Assembly (NCBI GenBank): GCA_002256765.1
Contig: NCHJ01000006.1
Span: forward strand, 1-47,643
Reading direction: 5' to 3'
DNA from: Bacteroidetes bacterium 24-39-8
GTDB lineage: Bacteria > Bacteroidota > Bacteroidia > Chitinophagales > Chitinophagaceae
DNA: 47,643 bases
Shown: positions 1 to 47,643 of the stretch, in pieces
How the letters are laid out: the number at the start of each line of letters is the position of its first letter
How positions within the stretch are numbered: the stretch's first letter is position 1
The notes under the pieces: generated by a model
The model's input: only the letters and a program-made list of their open reading frames with translations
Databases searched by the model: none
What the model was told of the DNA's origin: nothing
Translations under genes and position numbers: made by a program

Positions 1-111
1 ACTTTCTAACATATTAAAACTAAGCGATTATTTTTAAAAAATATTCTGCTTTGCTTAAGAACATTCATTTGCTTTTTGCTTTAAGGACCAACAAATCCAA
101 CCAAGTTAAAA

Positions 112-1173
112 TTATTTATGACTCAATAATTCAAAAAGCGATTTGTTTACATAATAGCTTTCTCTACCCAACTTTTGCTTTTCTAAAAATTCATTCTTCA
201 CTAGTTCCTCTAAATATCTAATTGCTGTACTTCTACTTACAGATAAATCACGTTCTATAAATTCAATTTTTGTGTATGGGTATTTAAATAAATTATTCAG
301 CAAATCTTGACTATACAATTTTGGTAGTTTAGCTTTCATTTCATGTTTATACTTCTGCATTAATTTATGCATTGCATTAATTAAAACAACTCCTTCTTTT
401 GCAGTATTTTCAACAGCATCTAAAACAAATAAAATCCAAGGTTCCCAATTACCCGTTACTCTTACTTGTTGTAAATGAGCGTAATAATCACTTTTGTTAC
501 CAATAATATACCTACTCAAATAAAGAACAGGAAGATCTAATAATTTTTTATTGACTAGAAATAAAATATTCATGATCCGACCTGTGCGTCCATTGCCATC
601 ATAAAATGGGTGAATTGTTTCAAATTGGTGATGAATAATTGCCATTTTAATCAAAGGATCAAAATCACACAACTCATCATTATTTATAAACTCCTCAAGA
701 TTTTGCATTAAGCTTTCAATCTCTAAGGCATCCTGAGGTGGCATATACACCACTTCACCGGTCTTTTCATTTAATAATTGGGTACCTGGGACTTTTCTAA
801 AACCAGCATCATTTTGTTCAATTACAGCTTGGATTTTCAAAATGTGGTTATTAGTAAGTAGCCCACTAGACTTTATTAAATTGAATCCTAGTTTTAAAGC
901 TTCCGCGTATTGATGTACCTCTTTAGCCTCAGGGGATCTAAACAAGTTGGAATAAATGCTACTTTGGTAAACCTCGGCAAATGTGCTAATAATGTTTTCT
1001 ATTGCTGAACTCTCCTTTGCCTCTCTTAAAGTGAGTGTCTCTAAAAGAATATTTTGATTTGGAATACTTGTCATTACCCCTTTAAATTCTGCAAGAAATT
1101 TGTTTGCTACTGCTACTTTTTTTAAAACAGCCTTTGTTTCAACTTCAATTTGAAAAGGTAATTTAAGTATCAT
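112..1173 (-). CDS. Fic domain AMP-transferase with C-terminal winged helix
   Basis: Predicted cytoplasmic Fic protein that would transfer AMP (or another nucleotide part) to a target protein. The catalytic motif HPFYDGNGRTGR is complete at about residues 188-199, counted from the ATG at 1173. An N-terminal Fic_N region precedes it. A class II inhibitory-helix motif of the (S/T)xxxE(G/N) type, SSAIEN, sits at about 55-60, so activity is probably self-inhibited without a separate antitoxin. The last ~70 residues resemble a winged helix-turn-helix (SVSRSTAIRYLEEL), as in many Bacteroidota Fic proteins, and could bind DNA. The frame can be opened five codons upstream by a TTG at 1188, but I prefer the ATG. 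No antitoxin-like gene is adjacent. The upstream DNA holds repeated GTCAAAA boxes, compatible with autoregulation (inference). Confidence 0.9.
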   Translation of the reverse strand: MILKLPFQIEVETKAVLKKVAVANKFLAEFKGVMTSIPNQNILLETLTLREAKESSAIENIISTFAEVYQSSIYSNLFRSPEAKEVHQYAEALKLGFNLIKSSGLLTNNHILKIQAVIEQNDAGFRKVPGTQLLNEKTGEVVYMPPQDALEIESLMQNLEEFINNDELCDFDPLIKMAIIHHQFETIHPFYDGNGRTGRIMNILFLVNKKLLDLPVLYLSRYIIGNKSDYYAHLQQVRVTGNWEPWILFVLDAVENTAKEGVVLINAMHKLMQKYKHEMKAKLPKLYSQDLLNNLFKYPYTKIEFIERDLSVSRSTAIRYLEELVKNEFLEKQKLGRESYYVNKSLFELLSHK

Positions 1174-1245
1174 TTTGACTGATTTCAATAAATATAAGTC
1201 AAAATATTGATTTTTTGACTCACGTTTTAAAAATAGGTGTCAAAT
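1173..1245. promoter_or_regulatory. Array of GTCAAAA inverted-repeat boxes upstream of fic
   Basis: Four boxes in alternating orientation: TTTTGAC at 1173-1179 (overlapping the fic ATG), GTCAAAA at 1198-1204, TTTTGAC at 1213-1219 and GTCAAA at 1239-1244. The spacers are 18, 8 and 19 nt. This equals two copies of TTTTGAC-N18/19-GTCAAA offset by 40-41 bp, about four helical turns. The layout suggests an operator for a dimeric regulator, possibly the winged-helix tail of the Fic protein itself. The boxes are seen in the sequence; the function is inferred. Confidence 0.45.
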
Positions 1246-1263
1246 ATCTTAAAATTTGAATCA

Positions 1264-1392
1264 TTAGCAATTAGGTAGGTTTTTAAGATTCAACCCTAAT
1301 AACTGCCTTATTTGCTCAATCCTTAAATCCTTAGGCGCTAAAATGTTAGCTCCTACAGGAAAATAGAAATTGCCTTTATCTTTGAATCCCAT
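1264..1392 (-). CDS. Possible 42-aa small ORF or gene remnant
   Basis: An ATG-initiated frame of 42 codons between the fic promoter region and the YceI gene. The peptide (MGFKDKGNFYFPVGANILAP, then a charged helix-like stretch with IEQIRQLLGLN) has the mixed composition of a real protein and not that of AT-rich noise. An in-frame TGA lies two codons upstream of the ATG. I recognise no family. It could be a true small protein, the remnant of a longer gene, or chance. There is no other support. Confidence 0.2.
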   Translation of the reverse strand: MGFKDKGNFYFPVGANILAPKDLRIEQIRQLLGLNLKNLPNC

Positions 1393-1407
1393 AAATCATC
1401 CCATCTT

Positions 1408-2241
1408 ATGTTATTCAAACTAATCAAAGAACTCCCCCTAATGTTTGTCATTGCCCTAATTATTTGGGCTGCAGTATTATGGATTTTCTATAAAAACACT
1501 CAAAAAACCAATGGCAGTTTCTTTCAAAAACATAGATCTACCATTATTGCATTGCTATTGGCATTGGTATTAACCCTTACCGATATCTGGTTATTTGTTT
1601 CCTATATACCAACCAATTTCAAGAAAAACCCTGTAACAGATAGTACTCAGTTGAGTCCAGATCTTGCATTAGACAGCACTTGGAAGGACAGTTCACAGGT
1701 GACCGTTTCAACTGCTGCACCAAAAGACAGTTTGAAAAAAACAGATACCACTACTATTAAGCAGACGGGAAAAACCTATATCACCAAAAAAGCAAGTATC
1801 AAGTTTTATTCAAAAGGACCTGGAGAAGATATTGAGGCAACCAACTCAAACGTAGCTTGTTCTTTTAATGATGTTACAGGCAACCTAAAGTTCACAGGAT
1901 TAATTAGAGGATTCCAGTTTGAAAATGAGCTGATGCAGGAGCATTTTAATGATAAGGATTATATGCACAGTGAAAAGTATCCTAAGACTAGCTTTACGGG
2001 CAAGATTGTTTTACCTGCCAATTTTAGTATTGAAAAAGATGGCAACTATACAGTTACTGTAGAAGGACCATTAACTATTAAAGCCGTAACTAAAACCACT
2101 AAAGTATCCGGTACAATCATTGTTACAGGAAAGAAAATTTCCTTAAAAAGTATTTTCAAGATTAAAAGAAATGACTTCAATATCAATATTGATGAAGTGG
2201 CAGAAGAACTTGAAATTACCGTTGCTGCTGCATTTAATTAA
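1408..2241 (+). CDS. Membrane-anchored YceI-like domain protein
   Basis: 277-aa protein with two N-terminal hydrophobic helices (about residues 10-27 and 46-66), a Ser/Thr/Lys-rich linker (about 75-120) and a C-terminal domain (about 122-277) resembling the YceI lipocalin-like fold. The features seen are an alternating beta pattern, the DYMHSEKYPKTSF segment typical of YceI proteins ('...M.s.kyP.i.F.g') and a closing strand LEITVAAAFN. YceI proteins bind isoprenoid or other hydrophobic ligands in the periplasm. In Bacteroidota they often sit beside small electron-transfer or stress proteins, but no such partner is adjacent here. The two-helix anchor is less common than a cleaved signal peptide. 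It is convergent with the radical SAM gene, with one base between the stop codons. Confidence 0.75.
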   Translation: MLFKLIKELPLMFVIALIIWAAVLWIFYKNTQKTNGSFFQKHRSTIIALLLALVLTLTDIWLFVSYIPTNFKKNPVTDSTQLSPDLALDSTWKDSSQVTVSTAAPKDSLKKTDTTTIKQTGKTYITKKASIKFYSKGPGEDIEATNSNVACSFNDVTGNLKFTGLIRGFQFENELMQEHFNDKDYMHSEKYPKTSFTGKIVLPANFSIEKDGNYTVTVEGPLTIKAVTKTTKVSGTIIVTGKKISLKSIFKIKRNDFNINIDEVAEELEITVAAAFN

Positions 2242-2242
2242 A

Positions 2243-4456
2243 TTATACTAACAACAAACCCGCTTTGTACAATGCATTAACGGGTTTGTTGTCCCAAAAC
2301 AATTCAAAGTCTTCTAGCCCATTTGCTTCATAATCGGCCTTTAGTTCTTGAATGGTTTTTTGTTTGGGTTTGGAAATTGCTACCTCAGGTAATATTTTAA
2401 GTAACCAAGCTCCTTTATCTGGCTCCACACTAATACTATGATTGGATTGCTGGGTTTGAAAACTAATTTGCATTTGCTCCCAAGTACTTCCTTTTTTGGA
2501 CTTTTGTACAATTTCCCATTGAGGTATTTTCCCCAACCAAATGGGTTTAGCATTAGCAGAAACTAATTCAGGTTCATCAATGGCTTTTTGAATAAAATCA
2601 GGAGCAATAGTTGTTTTGGGCACTTTAAAATCAAACCATTCCCGCAAAGAAAAATCCAAACAGGTCCCGTGCATATAATTGAGCAAGGCTTTCTTTAACC
2701 CAAATCCAAAACTTTCATGATCGGCCCCAGTAGGATCCTCGTGTTGAATATCATTATTGGCAAATGTTCCAATATCATTGGTTTGTTTTCTAACCTGGTA
2801 CTTAGCGGGATCCAATCCCACAGGGCTATGTGCGGTCATGGTAAACAAATGCCAGAAGGCCGATTGCAAAACACCCGTTTGAAACAATTGTCTCACCATT
2901 TCTAATGAATCAATGGTTTCCTGTTCTGTTTGCGTTGGAAAACCATACATTAAATAGGCATGCACCATGATTCCAGATTCTGTAAAATGTTTGCAAACCC
3001 TGGCCACTTGTGCAACGGTAATACCCTTGTCAATTAATTTCAGCAAACGGTCAGATGCTACTTCTAATCCCCCACTCACCGCTATACAACCCGATGCTTT
3101 TAAAAGAAGACAAAGGTCACGGGTAAAACTTTTTTCAAATCGCACATTGGTCCACCAACTCACTACTAATTTTCTGCGTATTATTTCTATGGCCAATGAT
3201 TTCATTAAGGAGGGAGGAGCAGCTTCATCCACAAAATGAAATCCATTCTGCCCTGTTTGTGCAATCATTTCTTCCATCCTATCAACTATCAAGGAGGCAT
3301 TTACAGGCTCATAGTTTTTGATATAATCCAAAGAGATATCACAGAAAGTACATTTGGCCCAATAGCAGCCATGCGCCATGGTCAATTTATTCCAGCGCCC
3401 ATCGCTCCAGAGACTGTGCATGGGATTGGCTACTTCAATAGCAGAAATATATTGGTCTAACAATAGTCCAGTATAATCAGGTGTTCCAACTTGTCCCTGT
3501 TTATAATCGGCACATGCCGTATTATTGATATAAACTACTTTTTTGTTTTGTAAAGTAAAAGCACGCTTGAGTTCAGACAATGCTCTTTTGCCATTGATAT
3601 GTTCCCAAAGTAATTCTAAAGGTGCTTCCCCATCATCAAGGGTTATAAAATCATAATATTCAAATACACGTGGGTCACTGAGTGATCTTAGTTCAGTATT
3701 GGCAAAGCCCCCACCCATGGCTACTGTAACATGGGGATAATGCTTTTTGATCCATTCACCACATCTAAAAGAGGTATATAAATTTCCAGGAAATGGCACA
3801 GAAATACAAACCATTTTGGGTTGATGCAATACCATTTTTTGTTCTAGAATCTTGATCAGGATTTGATCCAAATAAGAATATGGCGCATGCAATGCGGCAT
3901 AAAGCTCATCAAAACTATTAGCGGATCTTCCCAAACTTTCTGCATATCGGCTAAAGCCAAAATGGGGATCAATAGTATCCTTGATTAAATCACTCAAGTC
4001 TTCTAAATACATAGTGGCCAAATATTTGGCCCTATCCTGAATACCCATTGCCCCAAATGCCCAGGTTAAATCATCGGCTTGAGTAAATCTGCTGGATTCA
4101 GGAAGTAATGATCTTTTGCTAATCAAATGCGCCAATGTATTTCTCTTACCCTGTAAAAACAAAATCACTTCATCAATGGTCTTGATATAGTCATCCTTCA
4201 TGGCCATCATTCGGGCTGCATTGGCATTTAATTCAATTTGCCTATGCTCAATTTCATGAAACAACTCTTCTAAACCCGATTTACTAAAAACGGCAAGCGT
4301 TACTTCAATACCTAGGTCAGCATGAACTGCAGGAATATTTTTGGTATTGAAAAAACCTTTCAAATAAGCCGTTGCCGGATAAGGCGTATTCAACTGCGTA
4401 AAAGGTGGCGTAATCAGAAAAATAGGTGCATCCAAAGTGGGTGATTTATACAGCAA
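2243..4456 (-). CDS. B12-binding-type radical SAM protein
   Basis: 737-aa cytoplasmic protein. The [4Fe-4S]-binding cysteines are C364, C369 and C372 (HGCYWAKCTFCD), a CX4CX2C spacing instead of the classic CX3CX2C, as in some B12-type radical SAM families. The first ~300 residues hold a Rossmann-like cobalamin-binding-type region (VAMGGGFANTELR, FITLDDGEAPLE). No DxHxxG motif is seen, so cobalamin would be bound base-off. Glycine-rich 'ISGGLEVAS' type strands and LMYGFPTQTEQE follow, as expected for the radical SAM barrel. The substrate is unknown. The only start is a TTG at 4456, because an in-frame TAA lies just upstream and the next ATG is residue 82. It follows the lipoprotein gene by 15 nt. 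It is not a sulfatase maturase of the anSME type, since SPASM cysteine clusters are not seen. Confidence 0.8.
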   Translation of the reverse strand: MLYKSPTLDAPIFLITPPFTQLNTPYPATAYLKGFFNTKNIPAVHADLGIEVTLAVFSKSGLEELFHEIEHRQIELNANAARMMAMKDDYIKTIDEVILFLQGKRNTLAHLISKRSLLPESSRFTQADDLTWAFGAMGIQDRAKYLATMYLEDLSDLIKDTIDPHFGFSRYAESLGRSANSFDELYAALHAPYSYLDQILIKILEQKMVLHQPKMVCISVPFPGNLYTSFRCGEWIKKHYPHVTVAMGGGFANTELRSLSDPRVFEYYDFITLDDGEAPLELLWEHINGKRALSELKRAFTLQNKKVVYINNTACADYKQGQVGTPDYTGLLLDQYISAIEVANPMHSLWSDGRWNKLTMAHGCYWAKCTFCDISLDYIKNYEPVNASLIVDRMEEMIAQTGQNGFHFVDEAAPPSLMKSLAIEIIRRKLVVSWWTNVRFEKSFTRDLCLLLKASGCIAVSGGLEVASDRLLKLIDKGITVAQVARVCKHFTESGIMVHAYLMYGFPTQTEQETIDSLEMVRQLFQTGVLQSAFWHLFTMTAHSPVGLDPAKYQVRKQTNDIGTFANNDIQHEDPTGADHESFGFGLKKALLNYMHGTCLDFSLREWFDFKVPKTTIAPDFIQKAIDEPELVSANAKPIWLGKIPQWEIVQKSKKGSTWEQMQISFQTQQSNHSISVEPDKGAWLLKILPEVAISKPKQKTIQELKADYEANGLEDFELFWDNKPVNALYKAGLLLV
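2251..2292. terminator. 12-bp perfect hairpin at the convergent gene ends
   Basis: Arms ACAACAAACCCG (2251-2262) and CGGGTTTGTTGT (2281-2292) are perfectly complementary with an 18-nt loop. The hairpin begins 10 nt after the YceI stop and lies inside the last codons of the opposite radical SAM gene. Neither side has a strong U-tract: CCCAAAAC follows on plus, and TAGTATAATTTAA on minus. It may therefore be a weak bidirectional terminator or a 3'-end-protecting stem. Confidence 0.5.
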
Positions 4457-4471
4457 ATGTAAGTTTCTTTA

Positions 4472-5125
4472 TTATTGGTCAAATTCCATTGAACCCACCA
4501 ATACAAATTGCTTACTGGCTTCTCCGTTTTTTAATTTGTATTGCAATTGCCTAATCTTACCTGTTGGTTTTGCATTGGCGTCATTAGTTTCATAGCAGGG
4601 AAATCTTCTGGATAAACTAGATTCCACAATGGAAAATGAGTCGTGTCCCATATAACCCATACTTTCTTTGGATCCATTTGCTAATTCAGGAAAATAAATC
4701 TGTGAAAGGGACTTCCCTTTATTGGGAGAATATCCAATTACATGACCGTAACTTCCTGAACCAGCTGTTTGGGTATAGATTAATAATTCTGGAAATCCAT
4801 CCCTGTCAAGGTCTTCAATCTCTGCAGCTACAATAGGTTCTGATTCTTGTATAATAGTATCATTGATTAAACTTAATCCTGAAGGGATAATGGTTAACTG
4901 CTGCAAAGAACCATTTCCAATAGCTTTTACTTGATAAGTAATCCCTTGTAAGCTTAAACTTTTGGAGAATTGGCTACTACTATCTTGAATAGGCTTATTG
5001 ATACTAACAACTGAATCAACTTCCATGATATCTACTTTTTTGGGATCTGATGTAGATTCACAAGAACAAGCGCAGATGAATAATGCGCTAACAATAAGTC
5101 CAATTTTTGAATATTTACTTTTCAT
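4472..5125 (-). CDS. Putative lipoprotein with FG-GAP/VCBS-like motif
   Basis: 217 aa. The N-terminus (MKSKYSKIGLIVSALFICAC) looks like a lipoprotein signal peptide with candidate lipidated cysteines at 18 or 20, followed by a polar low-complexity linker. The middle holds DLDRDGFPELLIY, a calcium-binding-like D-x-D-x-D-G loop found in FG-GAP/VCBS repeats, here as a single copy. I do not recognise a specific family. It probably faces the periplasm or the inner leaflet of the outer membrane. It lies 15 nt upstream of the radical SAM gene and may be cotranscribed with it, although an exported lipoprotein and a cytoplasmic radical SAM enzyme have no obvious joint task. Confidence 0.65.
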   Translation of the reverse strand: MKSKYSKIGLIVSALFICACSCESTSDPKKVDIMEVDSVVSINKPIQDSSSQFSKSLSLQGITYQVKAIGNGSLQQLTIIPSGLSLINDTIIQESEPIVAAEIEDLDRDGFPELLIYTQTAGSGSYGHVIGYSPNKGKSLSQIYFPELANGSKESMGYMGHDSFSIVESSLSRRFPCYETNDANAKPTGKIRQLQYKLKNGEASKQFVLVGSMEFDQ

Positions 5126-5144
5126 GAATAACTATTTCTAAATG

Positions 5145-5162
5145 TCAATTAAAGTTAATTGA
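5145..5162. promoter_or_regulatory. 18-bp palindrome upstream of the lipoprotein gene
   Basis: TCAATTAA-AG-TTAATTGA has two perfect 8-bp arms and lies 20 nt before the lipoprotein ATG. Read on minus it contains TAACTTTA, close to the Bacteroidota -7 consensus TAnnTTTG. It could be an operator overlapping a promoter, or a stem at the 3' end of the dioxygenase transcript. Confidence 0.3.
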
Positions 5163-5201
5163 TTCAGACATAAAAATATTTTTTAGCATCACTTCTAACT
5201 T

Positions 5202-6044
5202 CTATCCAAACTTCACAGAAGTCATAGTCAATGACCCACCAACCGCTTTGTCATTGAAAAATTCAATCTGATCCTTCTCCCCTTTTAAGGCAAGGGTATA
5301 AATTAAAGGTAGATAATGTTCCGGTGTAGGAATGGCCATTTGAGCTTCTATTCCTAATTGTTGATAGTGAATCAAACTATCGTGATTACCATTTTGAATC
5401 AATTCTTTGAATTTGTTATTCATATGATTGGCCCAACCAAAACCAAATTCCGGTTCATTCAATTTATCCCAAGCAACCATTCTTAGATTATGCACCATAT
5501 TACCACTACCCATAATCAACACCCCTTTTTTTCTAAGGGCATGAATTTCTTTGGCCAATTCATAATGATATTTTGCGTCTTTGGTATAGTCAATACTCAA
5601 TTGCAAAACTGGTATATCTGCTTTGGGATACATATGTCTAACAATGCTCCAGGTTCCGTGATCCAATCCCCAATCATGCGACAGCTCCACTTTAGTAGTA
5701 TGAATGAGTGATGCCGTTTCTCTTGCTAATGCTGGACTACCTGGCGCAGGATATTGAACATCAAACAGTGCTTGAGGGAATCCACCAAAATCATGAATAG
5801 TAGGCGGAAAATCCATTTCAGTAATCATGGTACCCTTGGTAAACCAATGTGCCGATACCACTAATACTGCCTTGGGTGTTGGAATCTCTTTAGCTAATTG
5901 AGTCCATCGTTGACTAAATGGATTGTTTTCAATCCCATTCATTGGTGAGCCATGCCCAACAAAGACAACTGGCATCAGTTGCTCTTGTTCTTCCAAATTG
6001 TCTGTGAACTGTTTAAGACTACTGAATGAATTGATGCCTGTCAT
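5202..6044 (-). CDS. ygiD: LigB-type extradiol ring-cleavage dioxygenase (YgiD, 4,5-DOPA dioxygenase family)
   Basis: 280 aa, the usual size for the family. LigB-type enzymes open catechol-like rings with a metal held by histidines. Recognisable family blocks are VFVGHGSPMNG (H31), VVSAHWFTKG (H66), TIHDFGGFP (H84), LDHGTWSIVRHMYP and GSGNMVHNLR. The spacing matches E. coli YgiD, whose metal ligands are histidines in the first blocks and near the C-terminus. The physiological substrate in Bacteroidota is unknown, and DOPA activity is only the family name. The ATG at 6044 is preceded by a good -7 element. It is divergent from the YiaK-like gene and shares a 162-bp intergenic region with it. 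Confidence 0.88.
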   Translation of the reverse strand: MTGINSFSSLKQFTDNLEEQEQLMPVVFVGHGSPMNGIENNPFSQRWTQLAKEIPTPKAVLVVSAHWFTKGTMITEMDFPPTIHDFGGFPQALFDVQYPAPGSPALARETASLIHTTKVELSHDWGLDHGTWSIVRHMYPKADIPVLQLSIDYTKDAKYHYELAKEIHALRKKGVLIMGSGNMVHNLRMVAWDKLNEPEFGFGWANHMNNKFKELIQNGNHDSLIHYQQLGIEAQMAIPTPEHYLPLIYTLALKGEKDQIEFFNDKAVGGSLTMTSVKFG

Positions 6045-6061
6045 GATTTTAATTAATACTG

Positions 6062-6069
6062 CAAAGTTA
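6062..6069 (-). promoter_or_regulatory. Bacteroidota-type -7 element for the dioxygenase gene
   Basis: TAACTTTG on the minus strand matches the Bacteroidota -7 consensus TAnnTTTG exactly and lies 17 nt upstream of the ATG at 6044, implying a short leader. I do not see a convincing -33 TTTG at the expected distance. Confidence 0.4.
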
Positions 6070-6157
6070 GAATTAAGTTTTGGCCCTAATTTATGAAATG
6101 GGGAACAGTCTGTTAAAGCATGACTTAAAATTCAGCAGACAATCTTCCTGGTTTAGC

Positions 6158-6186
6158 TAATTAGATGCTAATATTGATAATTAGAT
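6158..6186. repeat. Direct repeat TAATTAGAT, 20-bp period, upstream of the yiaK-like gene
   Basis: TAATTAGAT occurs at 6158-6166 and 6178-6186, exactly two helical turns apart, 21 nt before the ATG at 6207. Between them lies TAATATTG, one mismatch from the -7 consensus TAnnTTTG. It may be a regulator-binding site; the sequence is AT-rich, so chance is possible. Confidence 0.3.
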
Positions 6187-6206
6187 TGTAACCCTAATTC
6201 TTTGCC

Positions 6207-7223
6207 ATGACCCGTATTAGTTTTGAGGAGATGAAAGCTACCATAAAACAAGCTTACTTGATTGCCGGCATGCCCGAAGAACGGGCAGATACCTGTGCCC
6301 AAATACACACGGAATCCAGTTGCGATGGCGTCTATTCCCATGGGTTAAATAGAGTAGAACGCTTTGTGGATTATATACATCAAGGATGGGTTGATGTAAA
6401 TGCAAGCCCTACCCTAGAAAAAAATCTGGGTGCTTTGGAAATTTATAATGGACATCTAGGGCCTGGAATTTTAAATGCTCAATTTGCTATGAACCGCGCC
6501 ACAGAAATGGCAGCTAGTAATGGTTTGGGGCTAGTTGCACTCAACAATACCACACACTGGATGCGTGGTGGTGCTTTTGGTTGGCAAGCTGCGGAAAAGG
6601 GGTTTATTGGCATATGTTGGACTAATACAGAATCTTGCATGCCGGCCTGGGGCGGCACATCGGGAGCCATTGGCAACAATCCCTTTGTCATGGCTATTCC
6701 AAGAAAAGAAGGTCATATAGTGTTGGATATGGCAATGTCTCAATATTCCTATGGTAAATTGGGTGTTACTAGGTTAAAAAATGAACAGCTTCCCTACCCC
6801 GGTGGATTTGATCAAGATGGAAATCTATCTACTGACCCAGGAGCCATTGAGGCAACTAGAAGGATATTGCCTATTGGATTCTGGAAAGGTTCCGGATTTG
6901 CCATCATGTTAGATTTAATTTCAAGTTTACTTTCTGGAGGTCTTACTTCTGCTGGTATGGATAAACTAGGCAAAGGTAATTGTGGCAGCTGCTGTCAAGT
7001 ATTTATTGCTATTAATCCACTCATGATTAATACCCAAGAATTTATTGACAAAGTACTTCAGGAAACGGTGGAACAAATCAAGGGCTCAACAAGGGTTCAC
7101 CCAGACAAACCACTTTCTTATCCTGGAGAGAATTCTTTAAAAACCAGAATGGATCATTTAGCCAATGGCATTGTAGTTGATGATAGTATTTGGGCCAAAG
7201 TAAAAGAATTGGCAAAATTGTAA
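6207..7223 (+). CDS. yiaK: 2,3-diketo-L-gulonate reductase-like oxidoreductase (YiaK/LDH2 family)
   Basis: 338-aa NAD(P)H-dependent oxidoreductase of the malate/L-lactate dehydrogenase LDH2 fold. It follows E. coli YiaK closely in characteristic blocks: THWMRGGAFGWQAAEKG (H117), IGICWTN, a proline-glycine loop MPAWGG, GNNPFVMAIP, the segment RRILPIGFWKGSGFAIMLD and the closing VDDSIWAKVKELAKL. The conserved N-terminal SHG (H45) is the presumed catalytic histidine. YiaK reduces 2,3-diketo-L-gulonate to 3-keto-L-gulonate in L-ascorbate/L-gulonate use. None of the other ascorbate or ulose pathway genes is nearby, so here it may act on another 2-keto sugar acid, for instance one released by the neighbouring catabolic block (inference). 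It ends 30 nt from the convergent sulfatase gene. Confidence 0.88.
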   Translation: MTRISFEEMKATIKQAYLIAGMPEERADTCAQIHTESSCDGVYSHGLNRVERFVDYIHQGWVDVNASPTLEKNLGALEIYNGHLGPGILNAQFAMNRATEMAASNGLGLVALNNTTHWMRGGAFGWQAAEKGFIGICWTNTESCMPAWGGTSGAIGNNPFVMAIPRKEGHIVLDMAMSQYSYGKLGVTRLKNEQLPYPGGFDQDGNLSTDPGAIEATRRILPIGFWKGSGFAIMLDLISSLLSGGLTSAGMDKLGKGNCGSCCQVFIAINPLMINTQEFIDKVLQETVEQIKGSTRVHPDKPLSYPGENSLKTRMDHLANGIVVDDSIWAKVKELAKL

Positions 7224-7253
7224 TAATCAGCTTCTTTGATTTTGATCTATTGC

Positions 7254-8801
7254 TTAACGCTCATCAGGAAAGGGCAATGATTTTCCCGTGCTTTTCACAA
7301 CTGGCATTTTTGCCTTCCATTGTTTTAATTGAAGAGACAATAATTTAGATAATGCTAGAACTTTATCGGGATAACTATTGGAAAGATCATTTGCCTCACT
7401 TAAGTCTTTAGACAAATGGTACAATTCCTTTTTGCCATTGCGTTGGTTGTATACCAGTTTCCAATTGCCTTGGCGGATAGCACTAAAATAATTAATTCCA
7501 GGACCATCTTTAGGAATCCATTTATTGGGATAATGCCATATCAGACTTCGTGAACTGTCTTGCAAACTTGGATTTTTCAATAGGGGCAAGAAAGATTTTC
7601 CGTCAATAGATTGCACCAATAATGGATTGCGAACACCAGCCATTTCTAAAATGGTTGGGAAAAAGTCTTCCACCATCACATATTGTTTGGCAACAGTATT
7701 TGCGGCAACTTTTCCGGGCCATTTCACCAGCATGGGCACTCTAATGCCACCTTCATACACGGAGCCCTTACCCGCTCTCAAAGGAAGGTTTTGAGTATGA
7801 GCTTCCCCACCCCTTTGTGGTTTCAAACTCAAGCCACCATTGTCACTCATGAACATAATAATGGTATTGGAAGCATTGCCTTTTTGATCTAACCATTGCA
7901 TGATATCGCCTAAGCTTTTGTCCATACCCTCTACCAAACTTGCGTACCTAGCTTCCATACTATCCAGTCCTTGGTCATAATATTTTTGAACAAAACGCTT
8001 GTCAGCCATGATGGGTGTGTGCACAGCGTAATGGGCCATGTTCAGAAAAAAAGGTTGGTGATTCTTCACGGGTTGCTCCAAAGCCTTCAAAGCTTCAAGC
8101 GTTAATGCTTCTGTTAGAAAACTATCCGTTCCAAAATATTCTTCCAAGTCAGGAACTGCTTGGGCACTAGCTTTGCCAGGTAGATTCCCATAATTATCCT
8201 TACCCAAATAACTCTGAGGATGCCCTGCAGCATGCCCGGCAATATTTATTTGAAAACCTAAGTTATGTGGATTGGCACCTGGTGTTCCCATAGAAGCCCA
8301 ATGTGCTTTCCCCACATGAATGGTACTATATCCAGCAGCTTGTAATAGTTTAGGAAAGGGAGTAGCAAATACTGTTTTTGGAATATTGGGAACAGGACTT
8401 AATCCATTCATATTCCAATCCACTGCTTGAAGATCTAGGTCAGGGTTATCAGAACTATTATTACGCTGGGGCGATGTCCAATTGGTCACTCCATGATGAG
8501 CTGCATTCATTCCTGTCAGCAAACTTGTTCTAGTTGGTGTACAAACCGGCGTGGCATAGGCATTGGTAAATTTCATTCCCTGACTAGCCATTTTTTCCAT
8601 ATTGGGTGTATGGTATCTAGCATTGAGCGCAGAAGCTGTTTGATCAAAAGGAACAGAGCAATCCTGCCAACCCATATCGTCTATTAAAAAAACAATGATA
8701 TTGGGTTTGGTTTGTCCAAGACTTGAAATAGGAATACAAAAAATCAACAGTACTAATAGGCACACTATTGTTTTGTCTGATAATTTGGAGCTGCGATTCA
8801 C
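7254..8801 (-). CDS. S1-family sulfatase, exported
   Basis: About 515 aa; removes sulfate esters, here presumably from a glycan in the periplasm. The formylglycine motif CTPTRTSLLTG is intact (Cys ~87), with the metal-binding FLIDDMGWQD near the N-terminus, FMSDNGGLS in the middle and a C-terminal KLVYNQRNGKKELYHL subdomain. I choose a GTG start at 8801, four nt after the stop of the preceding sulfatase, because it gives a compact signal peptide ending near SSLGQ. A TTG at 8840 would add 13 residues and overlap the upstream gene by 35 nt. It is the last gene of the minus-strand block and convergent with the yiaK-like gene. The Cys-type site needs a maturase (FGE or anSME), and none is encoded here. 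Its exact S1 subfamily and regiospecificity cannot be read by eye. Confidence 0.9.
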   Translation of the reverse strand: MNRSSKLSDKTIVCLLVLLIFCIPISSLGQTKPNIIVFLIDDMGWQDCSVPFDQTASALNARYHTPNMEKMASQGMKFTNAYATPVCTPTRTSLLTGMNAAHHGVTNWTSPQRNNSSDNPDLDLQAVDWNMNGLSPVPNIPKTVFATPFPKLLQAAGYSTIHVGKAHWASMGTPGANPHNLGFQINIAGHAAGHPQSYLGKDNYGNLPGKASAQAVPDLEEYFGTDSFLTEALTLEALKALEQPVKNHQPFFLNMAHYAVHTPIMADKRFVQKYYDQGLDSMEARYASLVEGMDKSLGDIMQWLDQKGNASNTIIMFMSDNGGLSLKPQRGGEAHTQNLPLRAGKGSVYEGGIRVPMLVKWPGKVAANTVAKQYVMVEDFFPTILEMAGVRNPLLVQSIDGKSFLPLLKNPSLQDSSRSLIWHYPNKWIPKDGPGINYFSAIRQGNWKLVYNQRNGKKELYHLSKDLSEANDLSNSYPDKVLALSKLLSLQLKQWKAKMPVVKSTGKSLPFPDER

Positions 8802-8805
8802 GGCC

Positions 8806-10311
8806 TTATTTGTTTTTAATTTGAAGTAATTTTTCAGCAAGTGCTTTTACCTTATCAGGATATTGATTAGCCAAATTATTACGCTCACTAGGATCTTTAC
8901 TTAAATCATAGAGTTGGGGGTCTTTTGCATTTCCCAATTCGGTGTCGGTTTTGGGATCATAAGCGGATCGTTCGCTTGGTTCAATATATTTCCAATTTCC
9001 CTCAACAATGGATAAACTACCAGCATGTTCTATCAAGACCTGTCTTCCTGTTTTTGATTTTCCTAGAAACGCTTCCAACATATTTTCACTATCGGTTGCG
9101 CTGTTTTTGGGTAATTCTTTTTTCAACAAGCTTGAAAAAGAAGCCAAGAAATCTATTTGACAAACTAGGGCGTCTGAAACACCGGGCTGCACTTTACCAG
9201 GCCAACTGATGATCATGGGAACCCTTGTACCCGCTTCAAAAATACTATACTTACCACCACGCAAAATACCCGCAGGCTTGTGGCCATTAAGTTGTGTAAC
9301 AGCTCCATCTTGATACCCATCATCCAATACAGGACCATTGTCACTACTAAAAATAACCAAGGTATTTTTACTCAATCCAAGCTGATCCAATTCTTTTAAA
9401 ATTTCTCCCACTGCCCAGTCTAGTTGCAAAATAGCGTCTCCCCTATAACCCAATCCAGACTTTCCTTTGAACATGGTGGAGGGCATTCTAGGAACATGTG
9501 GTTCTGTTAAAGCATAAGTCAAGAAAAATGGTTCGCGTTGGTGTTGGGTAATAAATGCTTTGGCTTTTTCTAAAAAAGTCAGGGGCATTTCCTCGTCTGT
9601 CCATCGCGCAGCTTTACCGCCACTCATATACCCTATTCTGCCTATGCCATTTACAATGGTATTTTCATGTCCATGTTCGGGTGATGATAGCATTTTCAAT
9701 AATTCCGGATGCTCTTTTCCTGTTGGGTCAGTACCAACTTTATTTTGATAGTCCACTTGAATGGGATCTGCTGCATTGCCTGCCAATACTGTTTGATTTT
9801 CCAAAAAAACTGTTGGCACACGATCCGCAGTTGCAGGAAAAATAAAAGAATAATCAAATCCAACTTCATTTGGACCTGGCTTAATAGGTTGGTTCCAATT
9901 TTTGGCAACAGCCTCTCCCAAACCCAAATGCCATTTACCAACTATGCCTGTTGCATAACCTGCGGATTTGAATTGTGAAGCAAGACTGGTTTTATTGGTA
10001 GGGACAATCAATGCTGCATCACCAGGCAATACCCCTGTTCCTTTTACCCGCCATGGATAATTACCTGTCATTAGCGCATAGCGCGATGGCGTGCAGGTTG
10101 CAGAACTACTATGGGCATTGGTAAAGCGTAAACCATCTGCAGCAAGCTTGTCTAAGTTGGGTGTTTTAATTTTTGAAGCACCATAAGAACCAAGGTCTCC
10201 ATATCCAAGGTCATCCACATAAATCAACAATACATTTGGTTGACTATTTTGTGTATTGCCAATTCTGAAAATCAAAACAGATAAGAATAAAAACAAAATG
10301 CGATATGCCAT
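8806..10311 (-). CDS. S1-family sulfatase (arylsulfatase A-like), exported
   Basis: 501 aa with a signal peptide (about 1-20). The metal-site motif is YVDDLGYGDLG (D33, D34) and the formylglycine motif SATCTPSRYALMTG (C73), both complete. IFSSDNGPVLDDG supplies further metal ligands, and PQLYDLSKDPSERNNLA is the common C-terminal region. It differs clearly from the downstream sulfatase in sequence and motif context, so the two probably desulfate different positions or sugars rather than being a recent duplication. It follows the esterase gene by 5 nt, in the order GH95, esterase, sulfatase, sulfatase. This suggests decorations are removed together with the fucosidase-like step. Confidence 0.92.
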   Translation of the reverse strand: MAYRILFLFLSVLIFRIGNTQNSQPNVLLIYVDDLGYGDLGSYGASKIKTPNLDKLAADGLRFTNAHSSSATCTPSRYALMTGNYPWRVKGTGVLPGDAALIVPTNKTSLASQFKSAGYATGIVGKWHLGLGEAVAKNWNQPIKPGPNEVGFDYSFIFPATADRVPTVFLENQTVLAGNAADPIQVDYQNKVGTDPTGKEHPELLKMLSSPEHGHENTIVNGIGRIGYMSGGKAARWTDEEMPLTFLEKAKAFITQHQREPFFLTYALTEPHVPRMPSTMFKGKSGLGYRGDAILQLDWAVGEILKELDQLGLSKNTLVIFSSDNGPVLDDGYQDGAVTQLNGHKPAGILRGGKYSIFEAGTRVPMIISWPGKVQPGVSDALVCQIDFLASFSSLLKKELPKNSATDSENMLEAFLGKSKTGRQVLIEHAGSLSIVEGNWKYIEPSERSAYDPKTDTELGNAKDPQLYDLSKDPSERNNLANQYPDKVKALAEKLLQIKNK

Positions 10312-10316
10312 ATTAT

Positions 10317-11720
10317 TTATTTGAAATAAGAATAAAATAAACGCTCCAAGTTATCAAATCCTTTGAGGGCATTTTTGGGTAGTTGCTCACCTTTTTCACC
10401 AAAAACATAGAGAGCCGTTTCTTTTTCTATAGTAATCCCTGATTCGTCAATTTGACCATTGACATTTTGAATAGCTTTTAAATTTAAGCCTAGTGTCTGG
10501 GCCATAAACTGATACACAGGTATTCTTTTAGAAAGACCAAAATCGTGTTTGTCATTGGGTAAATGCGTATTGCTGATCAGCGCTTTTGCGCCATACCAAT
10601 CATAGACTTTTTGCAAATAAGGAAAATCGTGTTCGGGCATTTTATCTGTCCAGTCACCACCATCACTGACTACCAACTGAGGCCTAGGAGCCGCCATGGC
10701 AGCTATTTCTACATTATTGGTGCCGCTACCACAGGCGTGAATGGGCATGCCACTTTCACAAGGACAACCACCATAAAAATAAGAGCTCAATGATACCACA
10801 GGTGCACTTGCTTTAATCCTATCATCAATAGCCGTCATCAAAACCGTATGGCTTCCGGCGCCTGACCCACCCGTCATGGCAACGCGGGAGGAATCTGTGT
10901 CTTTTAAAGACAAGAGATAATCTAAAATACGAATAGAACCCAAGGCTTGAATAGTCATAGACAGGCTCTTGCGATGGTTCTCAAAAGCAAATTGCAACGT
11001 TGATTCTCCCCATGCAAATAGGTCATAGGAGAAAGCCATGGCTCCCATCTTTGCCATGGCCGCACAACGGTATTGACAGTCTGGTCTGTAGCGTTGTTTT
11101 TCCCAGTGCCCATCGGGGTTAAGAATCACAGGAATCCTTCCTTTGTATTGCAAGGGCTTGTACAAAGAGCCGTTGATATAGACCCCTGGCAAAATTTCTA
11201 TGGCAATATTTTCTACAGAATAGCCATTGAAAATTCTTTTAGCAGTAATGATAACTGCCGTGCCCGGCGATGCTGGCAGGGGTGATAATTGTAAAGCTTT
11301 TAAGAGCGCGGGCTTGAGGGAATCCTTTCTTTTTTCCCAAGAGGTTTTGCTTGCATACTGACTAGCAATTCTATCCATCTCAGCCCATCCGTCTTCCACA
11401 TTCCATCGATAATATTCATAGACACTGAGCTTGTATTGCTTGTCTTTTTCTTTTTTTACTTTAAGGTCTAAAGGCTTTAATACATTATCCAAAGTAGTTT
11501 CTACGTCCTGCCTAAATCGCCAATTGGCATAATTGACCCATTTTCCCTGAACCAAGGAATCTACATACTTAATTTTAACCCCATAGCGCTTTTCTATCTG
11601 CTCCAACACTTCTTTTAATGGCCGCTTATACGCCTCATCGGAATTTTGTTGGGCATTGATTTGTAAGGAAACCAACAAATAAAAAATCAAAAAGAAATAA
11701 TATTTTTTCCCAGCAATCAT
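10317..11720 (-). CDS. Alpha/beta-hydrolase esterase with N-terminal STN-like domain
   Basis: 467 aa, signal peptide ending in INAQQ. Residues about 33-102 (RPLKEVLEQIEKRYGVKIKY ... KPLDLKVKKEKDKQYKL) have the pattern of an STN/secretin-N domain, as found at the N-terminus of TonB receptors and FecR partners. Residues about 150-445 form an alpha/beta hydrolase resembling acetyl xylan esterases (CE7/CE15-like proteins). They contain a VILNPDGHW oxyanion-type strand, nucleophile elbow GGSGAG (S286), VVSDGGDW near the acid residue and the candidate catalytic histidine in NDKHDFG. The likely role is removing acetyl or similar esters from the glycan. The STN-esterase fusion is unusual and may dock the enzyme to an envelope partner. 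It lies 7 nt after GH95 and 5 nt before the sulfatase. Confidence 0.75.
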   Translation of the reverse strand: MIAGKKYYFFLIFYLLVSLQINAQQNSDEAYKRPLKEVLEQIEKRYGVKIKYVDSLVQGKWVNYANWRFRQDVETTLDNVLKPLDLKVKKEKDKQYKLSVYEYYRWNVEDGWAEMDRIASQYASKTSWEKRKDSLKPALLKALQLSPLPASPGTAVIITAKRIFNGYSVENIAIEILPGVYINGSLYKPLQYKGRIPVILNPDGHWEKQRYRPDCQYRCAAMAKMGAMAFSYDLFAWGESTLQFAFENHRKSLSMTIQALGSIRILDYLLSLKDTDSSRVAMTGGSGAGSHTVLMTAIDDRIKASAPVVSLSSYFYGGCPCESGMPIHACGSGTNNVEIAAMAAPRPQLVVSDGGDWTDKMPEHDFPYLQKVYDWYGAKALISNTHLPNDKHDFGLSKRIPVYQFMAQTLGLNLKAIQNVNGQIDESGITIEKETALYVFGEKGEQLPKNALKGFDNLERLFYSYFK

Positions 11721-11727
11721 GGTTGTT

Positions 11728-14547
11728 TCACTTTAAAATGATAAACTCCGGATCCAATACATATTGGGAACCTTTTAGGGTGGGAAAACTGATTTGCTTG
11801 TTTCCATAAACCAATTTACATGTTCCTCCAGCCCTAGAAAAAATGGTTATTTTTTCTAGCATTCCATCTTTCCAAACCATTGAAACTTCAAATCCCCCTC
11901 TAGCAACTAATCCGCTGATACTTCCTGTTGCCAATAATTTTGGCAATGCAGGTAAAATTTCTAAATAACCCTGATGACTTTGCAACAACATTTCACCAAT
12001 ACCAGCCGCTCCACCAAAGTTCCCATCTATCTGAAAAGGGGGATGCGCATCAAATAAATTTTTATAAACACCTCCTTTTTCACCCGTTCCAAATTCTTCC
12101 TCCGCACTACTCAATAATTTACTTGCCATCATTAGTGTGTGATCACCATCTTTGAACCTAGCCCAAAGATTGGTTTTCCATGCCAAACTCCATCCTGTAC
12201 CTTCATCCCCCCGATAGCGCAGGGACTGTCTAGCTGCTTGCATCATAGCTGAATCCTTCCAAACAATATCGGTTCCTGGGTAAACTCCCCATAAATGAGA
12301 AACGTGTCTATGCTTATTAGCAGTATCGTCTTTGTCCTGTAACCATTCTTGTAGCTGTCCGTATTTGCCAATGGTATTGGGCGCAATTGCTTGAGATTGT
12401 TTGGTCAACAATAGTTGAAAGTCTTGATCAACTCCAAGTATTTGGGCTGCCGCTACTGTGTTCTTGTATAATTCTCTAATAATTTGGTGATCCATGGTTG
12501 GACCTGCTACCAAGCCCCCATTTTCAGGAGAATTGGAAGGGCTACTAATTAGCTTACCTGATACAGGATCTCTACTCAAGAAATTGGTAAAAAAGGCTGA
12601 AGCCGATTTTAAAATAGGATAATTCTGTTTCAAAAATTCCTTGTCTTGGGTAAACAAATAATGTTCCCAAATATGCAAACAAAGCCAAGCCCCTCCTGTT
12701 ACCCAAATACCATGATTGGCTGCATTAATAGGTGCTGTTCCTCTCCATAAATCGGTGTTATGGTGCAATACCCATCCTTCAGCACCATAATGTGCCTTAG
12801 CCGTTGCTTTGCCTGTTATTGACAATTCTTGAATGGCATTAAATAAAGGAGCAGTGCTCTCTGATAAATTCAAAGATTCCGCTGGCCAATAGTTCATTTG
12901 CAAATTAATATTACTGGTATACTTACTACCCCATGGTGGGGTTAGCAGGTTATTCCAGATCCCTTGCAAATTGGTGGGATGTTTGGAATTAGCCCTTGAA
13001 CTGGCTAACATCAAGTATCGGCCATATTGCAAGTACATGGCAAAAAACTGGGGATCTTTTTCTGGTGTGAATGACTTGATACGTTGGTCTGTTGGAATAC
13101 GGGTATTATCCCTACCAAAACTGATTTGCAAGCGCTGATACAATTGTTGATAGTCCTTTGTATGTTGTTTGACAAGTGCGTCAAAACTTTGGGTATTCAA
13201 TCCTGATAACAGTTGCGTGCATATAGCTGCAGGATTACCTGAAACATCTTGGTAATTTTTATAACTGGTTGCGGCTACCAAATAAAACACTGCTTCATCT
13301 GCTCCATCCAATTCAATTCGGTTATCAAAAACTTGCAGTTTGCCATGCAAAGCATTAACCCGTAAATAAGCAACACCTTTTAATACCCCATAATTTTGCT
13401 GAATAAAAATACCAATGGTTTGCTTGTCAATCTTTTTCAATTGGTATTGTGGGTGAATGGTTCCTAACTTAGCAATCAGGCTAATTTTTCCTAATTGATT
13501 AGCAGTAAACCTGGTAATAATGGCGTCTTTGGGTGCGGAAGCAATATAGTCTCGTTGATAAAATACGCCGTTTGATTCATATTCTGTGTGAGCAATTGCA
13601 GTGCTAATATCTAATGATCTTTTATAATTACTGATGGCTTGAGCGCCTTTCATAGAAAAATACAGATCGCCAAAAGGCTGATACGTAGCCTGATATTGTG
13701 GAACAGTTGGCGGCGCTTGATTTTGTACAAAGTATTTCCATTCTAAGGGTAGGTCAATCCCATTTTCTGGATTTTGTTCTGAGGGATAGACAACAAATAC
13801 TTTCTTTTCTTCTTTAATGCCTATAAAACCACCTTTGTCATAAAAATTGAGCACTTGAATGGCTATGGTATTTTCTCCTGCTTTCAGCAAATTGGCATCA
13901 ATAGTATAGGATCTTTTAATAGTGGTACTTTCTGTTGAACCCACCAATTTTCCATTAACATAAGTAAAATCCATATCGCGAATTCTACCCAAGTTTAATT
14001 TCATGGTCTTACCTACCCATTCTTTAGGCAATTGAAATTTTACCCTAAACCAAACAGATCCATCCAAAGATTCTCTGCCAGCCAATTCCCATCCATTGAT
14101 GGTGGGCAAAGTCATGGTTTTCCAAGAAGCATCATTATAACCAACTGTTGCAAAAGAAAGATCTTTAGTAACAGTTGATAACCATTGTTTTTTTTCAATG
14201 GCATAGGCCGAATCATCCTTGGTCTTTAAACCCATGAAATGCTTTTCTGCAATAGAATCAGCCTGTTTTTGTTTTCCATCTAACAGGGCTTTGCGAATAA
14301 CCCCTAAATAGTCAGATGCGCCTTTTCTGGCGTATTCCCTTGGCATACCGGTCCAAAAACTGGATTCGTTAAACTGCAAATGTTCTTCTTGTACACCTCC
14401 ATAAATCATGGCCCCCATTCTACCATTCCCAATGGGCAGGGCTTCTGTCCATTTTTCTGCGCTCTGTTGGTACCAGAGTTTAAAGGGGTCTTGTGCTTTA
14501 ACTGCAAAAGGCATTAATAACAAGCAATAAAACCAATTGAATTTCAT
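11728..14547 (-). CDS. GH95 alpha-L-fucosidase-type enzyme with inserted beta-sandwich
   Basis: 939 aa, longer than typical GH95 proteins (~780). The N-terminal GH95 domain opens with WTEALPIGNGRMGAMIYGG. Catalytic-region marks are SNINLQMNYWP (N546 and N548, the water-activating asparagines of the family), the SPENGG loop holding the presumed acidic residue, WKTNLWARF, and HPPFQIDGNFGG with the second acidic residue. Residues about 107-283 interrupt the N-terminal domain with a jelly-roll of the GH2 sugar-binding type (SVWFRVKFQLPKEW, DFTYVNGKLVG, NTIAIQVLNF). GH95 enzymes remove alpha-L-fucose, and some alpha-L-galactose. The signal peptide ends in VKAQ. It is the first gene of its transcription unit, downstream of a terminator-like hairpin. 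Confidence 0.92.
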   Translation of the reverse strand: MKFNWFYCLLLMPFAVKAQDPFKLWYQQSAEKWTEALPIGNGRMGAMIYGGVQEEHLQFNESSFWTGMPREYARKGASDYLGVIRKALLDGKQKQADSIAEKHFMGLKTKDDSAYAIEKKQWLSTVTKDLSFATVGYNDASWKTMTLPTINGWELAGRESLDGSVWFRVKFQLPKEWVGKTMKLNLGRIRDMDFTYVNGKLVGSTESTTIKRSYTIDANLLKAGENTIAIQVLNFYDKGGFIGIKEEKKVFVVYPSEQNPENGIDLPLEWKYFVQNQAPPTVPQYQATYQPFGDLYFSMKGAQAISNYKRSLDISTAIAHTEYESNGVFYQRDYIASAPKDAIITRFTANQLGKISLIAKLGTIHPQYQLKKIDKQTIGIFIQQNYGVLKGVAYLRVNALHGKLQVFDNRIELDGADEAVFYLVAATSYKNYQDVSGNPAAICTQLLSGLNTQSFDALVKQHTKDYQQLYQRLQISFGRDNTRIPTDQRIKSFTPEKDPQFFAMYLQYGRYLMLASSRANSKHPTNLQGIWNNLLTPPWGSKYTSNINLQMNYWPAESLNLSESTAPLFNAIQELSITGKATAKAHYGAEGWVLHHNTDLWRGTAPINAANHGIWVTGGAWLCLHIWEHYLFTQDKEFLKQNYPILKSASAFFTNFLSRDPVSGKLISSPSNSPENGGLVAGPTMDHQIIRELYKNTVAAAQILGVDQDFQLLLTKQSQAIAPNTIGKYGQLQEWLQDKDDTANKHRHVSHLWGVYPGTDIVWKDSAMMQAARQSLRYRGDEGTGWSLAWKTNLWARFKDGDHTLMMASKLLSSAEEEFGTGEKGGVYKNLFDAHPPFQIDGNFGGAAGIGEMLLQSHQGYLEILPALPKLLATGSISGLVARGGFEVSMVWKDGMLEKITIFSRAGGTCKLVYGNKQISFPTLKGSQYVLDPEFIILK

Positions 14548-14602
14548 GGTATTTGTTAATTGGATGGATTATTATAATGAAGATAGTACTACCTACCTAA
14601 AT

Positions 14603-14632
14603 AGAAAGACCACCCAAATGAGTGGTCTTTCT
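14603..14632 (-). terminator. Terminator-like hairpin after the Gfo/Idh/MocA gene
   Basis: Perfect 11-bp stem AGAAAGACCAC / GTGGTCTTTCT with an 8-nt loop (14614-14621), in the 100-nt gap between the oxidoreductase stop and the GH95 ATG. On minus the stem is followed by ATTTAGG, a weak U-tract, so termination may be partial. It marks a boundary between two transcription units. Confidence 0.6.
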
Positions 14633-14647
14633 GTTTTGAAGACTTAG

Positions 14648-15973
14648 TTACAATTTTATGGCCCATTCGTTCAACATGGGTCTACCTAACAAGGCATTAG
14701 CTTCGGGGTCATTTTTGAATTGTTCTTTTTTAGGATTCCATTCCAACTTCCTTTTTAATTCATAGGCAATATTCCCAATATTGCATACGCTAGAAGTGCG
14801 ATGACCTATTTCTACATCACAAATTGGTTTGGATCTTGTGCGCATGGCATTTAAAAAGTCTTTGTAATGGTCTTCACTCTTATAAACATGTTTTTCGGAC
14901 TCTCCAATTACTTTGTCTTTAAGTGAAGCAGGAGTAGTTTCTAATTTTCCCCTAGCAACTTTTAGTTCACCTTCTGACCCAATAAAATGAATGGCATTAC
15001 CCCATGCCCATTTTTCATGGGTCATAACAATACCATTATCATATTTGTATGTCAAGAATGGATACTCTTTGCCATCTGGAGCAATTACTTCAACAGGTCC
15101 ACTAGCATCCATATCCAGCGCCCATTGAACAATATCAAACATATGGGCACCCCAGTCTGTGACCATACCACCACCAAATTCTTTGTAATTACGCCAGTTG
15201 GGGTAAACGTCTTTGGTAATAGGCGGTGCCAATTCAGCATTAAAATTCACTGGAGCATTGGGTCCCAACCATTTGGTCCAATCCAATCCCTCTGGAATAG
15301 CTTCTGCAGGCAGATTATAAGGTGTTGGTGGTGGTCCAACATTTACTTTAATTTGTTTGATTTGACCAATATAGCCATTGCGAATTAATTCAGCTGCTTG
15401 TCTAAATTCTTTCCAGGAACGCTGCATACTACCTGTTTGGAAAACCCGATTATGTTTCCTAGTTGCATTGACCATGGCCCTACCTTCTTTAACGGTTAAT
15501 GCCAATGGTTTTTCACAATAAATGTCTTTACCTGCCTGAGCTGCTCTAACTGCCGCGGCCGCATGCCAATGGTCTGGCAGTGCAATAACTACTGCATCAA
15601 CAGACTTGAGTGCCAATAATTCTCTAAAATCATTGTACACAGGAATTTCATTAAACGCCCCTAATTGGGTATTCTTAGCATAATTGGCCTTAATGCTATC
15701 CAAGGTTTTTTTAGCTTTTGCTTGATACACTTCACTAATAGCGGTAAACCTAATTTGCTCTGTTTTCAAAAAATAATTAGACAAGATTCCGCCTTGTTTT
15801 CCTGCACCAATTAAGCCCAAAGAAATGATATCACTAGGAGCTGTGTATTTGATTCCGGATAAGCTTGTTCCACCCAATACATGTCTGGGCAGGATCATGA
15901 ATCCAGCCAATACTTTGGCAGAATTACCCATAAAATCTCTTCTGGAAACCGACTTAGGCTTTTGTTCTTTCAT
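14648..15973 (-). CDS. Tat-exported Gfo/Idh/MocA family oxidoreductase
   Basis: 441 aa. The N-terminus carries a twin-arginine signal (SVSRRDFMG, hydrophobic stretch to ~residue 36), so the folded, cofactor-loaded protein would be exported to the periplasm. The nucleotide-binding loop is GLIGAGKQGG (54-62), followed by DHWHA (134-138), the catalytic EKPLALT (154-160), and D273-x3-H277 in MVTDWGAHMFD. Such enzymes oxidise or reduce sugars or sugar derivatives with NAD(P). Exported members with tightly held cofactor occur in Bacteroidota pathways where 3-keto-glycosides are formed before cleavage by PF06439 (DUF1080) enzymes, and a double-DUF1080 protein lies in the adjoining unit. Alternatives are GH109-like activity or an unrelated sugar dehydrogenase. 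It is last in the GH2-GH78-GH92 unit. Confidence 0.9.
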   Translation of the reverse strand: MKEQKPKSVSRRDFMGNSAKVLAGFMILPRHVLGGTSLSGIKYTAPSDIISLGLIGAGKQGGILSNYFLKTEQIRFTAISEVYQAKAKKTLDSIKANYAKNTQLGAFNEIPVYNDFRELLALKSVDAVVIALPDHWHAAAAVRAAQAGKDIYCEKPLALTVKEGRAMVNATRKHNRVFQTGSMQRSWKEFRQAAELIRNGYIGQIKQIKVNVGPPPTPYNLPAEAIPEGLDWTKWLGPNAPVNFNAELAPPITKDVYPNWRNYKEFGGGMVTDWGAHMFDIVQWALDMDASGPVEVIAPDGKEYPFLTYKYDNGIVMTHEKWAWGNAIHFIGSEGELKVARGKLETTPASLKDKVIGESEKHVYKSEDHYKDFLNAMRTRSKPICDVEIGHRTSSVCNIGNIAYELKRKLEWNPKKEQFKNDPEANALLGRPMLNEWAIKL

Positions 15974-16001
15974 GGCATTTGTTTGTTATGATTATGGCTG
16001 T

Positions 16002-18266
16002 TTATTTTGAGATGGAATAAGGTACGGATTTTTGAGATATTCCACGCTTTAAATTTGGTTTTTCTGACATTTTGAATTCCAGTATTCCACCCTTGATAAT
16101 GTCTTTGTGTTGCAAATAATTCAAATCATATTCTTTGCCATTCAAATAAGCGGATTGAATATAAAAATTCTTGGATTGGTTGGCTGTTGCTTTTATTTGA
16201 AACTGTTTACCATTTGCTAAATGCAGGGTCACTTTATTGAATAAAGGAGAACCAATCACATATTGGTTGGATCCTGGACAAACGGAATAAAATCCCATGG
16301 CACTAAAAACATACCAAGCACTGGTTTGTCCATTATCCTCATCCCCACAAAAACCATCGGGTGTTGGCTTATACAACCGATTCATAGCATCTCTTACATG
16401 ATACTGTGTTTTCCAAGGAGCACCACAATAATCATAAACATAGATCATGTGTTGGATGGGTTGGTTTCCGTGGGCATATTGTCCCATATTCATCACCTGC
16501 ATTTCTTTCATTTCATGAATCACTTTACCATAAGCAGATTCATCAAAAATAGGAGGAAGATTGAATACAGAATCCAGCATATTTTCCATCACCTTATTGC
16601 CCCCCATTAAATTTGCTAGGCCTTTAAAATCATGAAAGACGGACCAACTATAATGCCAGGCATTCCCTTCAACAAATTCACCACCCCACCTAAAAGGGTT
16701 GAATCCCTTTTGAAAACTACCATCCTTATTTCTACCTCGCATTAAATGATAATTACTATCATATAAATTCCGATAATTCTGTGATCGTTTTGCAAATTTC
16801 TCAATGCTGGAAGCAGGCTTGTTAAGGGCAATACTCAACTGGTTCAAACAAAAATCGGCATAGGCAAATTCCAAAGTTTTTGCTGCGGAGCCCCCGTATA
16901 TATCTGCTGGTAAATAGCCCAATTGATTGTACTCTTTAACTCCATCGCGCCCCAGCGTATTGATGGGTCCCACACTATCTGTATTTTTCATCAGTGCTTC
17001 ATAAAGCATATTCATGTCATAGCCACGAATTCCTTTCAAATAAGCATCAGCAATCACAGAAGCAGAATTACTCCCAATCATGGTGCGTCTATGGCCTGGA
17101 CTTGCCCATTCTGGTAACCAGCCACTTTCTTTGTAAGTATTCACCAGACCTTGCATCATTTGACTACTCATCTCAGGATAGACCAAGGTTAAAAAAGGAA
17201 AGAGTGACCGGAAGGTATCCCAGAATCCAGTATCTGTAAATAATACCCCTTGTTCAAGACGGCCATTAAAAGGACTATAATGAACGGTGTTACCCGATGC
17301 ATCTATTTCATGAAATTTTCTAGGAAACTGAAGCATCCTATATAAGCAAGAATAAAAAGTCTTCATCTGATCATCCGTACCTCCTTCAGGCTTTATTCTG
17401 CCCAATTGCTGGTGCCATTCGGATTTTGCTTTTTGTGCAATTTGCTCTATTGATTGTTTACCCAATTCTCTTTGCAAGTTTAATTCAGCCTGTTCAAAAG
17501 AAATAAAAGAAGATGACACACGCAGTTCTAACTGCTCCCCTTTTTGGGTTTTAAATGCAACTACGGCTTGCGCATGAAAACTGTTCAACTCTTTTTTATT
17601 AGCTAGTAAAATACTATCATCCACTGTCCAAGAAAGCTGAAAGGGCTTGCTAAATTGGATGACAAAATAGTTTTTGAAATTAGGAGGAACACCACCCCTA
17701 TTCCTGGTAGTATAGCCAATGATTTTATTTTCTTCCGGTATGATTTTCACATAAGAGCCTCTATCAAATGCATCTACTAAAAGAAAAGAACTATCTGATT
17801 TGGGGTAAGTGATTTTGAAAATGGCGGCCCTATCTGTTGGAGCTATTTCTGTTTTAATATCATAATCAGCTAAATAGACCTGGTAATAATAAGGATGGGC
17901 TTCTTCTGCTTTATGTGAAAACCAACTAGCCCTTTTCTCTTCATTTACTTGTAACTTTCCAACCATGGGCATAATGCTGAACTGGCCATAGTCGCCCATC
18001 CAGGGCGATGGCTGATGGGTTTGTTTAAATCCGCGAATCTTATCTGCTGCGTAAGTGTATGTCCAACCATATCCGTTGACACCCGTTTGTGGTGTCCAAC
18101 AATTCATCCCCCATGGAAGCGTAATGGCTGGATAGGTATTCCCATTTGAGAAACTGTATTTTGAATCCGTACCCATTAAAGGATTGACCAATTCTTCTGG
18201 GGCAAATTGTGCCATAGCCAATTGATGCACCAATAATAAAAACAATATTTGACAGGTCTGTTTCAT
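16002..18266 (-). CDS. GH92 exo-alpha-mannosidase, exported
   Basis: 754 aa, the normal size for GH92, with signal peptide MKQTCQILFLLLVHQLAMAQ. Family hallmarks are NPLMGTDSKYSFSNGNTYP near the start, the DTFRSLFPFL helix of the (alpha/alpha)6 domain, SGWLPEWASPGHRRTMIG, GNAWHYSWSVFHD, and GDEDNGQTSAWY at 641-652, which contributes calcium-site and general-acid/base residues. GH92 enzymes are calcium-dependent inverting exo-alpha-mannosidases acting on mannans, N-glycans or other mannosylated glycans. Linkage cannot be read from sequence. Its presence argues for mannose in the target glycan. It sits 5 nt after GH78 and 28 nt before the Gfo/Idh/MocA gene. Confidence 0.93.
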   Translation of the reverse strand: MKQTCQILFLLLVHQLAMAQFAPEELVNPLMGTDSKYSFSNGNTYPAITLPWGMNCWTPQTGVNGYGWTYTYAADKIRGFKQTHQPSPWMGDYGQFSIMPMVGKLQVNEEKRASWFSHKAEEAHPYYYQVYLADYDIKTEIAPTDRAAIFKITYPKSDSSFLLVDAFDRGSYVKIIPEENKIIGYTTRNRGGVPPNFKNYFVIQFSKPFQLSWTVDDSILLANKKELNSFHAQAVVAFKTQKGEQLELRVSSSFISFEQAELNLQRELGKQSIEQIAQKAKSEWHQQLGRIKPEGGTDDQMKTFYSCLYRMLQFPRKFHEIDASGNTVHYSPFNGRLEQGVLFTDTGFWDTFRSLFPFLTLVYPEMSSQMMQGLVNTYKESGWLPEWASPGHRRTMIGSNSASVIADAYLKGIRGYDMNMLYEALMKNTDSVGPINTLGRDGVKEYNQLGYLPADIYGGSAAKTLEFAYADFCLNQLSIALNKPASSIEKFAKRSQNYRNLYDSNYHLMRGRNKDGSFQKGFNPFRWGGEFVEGNAWHYSWSVFHDFKGLANLMGGNKVMENMLDSVFNLPPIFDESAYGKVIHEMKEMQVMNMGQYAHGNQPIQHMIYVYDYCGAPWKTQYHVRDAMNRLYKPTPDGFCGDEDNGQTSAWYVFSAMGFYSVCPGSNQYVIGSPLFNKVTLHLANGKQFQIKATANQSKNFYIQSAYLNGKEYDLNYLQHKDIIKGGILEFKMSEKPNLKRGISQKSVPYSISK

Positions 18267-18271
18267 GATTG

Positions 18272-20536
18272 CTATTTCAATTCTATAAGGTGATTGCCTG
18301 AAGCTAGCTGCTCTAACTGAAATACACCATCTAGCGCTTTTTTGTTAGACGCTTTACCATCTACCCAAAGCATAGCTTTATCATGTGGAATTTTCAGTTC
18401 TATATTGGCACTCATTCCTGTTGGAATACTTATTTGATATTCTGCAGACTGGCCATTTAATGTATAGTCCAATTTTATTTTACCGCGAATCAAGCTAGTA
18501 GTTAATTGTGCAAACTTCAATTGACCCAACTGGGGTTTAATCTGCACTACAGATGCACCCGCCGCTATTGGTTCAATGCCCATTAACTTGCGTACGATTA
18601 AATTAGCAGGTGCTGCTCCCCAAGCATGGTTGAGGTCTAAATTGGGTTTATATACTTTATCCCAGGCTTCCATACTAATGGTTGAACCAGTTCTAATCAT
18701 ATTGTACCAACTTCTTTCTTTGGTACTGGTTAAGAGTTGTAAAGCATAGTCCCCCTCCCCTGCATCATACAACCCATCTAATAAAAACTGTGCCCCATAT
18801 ACACTGCAAGCCATTTGTCTGGTTTTGATAAAATTGACCACGGCTGTTTTATGTGTTGGGGTGATTAAACCAAAAGCCAAAGCAAACATATTGGCATGGA
18901 GCGATGAGTGGTTGGTTGTATCGCCGTCTTTTACTAGACCCGTTGATTTATCAACAAAAAATTCTTGGTAGGACTGAAATGCTTCTTTTGATTTTTGTTC
19001 ATAGAAAACGGCGTCTGCTTCTTTATTTAACACTTTAGCCATTTTAGACATTAGAACTAGGTTTCTATAATAAAATGCGTTGACAACCGCATTTAATTTG
19101 CAAAACACAAACCCATCCGTCTCTCCTTGGTATTGTTTTTCTTTTCCAATATAACCTCCACCCCTAGGCCAGTCAACAATGTCTTTTAAATCTTGTTTGC
19201 CATCAAATGCTTTGGTAATATGTATGGTTGCCAGAAAATCCTTGGTTTGCTTTCCAGTAAGGGTGCTGATTAATCCATTAGATTCTTCTAAGGGCATTAG
19301 CATTTTCAATTGAAGTTCAGGATAGTATTTTTTTAGATAGCCAAGGTCTCCCGTATACAAATAATCATTCCAAGCCATCAATACATTTTGCAAACTCCAT
19401 TCTGTTGGCCAAGTGGGATGATCTATCAAATAAGCCATACTTCTTCTGGCAATACTATATTCCGCATCCACCGCATAATGTGATAATTGGTTAATCAATG
19501 CATCTGCTTCATAAGGAACACGCTCTCTATCACCATCTACATAGTAACCTGAAAAACTAGTTGCTTTGATACTGTATTTACACAGATCCCAAACCTTGTT
19601 TAAAACGGTATCACTTGATATAAAAGAAGATGCTTGTTCATCAAAAGGATAATACACCAATTTTCTTTTAACCATTCCCTTGTCTAAATTGCCCTTATAT
19701 CCGCGAATAGCCAAATACCTAAATGGAAATACTTCTCCAATATAATTAGGCATCTGAATAGGATTTCGGCTATTCCTTTTTTCATTAACTGGCCACTGAA
19801 CTTTGTATTCGTGAATTCCTTTTTGAAGCAACAAACCCAATTTGATATATCGGATATTACCATTGTTTTTTAAAAAGCCATTCCCACCGTCCATAGCTTC
19901 AGCAGCTTCTATATAAATGCTATCGGCTTCAACAGCATTGAGTTGTAATATAATTTGACCAAATCCATCTTTGCCAAAGTCTACATAATAAGTACCATTC
20001 TTTTCTCTTGACTGTTGCAATGGCAATTCAAAACTAGCAGCCAATGGACTATGCGAAAAATCGTTTCTGTTATTATTCAAATAAAAAGATGCAACAGCAG
20101 AAAATGCAGTGGCTTTTCCTGCTCCATCCCATTCTTGTACTTTCCAATAATAGGTTTTACTAGTTTGCAATGGTTTACCCGCATAAACCACGGGGTGTTG
20201 ATTACTACTGATTTTTTTACTGTCCCAATAATCTGCTTTGTTTTCTTTTAGAAGTTCGGGAGAAGAAGCCAATAATACACGGTACGCTGTTAACCCATTT
20301 ATTTTAGCAGCACTAACCCAATCAAAACTTGGATTGGGTTGGAGAATATTGGCATATTGGTATGCCCCATTTTTGATGGCAGTATTTAAATGAATGTCAA
20401 CAGGAAAACCTGATTGACTAACCTGATGGGTATTTAATAATAAGTCTGTTCTTAATCCAGTGGGGCTGGTCTTAGTTTGTGCCAACAAAACACTTACACA
20501 AAACAATCCCAATACTAAAAGATGAATCCTTTTCAT
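18272..20536 (-). CDS. GH78 alpha-L-rhamnosidase-like protein, exported
   Basis: 754 aa with signal peptide ending in VLLAQ. Early beta-domains (about 21-300) include an N-terminal Ig-like region (LLASSPELLKENK, YYWKVQEWD) typical of bacterial rhamnosidases. The (alpha/alpha)6 catalytic domain starts near residue 305. Its acidic motif GYYVDGDRERVPYEADA (330-346) occupies the place of the GH78 general acid (E338 candidate) and is followed by HPTWPTEWSLQ. A C-terminal beta-domain ends with WVDGKA-type strands. It lacks the common RDERxGW form of the motif, so it belongs to a divergent branch and specificity for rhamnose is probable but not certain. It is 13 nt after GH2 and 5 nt before GH92. 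Confidence 0.87.
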   Translation of the reverse strand: MKRIHLLVLGLFCVSVLLAQTKTSPTGLRTDLLLNTHQVSQSGFPVDIHLNTAIKNGAYQYANILQPNPSFDWVSAAKINGLTAYRVLLASSPELLKENKADYWDSKKISSNQHPVVYAGKPLQTSKTYYWKVQEWDGAGKATAFSAVASFYLNNNRNDFSHSPLAASFELPLQQSREKNGTYYVDFGKDGFGQIILQLNAVEADSIYIEAAEAMDGGNGFLKNNGNIRYIKLGLLLQKGIHEYKVQWPVNEKRNSRNPIQMPNYIGEVFPFRYLAIRGYKGNLDKGMVKRKLVYYPFDEQASSFISSDTVLNKVWDLCKYSIKATSFSGYYVDGDRERVPYEADALINQLSHYAVDAEYSIARRSMAYLIDHPTWPTEWSLQNVLMAWNDYLYTGDLGYLKKYYPELQLKMLMPLEESNGLISTLTGKQTKDFLATIHITKAFDGKQDLKDIVDWPRGGGYIGKEKQYQGETDGFVFCKLNAVVNAFYYRNLVLMSKMAKVLNKEADAVFYEQKSKEAFQSYQEFFVDKSTGLVKDGDTTNHSSLHANMFALAFGLITPTHKTAVVNFIKTRQMACSVYGAQFLLDGLYDAGEGDYALQLLTSTKERSWYNMIRTGSTISMEAWDKVYKPNLDLNHAWGAAPANLIVRKLMGIEPIAAGASVVQIKPQLGQLKFAQLTTSLIRGKIKLDYTLNGQSAEYQISIPTGMSANIELKIPHDKAMLWVDGKASNKKALDGVFQLEQLASGNHLIELK

Positions 20537-20549
20537 GAATGTGTTTTAA

Positions 20550-23303
20550 TTAACGCTTAATCACAATACTTGGATTAATAGGATACCTTCCAAAATCTGA
20601 ACCGTAAACGGCAATACCTCCTTCTGCTTCAGTGCTCAATTTCAAAGAAAGAAATCCTTGAGCTGCCGCTTGTTTTAAAACAGCATTGCTAATAGGAACT
20701 TTGATCAAATAGCCATAAGAACCAGCTTCCCTTAATTTTTTATCCTTTAATTGACTGTTCCAAGAAAGCACCCCACGGTGATCTGCTGGATCATCAGGAA
20801 GTGTTTCTGTTTTTAAGGTCTTACCGTTTACAGATACTTTAATCACAGAAGGAAACAGCGTTTCATCCGTCATGGGATAAGCATTGGGATTTTTGTGTGG
20901 TGACACTTTTGCCCCCAACATATAGTCCTGATCTTTTTCAAACCCTTCTCCCCTGTCTTTGTCAAATAATTGTTTGGCCGATGCCTCTACCAAAATATAG
21001 GAGGTTTTAATGCCTTTGAGGTCTAGGTTAGCAGGTACAGGAATTTGATATTCAATAAACCCTTTACCCGCTCCATTAACTTTTAAGCCATCTAAGACTT
21101 TCCAAACCTTGTTGGAAAATTCAGCCTTGGAATATTTGCCTACTTCCTGTTCTAAGATAATGGTATTGTTTTGAGCTTGCCCACCTTTAACCACTACATG
21201 CATAAAATTGCTATGCAAGAGTTTTCCATCCTTGTCTTTTAACCTAAGTTGTACAATACCTAAACCCGCATAGTTTGGCATTTTTATAGTTAAGGATGGC
21301 AACTGTTGTTGCAACCATGGTTGATAAGGAAAATTAGTTTTTTCATGAACTAACTTTTTGGATTCACCCGTTTTATCCATAAAGTCTAGATCATATTCCA
21401 GCACCAATTGATTGTCCTTAATAGCAGCACCGGTCATTGCTGAGAGATACAATGGCAATTCCAAAACGGTACCAGCTTGTAAGTTTTTAGAAATTTCATT
21501 TCCAGTTGAAATATAAAATGCGGAATGAAAATCTTTATCAGACATGCCTTCCATCATTTGACTCAATCCAGTAAATTTTTGGGTTCTATCAAAACGCCAG
21601 TAGCCATTCCATTCATTAATCACATCATGGTGTTCAGTATATAGCCATCCAGCCACTTTGGGATACTTTCTAAAAGTATTGATCATTCTATGGTAATCCC
21701 AGCTCCAATCTACATCTCCGGTGCTTCCGTCATAACCCCACACATTCCCACATTCTGAATTGATATTGGGTTGTAAACCCTGCTTAAAACCCTTTTCAAA
21801 ATGATCCGTACTTCCCTCAAAAGTTTTGGATGTGAGATTGGCTAAATGGTCTTCCCAAGCCCAACCTGGCAAGTATTCATGCCAAGAATTGATATCTGTT
21901 TCTGTATGCCCCCTACCGCAACAAACGGAATTATCTTCTACCAATCTGGTTGGGTCTAATGACTTTGCCAAATAGTACATAGATGCTACCCAGTTTTGGG
22001 TTTGGGGCAAATATTGTGACCTAGTTTTACCGTTTTCCTTAACCTTGGTTTGTAATCCCCAGGTTTCATTAAATGTGATCCAAGAAAAAATGGAGGGATG
22101 GTTAAAATCCCTTTTAATCATTTCACGCAAGGTAAATTCTGACTCAGCTTGCATGGCTGCATCAGGCTCCCCCCAAGCATTGGGAAGATCTGACATAACA
22201 AGTAATCCCAATTTATCTGCCCAATATAATTTTCTAGGAACATCTACTTTAATATGTGTTCTAATGCCATTGAGTCCAATTTCCTTGGCTAATACAATTT
22301 CATTTTTCATGAATGCATCCGTAGGAAATGTATAAAATCCATCGGGATGATAAGACTGGTCAAGCGTGAGTTGTAAATAAATAGGTTTGTTATTTAATGC
22401 CACATATGGATAATCCGTATTGGGCAAATTCATCACAGAAATCTTGCGCATGCCAAAATAGGATTTGACTATATCATCGCCCAAGCTAATTTCTGCTTCA
22501 TACAAAAAAGGATCTTCCAAATTCCAAAGCCTTGGATTAGGAATGGCAATTTGTATATCGGCCTTGGCCTTTGATTTTAGCACTTTAGTGGTTGATACAA
22601 TATCTGCTGCACTTGTTTTAATACGAATTTTAATTTCTGTATCAACGTTCAATTCATTAGAGAATGCTAGAGCAGCTTTTACAGTTTGTTTGTCTATATC
22701 CGGTGTAAAATGAATGGTTTCTAAATGGGTTTGTCCCCTGCCCTCTAAATAAATAGTTTGCCAAATACCCCTAGCATTACCATAGCCCTGTTTGCCATAG
22801 AGCGCAAAATCTCTGCGCTTATCATCTACCCTGATGACCAATTGTTGTGCTGTACCATATTTCACTTGCTTTGTTAACTCAAAGGAGAATGCAGTATATC
22901 CACCATTGTGCGTACCTACTAATACCCCATCTAACCAAATACTGGTTTCCCAGTCAGAAGCACCAACTGTTACAAATATTCTTTGCCCTGACCAACTAAC
23001 AGGTACTTGAATGCTTTTTTTGTACCAAGCATAATCTGCCAAATCCTTTACACCAGACAAGGGAGAGCCCCATGGAAATGGCACATTAATTTTCTGTGTA
23101 AAATTGGTTTTGCCCTTTTGCCAATCATTTGAAAGCCCCGTATTCAATGAATCAAATTCAAAATCCCAAGCGCCATTTAGGTTTATCCAATTGGCTCTTT
23201 CAAAATCCGGTCTGGGGTGCTCCGGCAAGGGGATATTTTGTGCAAGGGAAAAATTAGCAAGAACTAGTAATAAAAGAACCCATCTAATTTTGATACTTAG
23301 CAT
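20550..23303 (-). CDS. GH2 family glycosidase (beta-galactosidase/uronidase-like), exported
   Basis: 917 aa, signal peptide ending in FSLAQ. The order is a sugar-binding jelly-roll (about 30-195, with WYKKSIQVP and TVGASDWETSIWLDG), an Ig-like domain (about 197-290), the TIM barrel (about 295-620) and a long C-terminal beta region (about 640-917). The acid/base residue is E413 in SWITFNETWG, and the nucleophile candidate is E517 in NINSECGN. The segment LDQSYHPDGFYTFPTD is typical of a common Bacteroidota GH2 lineage of mixed specificity, so activity could be on galactose, glucuronate, galacturonate or mannose. It is the first gene after a strong terminator and begins a unit with GH78, GH92 and Gfo/Idh/MocA. 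Confidence 0.92.
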   Translation of the reverse strand: MLSIKIRWVLLLLVLANFSLAQNIPLPEHPRPDFERANWINLNGAWDFEFDSLNTGLSNDWQKGKTNFTQKINVPFPWGSPLSGVKDLADYAWYKKSIQVPVSWSGQRIFVTVGASDWETSIWLDGVLVGTHNGGYTAFSFELTKQVKYGTAQQLVIRVDDKRRDFALYGKQGYGNARGIWQTIYLEGRGQTHLETIHFTPDIDKQTVKAALAFSNELNVDTEIKIRIKTSAADIVSTTKVLKSKAKADIQIAIPNPRLWNLEDPFLYEAEISLGDDIVKSYFGMRKISVMNLPNTDYPYVALNNKPIYLQLTLDQSYHPDGFYTFPTDAFMKNEIVLAKEIGLNGIRTHIKVDVPRKLYWADKLGLLVMSDLPNAWGEPDAAMQAESEFTLREMIKRDFNHPSIFSWITFNETWGLQTKVKENGKTRSQYLPQTQNWVASMYYLAKSLDPTRLVEDNSVCCGRGHTETDINSWHEYLPGWAWEDHLANLTSKTFEGSTDHFEKGFKQGLQPNINSECGNVWGYDGSTGDVDWSWDYHRMINTFRKYPKVAGWLYTEHHDVINEWNGYWRFDRTQKFTGLSQMMEGMSDKDFHSAFYISTGNEISKNLQAGTVLELPLYLSAMTGAAIKDNQLVLEYDLDFMDKTGESKKLVHEKTNFPYQPWLQQQLPSLTIKMPNYAGLGIVQLRLKDKDGKLLHSNFMHVVVKGGQAQNNTIILEQEVGKYSKAEFSNKVWKVLDGLKVNGAGKGFIEYQIPVPANLDLKGIKTSYILVEASAKQLFDKDRGEGFEKDQDYMLGAKVSPHKNPNAYPMTDETLFPSVIKVSVNGKTLKTETLPDDPADHRGVLSWNSQLKDKKLREAGSYGYLIKVPISNAVLKQAAAQGFLSLKLSTEAEGGIAVYGSDFGRYPINPSIVIKR

Positions 23304-23350
23304 GTTGAATTGATTGATGGCTTTGCAGCCCTATGTTTGGAATTGCAATT

Positions 23351-23386
23351 GAAAAAGAAAGTCAGCAGGCTTTCGCCCACCGACTT
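23351..23386 (-). terminator. Intrinsic terminator after the DUF1080 gene
   Basis: On minus, a 12-bp stem AAGTCGGTGGGC / GCCTGCTGACTT (three G-U type pairs) closes a GAAA tetraloop and is followed by TTTCTTTTTC. It lies 35 nt past the DUF1080 stop and about 50 nt before the GH2 start. It is the clearest intrinsic terminator in the window and separates two transcription units. Confidence 0.8.
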
Positions 23387-23420
23387 CTACCAAACTGCCA
23401 AAATCTATATGCAATCAGGT

Positions 23421-24767
23421 TTATTTTATTTCCCTGATCTTAATGCTTCTGTAATATACATTATCTCCGTGCTCTTGCAAAAGGATGGGAGTCTGGGCTA
23501 CTTTGGCAAACTCCTTATTTTTTGCATACTTGCTATGCGCTAACAAAACCTTGTATATAGGCCCTCCCTTTTCGTATTCCACCACTTTAAACCCATTCAA
23601 CCAATGTTCTACATGATTATTTGGATAGACTATGATTTTACCTTGATTCCATTCTCCTATTTTTTTCTGAAAGCGGGGTTCCATTTTTATAGAGGGAATC
23701 AGATCATATAAACTGGCTAAAGTACGATTACCTTCTACACCCATTTTAGCATCGGGATGCAGTGCATCGTCCAGCACTTGAAATTCCAAACCTAGACCAG
23801 ACCTGCTACCGGGTGTTTCTGTAACAAAGTATTTGATACCTGAATTGGCACCAGGCGTGAGTTTAAAATCAAATACCAGTTCAAAAGCTTTGAATTGTTT
23901 CTGAGTAACCAAATCACCAGGTCTTCCTGAATGCGCACTGTCTTGAATATGAAGGGTTCCATCTTCTACTACCCAACCTTTTAGTGGCGTTGTTACTTGA
24001 CCAGCAGACCTCCATCCAGTTAAATCTTTACCATTGAATAGCAAGTCAAAACCTTGGGCTTTTTCTTGATCAGACAAATTGTTCACCAAATAATTGGCCA
24101 CGGTTGTACTTGCATCCATTGGTCTTGGTTTCATAGCCGCCCCAGTTTGAATGCGAATATTTTTCCAATGAATTTGCTGTCCACCTTCTCCTTGTTTAAT
24201 GCCATGTACCTGCAAAGCAATAAAACCTTTGAGGGTTAAATCATCCAACATACAAGTAACAGGCACATCATTTACCCAGGTACGGAATAGGGGACCAATG
24301 GCTTCAATCCTATATTTGTTCCAACCAGTTTTATTAAAGGCTTTCTTGGCCGCTGGATTCATTTCTGTTTGATACATCCAACCCCTTCTTGCCTCGTCAT
24401 AAATACCACCAGACCAAGCACGATCAGATGGATCAATTTCTACTTGATAACCATGAACACGTCCATTATTGTATTCGGGTAATGAAAGGCTTCTGATTTG
24501 AATCCCAGAATTCATCTCCCCTACTTTTAATTCTACTTCTAAAATAAAATCGCCATAGGTTTCATCTGTGGCCAAAAAAGAATTGGGTTCTCCTGGAACT
24601 GTTGTTCCAACAATGGTTCCATTCACTATTTCATATTTGGCTTTACCATTTAATTGGTGCCATCCTTTGAGGGTTTTCCCGTCAAATAAATTTTTCCAAC
24701 CAGTGTTTTGCGCCAATAAAGATGTACTACAAAGTAGGGCTAGGATGGGTAAGATTTGTTTTTTCAT
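23421..24767 (-). CDS. Double-DUF1080 (PF06439, 3-keto-disaccharide hydrolase-type) protein
   Basis: 448 aa with signal peptide MKKQILPILALLCSTSLLAQ. It holds two concanavalin-like DUF1080 domains in tandem. The first, about 22-207, has WKNLFDGKTLKGWHQLNG, a FILEVELKVGEMNSGIQIR core and a GYQVEIDPSDRAW loop. The second, about 236-447, has FDLLFNGKDLTGWRSAG, VFDFKLTPGANSGIKYFV and LGLEFQVLDD. PF06439 proteins bind or cleave glycosides, and characterised members act on 3-keto-glycosides made by partner oxidoreductases. The two copies differ enough to have separate tasks. It is last in the unit GH105, toroid protein, beta-helix, cytochrome, DUF1080 and is followed by the strong terminator. A catalytic role here is inferred. 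Confidence 0.9.
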   Translation of the reverse strand: MKKQILPILALLCSTSLLAQNTGWKNLFDGKTLKGWHQLNGKAKYEIVNGTIVGTTVPGEPNSFLATDETYGDFILEVELKVGEMNSGIQIRSLSLPEYNNGRVHGYQVEIDPSDRAWSGGIYDEARRGWMYQTEMNPAAKKAFNKTGWNKYRIEAIGPLFRTWVNDVPVTCMLDDLTLKGFIALQVHGIKQGEGGQQIHWKNIRIQTGAAMKPRPMDASTTVANYLVNNLSDQEKAQGFDLLFNGKDLTGWRSAGQVTTPLKGWVVEDGTLHIQDSAHSGRPGDLVTQKQFKAFELVFDFKLTPGANSGIKYFVTETPGSRSGLGLEFQVLDDALHPDAKMGVEGNRTLASLYDLIPSIKMEPRFQKKIGEWNQGKIIVYPNNHVEHWLNGFKVVEYEKGGPIYKVLLAHSKYAKNKEFAKVAQTPILLQEHGDNVYYRSIKIREIK

Positions 24768-24799
24768 ATGTAAGCTTAATCTGTATAAAATTGAACTAT

Positions 24800-25834
24800 T
24801 TATTTCATATTATTGATCCATTCCTTAATCAAGTCCAAACCTTCTTGGTGTACCAAGTTTCTCCCCAATTCTGGCATTCTTTCTCCTGGCTCTTTGGTGT
24901 GCATCCGATACCATAAAATAGAGCCTTCTGCATCCCCTTTTTTAATATCTACCAATCTACCTCCTGAACCTGTTCCGGCGGCAACAGGTGGCTTATTAAT
25001 ACCCAATACGGTAGGATCTTTTTCTGATTCAGTTAAAAACAAACCCGAGGTTTGGGCGGGGCCCTCTTTTCTATGGCAGTGCGCACAGTTAATGGCCAAA
25101 TAGGCGCGTGCGCGATCATTCAAAGAACCCGTACTTGGATCATTCCAAACAGCTGTTCTTGGCAGATTGCTGGCTGGCAGGTCTTTGATCATTTTATGCT
25201 GCTTCCAATAAGTCATTTGATTTTCCTTACCTGTTTCATACGTATAATCACCATTCAACTGACTAACGGATGGACCAATGGGCATGATCTGGTCATTGCG
25301 GTTATGACAGCCCTTGCACTGGTTTTGATTGGGTACCACATATCTCACTTGCTTTGCAACACCAGACTGATCAATAAAACTAACTTGTCTATCATCTCCC
25401 GCTATTTCCAAAATGGCTTCAGATTGATCCTCTTTCCACACATAAGTGATGGCTTTCCATCCCTCAGGTTCGTGAACCAACAAACGAGTCTCCACCATAT
25501 TTTTATCAAGCCCAGGTTTTCTAAAATCTGCCGAATAATAAAAATGCTTAATCAATAAAGTTCCAGCTGGAAAATCTAAGACAGCATTAGCATTATAATC
25601 CACTGAAGCACCAGCCGGTAATTTTACAAATCGCAGTTTTTCTGCATAGTCTGTATACAAGGGCGTATTGAGTGCATAAGGCACTATCCCTTTTGAAGGT
25701 TTCAAATCAGAGAGTTTTCCATCAAAGAGTCCCCATTCTGATAATTTTTCCGGATAGCGTTTTGGTGGGGCAATCACAAAGGACCCCGCCAACACAAAAA
25801 CAAATAACCCTATGATCAATGAATAAGTCCGCAT
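24800..25834 (-). CDS. Diheme c-type cytochrome (SO2930/HNE_0200-type family)
   Basis: 344 aa from the ATG at 25834, which shares one base with the stop of the beta-helix gene (TAATG). An ATG 12 nt upstream would give a poorer signal peptide. The hydrophobic leader is MRTYSLIIGLFVFVLAGSFV. Two haem-binding CXXCH sites are present: CKGCH (about 173-177) and CAHCH (about 250-254). GLFDGKLSDLKPSKGIVPY and TPLYTDYAEKLRFVKLPAG are marks I recall for the TIGR03806-type family, which occurs beside TIGR03805 parallel beta-helix proteins exactly as here. The protein should be a periplasmic electron carrier or dehydrogenase subunit. In this setting it might accept electrons from a sugar oxidation (inference). 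The function of the family is not established to my knowledge. Confidence 0.85.
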   Translation of the reverse strand: MRTYSLIIGLFVFVLAGSFVIAPPKRYPEKLSEWGLFDGKLSDLKPSKGIVPYALNTPLYTDYAEKLRFVKLPAGASVDYNANAVLDFPAGTLLIKHFYYSADFRKPGLDKNMVETRLLVHEPEGWKAITYVWKEDQSEAILEIAGDDRQVSFIDQSGVAKQVRYVVPNQNQCKGCHNRNDQIMPIGPSVSQLNGDYTYETGKENQMTYWKQHKMIKDLPASNLPRTAVWNDPSTGSLNDRARAYLAINCAHCHRKEGPAQTSGLFLTESEKDPTVLGINKPPVAAGTGSGGRLVDIKKGDAEGSILWYRMHTKEPGERMPELGRNLVHQEGLDLIKEWINNMK

Positions 25835-27009
25835 TATTTGCCACATTTAAATAAATCGTCTGCCCTTTTCATGTCTTTAAACATATGTTCTACATCCATG
25901 CTTACAATAGTCTGTCCCTTGTTATTGATAATGCTGATACAATTGCCTGGCAAATAATTTCCATCTGCATCCAATACCTTTTTACTCTTGATCCCATCAA
26001 ATAAAATATTGGGCATATCGGCACCATATTTTTTGCCAACAATCATTCCAATAGGATCCTTACTAATAGGCGCTGTGGGTTTTCTTTCAAATAAATTATC
26101 ATGGATAGAAATATTGGAAGGAACGGGATCATACAATTTGTCTTTAAAAGGTTTTTGCATGGTATAATAACTCACAATCCCCGCACCCACAGACTGGTTA
26201 TTGATAAATTTGTTGTCATATACTTCTACACCCTTGGTAGCCAAAATCAATAACCCAGTACCCGTGGGCACATTGGCTACAATATTTCCCTTGTTAGCAA
26301 AATTTTCAAAATTATTGTCATGAATATAGTTATGGTACACTTTTACATCACCTCCGCGCTTCTGCACCAAATCTGGCAAATCAAATACCAATAAGCCACC
26401 AGCATTTTCATAGGCTTCATTGTCAAAAACCTTTGCTCTAATACTATTCTCAATTTCTATTCCTGCTACATTATGGTGTGCTATAGAGTTTTTGACAATA
26501 ATATCTTGTGATTGTCCCACATAAATGCCCGCATCAGAAGCCCCAATGGCAACGCATTTATCAATGGTTACATTGGTACACTGTACAGGATACAAACCAT
26601 ATCCGCCATTTTTAGCATTGGGAACACCCGTCCATTCTGTTTTCACTGATTTAAAAACAATGCCATTTACGTGCATGGTTTTAATGGCATCGCCCTTGGC
26701 ATCTTGTACCGTAAAGCCTTCTAATGTAATATCGGTTCCATCGCTCACGCGAATCCCTTCTGCGCCATCTGTTTGTTCTTTGAAACTTAAAATGGTTTTG
26801 TCCATTCCCTTACCGCGAATGGTAATTTTTTTCTTGCCCTCTAAAGAAAGCGTATTGGTTATAGTGAAAGTTCCTGCGGGCAATTCAATAACTGCGCCAT
26901 CTTCCGCCAAAATCATTTCTGACTGAACCTTTTTTTGAAAATCCTTTTGTGCGTGTAGCAACAAGGATAGTCCAATAAAAGCAATGAATAAACTCGTTTT
27001 TTTTAACAT
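25834..27009 (-). CDS. Parallel beta-helix repeat protein, partner of the diheme cytochrome
   Basis: 391 aa with signal peptide ending in LLHAQ. Opening strands GAVIELPAGTFTITNTL and KKITIRGKGMDKTIL are followed by right-handed beta-helix (NosD/PbH1-like) repeats: ITLEGFTVQDAKGDAIKT, VTIDKCVAIGASDAGIYVGQ, IIVKNSIAHHNVAGIEIEN, KVFDNEAYENAGGLLVFD. The fold is that of pectate lyases and carbohydrate epimerases, but I see no clear lyase active site. Linked TIGR03805/TIGR03806-type genes are known as a conserved pair; here they overlap by one base, which implies joint translation. It may bind or process a polysaccharide whose oxidation the cytochrome serves. That link is inference. Confidence 0.85.
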   Translation of the reverse strand: MLKKTSLFIAFIGLSLLLHAQKDFQKKVQSEMILAEDGAVIELPAGTFTITNTLSLEGKKKITIRGKGMDKTILSFKEQTDGAEGIRVSDGTDITLEGFTVQDAKGDAIKTMHVNGIVFKSVKTEWTGVPNAKNGGYGLYPVQCTNVTIDKCVAIGASDAGIYVGQSQDIIVKNSIAHHNVAGIEIENSIRAKVFDNEAYENAGGLLVFDLPDLVQKRGGDVKVYHNYIHDNNFENFANKGNIVANVPTGTGLLILATKGVEVYDNKFINNQSVGAGIVSYYTMQKPFKDKLYDPVPSNISIHDNLFERKPTAPISKDPIGMIVGKKYGADMPNILFDGIKSKKVLDADGNYLPGNCISIINNKGQTIVSMDVEHMFKDMKRADDLFKCGK

Positions 27010-27014
27010 GGCTA

Positions 27015-28730
27015 TTAACTTATGATAAGGGTATGTTTGAATGGGGTAAATCCTGTTAAATAAACAGTGGGCGCATCTATCATAGGAAGTGCTCCTCTTA
27101 ATTGGGTATTCTTATGTTCCAATCTTCCAGGACCAAAATGAATACTATCTGAACCACTGGAATAAACCCCCTCTTTTCCTTTTAAAAGAAAACTATTGGG
27201 ATGATTGGGCTTGGCTTCTACTCCAGTAAATTGTCCTCCTTTTCTAAAAATCAATTCCAGGGTTACGGGTACGCCCTCTGTTCCCTTCATCTCAATCTCT
27301 ATTTGCATACCCGCTTGGGCTTCGGAAAATTGAATATTGGTTTCCAGATATTGTACTTCTGATTGTTTGCGATTGCTCTTGGGCATTTTACCCAAATCGC
27401 CGTCAGGCGATATAAATTGTTTTTCAAAAGGCTGAAAATAGGGTCCTTCTAATTTTTTATTCATCACCCATACATTTCCTTTCTGAACAATATCGGTTGA
27501 TTGGAATTGTCCTTTTCCAAAAAAAGATGCTGCAATTCTCATGGCTTGTAAAACTGCATTCCCTTTGTGAAAAGTAAACCATCCAGGATTATTAGACAGT
27601 AAGGTAGCATCCCAAGGTCCCCTTCTAAATCTTACAACGCCGGAATAGGGAAATGCTTTTACATAGCTGGTAGGCAAAGGTTGTGAAGCAGGCAGTTCCT
27701 TCCATAGATTGCTATCTTCTAGCAAATAAGAAAAAGATCCTGCCAAAGATTGAATGCGGGTATTTTCAATAATCCTACACATGGCTGCAAACTCTCCGTC
27801 ATTGTCTTTTAAAGCCATATAGCGCAGTGGATAATAGTAGTTCTCCATATTTCCTATCTGCCCCTTGTCCTGTCTATTGGATGCTTCCGTTACTACTTCT
27901 CCATTTGGATGCAAATAGTAACGCATCATTTTTAAATTCTTTCTAACGGCATCATATAGTTCGGGTTTGTTCAAACCTATTGCCATGGTAATTAATACTC
28001 TATCTATGACACCAGAATAACCATAGGTACTTTTTTCCGTGTATTGACCATCTGGGTCCAAGTCAATATGTTCGGCCAACCATTGGTCAATTCTTTGTAA
28101 GTATTTTGGATTGGGAAATAATTCATTGAGTTTGGTCAATGCAGCTGAGACTACCCAACGGTGATTGGGTGTATGAATACCACCTACTATTAATGACTTT
28201 CCAGCATTCTTTAAAAATGTTTCCATCAAAGACAGTACAGGTTCAAATCCTGGCGTTCCAGAATTTTTAAGAAAGGCATAGGATTGCGCCATTCTCTTTA
28301 CCATAAAAGCGGTATCTGGTGTGGAATGAAAATTGGTATCCACCAAATCAATGGTACCATCCTCATGCTGAAATTTCAACAAGGCTTTTAAAGCCAGATT
28401 CAATTCTTTGAGTAAATCTTTGGATTGATAATAACTTGACTCAGGACAATAAACTGCTGCACAGGCTTCATTGATAAAACTACAAGTACTATGCGGATTG
28501 GGGATCTCCGTATCACTCATATACCCACCAAAATATTGGTGATTGGGATCAACCACTTTATGCTTAGCCATTCCTTTTATTCCTTGGTCATTGATCTTAA
28601 TTAATTCAATCAACCATCCTGGTTTAACATTAGGTGCTAGATACTGTTTTTGCTGGTAGGCAGCAATTCCAGCTAATGGCATGAAACATGCTGCACTAGC
28701 ACTCATTTTTACAAATCCCCTCCTATTCAT
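27015..28730 (-). CDS. Exported alpha/alpha-toroid protein, candidate polysaccharide lyase
   Basis: 571 aa from the ATG at 28730 (a TTG three codons upstream opens the same frame). The leader MNRRGFVKMSASAACFMPLA begins with RRGF, Tat-like. The first ~330 residues are helical hairpins of (alpha/alpha)-toroid type, and the last ~200 are beta-rich. In 574-aa numbering, candidate catalytic groups are DTNFHSTPDTAF (134-145), GIHTPNHRWVV (N192, H193, R194), STYGYSG (237-243) and EASNRQDKG (285-293). The Asn/His/Tyr/Arg set is what toroid polysaccharide lyases (PL8-, PL12- or heparinase-like) use. I cannot assign a PL family. Its position 23 nt after a GH105 gene, whose substrates are made by lyases, supports a lyase role. 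It could also be an (alpha/alpha) hydrolase. Confidence 0.6.
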   Translation of the reverse strand: MNRRGFVKMSASAACFMPLAGIAAYQQKQYLAPNVKPGWLIELIKINDQGIKGMAKHKVVDPNHQYFGGYMSDTEIPNPHSTCSFINEACAAVYCPESSYYQSKDLLKELNLALKALLKFQHEDGTIDLVDTNFHSTPDTAFMVKRMAQSYAFLKNSGTPGFEPVLSLMETFLKNAGKSLIVGGIHTPNHRWVVSAALTKLNELFPNPKYLQRIDQWLAEHIDLDPDGQYTEKSTYGYSGVIDRVLITMAIGLNKPELYDAVRKNLKMMRYYLHPNGEVVTEASNRQDKGQIGNMENYYYPLRYMALKDNDGEFAAMCRIIENTRIQSLAGSFSYLLEDSNLWKELPASQPLPTSYVKAFPYSGVVRFRRGPWDATLLSNNPGWFTFHKGNAVLQAMRIAASFFGKGQFQSTDIVQKGNVWVMNKKLEGPYFQPFEKQFISPDGDLGKMPKSNRKQSEVQYLETNIQFSEAQAGMQIEIEMKGTEGVPVTLELIFRKGGQFTGVEAKPNHPNSFLLKGKEGVYSSGSDSIHFGPGRLEHKNTQLRGALPMIDAPTVYLTGFTPFKHTLIIS

Positions 28731-28753
28731 AAACGTCAATTTTCTTGTTCAAA

Positions 28754-29902
28754 TTATTTTCGAGTTCCCTTCCATTGTTCGTAAGCTGTTCCAAATAAGA
28801 TAAAAGAACCATAGCCAAATCCTGTTCCTTCTGTAATCTTTCTGGTTAAATAATAATTCTCATCACCCACACAGGTTCCACCTGAAACCCTTGCAGGAAT
28901 TAAATAATTAGCACCGCCGCTTTTTAAACTCATGCTTCTCAACCCTTGATAAGATTTTTCTACCATGGGTCCGTACTGTTTTTTGTCAAGGATTTTCATT
29001 TTCAATCCCATGGTAATAGTATAGGCAAACATGGCAGTGCAAGAACTCTCTAAGAAATTACGCGGCTCGGTTGGAAGGGTCACCAATTGGTACCAATGAC
29101 CAGATACAGGGTCTTGCAATGGACCAATGGATTGTACATAATGTACAAAGGCTTTTTGCATGGGCTTCCAATATTTGGAAGATCGTGGAACCGTATTCAA
29201 TGCATCAGACAATGCCATACCCACCCATCCATTTCCACGAGCCCAGATTTCACTGCTTTTGCGCGTGGTTTTATTGGGCCAACCCATAATGCTGCACCCA
29301 TCATTATAATCAATGGCATCATCATCATATCCATGCACCCATAAACCAGATACAGGATCAATTAGTTTTTCATCATGTGCATTAAATTGCTCCAGAAAAT
29401 CAGCAATATATTTTTCATCCTTGGTTAGTCGATACATTTCTAATAAAAACATATTGAGCATATAGACCGTATCGTCCCAAAGTTCAATGGTTTCTGCGCG
29501 GTGCGATACACCTCCGTTTTTAGCCCTTGGAATTTTTAAATAATCCGCATAAATCTCTTGGGCTTTGTCTAGGTATTTTTTATCTCCTGTTATACGGGCT
29601 AAAAATGCCATACCATGTGCCGAAGCCACTGCATTAGGGTGTTTGCCATTGGCTACTGCATAGGTTGCATCCATGGCTGTTCTTACATAATCCAAATAGA
29701 CTTTTTTCTGAGCCTCTGTTTGTTTGGATTGATACAAATGAATCAAGGAATTCAAGAAAGTAGCTTGGCCCCAATCCCATTTATATTTCTCAGCGGGCAT
29801 GAATTGCTCCCTTCCATGAAGATCAACTGAATCAACCCATGTTTGGGCATTTACTGAAAGGGTCAAAAACAGTACTAAAGCAAGCGGGGCGGCTTTTCTC
29901 AT
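28754..29902 (-). CDS. GH105 unsaturated uronyl (rhamnogalacturonyl) hydrolase, exported
   Basis: 382 aa from the ATG at 29902; a TTG three codons upstream gives the same frame, but the ATG yields the clean leader MRKAAPLALVLFLTLSVNAQ. The (alpha/alpha)6 fold is seen from family blocks KWDWGQATFLNSLIHLY, SHRAETIELWDDTVYMLNMF (tandem Asp) and EIWARGNGWVGMALSDAL, the last conserved in the YteR/GH105 and GH88 group. These enzymes hydrate the double bond that a polysaccharide lyase leaves on a terminal 4,5-unsaturated uronic acid, releasing a keto-uronate. The gene thus predicts a lyase acting on the same glycan, and a candidate follows directly. It leads its transcription unit, behind a palindromic site. 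Confidence 0.92.
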   Translation of the reverse strand: MRKAAPLALVLFLTLSVNAQTWVDSVDLHGREQFMPAEKYKWDWGQATFLNSLIHLYQSKQTEAQKKVYLDYVRTAMDATYAVANGKHPNAVASAHGMAFLARITGDKKYLDKAQEIYADYLKIPRAKNGGVSHRAETIELWDDTVYMLNMFLLEMYRLTKDEKYIADFLEQFNAHDEKLIDPVSGLWVHGYDDDAIDYNDGCSIMGWPNKTTRKSSEIWARGNGWVGMALSDALNTVPRSSKYWKPMQKAFVHYVQSIGPLQDPVSGHWYQLVTLPTEPRNFLESSCTAMFAYTITMGLKMKILDKKQYGPMVEKSYQGLRSMSLKSGGANYLIPARVSGGTCVGDENYYLTRKITEGTGFGYGSFILFGTAYEQWKGTRK

Positions 29903-29933
29903 GGCAGTCAATTCTAGGTTAGAAGGGGTAAGT

Positions 29934-29945
29934 TAAAACGTTTTA
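29934..29945. promoter_or_regulatory. Palindrome TAAAACGTTTTA, LacI-type operator candidate
   Basis: A perfect 12-bp palindrome with a central CG, as in many LacI/GalR-family operators, 31 nt upstream of the GH105 ATG in the 103-nt gap between two transcription units. A GC-rich block with repeated CGATTTCGC/CGATTCGC lies further upstream (29987-30006). No LacI gene is in the window. Confidence 0.4.
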
Positions 29946-30005
29946 GTAAGATTTGTCCTATTGCTACTAATCCTTTTTTACGATAACGATTTCGCCTGCG
30001 ATTCG

Positions 30006-32327
30006 CTATGGTTTTCCCCAGCTAGATTGCGGTTGTAAGAGATTCAAATTGGGCTTGATTTCAAAATGCTCAGGTTGCTGACCAACATAGAGGAATACAG
30101 TGGTTCCCTTGGTCATTTTTAAATTAACCCGATTGCCATCTTGCTGCATGCTGGCTTTTGTTGGGGCAAGCATTTTGATCTTTCCAGACCAATCAGTTTG
30201 AAGCACAGCATGAGTACCCGCCACACTTTTTACCGCTATAAATTGGGTCTTTCCATTTTGCTTAACCGCACTAATCAAAAAGCCACCTTGCGCTTGCAAT
30301 TGATAAAAACTGGCTTCTTTCCAAGCGCTTGGCATGGCTGGAAATATTCTAATCACCCCTCCCCAATCTTGGAACAACATATCAATCATGGACCTAGTAG
30401 AGGCAATGGGTGATTCAAATGTGGGATTCTCTCTTTCACTATACATGGTATTAGGAGTAACCGTTGGTGTTCTTGCAGGTGCAGGTGGTGCTGCAAAACG
30501 GGGCAATAATTCCAAAGATCGATGCAACCATTTTAGGGAGGAGTCTCCCTTACCTATTGCTGCCCATAAAGAAGCAGCTCCAGAAAATTTATACATGCAA
30601 TTATCGCCATCCAAATTGGTAAAATGGCTAATGGATTGTTGCATCAAGGGCAAGCGTTCTTTTGCATTATCTAAATTCAGATCATACAAAGGAAAAATGC
30701 TAAAGAGATGACTATAATGTCTATGCGGTTTTGCAAATGCTTGGTTTTTGCCAATCATGATACCATTTTCATTTATGGGATAGTCTGCCATATTAGACAG
30801 GATCTCTTTCCATTTTGGCAAATAAGAATCATTGATATGTAATGCTTCAGCAGTTGCAATCAAGGTTTTAAAACCCCAACTGGCTAGCGCGATGTTTAAA
30901 CTGGTTTCATGGGCATTCCCATATTCATCTGAATAAGTATATGGAATATGGAATTTGCCATCTACGCCTTTGTACATAATTCTCATGTACACATTAAATG
31001 CCCGGCGCATCATGGGATAAACCTGATTCCTTAGTGCTTGATCATCCATGATGCGCCGGTTATGCAAATAATACATTTGCGTTAACCAAGGCAGGACAAT
31101 GATATTGATTTCTTTTCTGTTGCTTGTATCCGCCGATAAAAAAAGTGGATTGTAGAGGTCATCAAATCCAACGGGGTTGCGCACGCCCGCGCAATCATTT
31201 TGAAACTCAGGAGGAACATTAGCAATTAATTGGTCTTTGTGCCGCTCTAATAATTGATAGAGATTCTCTTCTAAATCACTATGATTGGTCATGCCCAAGG
31301 TATAGTAGCTTAACTGCACATTTAAGTTCATCCATAGTAAGGGCCAGGAACTAGGTTTAAACCAAGGCCCCATTAAATCTATCACAGGTCTATTGGGATG
31401 CGTGGCACTGGCTAATTTGTACAATTGAATCCAATAAAAGCTTTCCAATTTGGTATCAGGGATGGATAGAAAACTTGCTTGATAAAAAGCATGCCACCAA
31501 TTCCGATGGGTCTGTTCTATTTGAGACATAGACTTAGCCAATGCTTTCTGTATAGTGCTTGCAGCATCTATGGCGGAACCGGCTCCCGGTTTTCTGGTGC
31601 TCCCCCATCTGTTTGCAACAGTTAATAAAATGGTGTTGGTACTATCGGAAGTTTTATTTGATTTCCAAGCTGTGGCATAATCATCTCCCATTAACAAAGG
31701 TTGAGTAATGATTTCTATACCGTCATGCTTACTTAATTGAGCCGGCGGATTAAGTTGATAGGGAATATTTAATTCAAGACCACTGGCCCTTTTAAAAATA
31801 AAACGGGCACTTTGTGCAGACTGAGGTCTAAAAAAATATTGATAGCCGCGCTCTCCAGCTGAACTTACCACATCAATTAAAATAAATTCTTCTGCTGAGG
31901 GCGTATAACACCTAAAACGAATCTCTCCCAAGCTGGTGGTAATGATACCCCTAATTTCTGCCTGCCATAAATCCATGCGCATTTGACAATGAATAATTGT
32001 TCCTTTAGGACTAATCAAAAACTGTCCAATAGGTAGCCTACTGGTTTCATAAGCACTAGGCATGGCTGTGCGATGATCATAGACATCTGTTCTGCCAATT
32101 TCAAATAGCAAAGCATTGGGCAATTGATCATCTTGAAACACCATGGCACCCAATAAACCATTTCCTACAAAAGCCCCTTCAAAATAGTCTTTGGGCATGG
32201 TATTCCAAACTAGGTCTTGTTTAGACAGAAAGGATTTCCAATCTAAAGAGAGTTGAAGTTTGGGTTGCGCTAAGCTATTCAACAACCAGCAGCAACCAAC
32301 CAATAGTAAATAGTATTTTTTTTGCAC
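30006..32327 (-). CDS. Divergent GH95-like glycosidase, exported
   Basis: 773 aa, starting at a GTG (32327). No ATG lies between it and the preceding in-frame stop, and the leader KKYYLLLVGCCWLLNSLAQ is a good signal peptide. The N-terminal domain has the GH95/GH65-clan opening EGAFVGNGLLGAMVFQDD and FEIGRTDVYDHR. The toroid holds MNLNVQLSYY (333-342), the counterpart of the GH95 NINxQMNYW motif with both asparagines kept. The C-terminal region has NPTFESPIASTRSMIDML where GH95 has QIDGNFG, so the usual Asp is replaced, possibly by this Glu. It is therefore a relative rather than a standard alpha-L-fucosidase, and specificity is open. It is the last gene of the rightmost unit. Confidence 0.75.
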   Translation of the reverse strand: MQKKYYLLLVGCCWLLNSLAQPKLQLSLDWKSFLSKQDLVWNTMPKDYFEGAFVGNGLLGAMVFQDDQLPNALLFEIGRTDVYDHRTAMPSAYETSRLPIGQFLISPKGTIIHCQMRMDLWQAEIRGIITTSLGEIRFRCYTPSAEEFILIDVVSSAGERGYQYFFRPQSAQSARFIFKRASGLELNIPYQLNPPAQLSKHDGIEIITQPLLMGDDYATAWKSNKTSDSTNTILLTVANRWGSTRKPGAGSAIDAASTIQKALAKSMSQIEQTHRNWWHAFYQASFLSIPDTKLESFYWIQLYKLASATHPNRPVIDLMGPWFKPSSWPLLWMNLNVQLSYYTLGMTNHSDLEENLYQLLERHKDQLIANVPPEFQNDCAGVRNPVGFDDLYNPLFLSADTSNRKEINIIVLPWLTQMYYLHNRRIMDDQALRNQVYPMMRRAFNVYMRIMYKGVDGKFHIPYTYSDEYGNAHETSLNIALASWGFKTLIATAEALHINDSYLPKWKEILSNMADYPINENGIMIGKNQAFAKPHRHYSHLFSIFPLYDLNLDNAKERLPLMQQSISHFTNLDGDNCMYKFSGAASLWAAIGKGDSSLKWLHRSLELLPRFAAPPAPARTPTVTPNTMYSERENPTFESPIASTRSMIDMLFQDWGGVIRIFPAMPSAWKEASFYQLQAQGGFLISAVKQNGKTQFIAVKSVAGTHAVLQTDWSGKIKMLAPTKASMQQDGNRVNLKMTKGTTVFLYVGQQPEHFEIKPNLNLLQPQSSWGKP

Positions 32328-32363
32328 TGGTTTGATAAATGAAGCGTTTTTTATAAAATGAAC

Positions 32364-34292
32364 TTATTTATATTTTTCTAACAAAGACTTTCCCATTTCC
32401 TTTCCATCAATATTGAACAAAAAGTCGGTAGGTAAAGCCACTGGGTTATAATACTCCAATCTTTTTTTGATTTTGAGATCTGCTTTTACGCCCAATACCC
32501 CCGCAGCTGTAGTTACTTTTGCTTCTACTATTCCATTGGTATTACTTACTTGCACTGGAGCCGCTAAAACAGATTCACGGAATTTTTTAAAGTCTGCATC
32601 CGTCTTAATACCTTCTGCAGTCTTCCACCACATGGCAATTATGGCTTTCCCATTACTAGGATGTTGCAGGGTTAATCGCAAAGCCTGATCATGAACCATC
32701 TGAAATTTTTCTCTTGATGATTTGTAAGTAAACCCATCATTGTATAACCTTGGCTTAGCACTATCATCGGCATTGCTGATCAAATACCTAAAGGCGATGG
32801 CCACGTCTTCAAATTTGGCGAAAAAAGTATTGGAAGTGTCTAATGCTGTAGATGCGCCAATAGCAGGAACTGATATTTTTTGATTGCCCAACCAAATTTC
32901 ATTAAAATAGTTTGGCAAAATGATAGTAGAATTCACATAAGGCTTGATACAGTTGTGGTCACGCTCTCCGGCCACCAGCATGACAAATTCACCCCTATTC
33001 TGTGCCGATTGCATAAAGGGCATCAAGTGCCTAGTCTTACCCCATCCCCCATTGGAGGGATAATTGGCAGGCATTAAATGTTTCATTTTATCTCCCATGC
33101 CCGTATTAGACCAAGTACCATAATGGTCATCCCTTCCTTCCATGGAAAAAGCAATATTGGGCATTTCTGGTTTGGATGGGCTAAACAAATACATGACAAA
33201 GGATTTATCATCTGGGCTATAATATTGGTTACTAGAAGCAATAGATACTTTCTTACCAACATAGTCCACTGCATAAGTATGGGCTAAACTATCCCAACGC
33301 TGTATGCTATACCTATTGGGTTTTGTCATTAAAGCTTTTTGTTCTTTTGTTAATCCAATCTCTTGAAGTGTAGACAAACAGAGTTGGTTGAAGAGCTGAA
33401 TATTGTTGTTCTTTCTTCCAATCAAGGGATTAAAATATTTTTCTTCTAATAAATCTCTACCAAATACCCTGTTATAATCCCTGCTATGCGCTCCTCCTAA
33501 ATATCCACCCATAGGGTTATAGTGCATACTCAAGTCATTTAGAAAGAACTGAATCACGTCTTTTGTTTTAGTCCTAATGTCTTCATCTTTTGCAAAACGA
33601 TACAACAATAACAAAGACTCTAGATCAACCCCACAATATGTAGGACTATCGTATTCTCTATTGCCATAGCGAGACACATGCTTGAGCCATTGGTTAAAAT
33701 AATTTCTACCTTCTTCTAAAATAGCTGGGTCTTGATAAACTTGTGCAAATGCTACAAAATTCCAAATCTTCATCAAATAGATATTGGTATAAGAAATACG
33801 TACTTCTTGATTACGAGCACCTTTTAGACCCAAGGCAAAAATCTCATCTAATGTCTTTCTAGCGCCCACACTTAACCTATCATTAAATAATAATTTGATG
33901 GGCATACCATATTGCATACAAAATTCAATATTGTTTCCGTCTCCAATATCATTGCCTGTTTCATGCCAACCCCAAAAAATATTCCCATAACTTCTACCTG
34001 CTTTGGGATCATGAATCATTCTAGTTTGAACCAGTTTTAGTACCCATTCTACTTGTTCTGGTTTTAAAAAATTAGCATCTAAAGCATCCAACACAAAAGT
34101 GAATACGTCTCTAACACCCAGTTGCGGTGGGGTTTTCTGAACGGCTTCCCATTGTTGTTTCAACAGGGCCAATCGCGCAGCAGGATCAGGCATTGCTGGT
34201 ACTTTAAAATTGGGTTGCCCTTGCCCAATAGCAGCTATTTGTAACAAACAAATCATGGAAAAAATCAACGCCAATTGTTTCATATCAGTCAT
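32364..34292 (-). CDS. Exported helical-toroid protein, candidate polysaccharide lyase of unknown family
   Basis: 642 aa, signal peptide MKQLALIFSMICLLQIAAIG (from Met4; Met1 forms TAAATG with the GH43 stop). The first ~330 residues are helix-rich, and the rest is beta-rich with a lyase-like 'FSMEGRDDHYGTWSN' loop. Conserved-looking polar clusters are FWGWHETGNDIGDGN (107-120), SYTNIYLMKIWN (167-178), REYDSPTYCGVD (212-223) and GGAHSRDYN (266-274). Asn, Tyr, His and Arg placed this way in a toroid suggest a lyase active site. I cannot name a family; it may be one of the newer PL families or an uncharacterised one. It sits between GH43 and the GH95-like gene, and shares no obvious close similarity with the other toroid protein (27015-28730). 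Confidence 0.55.
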   Translation of the reverse strand: MTDMKQLALIFSMICLLQIAAIGQGQPNFKVPAMPDPAARLALLKQQWEAVQKTPPQLGVRDVFTFVLDALDANFLKPEQVEWVLKLVQTRMIHDPKAGRSYGNIFWGWHETGNDIGDGNNIEFCMQYGMPIKLLFNDRLSVGARKTLDEIFALGLKGARNQEVRISYTNIYLMKIWNFVAFAQVYQDPAILEEGRNYFNQWLKHVSRYGNREYDSPTYCGVDLESLLLLYRFAKDEDIRTKTKDVIQFFLNDLSMHYNPMGGYLGGAHSRDYNRVFGRDLLEEKYFNPLIGRKNNNIQLFNQLCLSTLQEIGLTKEQKALMTKPNRYSIQRWDSLAHTYAVDYVGKKVSIASSNQYYSPDDKSFVMYLFSPSKPEMPNIAFSMEGRDDHYGTWSNTGMGDKMKHLMPANYPSNGGWGKTRHLMPFMQSAQNRGEFVMLVAGERDHNCIKPYVNSTIILPNYFNEIWLGNQKISVPAIGASTALDTSNTFFAKFEDVAIAFRYLISNADDSAKPRLYNDGFTYKSSREKFQMVHDQALRLTLQHPSNGKAIIAMWWKTAEGIKTDADFKKFRESVLAAPVQVSNTNGIVEAKVTTAAGVLGVKADLKIKKRLEYYNPVALPTDFLFNIDGKEMGKSLLEKYK

Positions 34293-35870
34293 TTATAATT
34301 TTGTAGGAATCTCTTTTATTTCAAACCAGTCAAAATCGGCTGGGGTTTCTGAATCATGATCATTACCAGTTGCGTACATACCTAAGAATACGCCAGTAAA
34401 GGTTTGTAAGGTTTCTGAAGAAATAAATTTAGCATCGGCCAAGCCCATTAATTTAAATTCACCCCCTTGCGCATAATAAAAACTAAAACTGGTCTTGTTG
34501 GCAGCTACTTTAAGTTGCACCGGCCCTTTGGATAGGGTTACTACCTTCTCTGTATGGTGAATTTTTCCCAGCGTATATCGCAACACCAATTCTCGTTCAT
34601 TTCCTTTTTTTCTAACGAAGAGGTCATAATGACCTTCATACCGATGATACACAGAAAGACCTGCTTCCTCATTGTCTTTTTCCGGATTAAACTCTAGTTG
34701 TGTTGTAGCCTCAGCATCAAAATATTGTTGTCTTTGACCAATAAATTGTGCTGCGTAAATACTGTCTAAACTTCCTTTTTTACCATTGATGCGCAAGAAA
34801 CCTTTTCTATCAGTTAAAGACCAAGAATTAGGCAAGGGATTGCGCATAAAATTCCAATGCAGGTCTAATTGATTGGCATTAAACTCATCCTTTGCTGGCC
34901 TTTCTACAAAGGGACGTAGCGGCAAGGTTTTAGTATAATTTTCCAATTGTGCTGTTCCATCAAATGGAACTAAGGGCCATCCTGTAGAAGTCCAACTCAA
35001 GGGTGTGAGATAGGTTTCTCTACCAAGATGATGGTGACTAGCCACTTGTCTAAATGCCAGAAAAACCATCCACCAACTACCATCAACAGCATCTACCATA
35101 TCTGCGTGACCTGCCCCTTGTATGAGTGCATTTTGGGTATTCCTATTGCGTTGGGTAAGTATGGGATTATTAGGACAAAGTTCAAATGGGCCCCAGGGCG
35201 ATGTGCTTCTGGTCATAGATACCAAATGACCATACTCTGTTCCTCCTTCTGATACCAACAAATAATACAACCCCTTGTACTTGTAGAGATGCGGACCTTC
35301 TTGATTTCTAATACCGGAGCCTCTCCAAATTAGTTTGGGTTCTGTCAGTAATTTCCCAGTATTGATATCTATTTCTGTTTGAATAATCCCATCAGAAATA
35401 GTAGACTGACAATAGACTTTCCCATTTTCAAAATAAAGTGATGGATCAATACCACGCTGGTCTACCCAAATGGGATCAGACCATTTACCCCTTGGGTCTG
35501 TGGCAGAAACAAAAAAGTTTTCTCCATTACGTCTATTGGTAGTAATCACATAGAACTTCCCATCATTGTATCTAATAGTAGCGGCGTAAATACCTGTTCC
35601 CTTCTCCAAATTCAATTGTGACTTTTCAGAAAGCGCATAACCAATCAATTCCCAATTAATTAAATCTTTGCTATGATAAATGGGAACACCCGGAAACCAA
35701 TAAAAAGTACTTGTCACCAAATAATAATCATCTTTTACCCTACAGACACTTGGGTCAGGATTCATTCCAGCAATGATGGGATTGGTAAAATAATTGGGTG
35801 TTGTTTGTGGGTGTTGTGCCAATAATTGTTGCGTCACCAACACCAATAAAATTATGCATCTGTATTTCAT
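34293..35870 (-). CDS. GH43 beta-xylosidase/alpha-L-arabinofuranosidase-type enzyme
   Basis: 525 aa from the ATG at 35870, six nt after the GH27 stop; a GTG two codons upstream is less likely. The signal peptide ends in QLLAQ. The five-bladed propeller (about 25-320) shows the general base in NPIIAGMNPDPSVC (D39), the pKa-modulating Asp in RGIDPSLYFE (D142) and the general acid in NQEGPHLYKYKG (E191). Residues about 330-525 form the beta-sandwich typical of the GH43 branch carrying a C-terminal GH43_C2-like domain (FDAEATTQLEFNPEKDNEEA). The usual activities are beta-D-xylosidase or alpha-L-arabinofuranosidase. It trims xylose or arabinose side chains of the target glycan. Confidence 0.93.
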   Translation of the reverse strand: MKYRCIILLVLVTQQLLAQHPQTTPNYFTNPIIAGMNPDPSVCRVKDDYYLVTSTFYWFPGVPIYHSKDLINWELIGYALSEKSQLNLEKGTGIYAATIRYNDGKFYVITTNRRNGENFFVSATDPRGKWSDPIWVDQRGIDPSLYFENGKVYCQSTISDGIIQTEIDINTGKLLTEPKLIWRGSGIRNQEGPHLYKYKGLYYLLVSEGGTEYGHLVSMTRSTSPWGPFELCPNNPILTQRNRNTQNALIQGAGHADMVDAVDGSWWMVFLAFRQVASHHHLGRETYLTPLSWTSTGWPLVPFDGTAQLENYTKTLPLRPFVERPAKDEFNANQLDLHWNFMRNPLPNSWSLTDRKGFLRINGKKGSLDSIYAAQFIGQRQQYFDAEATTQLEFNPEKDNEEAGLSVYHRYEGHYDLFVRKKGNERELVLRYTLGKIHHTEKVVTLSKGPVQLKVAANKTSFSFYYAQGGEFKLMGLADAKFISSETLQTFTGVFLGMYATGNDHDSETPADFDWFEIKEIPTKL

Positions 35871-35876
35871 ATACAC

Positions 35877-37895
35877 TTATTTAACTGGTACTAATTGGTA
35901 CATATTCACTCCATGATAAGGTATATTGGTAGAAAGAATTCCACTAAAAACACCTAGGTTTTTTTGACGCCAAAGATCTCTGAACTTCCATTTCCCCTTT
36001 AACCCTAGAGCAGCAAAATCAAATTGATAATTAATGGGAGGCTCATTGCCCATTCTAAAATAAGAAGTAGGTGTAGTGCCATAACCGGCAATATTGAATA
36101 ATCCTACGGCATAGGAACCATCTTCCAAAGGCTTTAACCAAACCTGAACCAAAGAATCATTCTTTACCAATCTTCCTGCTTTTCCTAGTGGGTCTTGGTT
36201 TACCGCTATTACTTCATCATTGGTCAAAAGATTCAATGTAAATGCATCCAAGCGTTCTACAGGGCATCCAATTAACATGGGTGCTGCCAACAAACTAAAA
36301 ATACTAATATGGCTATATTGTTCATCAGGCGTTAAGCGTGTAGGATGCAATACTGGGCCAATGGAAACGTCACCTACAATCATCATGTCTGGATCCATCC
36401 AATGTCCGTGTCCTGAATAAGGTGCCCATTTATCCAAAGAAAAACTGGTGGGGAACAAACTACTCCAACTGTCTTTGATATCTGGACCTGTTCTATACAT
36501 TTGAGATAACCTTACCCAATCCGTTACTTTTTCAAAAGGCGCATTATTGGATAAACTCAATACCATATCCCTACCTGATAACTTTAAAGCGGTGGCCATT
36601 CTTTCTGTAGATGCCACATCAATACGCCAATCATATTTCAGAAAATCAAAACCCCAAGCTGCCATTTGTCTGGCATCATTTTTCTCATATTGGTATTTAC
36701 CCATTTTGTGAAAACTCTGATTATTTTTCATAATCATTTCTCTGGTTTCACCACCCAATGGCAGATCAGTTGAAGCACCAGGATAACCTCCATAACTAGA
36801 AATATAGGGGGTAGAATACAAGCCAGCTTTTAAGCCCATGGCATGAATTTGATTCACCATCCCTTTCATGTCAGGAAATTTGTCATTGGGTTGCAATGCC
36901 GTATCTGGACCAGATCTAATGCCCTGCCAACTATCATCAATGTTAACATAAGACCAACCATGGTCTCTCAAACCCTTGCTCACCATGGCATTGGCCGATG
37001 CCAACACTTTTTCTCTGTCTAAACGCTGTTCCCAAGCATTCCATCCATTCCATCCCATGGGTGGTGTAAGTGCAATGGTATCACCTACCCTGATAATTAA
37101 TTTTTGAGCAGCCGCGCCAAATTTATTTTTAGCGTGTAATACCACTGCATAATCGCCCCGCTCTTTTACAACACCACTAATAATTCCAGTTTCTTTTGAA
37201 ACTATTAATCCTTTTGGAAGTTGATCAACACTAAACTGAATGGGTCTTTCTCCCGTGGTTGCTATAGTAAATAGAAAGGGGTTACCAGGTGTAACTCCAA
37301 ATAGTTTAGCCGAATGAATCTTGGGTTGTTTGGGACTTGGGGGTGTTAAAATATATTTCTGATCATTATTTGGAATATAGCCAGGTGCTTGACCATCTTG
37401 CATGTCAATTTGAGCATTGGCCCAGTTGCCATAAGTTCTTTTATTACCTACCCCTCCTACATGATCCGTAATTAAAAGACCCAATCTTTTTATGCCAGTT
37501 AAATCAAGATCTATGGCAACAGTAGCATCACCATGGCGCATTTCTTTTGATTCAAATAAAACTTTCCCATCGCCTACTACAAAAAAAGAAAGTGGAATAT
37601 CCTTATTACCTTGATTATCTGCCCCAACAATGGCTTGAAATCTTTTGGCTTTCCCGTCTAATAAAAAGGGGATTACACAAGGCGACTGTGCACCTAAGCC
37701 TCTTGTAAAACGCAGGTTACCCATGCGCATAGTATCTTTTCCATAATTGGTTTTAACCTGCACCGGACGCATACCTTCAGAGTAAGTGGAAATGGGCAAT
37801 TCATCCATCCAAATGGTTTTGAATGTTTGTGCTTTGGTTTGAAGCACTAGTAAAAGCAAGCAAGCAGCCAATAAATATTTTTGTAACATAGACAT
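35877..37895 (-). CDS. GH27 alpha-galactosidase-type enzyme with NPCBM and Ig-like modules (copy 1)
   Basis: 672 aa, signal peptide ending in TKAQ. Domain order: NPCBM-type carbohydrate-binding domain (about 27-165, WMDELPISTYSEGM ... RLGLLITDHVGG), a He_PIG Ig-like domain (about 200-272), then the GH27 barrel from TPPMGWNGWNAWE (277-289) and a C-terminal beta-domain. The nucleophile is D422 (FLKYDWR) and the acid/base D472 (RTGPDIKDSW). GH27 includes alpha-galactosidases, alpha-N-acetylgalactosaminidases and beta-L-arabinopyranosidases. The start overlaps the stop of the next GH27 gene by one base (TAATG). It is a paralogue of that neighbour with the same architecture, but the loop after the third barrel strand differs. 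Confidence 0.93.
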   Translation of the reverse strand: MSMLQKYLLAACLLLLVLQTKAQTFKTIWMDELPISTYSEGMRPVQVKTNYGKDTMRMGNLRFTRGLGAQSPCVIPFLLDGKAKRFQAIVGADNQGNKDIPLSFFVVGDGKVLFESKEMRHGDATVAIDLDLTGIKRLGLLITDHVGGVGNKRTYGNWANAQIDMQDGQAPGYIPNNDQKYILTPPSPKQPKIHSAKLFGVTPGNPFLFTIATTGERPIQFSVDQLPKGLIVSKETGIISGVVKERGDYAVVLHAKNKFGAAAQKLIIRVGDTIALTPPMGWNGWNAWEQRLDREKVLASANAMVSKGLRDHGWSYVNIDDSWQGIRSGPDTALQPNDKFPDMKGMVNQIHAMGLKAGLYSTPYISSYGGYPGASTDLPLGGETREMIMKNNQSFHKMGKYQYEKNDARQMAAWGFDFLKYDWRIDVASTERMATALKLSGRDMVLSLSNNAPFEKVTDWVRLSQMYRTGPDIKDSWSSLFPTSFSLDKWAPYSGHGHWMDPDMMIVGDVSIGPVLHPTRLTPDEQYSHISIFSLLAAPMLIGCPVERLDAFTLNLLTNDEVIAVNQDPLGKAGRLVKNDSLVQVWLKPLEDGSYAVGLFNIAGYGTTPTSYFRMGNEPPINYQFDFAALGLKGKWKFRDLWRQKNLGVFSGILSTNIPYHGVNMYQLVPVK

Positions 37896-39892
37896 TATTT
37901 TGTGGGGGTTAATTTAAGCATGACAACACCATGGTGACGAATGGTATTTTTGATGGTAGATTGAAAACTGCCTAATTGTTTTTGTCTCCAAACATCTCTT
38001 ACTTGCCATTTGCCCTTTAATCCTATTTTATTTAAATCCAATTCATACTGATTGGGTTGTTCATCTCCCCATCTAAAATAAGACTGTGGTGTTTTTCTAA
38101 AGCCATTGATATTAAACATACCCAATGCATAAGCCCCATTTTCTAAGGGTTTGAGCCAAACCTGTACCCCATTTTCTTCTAAGACCAATCTGCCAGATTT
38201 ACCCAAGGGGTCTTGGTCAATTTCAATGACTTCATCATTGGTCAAGAGGTTCAAGGTAAATGCATCTAATTGTTCAATAGGGCAACCAATTAACAAGGGT
38301 GCAGCCAATAAACTAAACAAACTCACATGGCTATATTGTTCATCTGCGGTTAATCTTGTTGGGTGTAATTTGGCGCCTGTAGTAACATTTCCAAGAATCA
38401 TCATGTCTGGATCATTCCAATGTCCAGGTCCACCATAAGGCCCCCATTTGTCTAGTGTAAAGGCAGAGACATATAAACTCTGCCAACTATCCCTAATATC
38501 TGGCCCCGTGCGCCATGCTTCAGCCAATCTTACCCAATCTTTCACATTGGCAAAGGGCGCTGAATTGGATAAGCTATAAATGATATCTCTTCCGGAATTG
38601 CGAATGGCTTTTGACATGGCTTCAGCAGATGCTACTTCAATTCTCCAATCATATTTTAAATAGTCTACCCCCCAGTCAGCCATTTGATTGGCGTCTTCTT
38701 TTTCAAACCGATATTTACCCGTATACCTATAAGCGCGCTTATTGGCCCTCACGGAATCAGGATAAACGCCATTTTCAAAATTGGAAGACCCACCAGGATA
38801 ACCCGCATAACTAGAAATCCAAGGGGTAGAATAAACACCTAGTTTTAAACCCATGCCATGGATATCATCAATCATCTTTTTAAAATCAGGAAATTTTTCA
38901 TTGGCTTGTATAGCATTATATTTTCCACCTCTTTGTCCCTGCCAAGCATCATCAATATTAATATAGGTCCAACCATGACTACTCAAACCCATTGATACCA
39001 TGGCTTTGGCCGATGCTACCACTTTTTCTTTATCAATTTCTCTTGCCCAAGAATTCCAACCATTCCAACCAATGGGGGGAGTTAGAGAAATAGTATCACC
39101 AATTTTAATAAGTAATGCTTTCTCTGCTTTTCCAAATTTATTGGAAGCTTTCATGGTCACTGCATAAGTTCCTTTTGCTGAAAGCACTCCAGAGATAATA
39201 CCTGTTTTTGAATCAATGCTAAGTCCCTTGGGTAAATTACTCACACTATATTGAATTGGCGCTTCCCCTGTAGCAACAACCGTGAATAAAAATGGATTGC
39301 CTGGTCTGGCACCAAATACTTTGGGAGAATTAATTCTTGGTGTTTTTGCCACTGGAGGCGTTAAAATATATTTCTCATCACTATTGGGAATATTCTGAGG
39401 TACATTATTACTCATCATAACAAATTGTGCATTGGCCCAATTGGTATGAGAGCGCTGCATTTCTTCTTTAGGCAATACCAATAGACCAAGTCGCTGAATG
39501 CCTTCTAATGAAACAGACACTTGCTTTGGAGCATCGCCCAATTTTGTTGGACCCGATTGATAGAGAATTTTCTTATCGCCAATCACAAAAAATTCTACTT
39601 CCAATTCTTTGGCTGATTTATCATCAACACCAATGGTTGCCGAAAATTGTTTGGCTTTGCCATTCATTAGAAAATATAAAATACTGGTAGACTGAACACC
39701 TACACCATGTTGGTATTTCTTTCCTGATAAATGAATACTATCTCCACTTGTACTCATTTTGGCTTGCGCCGATGGAATGGCTTCATTAAACCCGGGTAGA
39801 TTAAGCTCATCCATCCAGACCTTTGTGTTTTGTGCCTTTATCAAACCTGAAATGGATAATAAGATGGCTAATATGATGGTTCTATTTTGCAT
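37895..39892 (-). CDS. GH27 alpha-galactosidase-type enzyme with NPCBM and Ig-like modules (copy 2)
   Basis: 665 aa, signal peptide ending in LIKAQ. It shares the NPCBM, Ig-like, GH27 and C-terminal beta order of its neighbour, with many identical blocks (SDEKYILTPP, LPKGLSIDSKTGIISGV, GWNGWNSW, SLLAAPLLIGCP). The nucleophile is D415 (YLKYDWR) and the acid/base D465 (RTGPDIRDSW). The pair arose by tandem duplication and has drifted well apart, so the copies probably differ in linkage or aglycone preference. NPCBM domains bind galactose-like residues in known cases, in keeping with a galactose-type substrate. It follows the first TIM-barrel-like unknown protein by 17 nt. Confidence 0.93.
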   Translation of the reverse strand: MQNRTIILAILLSISGLIKAQNTKVWMDELNLPGFNEAIPSAQAKMSTSGDSIHLSGKKYQHGVGVQSTSILYFLMNGKAKQFSATIGVDDKSAKELEVEFFVIGDKKILYQSGPTKLGDAPKQVSVSLEGIQRLGLLVLPKEEMQRSHTNWANAQFVMMSNNVPQNIPNSDEKYILTPPVAKTPRINSPKVFGARPGNPFLFTVVATGEAPIQYSVSNLPKGLSIDSKTGIISGVLSAKGTYAVTMKASNKFGKAEKALLIKIGDTISLTPPIGWNGWNSWAREIDKEKVVASAKAMVSMGLSSHGWTYINIDDAWQGQRGGKYNAIQANEKFPDFKKMIDDIHGMGLKLGVYSTPWISSYAGYPGGSSNFENGVYPDSVRANKRAYRYTGKYRFEKEDANQMADWGVDYLKYDWRIEVASAEAMSKAIRNSGRDIIYSLSNSAPFANVKDWVRLAEAWRTGPDIRDSWQSLYVSAFTLDKWGPYGGPGHWNDPDMMILGNVTTGAKLHPTRLTADEQYSHVSLFSLLAAPLLIGCPIEQLDAFTLNLLTNDEVIEIDQDPLGKSGRLVLEENGVQVWLKPLENGAYALGMFNINGFRKTPQSYFRWGDEQPNQYELDLNKIGLKGKWQVRDVWRQKQLGSFQSTIKNTIRHHGVVMLKLTPTK

Positions 39893-39909
39893 ACAATTTT
39901 TTTTGGCTT

Positions 39910-42084
39910 TTAGTTTTGATCACTTTCAGATTGAACAATTTGTACCTGTTTAGAGGGGTCTACAATGACTATTTCTTTCAATCCCTCTTTAGTTTTAAGA
40001 TATACATCTGACTCTTTAGACAATGAAAATAGGGGCAGCCCATTTTTGAAAAGGGTTTGAAACCCAGCTGCTGCAAGCTTGTCAAGAGAACCATCAGCGG
40101 CAATCTTAATAGCTGCCAATCCTTTAAACTTTCCTGAATAGACATTGCCATTGAGTTCAAAAGAGAAGTTAGCGCTTTTGTTTTTTCTAAACCCAACCGT
40201 ATCCGTAAACACATAAGAACCATCCTCATTTTTAGTTCCTCCATCAATCGCATTTTTGCTTAGTCCCAATAGGGGCAAACTTGCAATATCAAAATCATTC
40301 ACCGTTGATAGGGTCTTTAATTTATCCATTTTTTCAGTAATGAAATTGCCGTCAAAATCATGGGTGGCGGATCCCACCAACATTAATTTACCTCCATGAC
40401 TTGCAAAATCTTCTAGGAAAGAAATGGTAGAAGATTTGGCAAATTGGGGATATAGATATACAATGGCATCAAAGACATGGCCATTCAATTCCGCTTGGTG
40501 TTGACTATTGATCCTTAATTTGCCTTCCGAAATTAAATCGGATGGCACAAGGGCATTTCTATAACCAGCTTTCCAAATTTGAACTGCTTTTTCTTCAATT
40601 TTCAAGTGGCTATTAATATCATACTTTCCCCTTGTAGACTGATTAGGATACCAATTCTGCAACGCCTCATTTCCAAAGATGATCAATAACTTCATTTCAG
40701 GAAGAGAAGGATTAAATCGGTTGAGCAATCTTGCACATCTTTCTACTTGTTTAATTTCAGCAACAGCGCTTGGTTGTTCTAATCCAATACCCCAGTTTGT
40801 GTCATTGAAAGCATGGTAAAATGTACGAACGCCGTATTGTAATTCAGTTAATGTTTTATTGGCAAAGCGTTTGATCTTATAATCATAATACATATTGTAC
40901 ATGATATTAGAAGGATAGGCCAATGCAATACCCATCCTAGTAGGTATGGGCGATTTTTCATCAGAGAATCCATTGTCTCTTGGTATTGACCACCATTTAA
41001 TACCAGTAGCCCAAATATCGTCATGTATCAAAGAATTATGGAATGTATTATGTGCTGCAATAAAGCAATTGGATCCATAGATTTTCTTACCATGGGCATA
41101 CAAGACATTTTCAACCTGCATGGCTCCCTCTCGCATAAGATCCATATAAGTATTGATGCTTTTTATTCTTTGGCCTTCTTGATCATCTGGCGCATAGCGC
41201 ATTTGCAAAAATGTCAACGCAGGATCTTGTCCTGTTCTATTTTTTAGTTTTGCACCAAAGGGTATGGAAAAAGACCTAAGTCTTAAACCTTTCAATTTAA
41301 AATGCAAAAGCCATGGGGGCATTAACCTAAAATTAGAGTACTCGTCTAACATAACACCATCAAAAGGTATGCCTGCATATCCATCTAAGAATTGCTTTAA
41401 TTGCTCAGGAGCTTCTTTGCTATGATTACTCAGAATATTGTAAATAAACTCGGCCATTACATAAGCTGTATATCCTTTATACTTAGCACCTGCATCAACT
41501 TTTACTTTAATGGTTTCACCTTCTACCTCCATTTGAAAATCTTTGGTTTCCAGTAAACTTGCTACATGGTAACCTCCCTCTTTTGTTTTCTTGAACAGAA
41601 AAACTTTATATACCTGTTGCTTAAATGATTTTCTAGACCTAACATATTTTGAATCCATAGAACAACTACCTTTTCCTGAACCATCCAATTTGGTCTCTCC
41701 TTCTGCTATGAATCTTTCCATGGAAGATTCAGGTATTTGTTTGGATTTGGATAAACGCGCACGGTAACCAACTTTAACATTGCGTAAGTGTGCCGCTTTT
41801 ACTATATTGCCAACAATAGGTAGCATTTTTTCTTGATCTTCCAAACTACAGCCTTCTCTTGCATCCAAAAAAATAAAATCAAATGGACTTTTGCTTATCA
41901 TACTATCTAAGTCTTTCAGGTATTGTCCATTTTCTAATATAGCAGGTGTCAAAAACCAATAAGCTATTTGAGGATGATGGCTATTGTCAAAATGATCTAC
42001 ATACTGAATCTTAGCTTGGGATTGAGCCCAAACCAAACTATAGACCAAGCAAAACAATGGCAATATGAATAATCCCTTTTTCAT
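39910..42084 (-). CDS. Unknown exported protein, candidate TIM-barrel glycoside hydrolase (tandem copy A)
   Basis: 724 aa, signal peptide ending in LVWAQ. I recognise no family. It aligns along its full length with the next gene. Visible parts: an early barrel-like segment (SHHPQIAYWFLTP, DFIFLDAREGCS); a small beta insertion (about 155-215); FDGVMLDEYSNF with D247-E248-Y249, an acid/base-type Glu at the end of a predicted strand; AAHNTFHNS (344-351); IKWWSIPRDNGFSDE (362-376); MYNMYY (395-400); a Rossmann/GATase-like section around residue 540-580 (FDAIVYLYPQFAKSS, HGGKLMLVGSATHDFDG); and a C-terminal beta-domain. This resembles the barrel-plus-trimerisation layout of GH42-type enzymes without matching their sequence. 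The context of ~15 glycan-active enzymes supports a glycosidase, but a nonenzymatic binding role cannot be excluded. Confidence 0.6.
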   Translation of the reverse strand: MKKGLFILPLFCLVYSLVWAQSQAKIQYVDHFDNSHHPQIAYWFLTPAILENGQYLKDLDSMISKSPFDFIFLDAREGCSLEDQEKMLPIVGNIVKAAHLRNVKVGYRARLSKSKQIPESSMERFIAEGETKLDGSGKGSCSMDSKYVRSRKSFKQQVYKVFLFKKTKEGGYHVASLLETKDFQMEVEGETIKVKVDAGAKYKGYTAYVMAEFIYNILSNHSKEAPEQLKQFLDGYAGIPFDGVMLDEYSNFRLMPPWLLHFKLKGLRLRSFSIPFGAKLKNRTGQDPALTFLQMRYAPDDQEGQRIKSINTYMDLMREGAMQVENVLYAHGKKIYGSNCFIAAHNTFHNSLIHDDIWATGIKWWSIPRDNGFSDEKSPIPTRMGIALAYPSNIMYNMYYDYKIKRFANKTLTELQYGVRTFYHAFNDTNWGIGLEQPSAVAEIKQVERCARLLNRFNPSLPEMKLLIIFGNEALQNWYPNQSTRGKYDINSHLKIEEKAVQIWKAGYRNALVPSDLISEGKLRINSQHQAELNGHVFDAIVYLYPQFAKSSTISFLEDFASHGGKLMLVGSATHDFDGNFITEKMDKLKTLSTVNDFDIASLPLLGLSKNAIDGGTKNEDGSYVFTDTVGFRKNKSANFSFELNGNVYSGKFKGLAAIKIAADGSLDKLAAAGFQTLFKNGLPLFSLSKESDVYLKTKEGLKEIVIVDPSKQVQIVQSESDQN

Positions 42085-44243
42085 TAATTCAATATTACTT
42101 TAATCATTTTGGTACTATCAGCAACAATGCAATCAAATTTGCCATTGGTATTTGTTACAAAAAGATCTGCTTCTTTTGAAAGTGAAAAAATTGGTTTGCC
42201 ATTTTTACTAAAACTACCAAATGAAGTTGCAGCCAATTTGACCAAATTACCTTTCTCATCTATTGCAATGGCAGCAAGTCCTTTATAAGTTCCCTTAAAA
42301 TGATTCCCCGCATAGTCAAATTCAAATACGGCAGCTTGGTTATTTTCTAAAGAATGCTTATTGGTAAAAGTGAATATTCCCGGACCATTGCTCACTCCGT
42401 CTACCAGTTGAATAGGCATTATGCCCAATTTAGCTACATTGGTCAGGCTATATCCATGGACAATAGCTTTAGAAGCAATTCCAGTCCAAACAGCGCTAAT
42501 ATCTTCACCCATGAATCCTTTGTCAGCGTTCCCTTCAAGCAAAAGTCTGCCGCCTAATTGAACATATTTTTGAAAGAATTGGGTTGTACTATTTTTGGCG
42601 TATTGTGGATTTAGAAAAACAATGGCATCAAATTCATATCCGTTTAAAACGGGTTTACCCTTTGCATTTAATTTAAGTCTTCCGTCTTCAATAAGATCTG
42701 TAGGTACGGCAGCATGATAATACCCATTATTCCATAACTCCAATGATTTGCGATCCATACCCAATTTATCATTGATATCATACATTCCTCTATTCTTCAC
42801 ATTGGGATACCAGTTGTAAATAGCTTCCATGCCATAGACCACTAACAATTTAACAGCTGGAAAAGGCGGATTAAATCTGTTTAATAGCCTAGCAGCGTTT
42901 TCAACTGGATTAATTTTTGCCAAAGCATAAGGAGCGTCTATTGACACCCCCCACCCCTGCATATCATTGGCTGCATGGTAATGGGTTCTTATGCCAAAGC
43001 GGAGATCATATAATGCCTTAGTCCAAATTCTATCAATCTTTGGCCCATAATACATATTGTACATGGCATTCTTTTGATAACTCATTCCCACACCTAGTTG
43101 TATTGAGGTAGAAGTTTCTTCGTCAGTATGCCCATAATCTCTTTTGATACTCCACCAACTGACCCCTGTTTGCCATACTTCATCTTTGTCAAGGTTATTA
43201 TGGAAAGTATTGTGAAGTCCTATGAATGTATTAGACCCATACATTTTCTTACCTAAATCATAGACAGCGGCTTCTAGGGGAAGTGTTGCTGATCTAAGTA
43301 ATTGCATATATTGATTAATGGCACTGATTCTAATTTCAGGTTTACCTACGGGTGCATAACGCATATCTAATAACACCCGATCCATTTGTTTTCCTGTACG
43401 CAGTTTCATTTGCTTTGCCATACCAACAGAATACAATCTTTCTCTAAATACTTCACCCGTTGAATCCATTATTTTCTGCCTAGCAATTTTCAGGTTTTTA
43501 TACTCGTCTAATCCAATACCATCAAATGGAATATCTCTATAAGCTTTAAAAGCGTTAAGCAACATCTTCATTGCCTGATCAGAAAAATTACTACAAGAAT
43601 TATAATAGTGTTGTGTTAGAATATATACTTGATAGCCTTTCAATTTTGCGCCAGCATTAATTTTCACAGATACCGTTTCCTTGGCATTGACGGCTGTAGC
43701 TTTTGAACTAATATCCTGTAAACTGCCAGCTTGATAAAATCCATCCGCTGTTTTCTTAAATGCATACACTTTAAACAACTCACTCTTGATCAGAATATTC
43801 ATTTCTCTGGCTCCAAAAGCTTGAACCTGATAATTGGCTTCTCCATTGGCATCAAGTGTTTGCTCCCCTTCCTGTATCAAGCGATCTGTGTTTTCCAAAT
43901 CTGTAAAAAAATCCCTTTTCCAAATTTGCAAACCCATTTTCAATCCCTTTTGGTGCGCATAAGCAACCATGTCTTTAAATATGGGATGCATATTGGTTGA
44001 ATCATAAAAACTATAGCCTTCCCGCTCTGTCAAAAAAACCAAAGTGTATTTGCTAAACTTGGCAAAACTGTCAATTTTGGCTTTATAGACTGTAGGTTTG
44101 TGTTGGTCAGAAGTGATAAACCAATAAGCAACTTGAGGATGGTTGCTGTTCTCAAAAGCGTTTACATATTTCACTTGTATCACCTGCGCCTGCAAACAAA
44201 ATACCAGCATTAAAAAACAACTAACTACTAAACTTTTTTTCAT
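42084..44243 (-). CDS. Unknown exported protein, candidate TIM-barrel glycoside hydrolase (tandem copy B)
   Basis: 719 aa, signal peptide ending in CLQAQ. It is a paralogue of the following gene and is joined to it by a one-base TAATG overlap. Shared sites: SNHPQVAYWFIT, FLTEREGYSFYD, PFDGIGLDEYKN (D246, E247, Y248), GLHNTFHNN (342-350), GVSWWSIKRDYGHTDEE (360-376), MYNMYY (394-399), GIRTHYHAAND (417-427), LLNRFNPPFPAVKLLVVYG, a GATase-like strand GGRLLLEGNADKGFMG, and a C-terminal beta-domain. Conservation of the DEY, HNTFH and WWSI-RD-x-G sites across a diverged pair suggests they form the active site, with E247 and one of the later acidic residues as catalytic candidates. No family assigned. 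Confidence 0.6.
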   Translation of the reverse strand: MKKSLVVSCFLMLVFCLQAQVIQVKYVNAFENSNHPQVAYWFITSDQHKPTVYKAKIDSFAKFSKYTLVFLTEREGYSFYDSTNMHPIFKDMVAYAHQKGLKMGLQIWKRDFFTDLENTDRLIQEGEQTLDANGEANYQVQAFGAREMNILIKSELFKVYAFKKTADGFYQAGSLQDISSKATAVNAKETVSVKINAGAKLKGYQVYILTQHYYNSCSNFSDQAMKMLLNAFKAYRDIPFDGIGLDEYKNLKIARQKIMDSTGEVFRERLYSVGMAKQMKLRTGKQMDRVLLDMRYAPVGKPEIRISAINQYMQLLRSATLPLEAAVYDLGKKMYGSNTFIGLHNTFHNNLDKDEVWQTGVSWWSIKRDYGHTDEETSTSIQLGVGMSYQKNAMYNMYYGPKIDRIWTKALYDLRFGIRTHYHAANDMQGWGVSIDAPYALAKINPVENAARLLNRFNPPFPAVKLLVVYGMEAIYNWYPNVKNRGMYDINDKLGMDRKSLELWNNGYYHAAVPTDLIEDGRLKLNAKGKPVLNGYEFDAIVFLNPQYAKNSTTQFFQKYVQLGGRLLLEGNADKGFMGEDISAVWTGIASKAIVHGYSLTNVAKLGIMPIQLVDGVSNGPGIFTFTNKHSLENNQAAVFEFDYAGNHFKGTYKGLAAIAIDEKGNLVKLAATSFGSFSKNGKPIFSLSKEADLFVTNTNGKFDCIVADSTKMIKVILN

Positions 44244-44248
44244 ATTCT

Positions 44249-45784
44249 CTATTTTACAAGTGCTGCTTTTGCTGCAACCATTTCCAAAACTGCTTTATCA
44301 CTCCATTCCTGTGTATGACCCGCCATGGCGGTAAAACGAATAATAGCATCCGATTTAGGGTTGCTGGTTTTGTCTAAAAATCTTTGCAGGTATCTAGTTG
44401 CTACATTGGAATACAAGCCATCCATATCACCCATCCAGATCCAAATCTTACCCTGCAATTTGGGACCAAGTGTTGACCAGTTTTTTTCCAATACTTTTTT
44501 TAAGTCATACGCTTCCCATTGCTTGGCTATTGCATGGTCAATGACACCTGTTTTTGGGTCAAACATGAGGCTTGGTAGCCCATCGACACCCTTGGGGCCA
44601 AAGACCGCATTATAGGCTCCAAACTGACCACCAGACACCCTATAGTCATTGGTTCTGCTATTGACATTCTCTCCATGAATCCAATCCTTCATAGATAAAG
44701 TAGGCTCACCATTGATGGTTCTTCTTCCTGGTTGCAAATAGCCCCAACGATTGTAAAAAATGGTACTATCATGATAGATATCTATCAAACCATAGTGTTC
44801 AAATTCTACTGGATCAGGACTATAGGACCAGCAACCATCAAAAAAATCTGAATATAAAACTTGCAAACCAAAAGATACCCATCCACCTGTTGATTTACCA
44901 GCCAGATATCGCTTTTTGGAATTGGGTTCATAATGAACTACTTCTTCTATGGCAGGAATTAACTCTTCCGTTAATGCTTTACCACAGGGACCATTATTTT
45001 CCGAATCTACTTGATAGGTATCGCCATAAGGCCCTTGCGAATCTAAGAATACATAAATTACTTGTGGTGCGTCTTTTCTAAACCACCAATTGGCAAATTC
45101 CTTATTAGCTATCATCCCATTTACTTGATCATATCTACCATTTAATCCAGGTGCTCTGTAACAAATAGGATAAGTTTTTTCAGGATGATCAAAAAAACTA
45201 TATGGCAATAAAACTGCTGCTTTTAAGTATTTAGGCTTACCAAAATAATCAGATAGATATTTACTTTTAATCCTTACTACTTTAACAAATGGATGATCAA
45301 CAATTTTTGTTGAATCATATACATTCTTTAATACTAAAGTTAAATTAACATGGTTGGATAATGCGAATGAATCAGTTTCACTATATAAATTACCCTCTAC
45401 CCTTTCATTAGCATCATCTATATTCTGTTTATACGTTACACTACAATAATACTTCTCAGAAAAATGAGGGATGAGTTTATCTAATCCAACAGCCAGCACA
45501 TTTTTATTTTTAGAATCTAATACAAAGCTCTTGCTTGATTCCCAATTCACAGGAGTTTCGCCAATTGTTGCCTCCGATTTTGGCTTTAGTTCCCGGTTGT
45601 TCTGATTGGTGAGATGCAGGATTAATCTTCCCCCTTTCATAAATAATTTTTCCACTTCAGGGGAAACAGTAACAGTTAGTTTTAAAGTAATAGGCTTTTG
45701 CGCATTAACAAATTCAATTGCGAATACGAAAATTATGATCAGTAAAAAAGAGAGGCATTTTATCATATAAATAAGCTTTTTCAT
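44249..45784 (-). CDS. Exported CE1-like / esterase-D-type carbohydrate esterase
   Basis: 511 aa. A hydrophobic leader (about residues 10-28) ends in FVNAQ. Residues about 30-165 form an N-terminal beta-rich domain (KLTVTVSPEVEKLFMKGGRL). The alpha/beta-hydrolase domain follows, with nucleophile elbow LAGKSTGGW (S298), an acidic residue in WMGDMDG and a late histidine in MAGHTQEW, in the order expected for PF00756-type esterases. Family members hydrolyse acetyl or feruloyl esters, or other esters on glycans. The substrate here is unknown; with the STN-esterase it gives the locus two unrelated deacylating enzymes. It follows the GH63-like gene by 24 nt and precedes the unknown pair by 5 nt. 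Confidence 0.75.
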   Translation of the reverse strand: MKKLIYMIKCLSFLLIIIFVFAIEFVNAQKPITLKLTVTVSPEVEKLFMKGGRLILHLTNQNNRELKPKSEATIGETPVNWESSKSFVLDSKNKNVLAVGLDKLIPHFSEKYYCSVTYKQNIDDANERVEGNLYSETDSFALSNHVNLTLVLKNVYDSTKIVDHPFVKVVRIKSKYLSDYFGKPKYLKAAVLLPYSFFDHPEKTYPICYRAPGLNGRYDQVNGMIANKEFANWWFRKDAPQVIYVFLDSQGPYGDTYQVDSENNGPCGKALTEELIPAIEEVVHYEPNSKKRYLAGKSTGGWVSFGLQVLYSDFFDGCWSYSPDPVEFEHYGLIDIYHDSTIFYNRWGYLQPGRRTINGEPTLSMKDWIHGENVNSRTNDYRVSGGQFGAYNAVFGPKGVDGLPSLMFDPKTGVIDHAIAKQWEAYDLKKVLEKNWSTLGPKLQGKIWIWMGDMDGLYSNVATRYLQRFLDKTSNPKSDAIIRFTAMAGHTQEWSDKAVLEMVAAKAALVK

Positions 45785-45808
45785 TAGATTTTTTGATCAT
45801 CCTAAAAA

Positions 45809-47643
45809 TTACTTAAGCTCACTTTCTAACAATGACATAAAAGCAAGCAATGCTCCCCAATGATAATATCCATCTGCATTTCTAACATCCGAACCTTGAC
45901 CTGTTACACTGTTATAATTTTCATAGATGCCACCATCTTCTTTCCAGGATTTCAAAAACAAGGCTTTTGATTTTTCGGTCAAATCTTTCCGGGCTTCCGG
46001 TAATTGATAATTTCTCATACCCATATAGACCAACATATTTAATGGCGCCCATATTCTTCCTCTCCAATAGGTATTCCCTTTGAATGCAGTGTCGTTTCTG
46101 GAAATAGATGGCATTACAAATTCCCCATAAAATTCATTGGGATTGAAGTAATGTTTTTTCATCATCGTTTCGGCCTGTTGTTGTGTACAAGCTTTAGCTA
46201 ACATTGGATAAAAATTAGTTGGGGACAAGCGATAAGATTTCTCTCCATTGTCCAATCTTTTATTTAAAAATATACCGGCTTGCTCATCCCATAGCGTATT
46301 CAGTTTTTTCGCATATCTGGCAGAACGTTCCTTAAATTCTTTTACATTCTCTTTTCTACCAAGTTCTTCTGCAATAGTTGCTAGTGAATTACAATCCATA
46401 ATATATAAACTCATCAAACCAACATCAGCCAATTCCATGGTATTGGTTTTTGAATTGAATGGAATACCATCAAACATTGGGGAGTTATCAAGGCCTGATT
46501 CAAATTGGGCAGCCTGCGCGGAATGAATCTGCTGACCCGGAGATTGTAAACTATCCGGAATTTCATTTGAACCCCATGACAAATAGCCATTTACGTCTCG
46601 TTTATTTGCCCAAAAACGATTCCAGGTAAGAAGCTCATCATATACTTCTTGTAAAAACCATTTTTCATGATATTGATTATAAATATTCAGAATAACGGTA
46701 CTGCCGATGGGTGGTTGCGAGCGATCCCATGAAACATTATCAAATGGTGCTTTGTAATTGGGCACAAAACCAAATGGAGTGATAGACTTTGTCATCTCAA
46801 TTGCATTCGCGTACGCCAAGTCTTTGTTAAATAAGGAACACATGTAACTTCCAAAATAAGTATCCCAATCAAATAAAGTAAAACCACCCCACCCCGAGCT
46901 CCAGTTTCTACTTACAGGAGTCATTACCCGTTGATTAGGTGCATCATAAATAGTACTCCATGCCAAAGCAGATTGCATCCCATTAAATAAGTCAGCATAT
47001 TCTTTATAGCTATTCACGCGCTTTTCTTGTATAGCTCTGTTTTCTGCAATGATTTTTTTAATCTGAGATAAATTTTTTGTAGTACCAGTATAAATCCCAA
47101 GTTCTTTTTTTAATGGCAGAACGAAATTAGGAGATGAAGTAATCAAATAAGCATCATTGATATTTTTTTCAGTGGATTGAACTGTAATGGTTTTTCCTCC
47201 TAATTTCCCAAACAGTTGATTGCCTTCCACACCGATAGAGCCATTTCGTCCCCACAACAAACCTGCTTCAATGATCAAAATATTTTTCAGTTCTTTTTTG
47301 GGTGTGACCAAAATAAACTGATCCTTACCATCTGTAGCAGTTTCTATTTGCATCTCCTCATTGAGGTATTTCATGGTAAGGCTTGTATAACTGCCATCAT
47401 CGGAACGCATACCAAGATTCAGCTCCTCGGGATGGTTCATTGCTTTCGAATATTTGGTAATTTCCCTTAAATACTGTTTTCTTCCTGGCCTGGAAACACA
47501 AATATTAATTGAAAATCCTTCTGGCAACAGCACATGCGACATGACACTGTTATTGTACCATGTGTTCCACCCCTGAGCTATACTTTTTTGAATAAGTTTA
47601 TATTCTTTTGTTTTAATGTTCCGTTCTACAGTTTGTGCAAATA
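45809..47643 (-). CDS. GH63/MGH1-type glycosidase, 5' end beyond the window
   Basis: The frame stays open through the window edge: upstream of the Met at 47542 another 33 codons read ...IAQGWNTWYNNSV, clearly part of the same protein, so the start lies past 47643. At least 610 residues are visible. Blocks typical of the MGH1-type (GH63 and GH37 clan, (alpha/alpha)6) are GFTLFDWDTYFGSYM, FGFVPNYKAP, NVSWDRSQPPIGS (catalytic-acid Asp candidate), TYWRGRIWAPLNMLVY and the late GGIYENYNSVTGQG (base Glu candidate). Known members cleave alpha-glucosides, mannosylglycerate-type or alpha-linked side chains. An N-terminal beta-domain would lie partly outside. It is the most 5' visible gene of its unit. 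Confidence 0.85.
   Translation of the reverse strand, partial: FAQTVERNIKTKEYKLIQKSIAQGWNTWYNNSVMSHVLLPEGFSINICVSRPGRKQYLREITKYSKAMNHPEELNLGMRSDDGSYTSLTMKYLNEEMQIETATDGKDQFILVTPKKELKNILIIEAGLLWGRNGSIGVEGNQLFGKLGGKTITVQSTEKNINDAYLITSSPNFVLPLKKELGIYTGTTKNLSQIKKIIAENRAIQEKRVNSYKEYADLFNGMQSALAWSTIYDAPNQRVMTPVSRNWSSGWGGFTLFDWDTYFGSYMCSLFNKDLAYANAIEMTKSITPFGFVPNYKAPFDNVSWDRSQPPIGSTVILNIYNQYHEKWFLQEVYDELLTWNRFWANKRDVNGYLSWGSNEIPDSLQSPGQQIHSAQAAQFESGLDNSPMFDGIPFNSKTNTMELADVGLMSLYIMDCNSLATIAEELGRKENVKEFKERSARYAKKLNTLWDEQAGIFLNKRLDNGEKSYRLSPTNFYPMLAKACTQQQAETMMKKHYFNPNEFYGEFVMPSISRNDTAFKGNTYWRGRIWAPLNMLVYMGMRNYQLPEARKDLTEKSKALFLKSWKEDGGIYENYNSVTGQGSDVRNADGYYHWGALLAFMSLLESELK

Follow-up and report, generated by a model that had tools for sequence, protein, structure and literature searches.

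A tandem pair of apparently exported proteins in a Chitinophagaceae bacterium as candidates for a new glycosidase family

Two adjacent genes in a stretch of 47,643 nucleotides from Bacteroidetes bacterium 24-39-8 (hereafter the window) encode full-length paralogues, P0002 and P0001. With a probability of roughly 0.55, we consider them to represent a glycosidase family that is new but built on a known scaffold, in which Glu247 of P0002 and Glu248 of P0001 would be the general acid and the second half of the mechanism would be non-standard. The paralogy, the conservation, the gene neighbours and the lack of matches to Pfam, NCBIfam and PDB sequences, on which this reading draws, are direct observations, and it further relies on a fold and on strand positions that are predicted.

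According to this reading, P0002 and P0001 would be exported carbohydrate-cleaving enzymes of one undescribed family, whose scaffold would consist of a TIM barrel, a GATase-like domain B and a C-terminal beta-sandwich, as in GH42, GH106, GH112 and GH164. They would work alongside the GH27, GH92, GH43 and sulfatase enzymes of their gene cluster, and their substrates would be oligosaccharides of a complex, probably sulfated heteropolysaccharide. The glutamate at the end of strand 4 would donate a proton to the leaving group, and no standard covalent intermediate would be formed because strand 7 carries an Asn and not the usual Glu. Water would be activated by another invariant carboxylate, for which D374/E375 after strand 6 is the best candidate, and the outcome would be an inverting hydrolase. 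If this is right, a glycosidase family without a Pfam or PDB entry joins a well-studied fold, the fold would have a second way to lose its nucleophile, and the GH27 pair together with this family would be a marker for gene clusters in Chitinophagaceae that break down a glycan, probably a sulfated one.

Two paralogous genes joined by an overlap

The two open reading frames are intact and share one base between the stop codon of the first and the start codon of the second (Table 1). Aligned end to end, P0002 and P0001 are identical at 285/721 positions (40%, 550 bits), and FDGxxLDEY, HNTFHN, WWSIxRDxG and MYNMYY are present in both. An earlier note on this DNA had described adjacent full-length paralogues with a TAATG overlap and these four shared motifs, had numbered the glutamate of the DEY motif 247 and 248, and had placed the pair between an esterase and two GH27 genes; coordinates, junction, identity and residue numbers all bear this out, with a PF00756 gene upstream and two genes carrying Melibiase_2 and NPCBM downstream. 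Read by eye, the N-termini of both proteins are hydrophobic and signal-peptide-like and end in AQ; both proteins are apparently exported. Codon comparison with the orthologues of one relative locus (L005), in which dS is near saturation, gives dN/dS of 0.09/1.73 for P0002 and 0.16/1.70 for P0001; by these values both genes look maintained, and purifying selection looks to act on them.

Table 1. Features of the tandem pair and its flanks, in window positions and protein residues
Feature	Position	Residues	Strand	Basis or remark
P0002 (group A)	42084..44243	719 aa	minus	ORF call
P0001 (group B)	39910..42084	724 aa	minus	ORF call
TAATG stop/start overlap of the P0002 and P0001 genes	42082..42086		minus	sequence
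P0002 barrel		about 22-460		AlphaFold model
P0002 inserted beta domain, strand 3 to strand 4	43593..43889	119-217	minus	AlphaFold model
P0002 GATase-like domain B	42414..42863	about 461-610	minus	AlphaFold model
P0002 C-terminal beta-sandwich		about 611-719		AlphaFold model
P0002 pair at end of barrel strand 4	43503..43508	D246-E247	minus	invariant 21/21; E247 putative general acid
P0001 equivalent pair	41341..41346	D247-E248	minus	sequence, AlphaFold model
P0002 His at end of strand 5 (HNTFHN)	43212..43214	H344	minus	invariant 21/21
P0002 pair in loop after strand 6	43119..43124	D374-E375	minus	invariant 21/21; candidate catalytic base
P0002 Asn (MYNMYY), strand 7 by element order	43056..43058	N396	minus	Asn in 21/21
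Two GH27 genes (NPCBM + Melibiase_2 + Melibiase_C)	35877..39892		minus	Pfam; downstream of P0001
Putative esterase (PF00756)	44249..45784		minus	Pfam; upstream of P0002

Searches against known families and distribution

In Pfam and NCBIfam, P0002 and P0001 match nothing above cut-off; the sub-threshold matches are NonGDSL (0.092), Seipin (0.13) and LhaT (0.024), and a Pfam scan of 21 members of the family gave ten weak families, the best being NonGDSL with an E-value of 0.0053 in 3/21. Searched with phmmer against PDB sequences, the two proteins have no match at E-values up to 10, and a 12-row family profile and the outlier P0003 have none in PDB sequences either. Matches to PF02449 (GH42) and PF17132 (GH106) are absent in both proteins at the sequence level, and no description of the family was found in the open-licence literature that was searched. 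The earlier view that the copies cannot be placed in a known family holds in Pfam and NCBIfam above cut-off and in PDB sequences, where residues 1-540 likewise match no characterised family at the level of sequence. Set against these three resources, the family is rare and unnamed.

The genome to which the window belongs (86% complete, 212 contigs) holds three copies, namely P0002, P0001 and one on contig C127. The last is a group C paralogue (locus L061, G000:C127, 6747-8930, minus strand) and adjoins five sulfatase-like genes. A genome of the same genus, G150, has three copies within about 17 kb, and since its gene order matches that of the window genome, contig C127 is suggested to be the continuation of the window's cluster. 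More widely, the family profile matched 8/244 genomes of the same taxonomic family (in G417 by the distant P0003 only), 3/154 genomes drawn from the order and 5/395 genomes of the phylum. Three of the phylum matches (G107, G227 and G286, 56 to 58 profile positions each) are short and weak and were left out of the family: the ORF of G107 has a sub-threshold GH36N match, and those of G227 and G286 cover just part of domain B. With a single sequence as query, 2/395 phylum genomes were found, while a scan of genome contigs, which spans all phyla but detects close relatives only, gave six loci with the titles Chitinophagaceae, Sphingobacteriia or Bacteroidetes. The plasmids searched contain no family member, and there is no relative among 52 pattern matches in viral contigs. 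The family has been seen only in Bacteroidota, where most of the searching was done and to which the sensitive profile run was confined.

The tree has three groups, A (P0002 type), B (P0001 type) and C (the C127 type and a related set), with P0003 on a saturated branch, L016 on another long one and several deep forks unsettled. Group B was found in two genomes, both of the window's genus. A recent duplication was rejected as the origin of P0002 and P0001, as the copies share only 40% and group B is a pair of its own in the tree. P0003 (784 aa; locus L017 of genome G417, 448-2802, minus strand) is about 23-28% identical to other members and keeps the Asp-Glu pair, the His, the Trp-Trp and the Asn. 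Used as a query, it matched 8/244 genomes of the taxonomic family, its own included, and 2/247 genomes of the phylum, and otherwise only the P0002/P0001 family; it may mark a wider unnamed superfamily.

Predicted fold and its matches

AlphaFold models were built from an 11-sequence alignment, the same set for both proteins, and reached a pLDDT of 77.6 for P0002 and 77.4 for P0001, each with a pTM of 0.78. In both models a barrel is followed by a separate alpha/beta domain (domain B, GATase-like) and by a beta-sandwich at the C-terminus. Within the barrel, strands 3 and 4 are separated by an inserted beta domain and strands 4 and 5 by helices, and the predicted layout is the three-domain one of GH42 type. 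The pLDDT is under 50 in the P0002 loops 248-261, 263-266, 345-375, 396-400, 427-433 and 474-492, and each segment of strands 6-8 is only two residues long in the P0002 model, while the P0001 model lacks these strands. The main weakness of our reading is that model confidence is low in just those loops that would form the active site.

When the P0002 model was compared with the PDB by Foldseek, GH112 (2zus) came first with an E-value of 4.6e-10 and a TMq of 0.43, followed by IaSGT of GH35 (7x87, 1.8e-9), GH42 (6ptm, 4.5e-9) and GH164 (7oms, 1.8e-6); the GH35-type 7vkw was also matched. GH112 resembles P0002 in its GH42-like architecture and differs in sequence (10% identity), and GH112 enzymes are cytosolic whereas P0002 and P0001 look exported. 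Pyruvate kinase chains (6qxl, E 2.2e-6, rank 21) and cyclodextrin glycosyltransferases are matched too, and since the former is a barrel but no glycosidase, part of the signal is that of a generic TIM barrel. One StrH chain, 2yla, which we take to be GH20, stands at rank 45 (E 3.5e-3, TMq 0.16). For the P0001 model the first match is the rhamnosidase RHA-P (6q2f, E 1.6e-11), whose place in GH106 agrees with a match at 1.5e-94 between 6q2f and a protein with PF17132 from the genome to which the window belongs; then come the GH42 entries 5e9a, 5dfa and 4oif, and also 6tvk (alpha-L-fucosidase), alpha-agarase, GH164 and three beta-amylase chains, presumably inverting GH14 enzymes, at 1.4e-4 to 2.3e-4. 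For the matches listed, query-normalised TM-scores do not exceed 0.46, identity is about 10% and the rmsd is in many cases over 8 A.

The earlier note had been reminded of GH42-type barrel enzymes and had seen a GATase-like section. Both models and the fold matches give the three-domain GH42-type arrangement, the section is a separate alpha/beta domain in each, and both were built as barrels, with strands 6-8 poorly modelled; the plain label of clan GH-A-like fares less well, and by fold and profile GH106 and GH112 are at least as near as GH42. According to PMC7105311, the acid of GH164 is carried by strand 4, and a helical subdomain separates this strand from the helix that follows; the P0002 family is like GH42 and GH164 in having three domains, a helical subdomain after strand 4 and a putative acid Glu at the end of that strand.

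Profile comparison with GH106 and GH42

A 21-row family profile was compared with a 21-row GH106 alignment, for which 24 loci had been considered and three (L086, L094 and L095) left out as no ORF reached 700 aa. It gave an E-value of 4.2e-5 and a probability of 70% over profile columns 453-646, which are those of domain B and its edges. Restricting the profile to domains B and C gave 2.8e-5; an earlier comparison with two GH106 sequences had given 0.11. With the full profile, none of nine control families from the neighbourhood did better than 0.0023, and a reversed GH106 decoy gave 0.019; with domains B and C, the controls stayed at 0.03 or above and the decoy gave 0.4. Most of the controls have shallower alignments than GH106; the sulfatase control, with a Neff of 4.6 against 4.7 for GH106, gave 0.052. 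The best of 104 single neighbour proteins scored 35.5 against 53.3 for the GH106 alignment, which sets single sequences against a deep alignment and is not like for like. The GH42 alignment gave an hhalign E-value of 0.014 with the family profile, within background, and one of eight single ORFs from GH42 loci reached 35.8.

Profiles of the barrel alone and of half-barrels gave no signal with GH106 or GH42, and residue-by-residue transfer from GH106 was given up, as the forced global alignment is meaningless; the comparison at strand 7 therefore rests on the order of elements. In the GH106 proteins of L080, L081 and L082, DSWE is preceded at a distance of about 120 residues by a second motif, of SDEP/DDEP type.

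Active site and possible mechanisms

Twelve residues of a putative pocket (D246, E247, H344, W363, W364, D374, E375, Y395, N396, Y399, R419 and H423) are identical in 21/21 aligned members, which reach down to about 24% identity to P0002 and include the distant P0003, and so are R74, N477, W478, Y479, P480 and D489. The absolute conservation of the DEY glutamate, which the earlier note had claimed from the two copies, is thus a property of all 21 members. In clan GH-A, according to PMC7105311, strand 4 bears the acid and strand 7 the nucleophile. Both models have a (beta/alpha)8 barrel, with low confidence at strands 6-8, and E247, a putative acid/base by its position, stands at the end of strand 4 in every member. 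Subject to the strand assignment, a nucleophile Glu at the end of strand 7 is absent: the putative element is AMYNMYY or variants of it, and Asp or Glu occurs at 393-399 in 0/21 rows. The earlier label of clan GH-A-like is right for the barrel and the strand 4 Glu and, if the strand assignment holds, wrong for the strand 7 carboxylate.

Most relatives by fold have what appears to be lacking here. Unlike GH42 and GH164, the P0002 family appears to have no strand 7 nucleophile Glu, and its sequence match to GH42 is at background level. In Bs164 (GH164), the active-site Arg73/Arg75 may parallel the invariant R74 after strand 2 of P0002, and Asn159-Glu160 is found where P0002 has Asp-Glu (PMC7105311). 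Plain membership of clan GH-A was rejected for want of the strand 7 Glu, and plain membership of GH106 for want of the general base. Judged from the models, the strand 7 carboxylate, which is the nucleophile of clan GH-A and the base of GH106, appears to be replaced by an invariant Asn, and the family seems to keep the acid and to have lost the partner carboxylate found in its GH42, GH164, GH35 and GH106 relatives, a loss shared by GH112. More tentatively, and at clearly less than even odds, the three-domain GH42/GH106 scaffold may have given rise to a new glycosidase family that does without the carboxylate on strand 7 and relies on a group of the substrate itself or on a relocated base together with the invariant Asn. 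If true, such a hydrolase would match the GH112 phosphorylases, which are already known to have lost the nucleophile.

The use of the substrate's own group is familiar from GH20, GH84 and GH123, which rely on substrate assistance: their strand 4 carries Asp-Glu or a similar pair, and their strand 7 lacks a carboxylate. A retaining hexosaminidase of this type, in which D246 would orient the 2-acetamido group, E247 would be the acid/base and no enzymic nucleophile would be needed, is an unlikely description of P0002 and P0001. It would fit what all 21 members have, Asp and Glu side by side where strand 4 ends and apparently no carboxylate on strand 7, an arrangement not unique to those three families, and the invariant aromatics W363, W364, Y395 and Y399 could frame the acetamide. 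The StrH chain among the P0002 fold matches points the same way, but it is a weak match, and StrH is absent among the 50 matches listed for P0001. No amino-sugar pathway is indicated by Pfam among the window proteins scanned, but GH27 includes N-acetylgalactosaminidases. The Asp-Glu pair also occurs elsewhere: GH106_dist rhamnosidases have it at the same place (PMC6828813), and the GH35 enzyme TkGlmA has Asp178-Glu179 yet keeps its nucleophile (PMC8861115). IaSGT and TkGlmA, which resemble P0002 in fold (7x87 and 7vkw), differ from it in that the nucleophile Glu is kept (E343 and E347, respectively).

Alternatively, P0002 and P0001 could be divergent metal-dependent alpha-L-rhamnosidase-like enzymes of GH106 type, nearer to GH106_dist; this we hold to be improbable, too. 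The best fold match of P0001 and the profile match of domain B speak for it, and GH106 sequences, read by eye, likewise show a beta-like stretch that separates strand 3 from strand 4. In GH106_dist (Ram106B), D458-S459 of BT_0986 becomes Asp-Glu, E538 becomes His and the base is kept (PMC6828813), so D246-E247 and H344 of P0002 parallel the first two changes, whereas the base has no parallel in P0002. Counted in the 5mqm alignment, DSWE corresponds to D458-E461 and QAEGFT contains E593, the base of BT_0986; the E593 column is Glu in 21/21 GH106 sequences, and the presumed matching strand of P0002 has no carboxylate. A further difference is that the acid E461 of BT_0986 lies three residues after D458, whereas E247 directly follows D246. 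There is also no PF17132 match, the barrel is not alignable by profile, and GH106 is absent among the 50 matches listed for the P0002 model. The likeness to GH106_dist itself comes from the published description, and none of 98 genomes yielded a GH106_dist sequence when searched with a degenerate FTDEP-type pattern.

The apparent absence of one of the two catalytic carboxylates throughout the family would suit a protein that descends from such an enzyme and now binds glycans or serves as a scaffold without catalysis, but the putative pocket, with its 12 residues from D246 to H423 unchanged over the range of identity given above, makes this most improbable. Least probable is a phosphorylase or transferase of GH112 type, whose acid would lie on the side of strand 4 and whose nucleophile would be replaced by phosphate: GH112 is the top fold match of P0002, and a phosphate near the place of the GH42 nucleophile, as PMC8106489 describes for GH112, would explain the absent strand 7 acid, but phosphorolysis would presumably be unfavourable for proteins that look exported, GH112 is absent among the 50 matches listed for the P0001 model, and PF09508 sequences were found in 0 of 118 genomes by a search that matched no control genome either.

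Gene neighbourhood

The cluster in the window includes two sulfatases, GH95, GH92, GH78, GH2, GH88/105, a GH95-like gene and GH43, besides the two GH27 genes, the esterase and a gene with MGH1-like/trehalase-type matches. Surroundings were fetched for 11 genomes with a true family member (L008, of 4 kb, was left out); GH27 genes are nearby in ten of them, the exception being G518 with its copy at a contig edge, and the esterase in eight. Ten further neighbours scanned in four other genomes include GH28, GH3, GH2, GH92, SusC and SusD, and the distant P0003 has an adjoining GH92 and no GH27 nearby. This neighbourhood supports a role of the new family in glycan degradation and does not name the glycan. 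Scans for promoters and terminators gave sites no more numerous than in shuffles.

Several other genes of the window, all on the minus strand, deserve mention. A 642-aa protein (32364-34292) has no Pfam, NCBIfam or PDB sequence match and has relatives of 61-91% identity in three other fetched loci, and a 574-aa protein (27015-28739), with no Pfam or PDB sequence match, has relatives in two. A MocA-type oxidoreductase, a 3-keto-disaccharide hydrolase (PF06439) and a cytochrome c protein are encoded at 14648-15973 and 23421-25846, which suggests an oxidative (3-keto) sugar-cleaving branch in the cluster.
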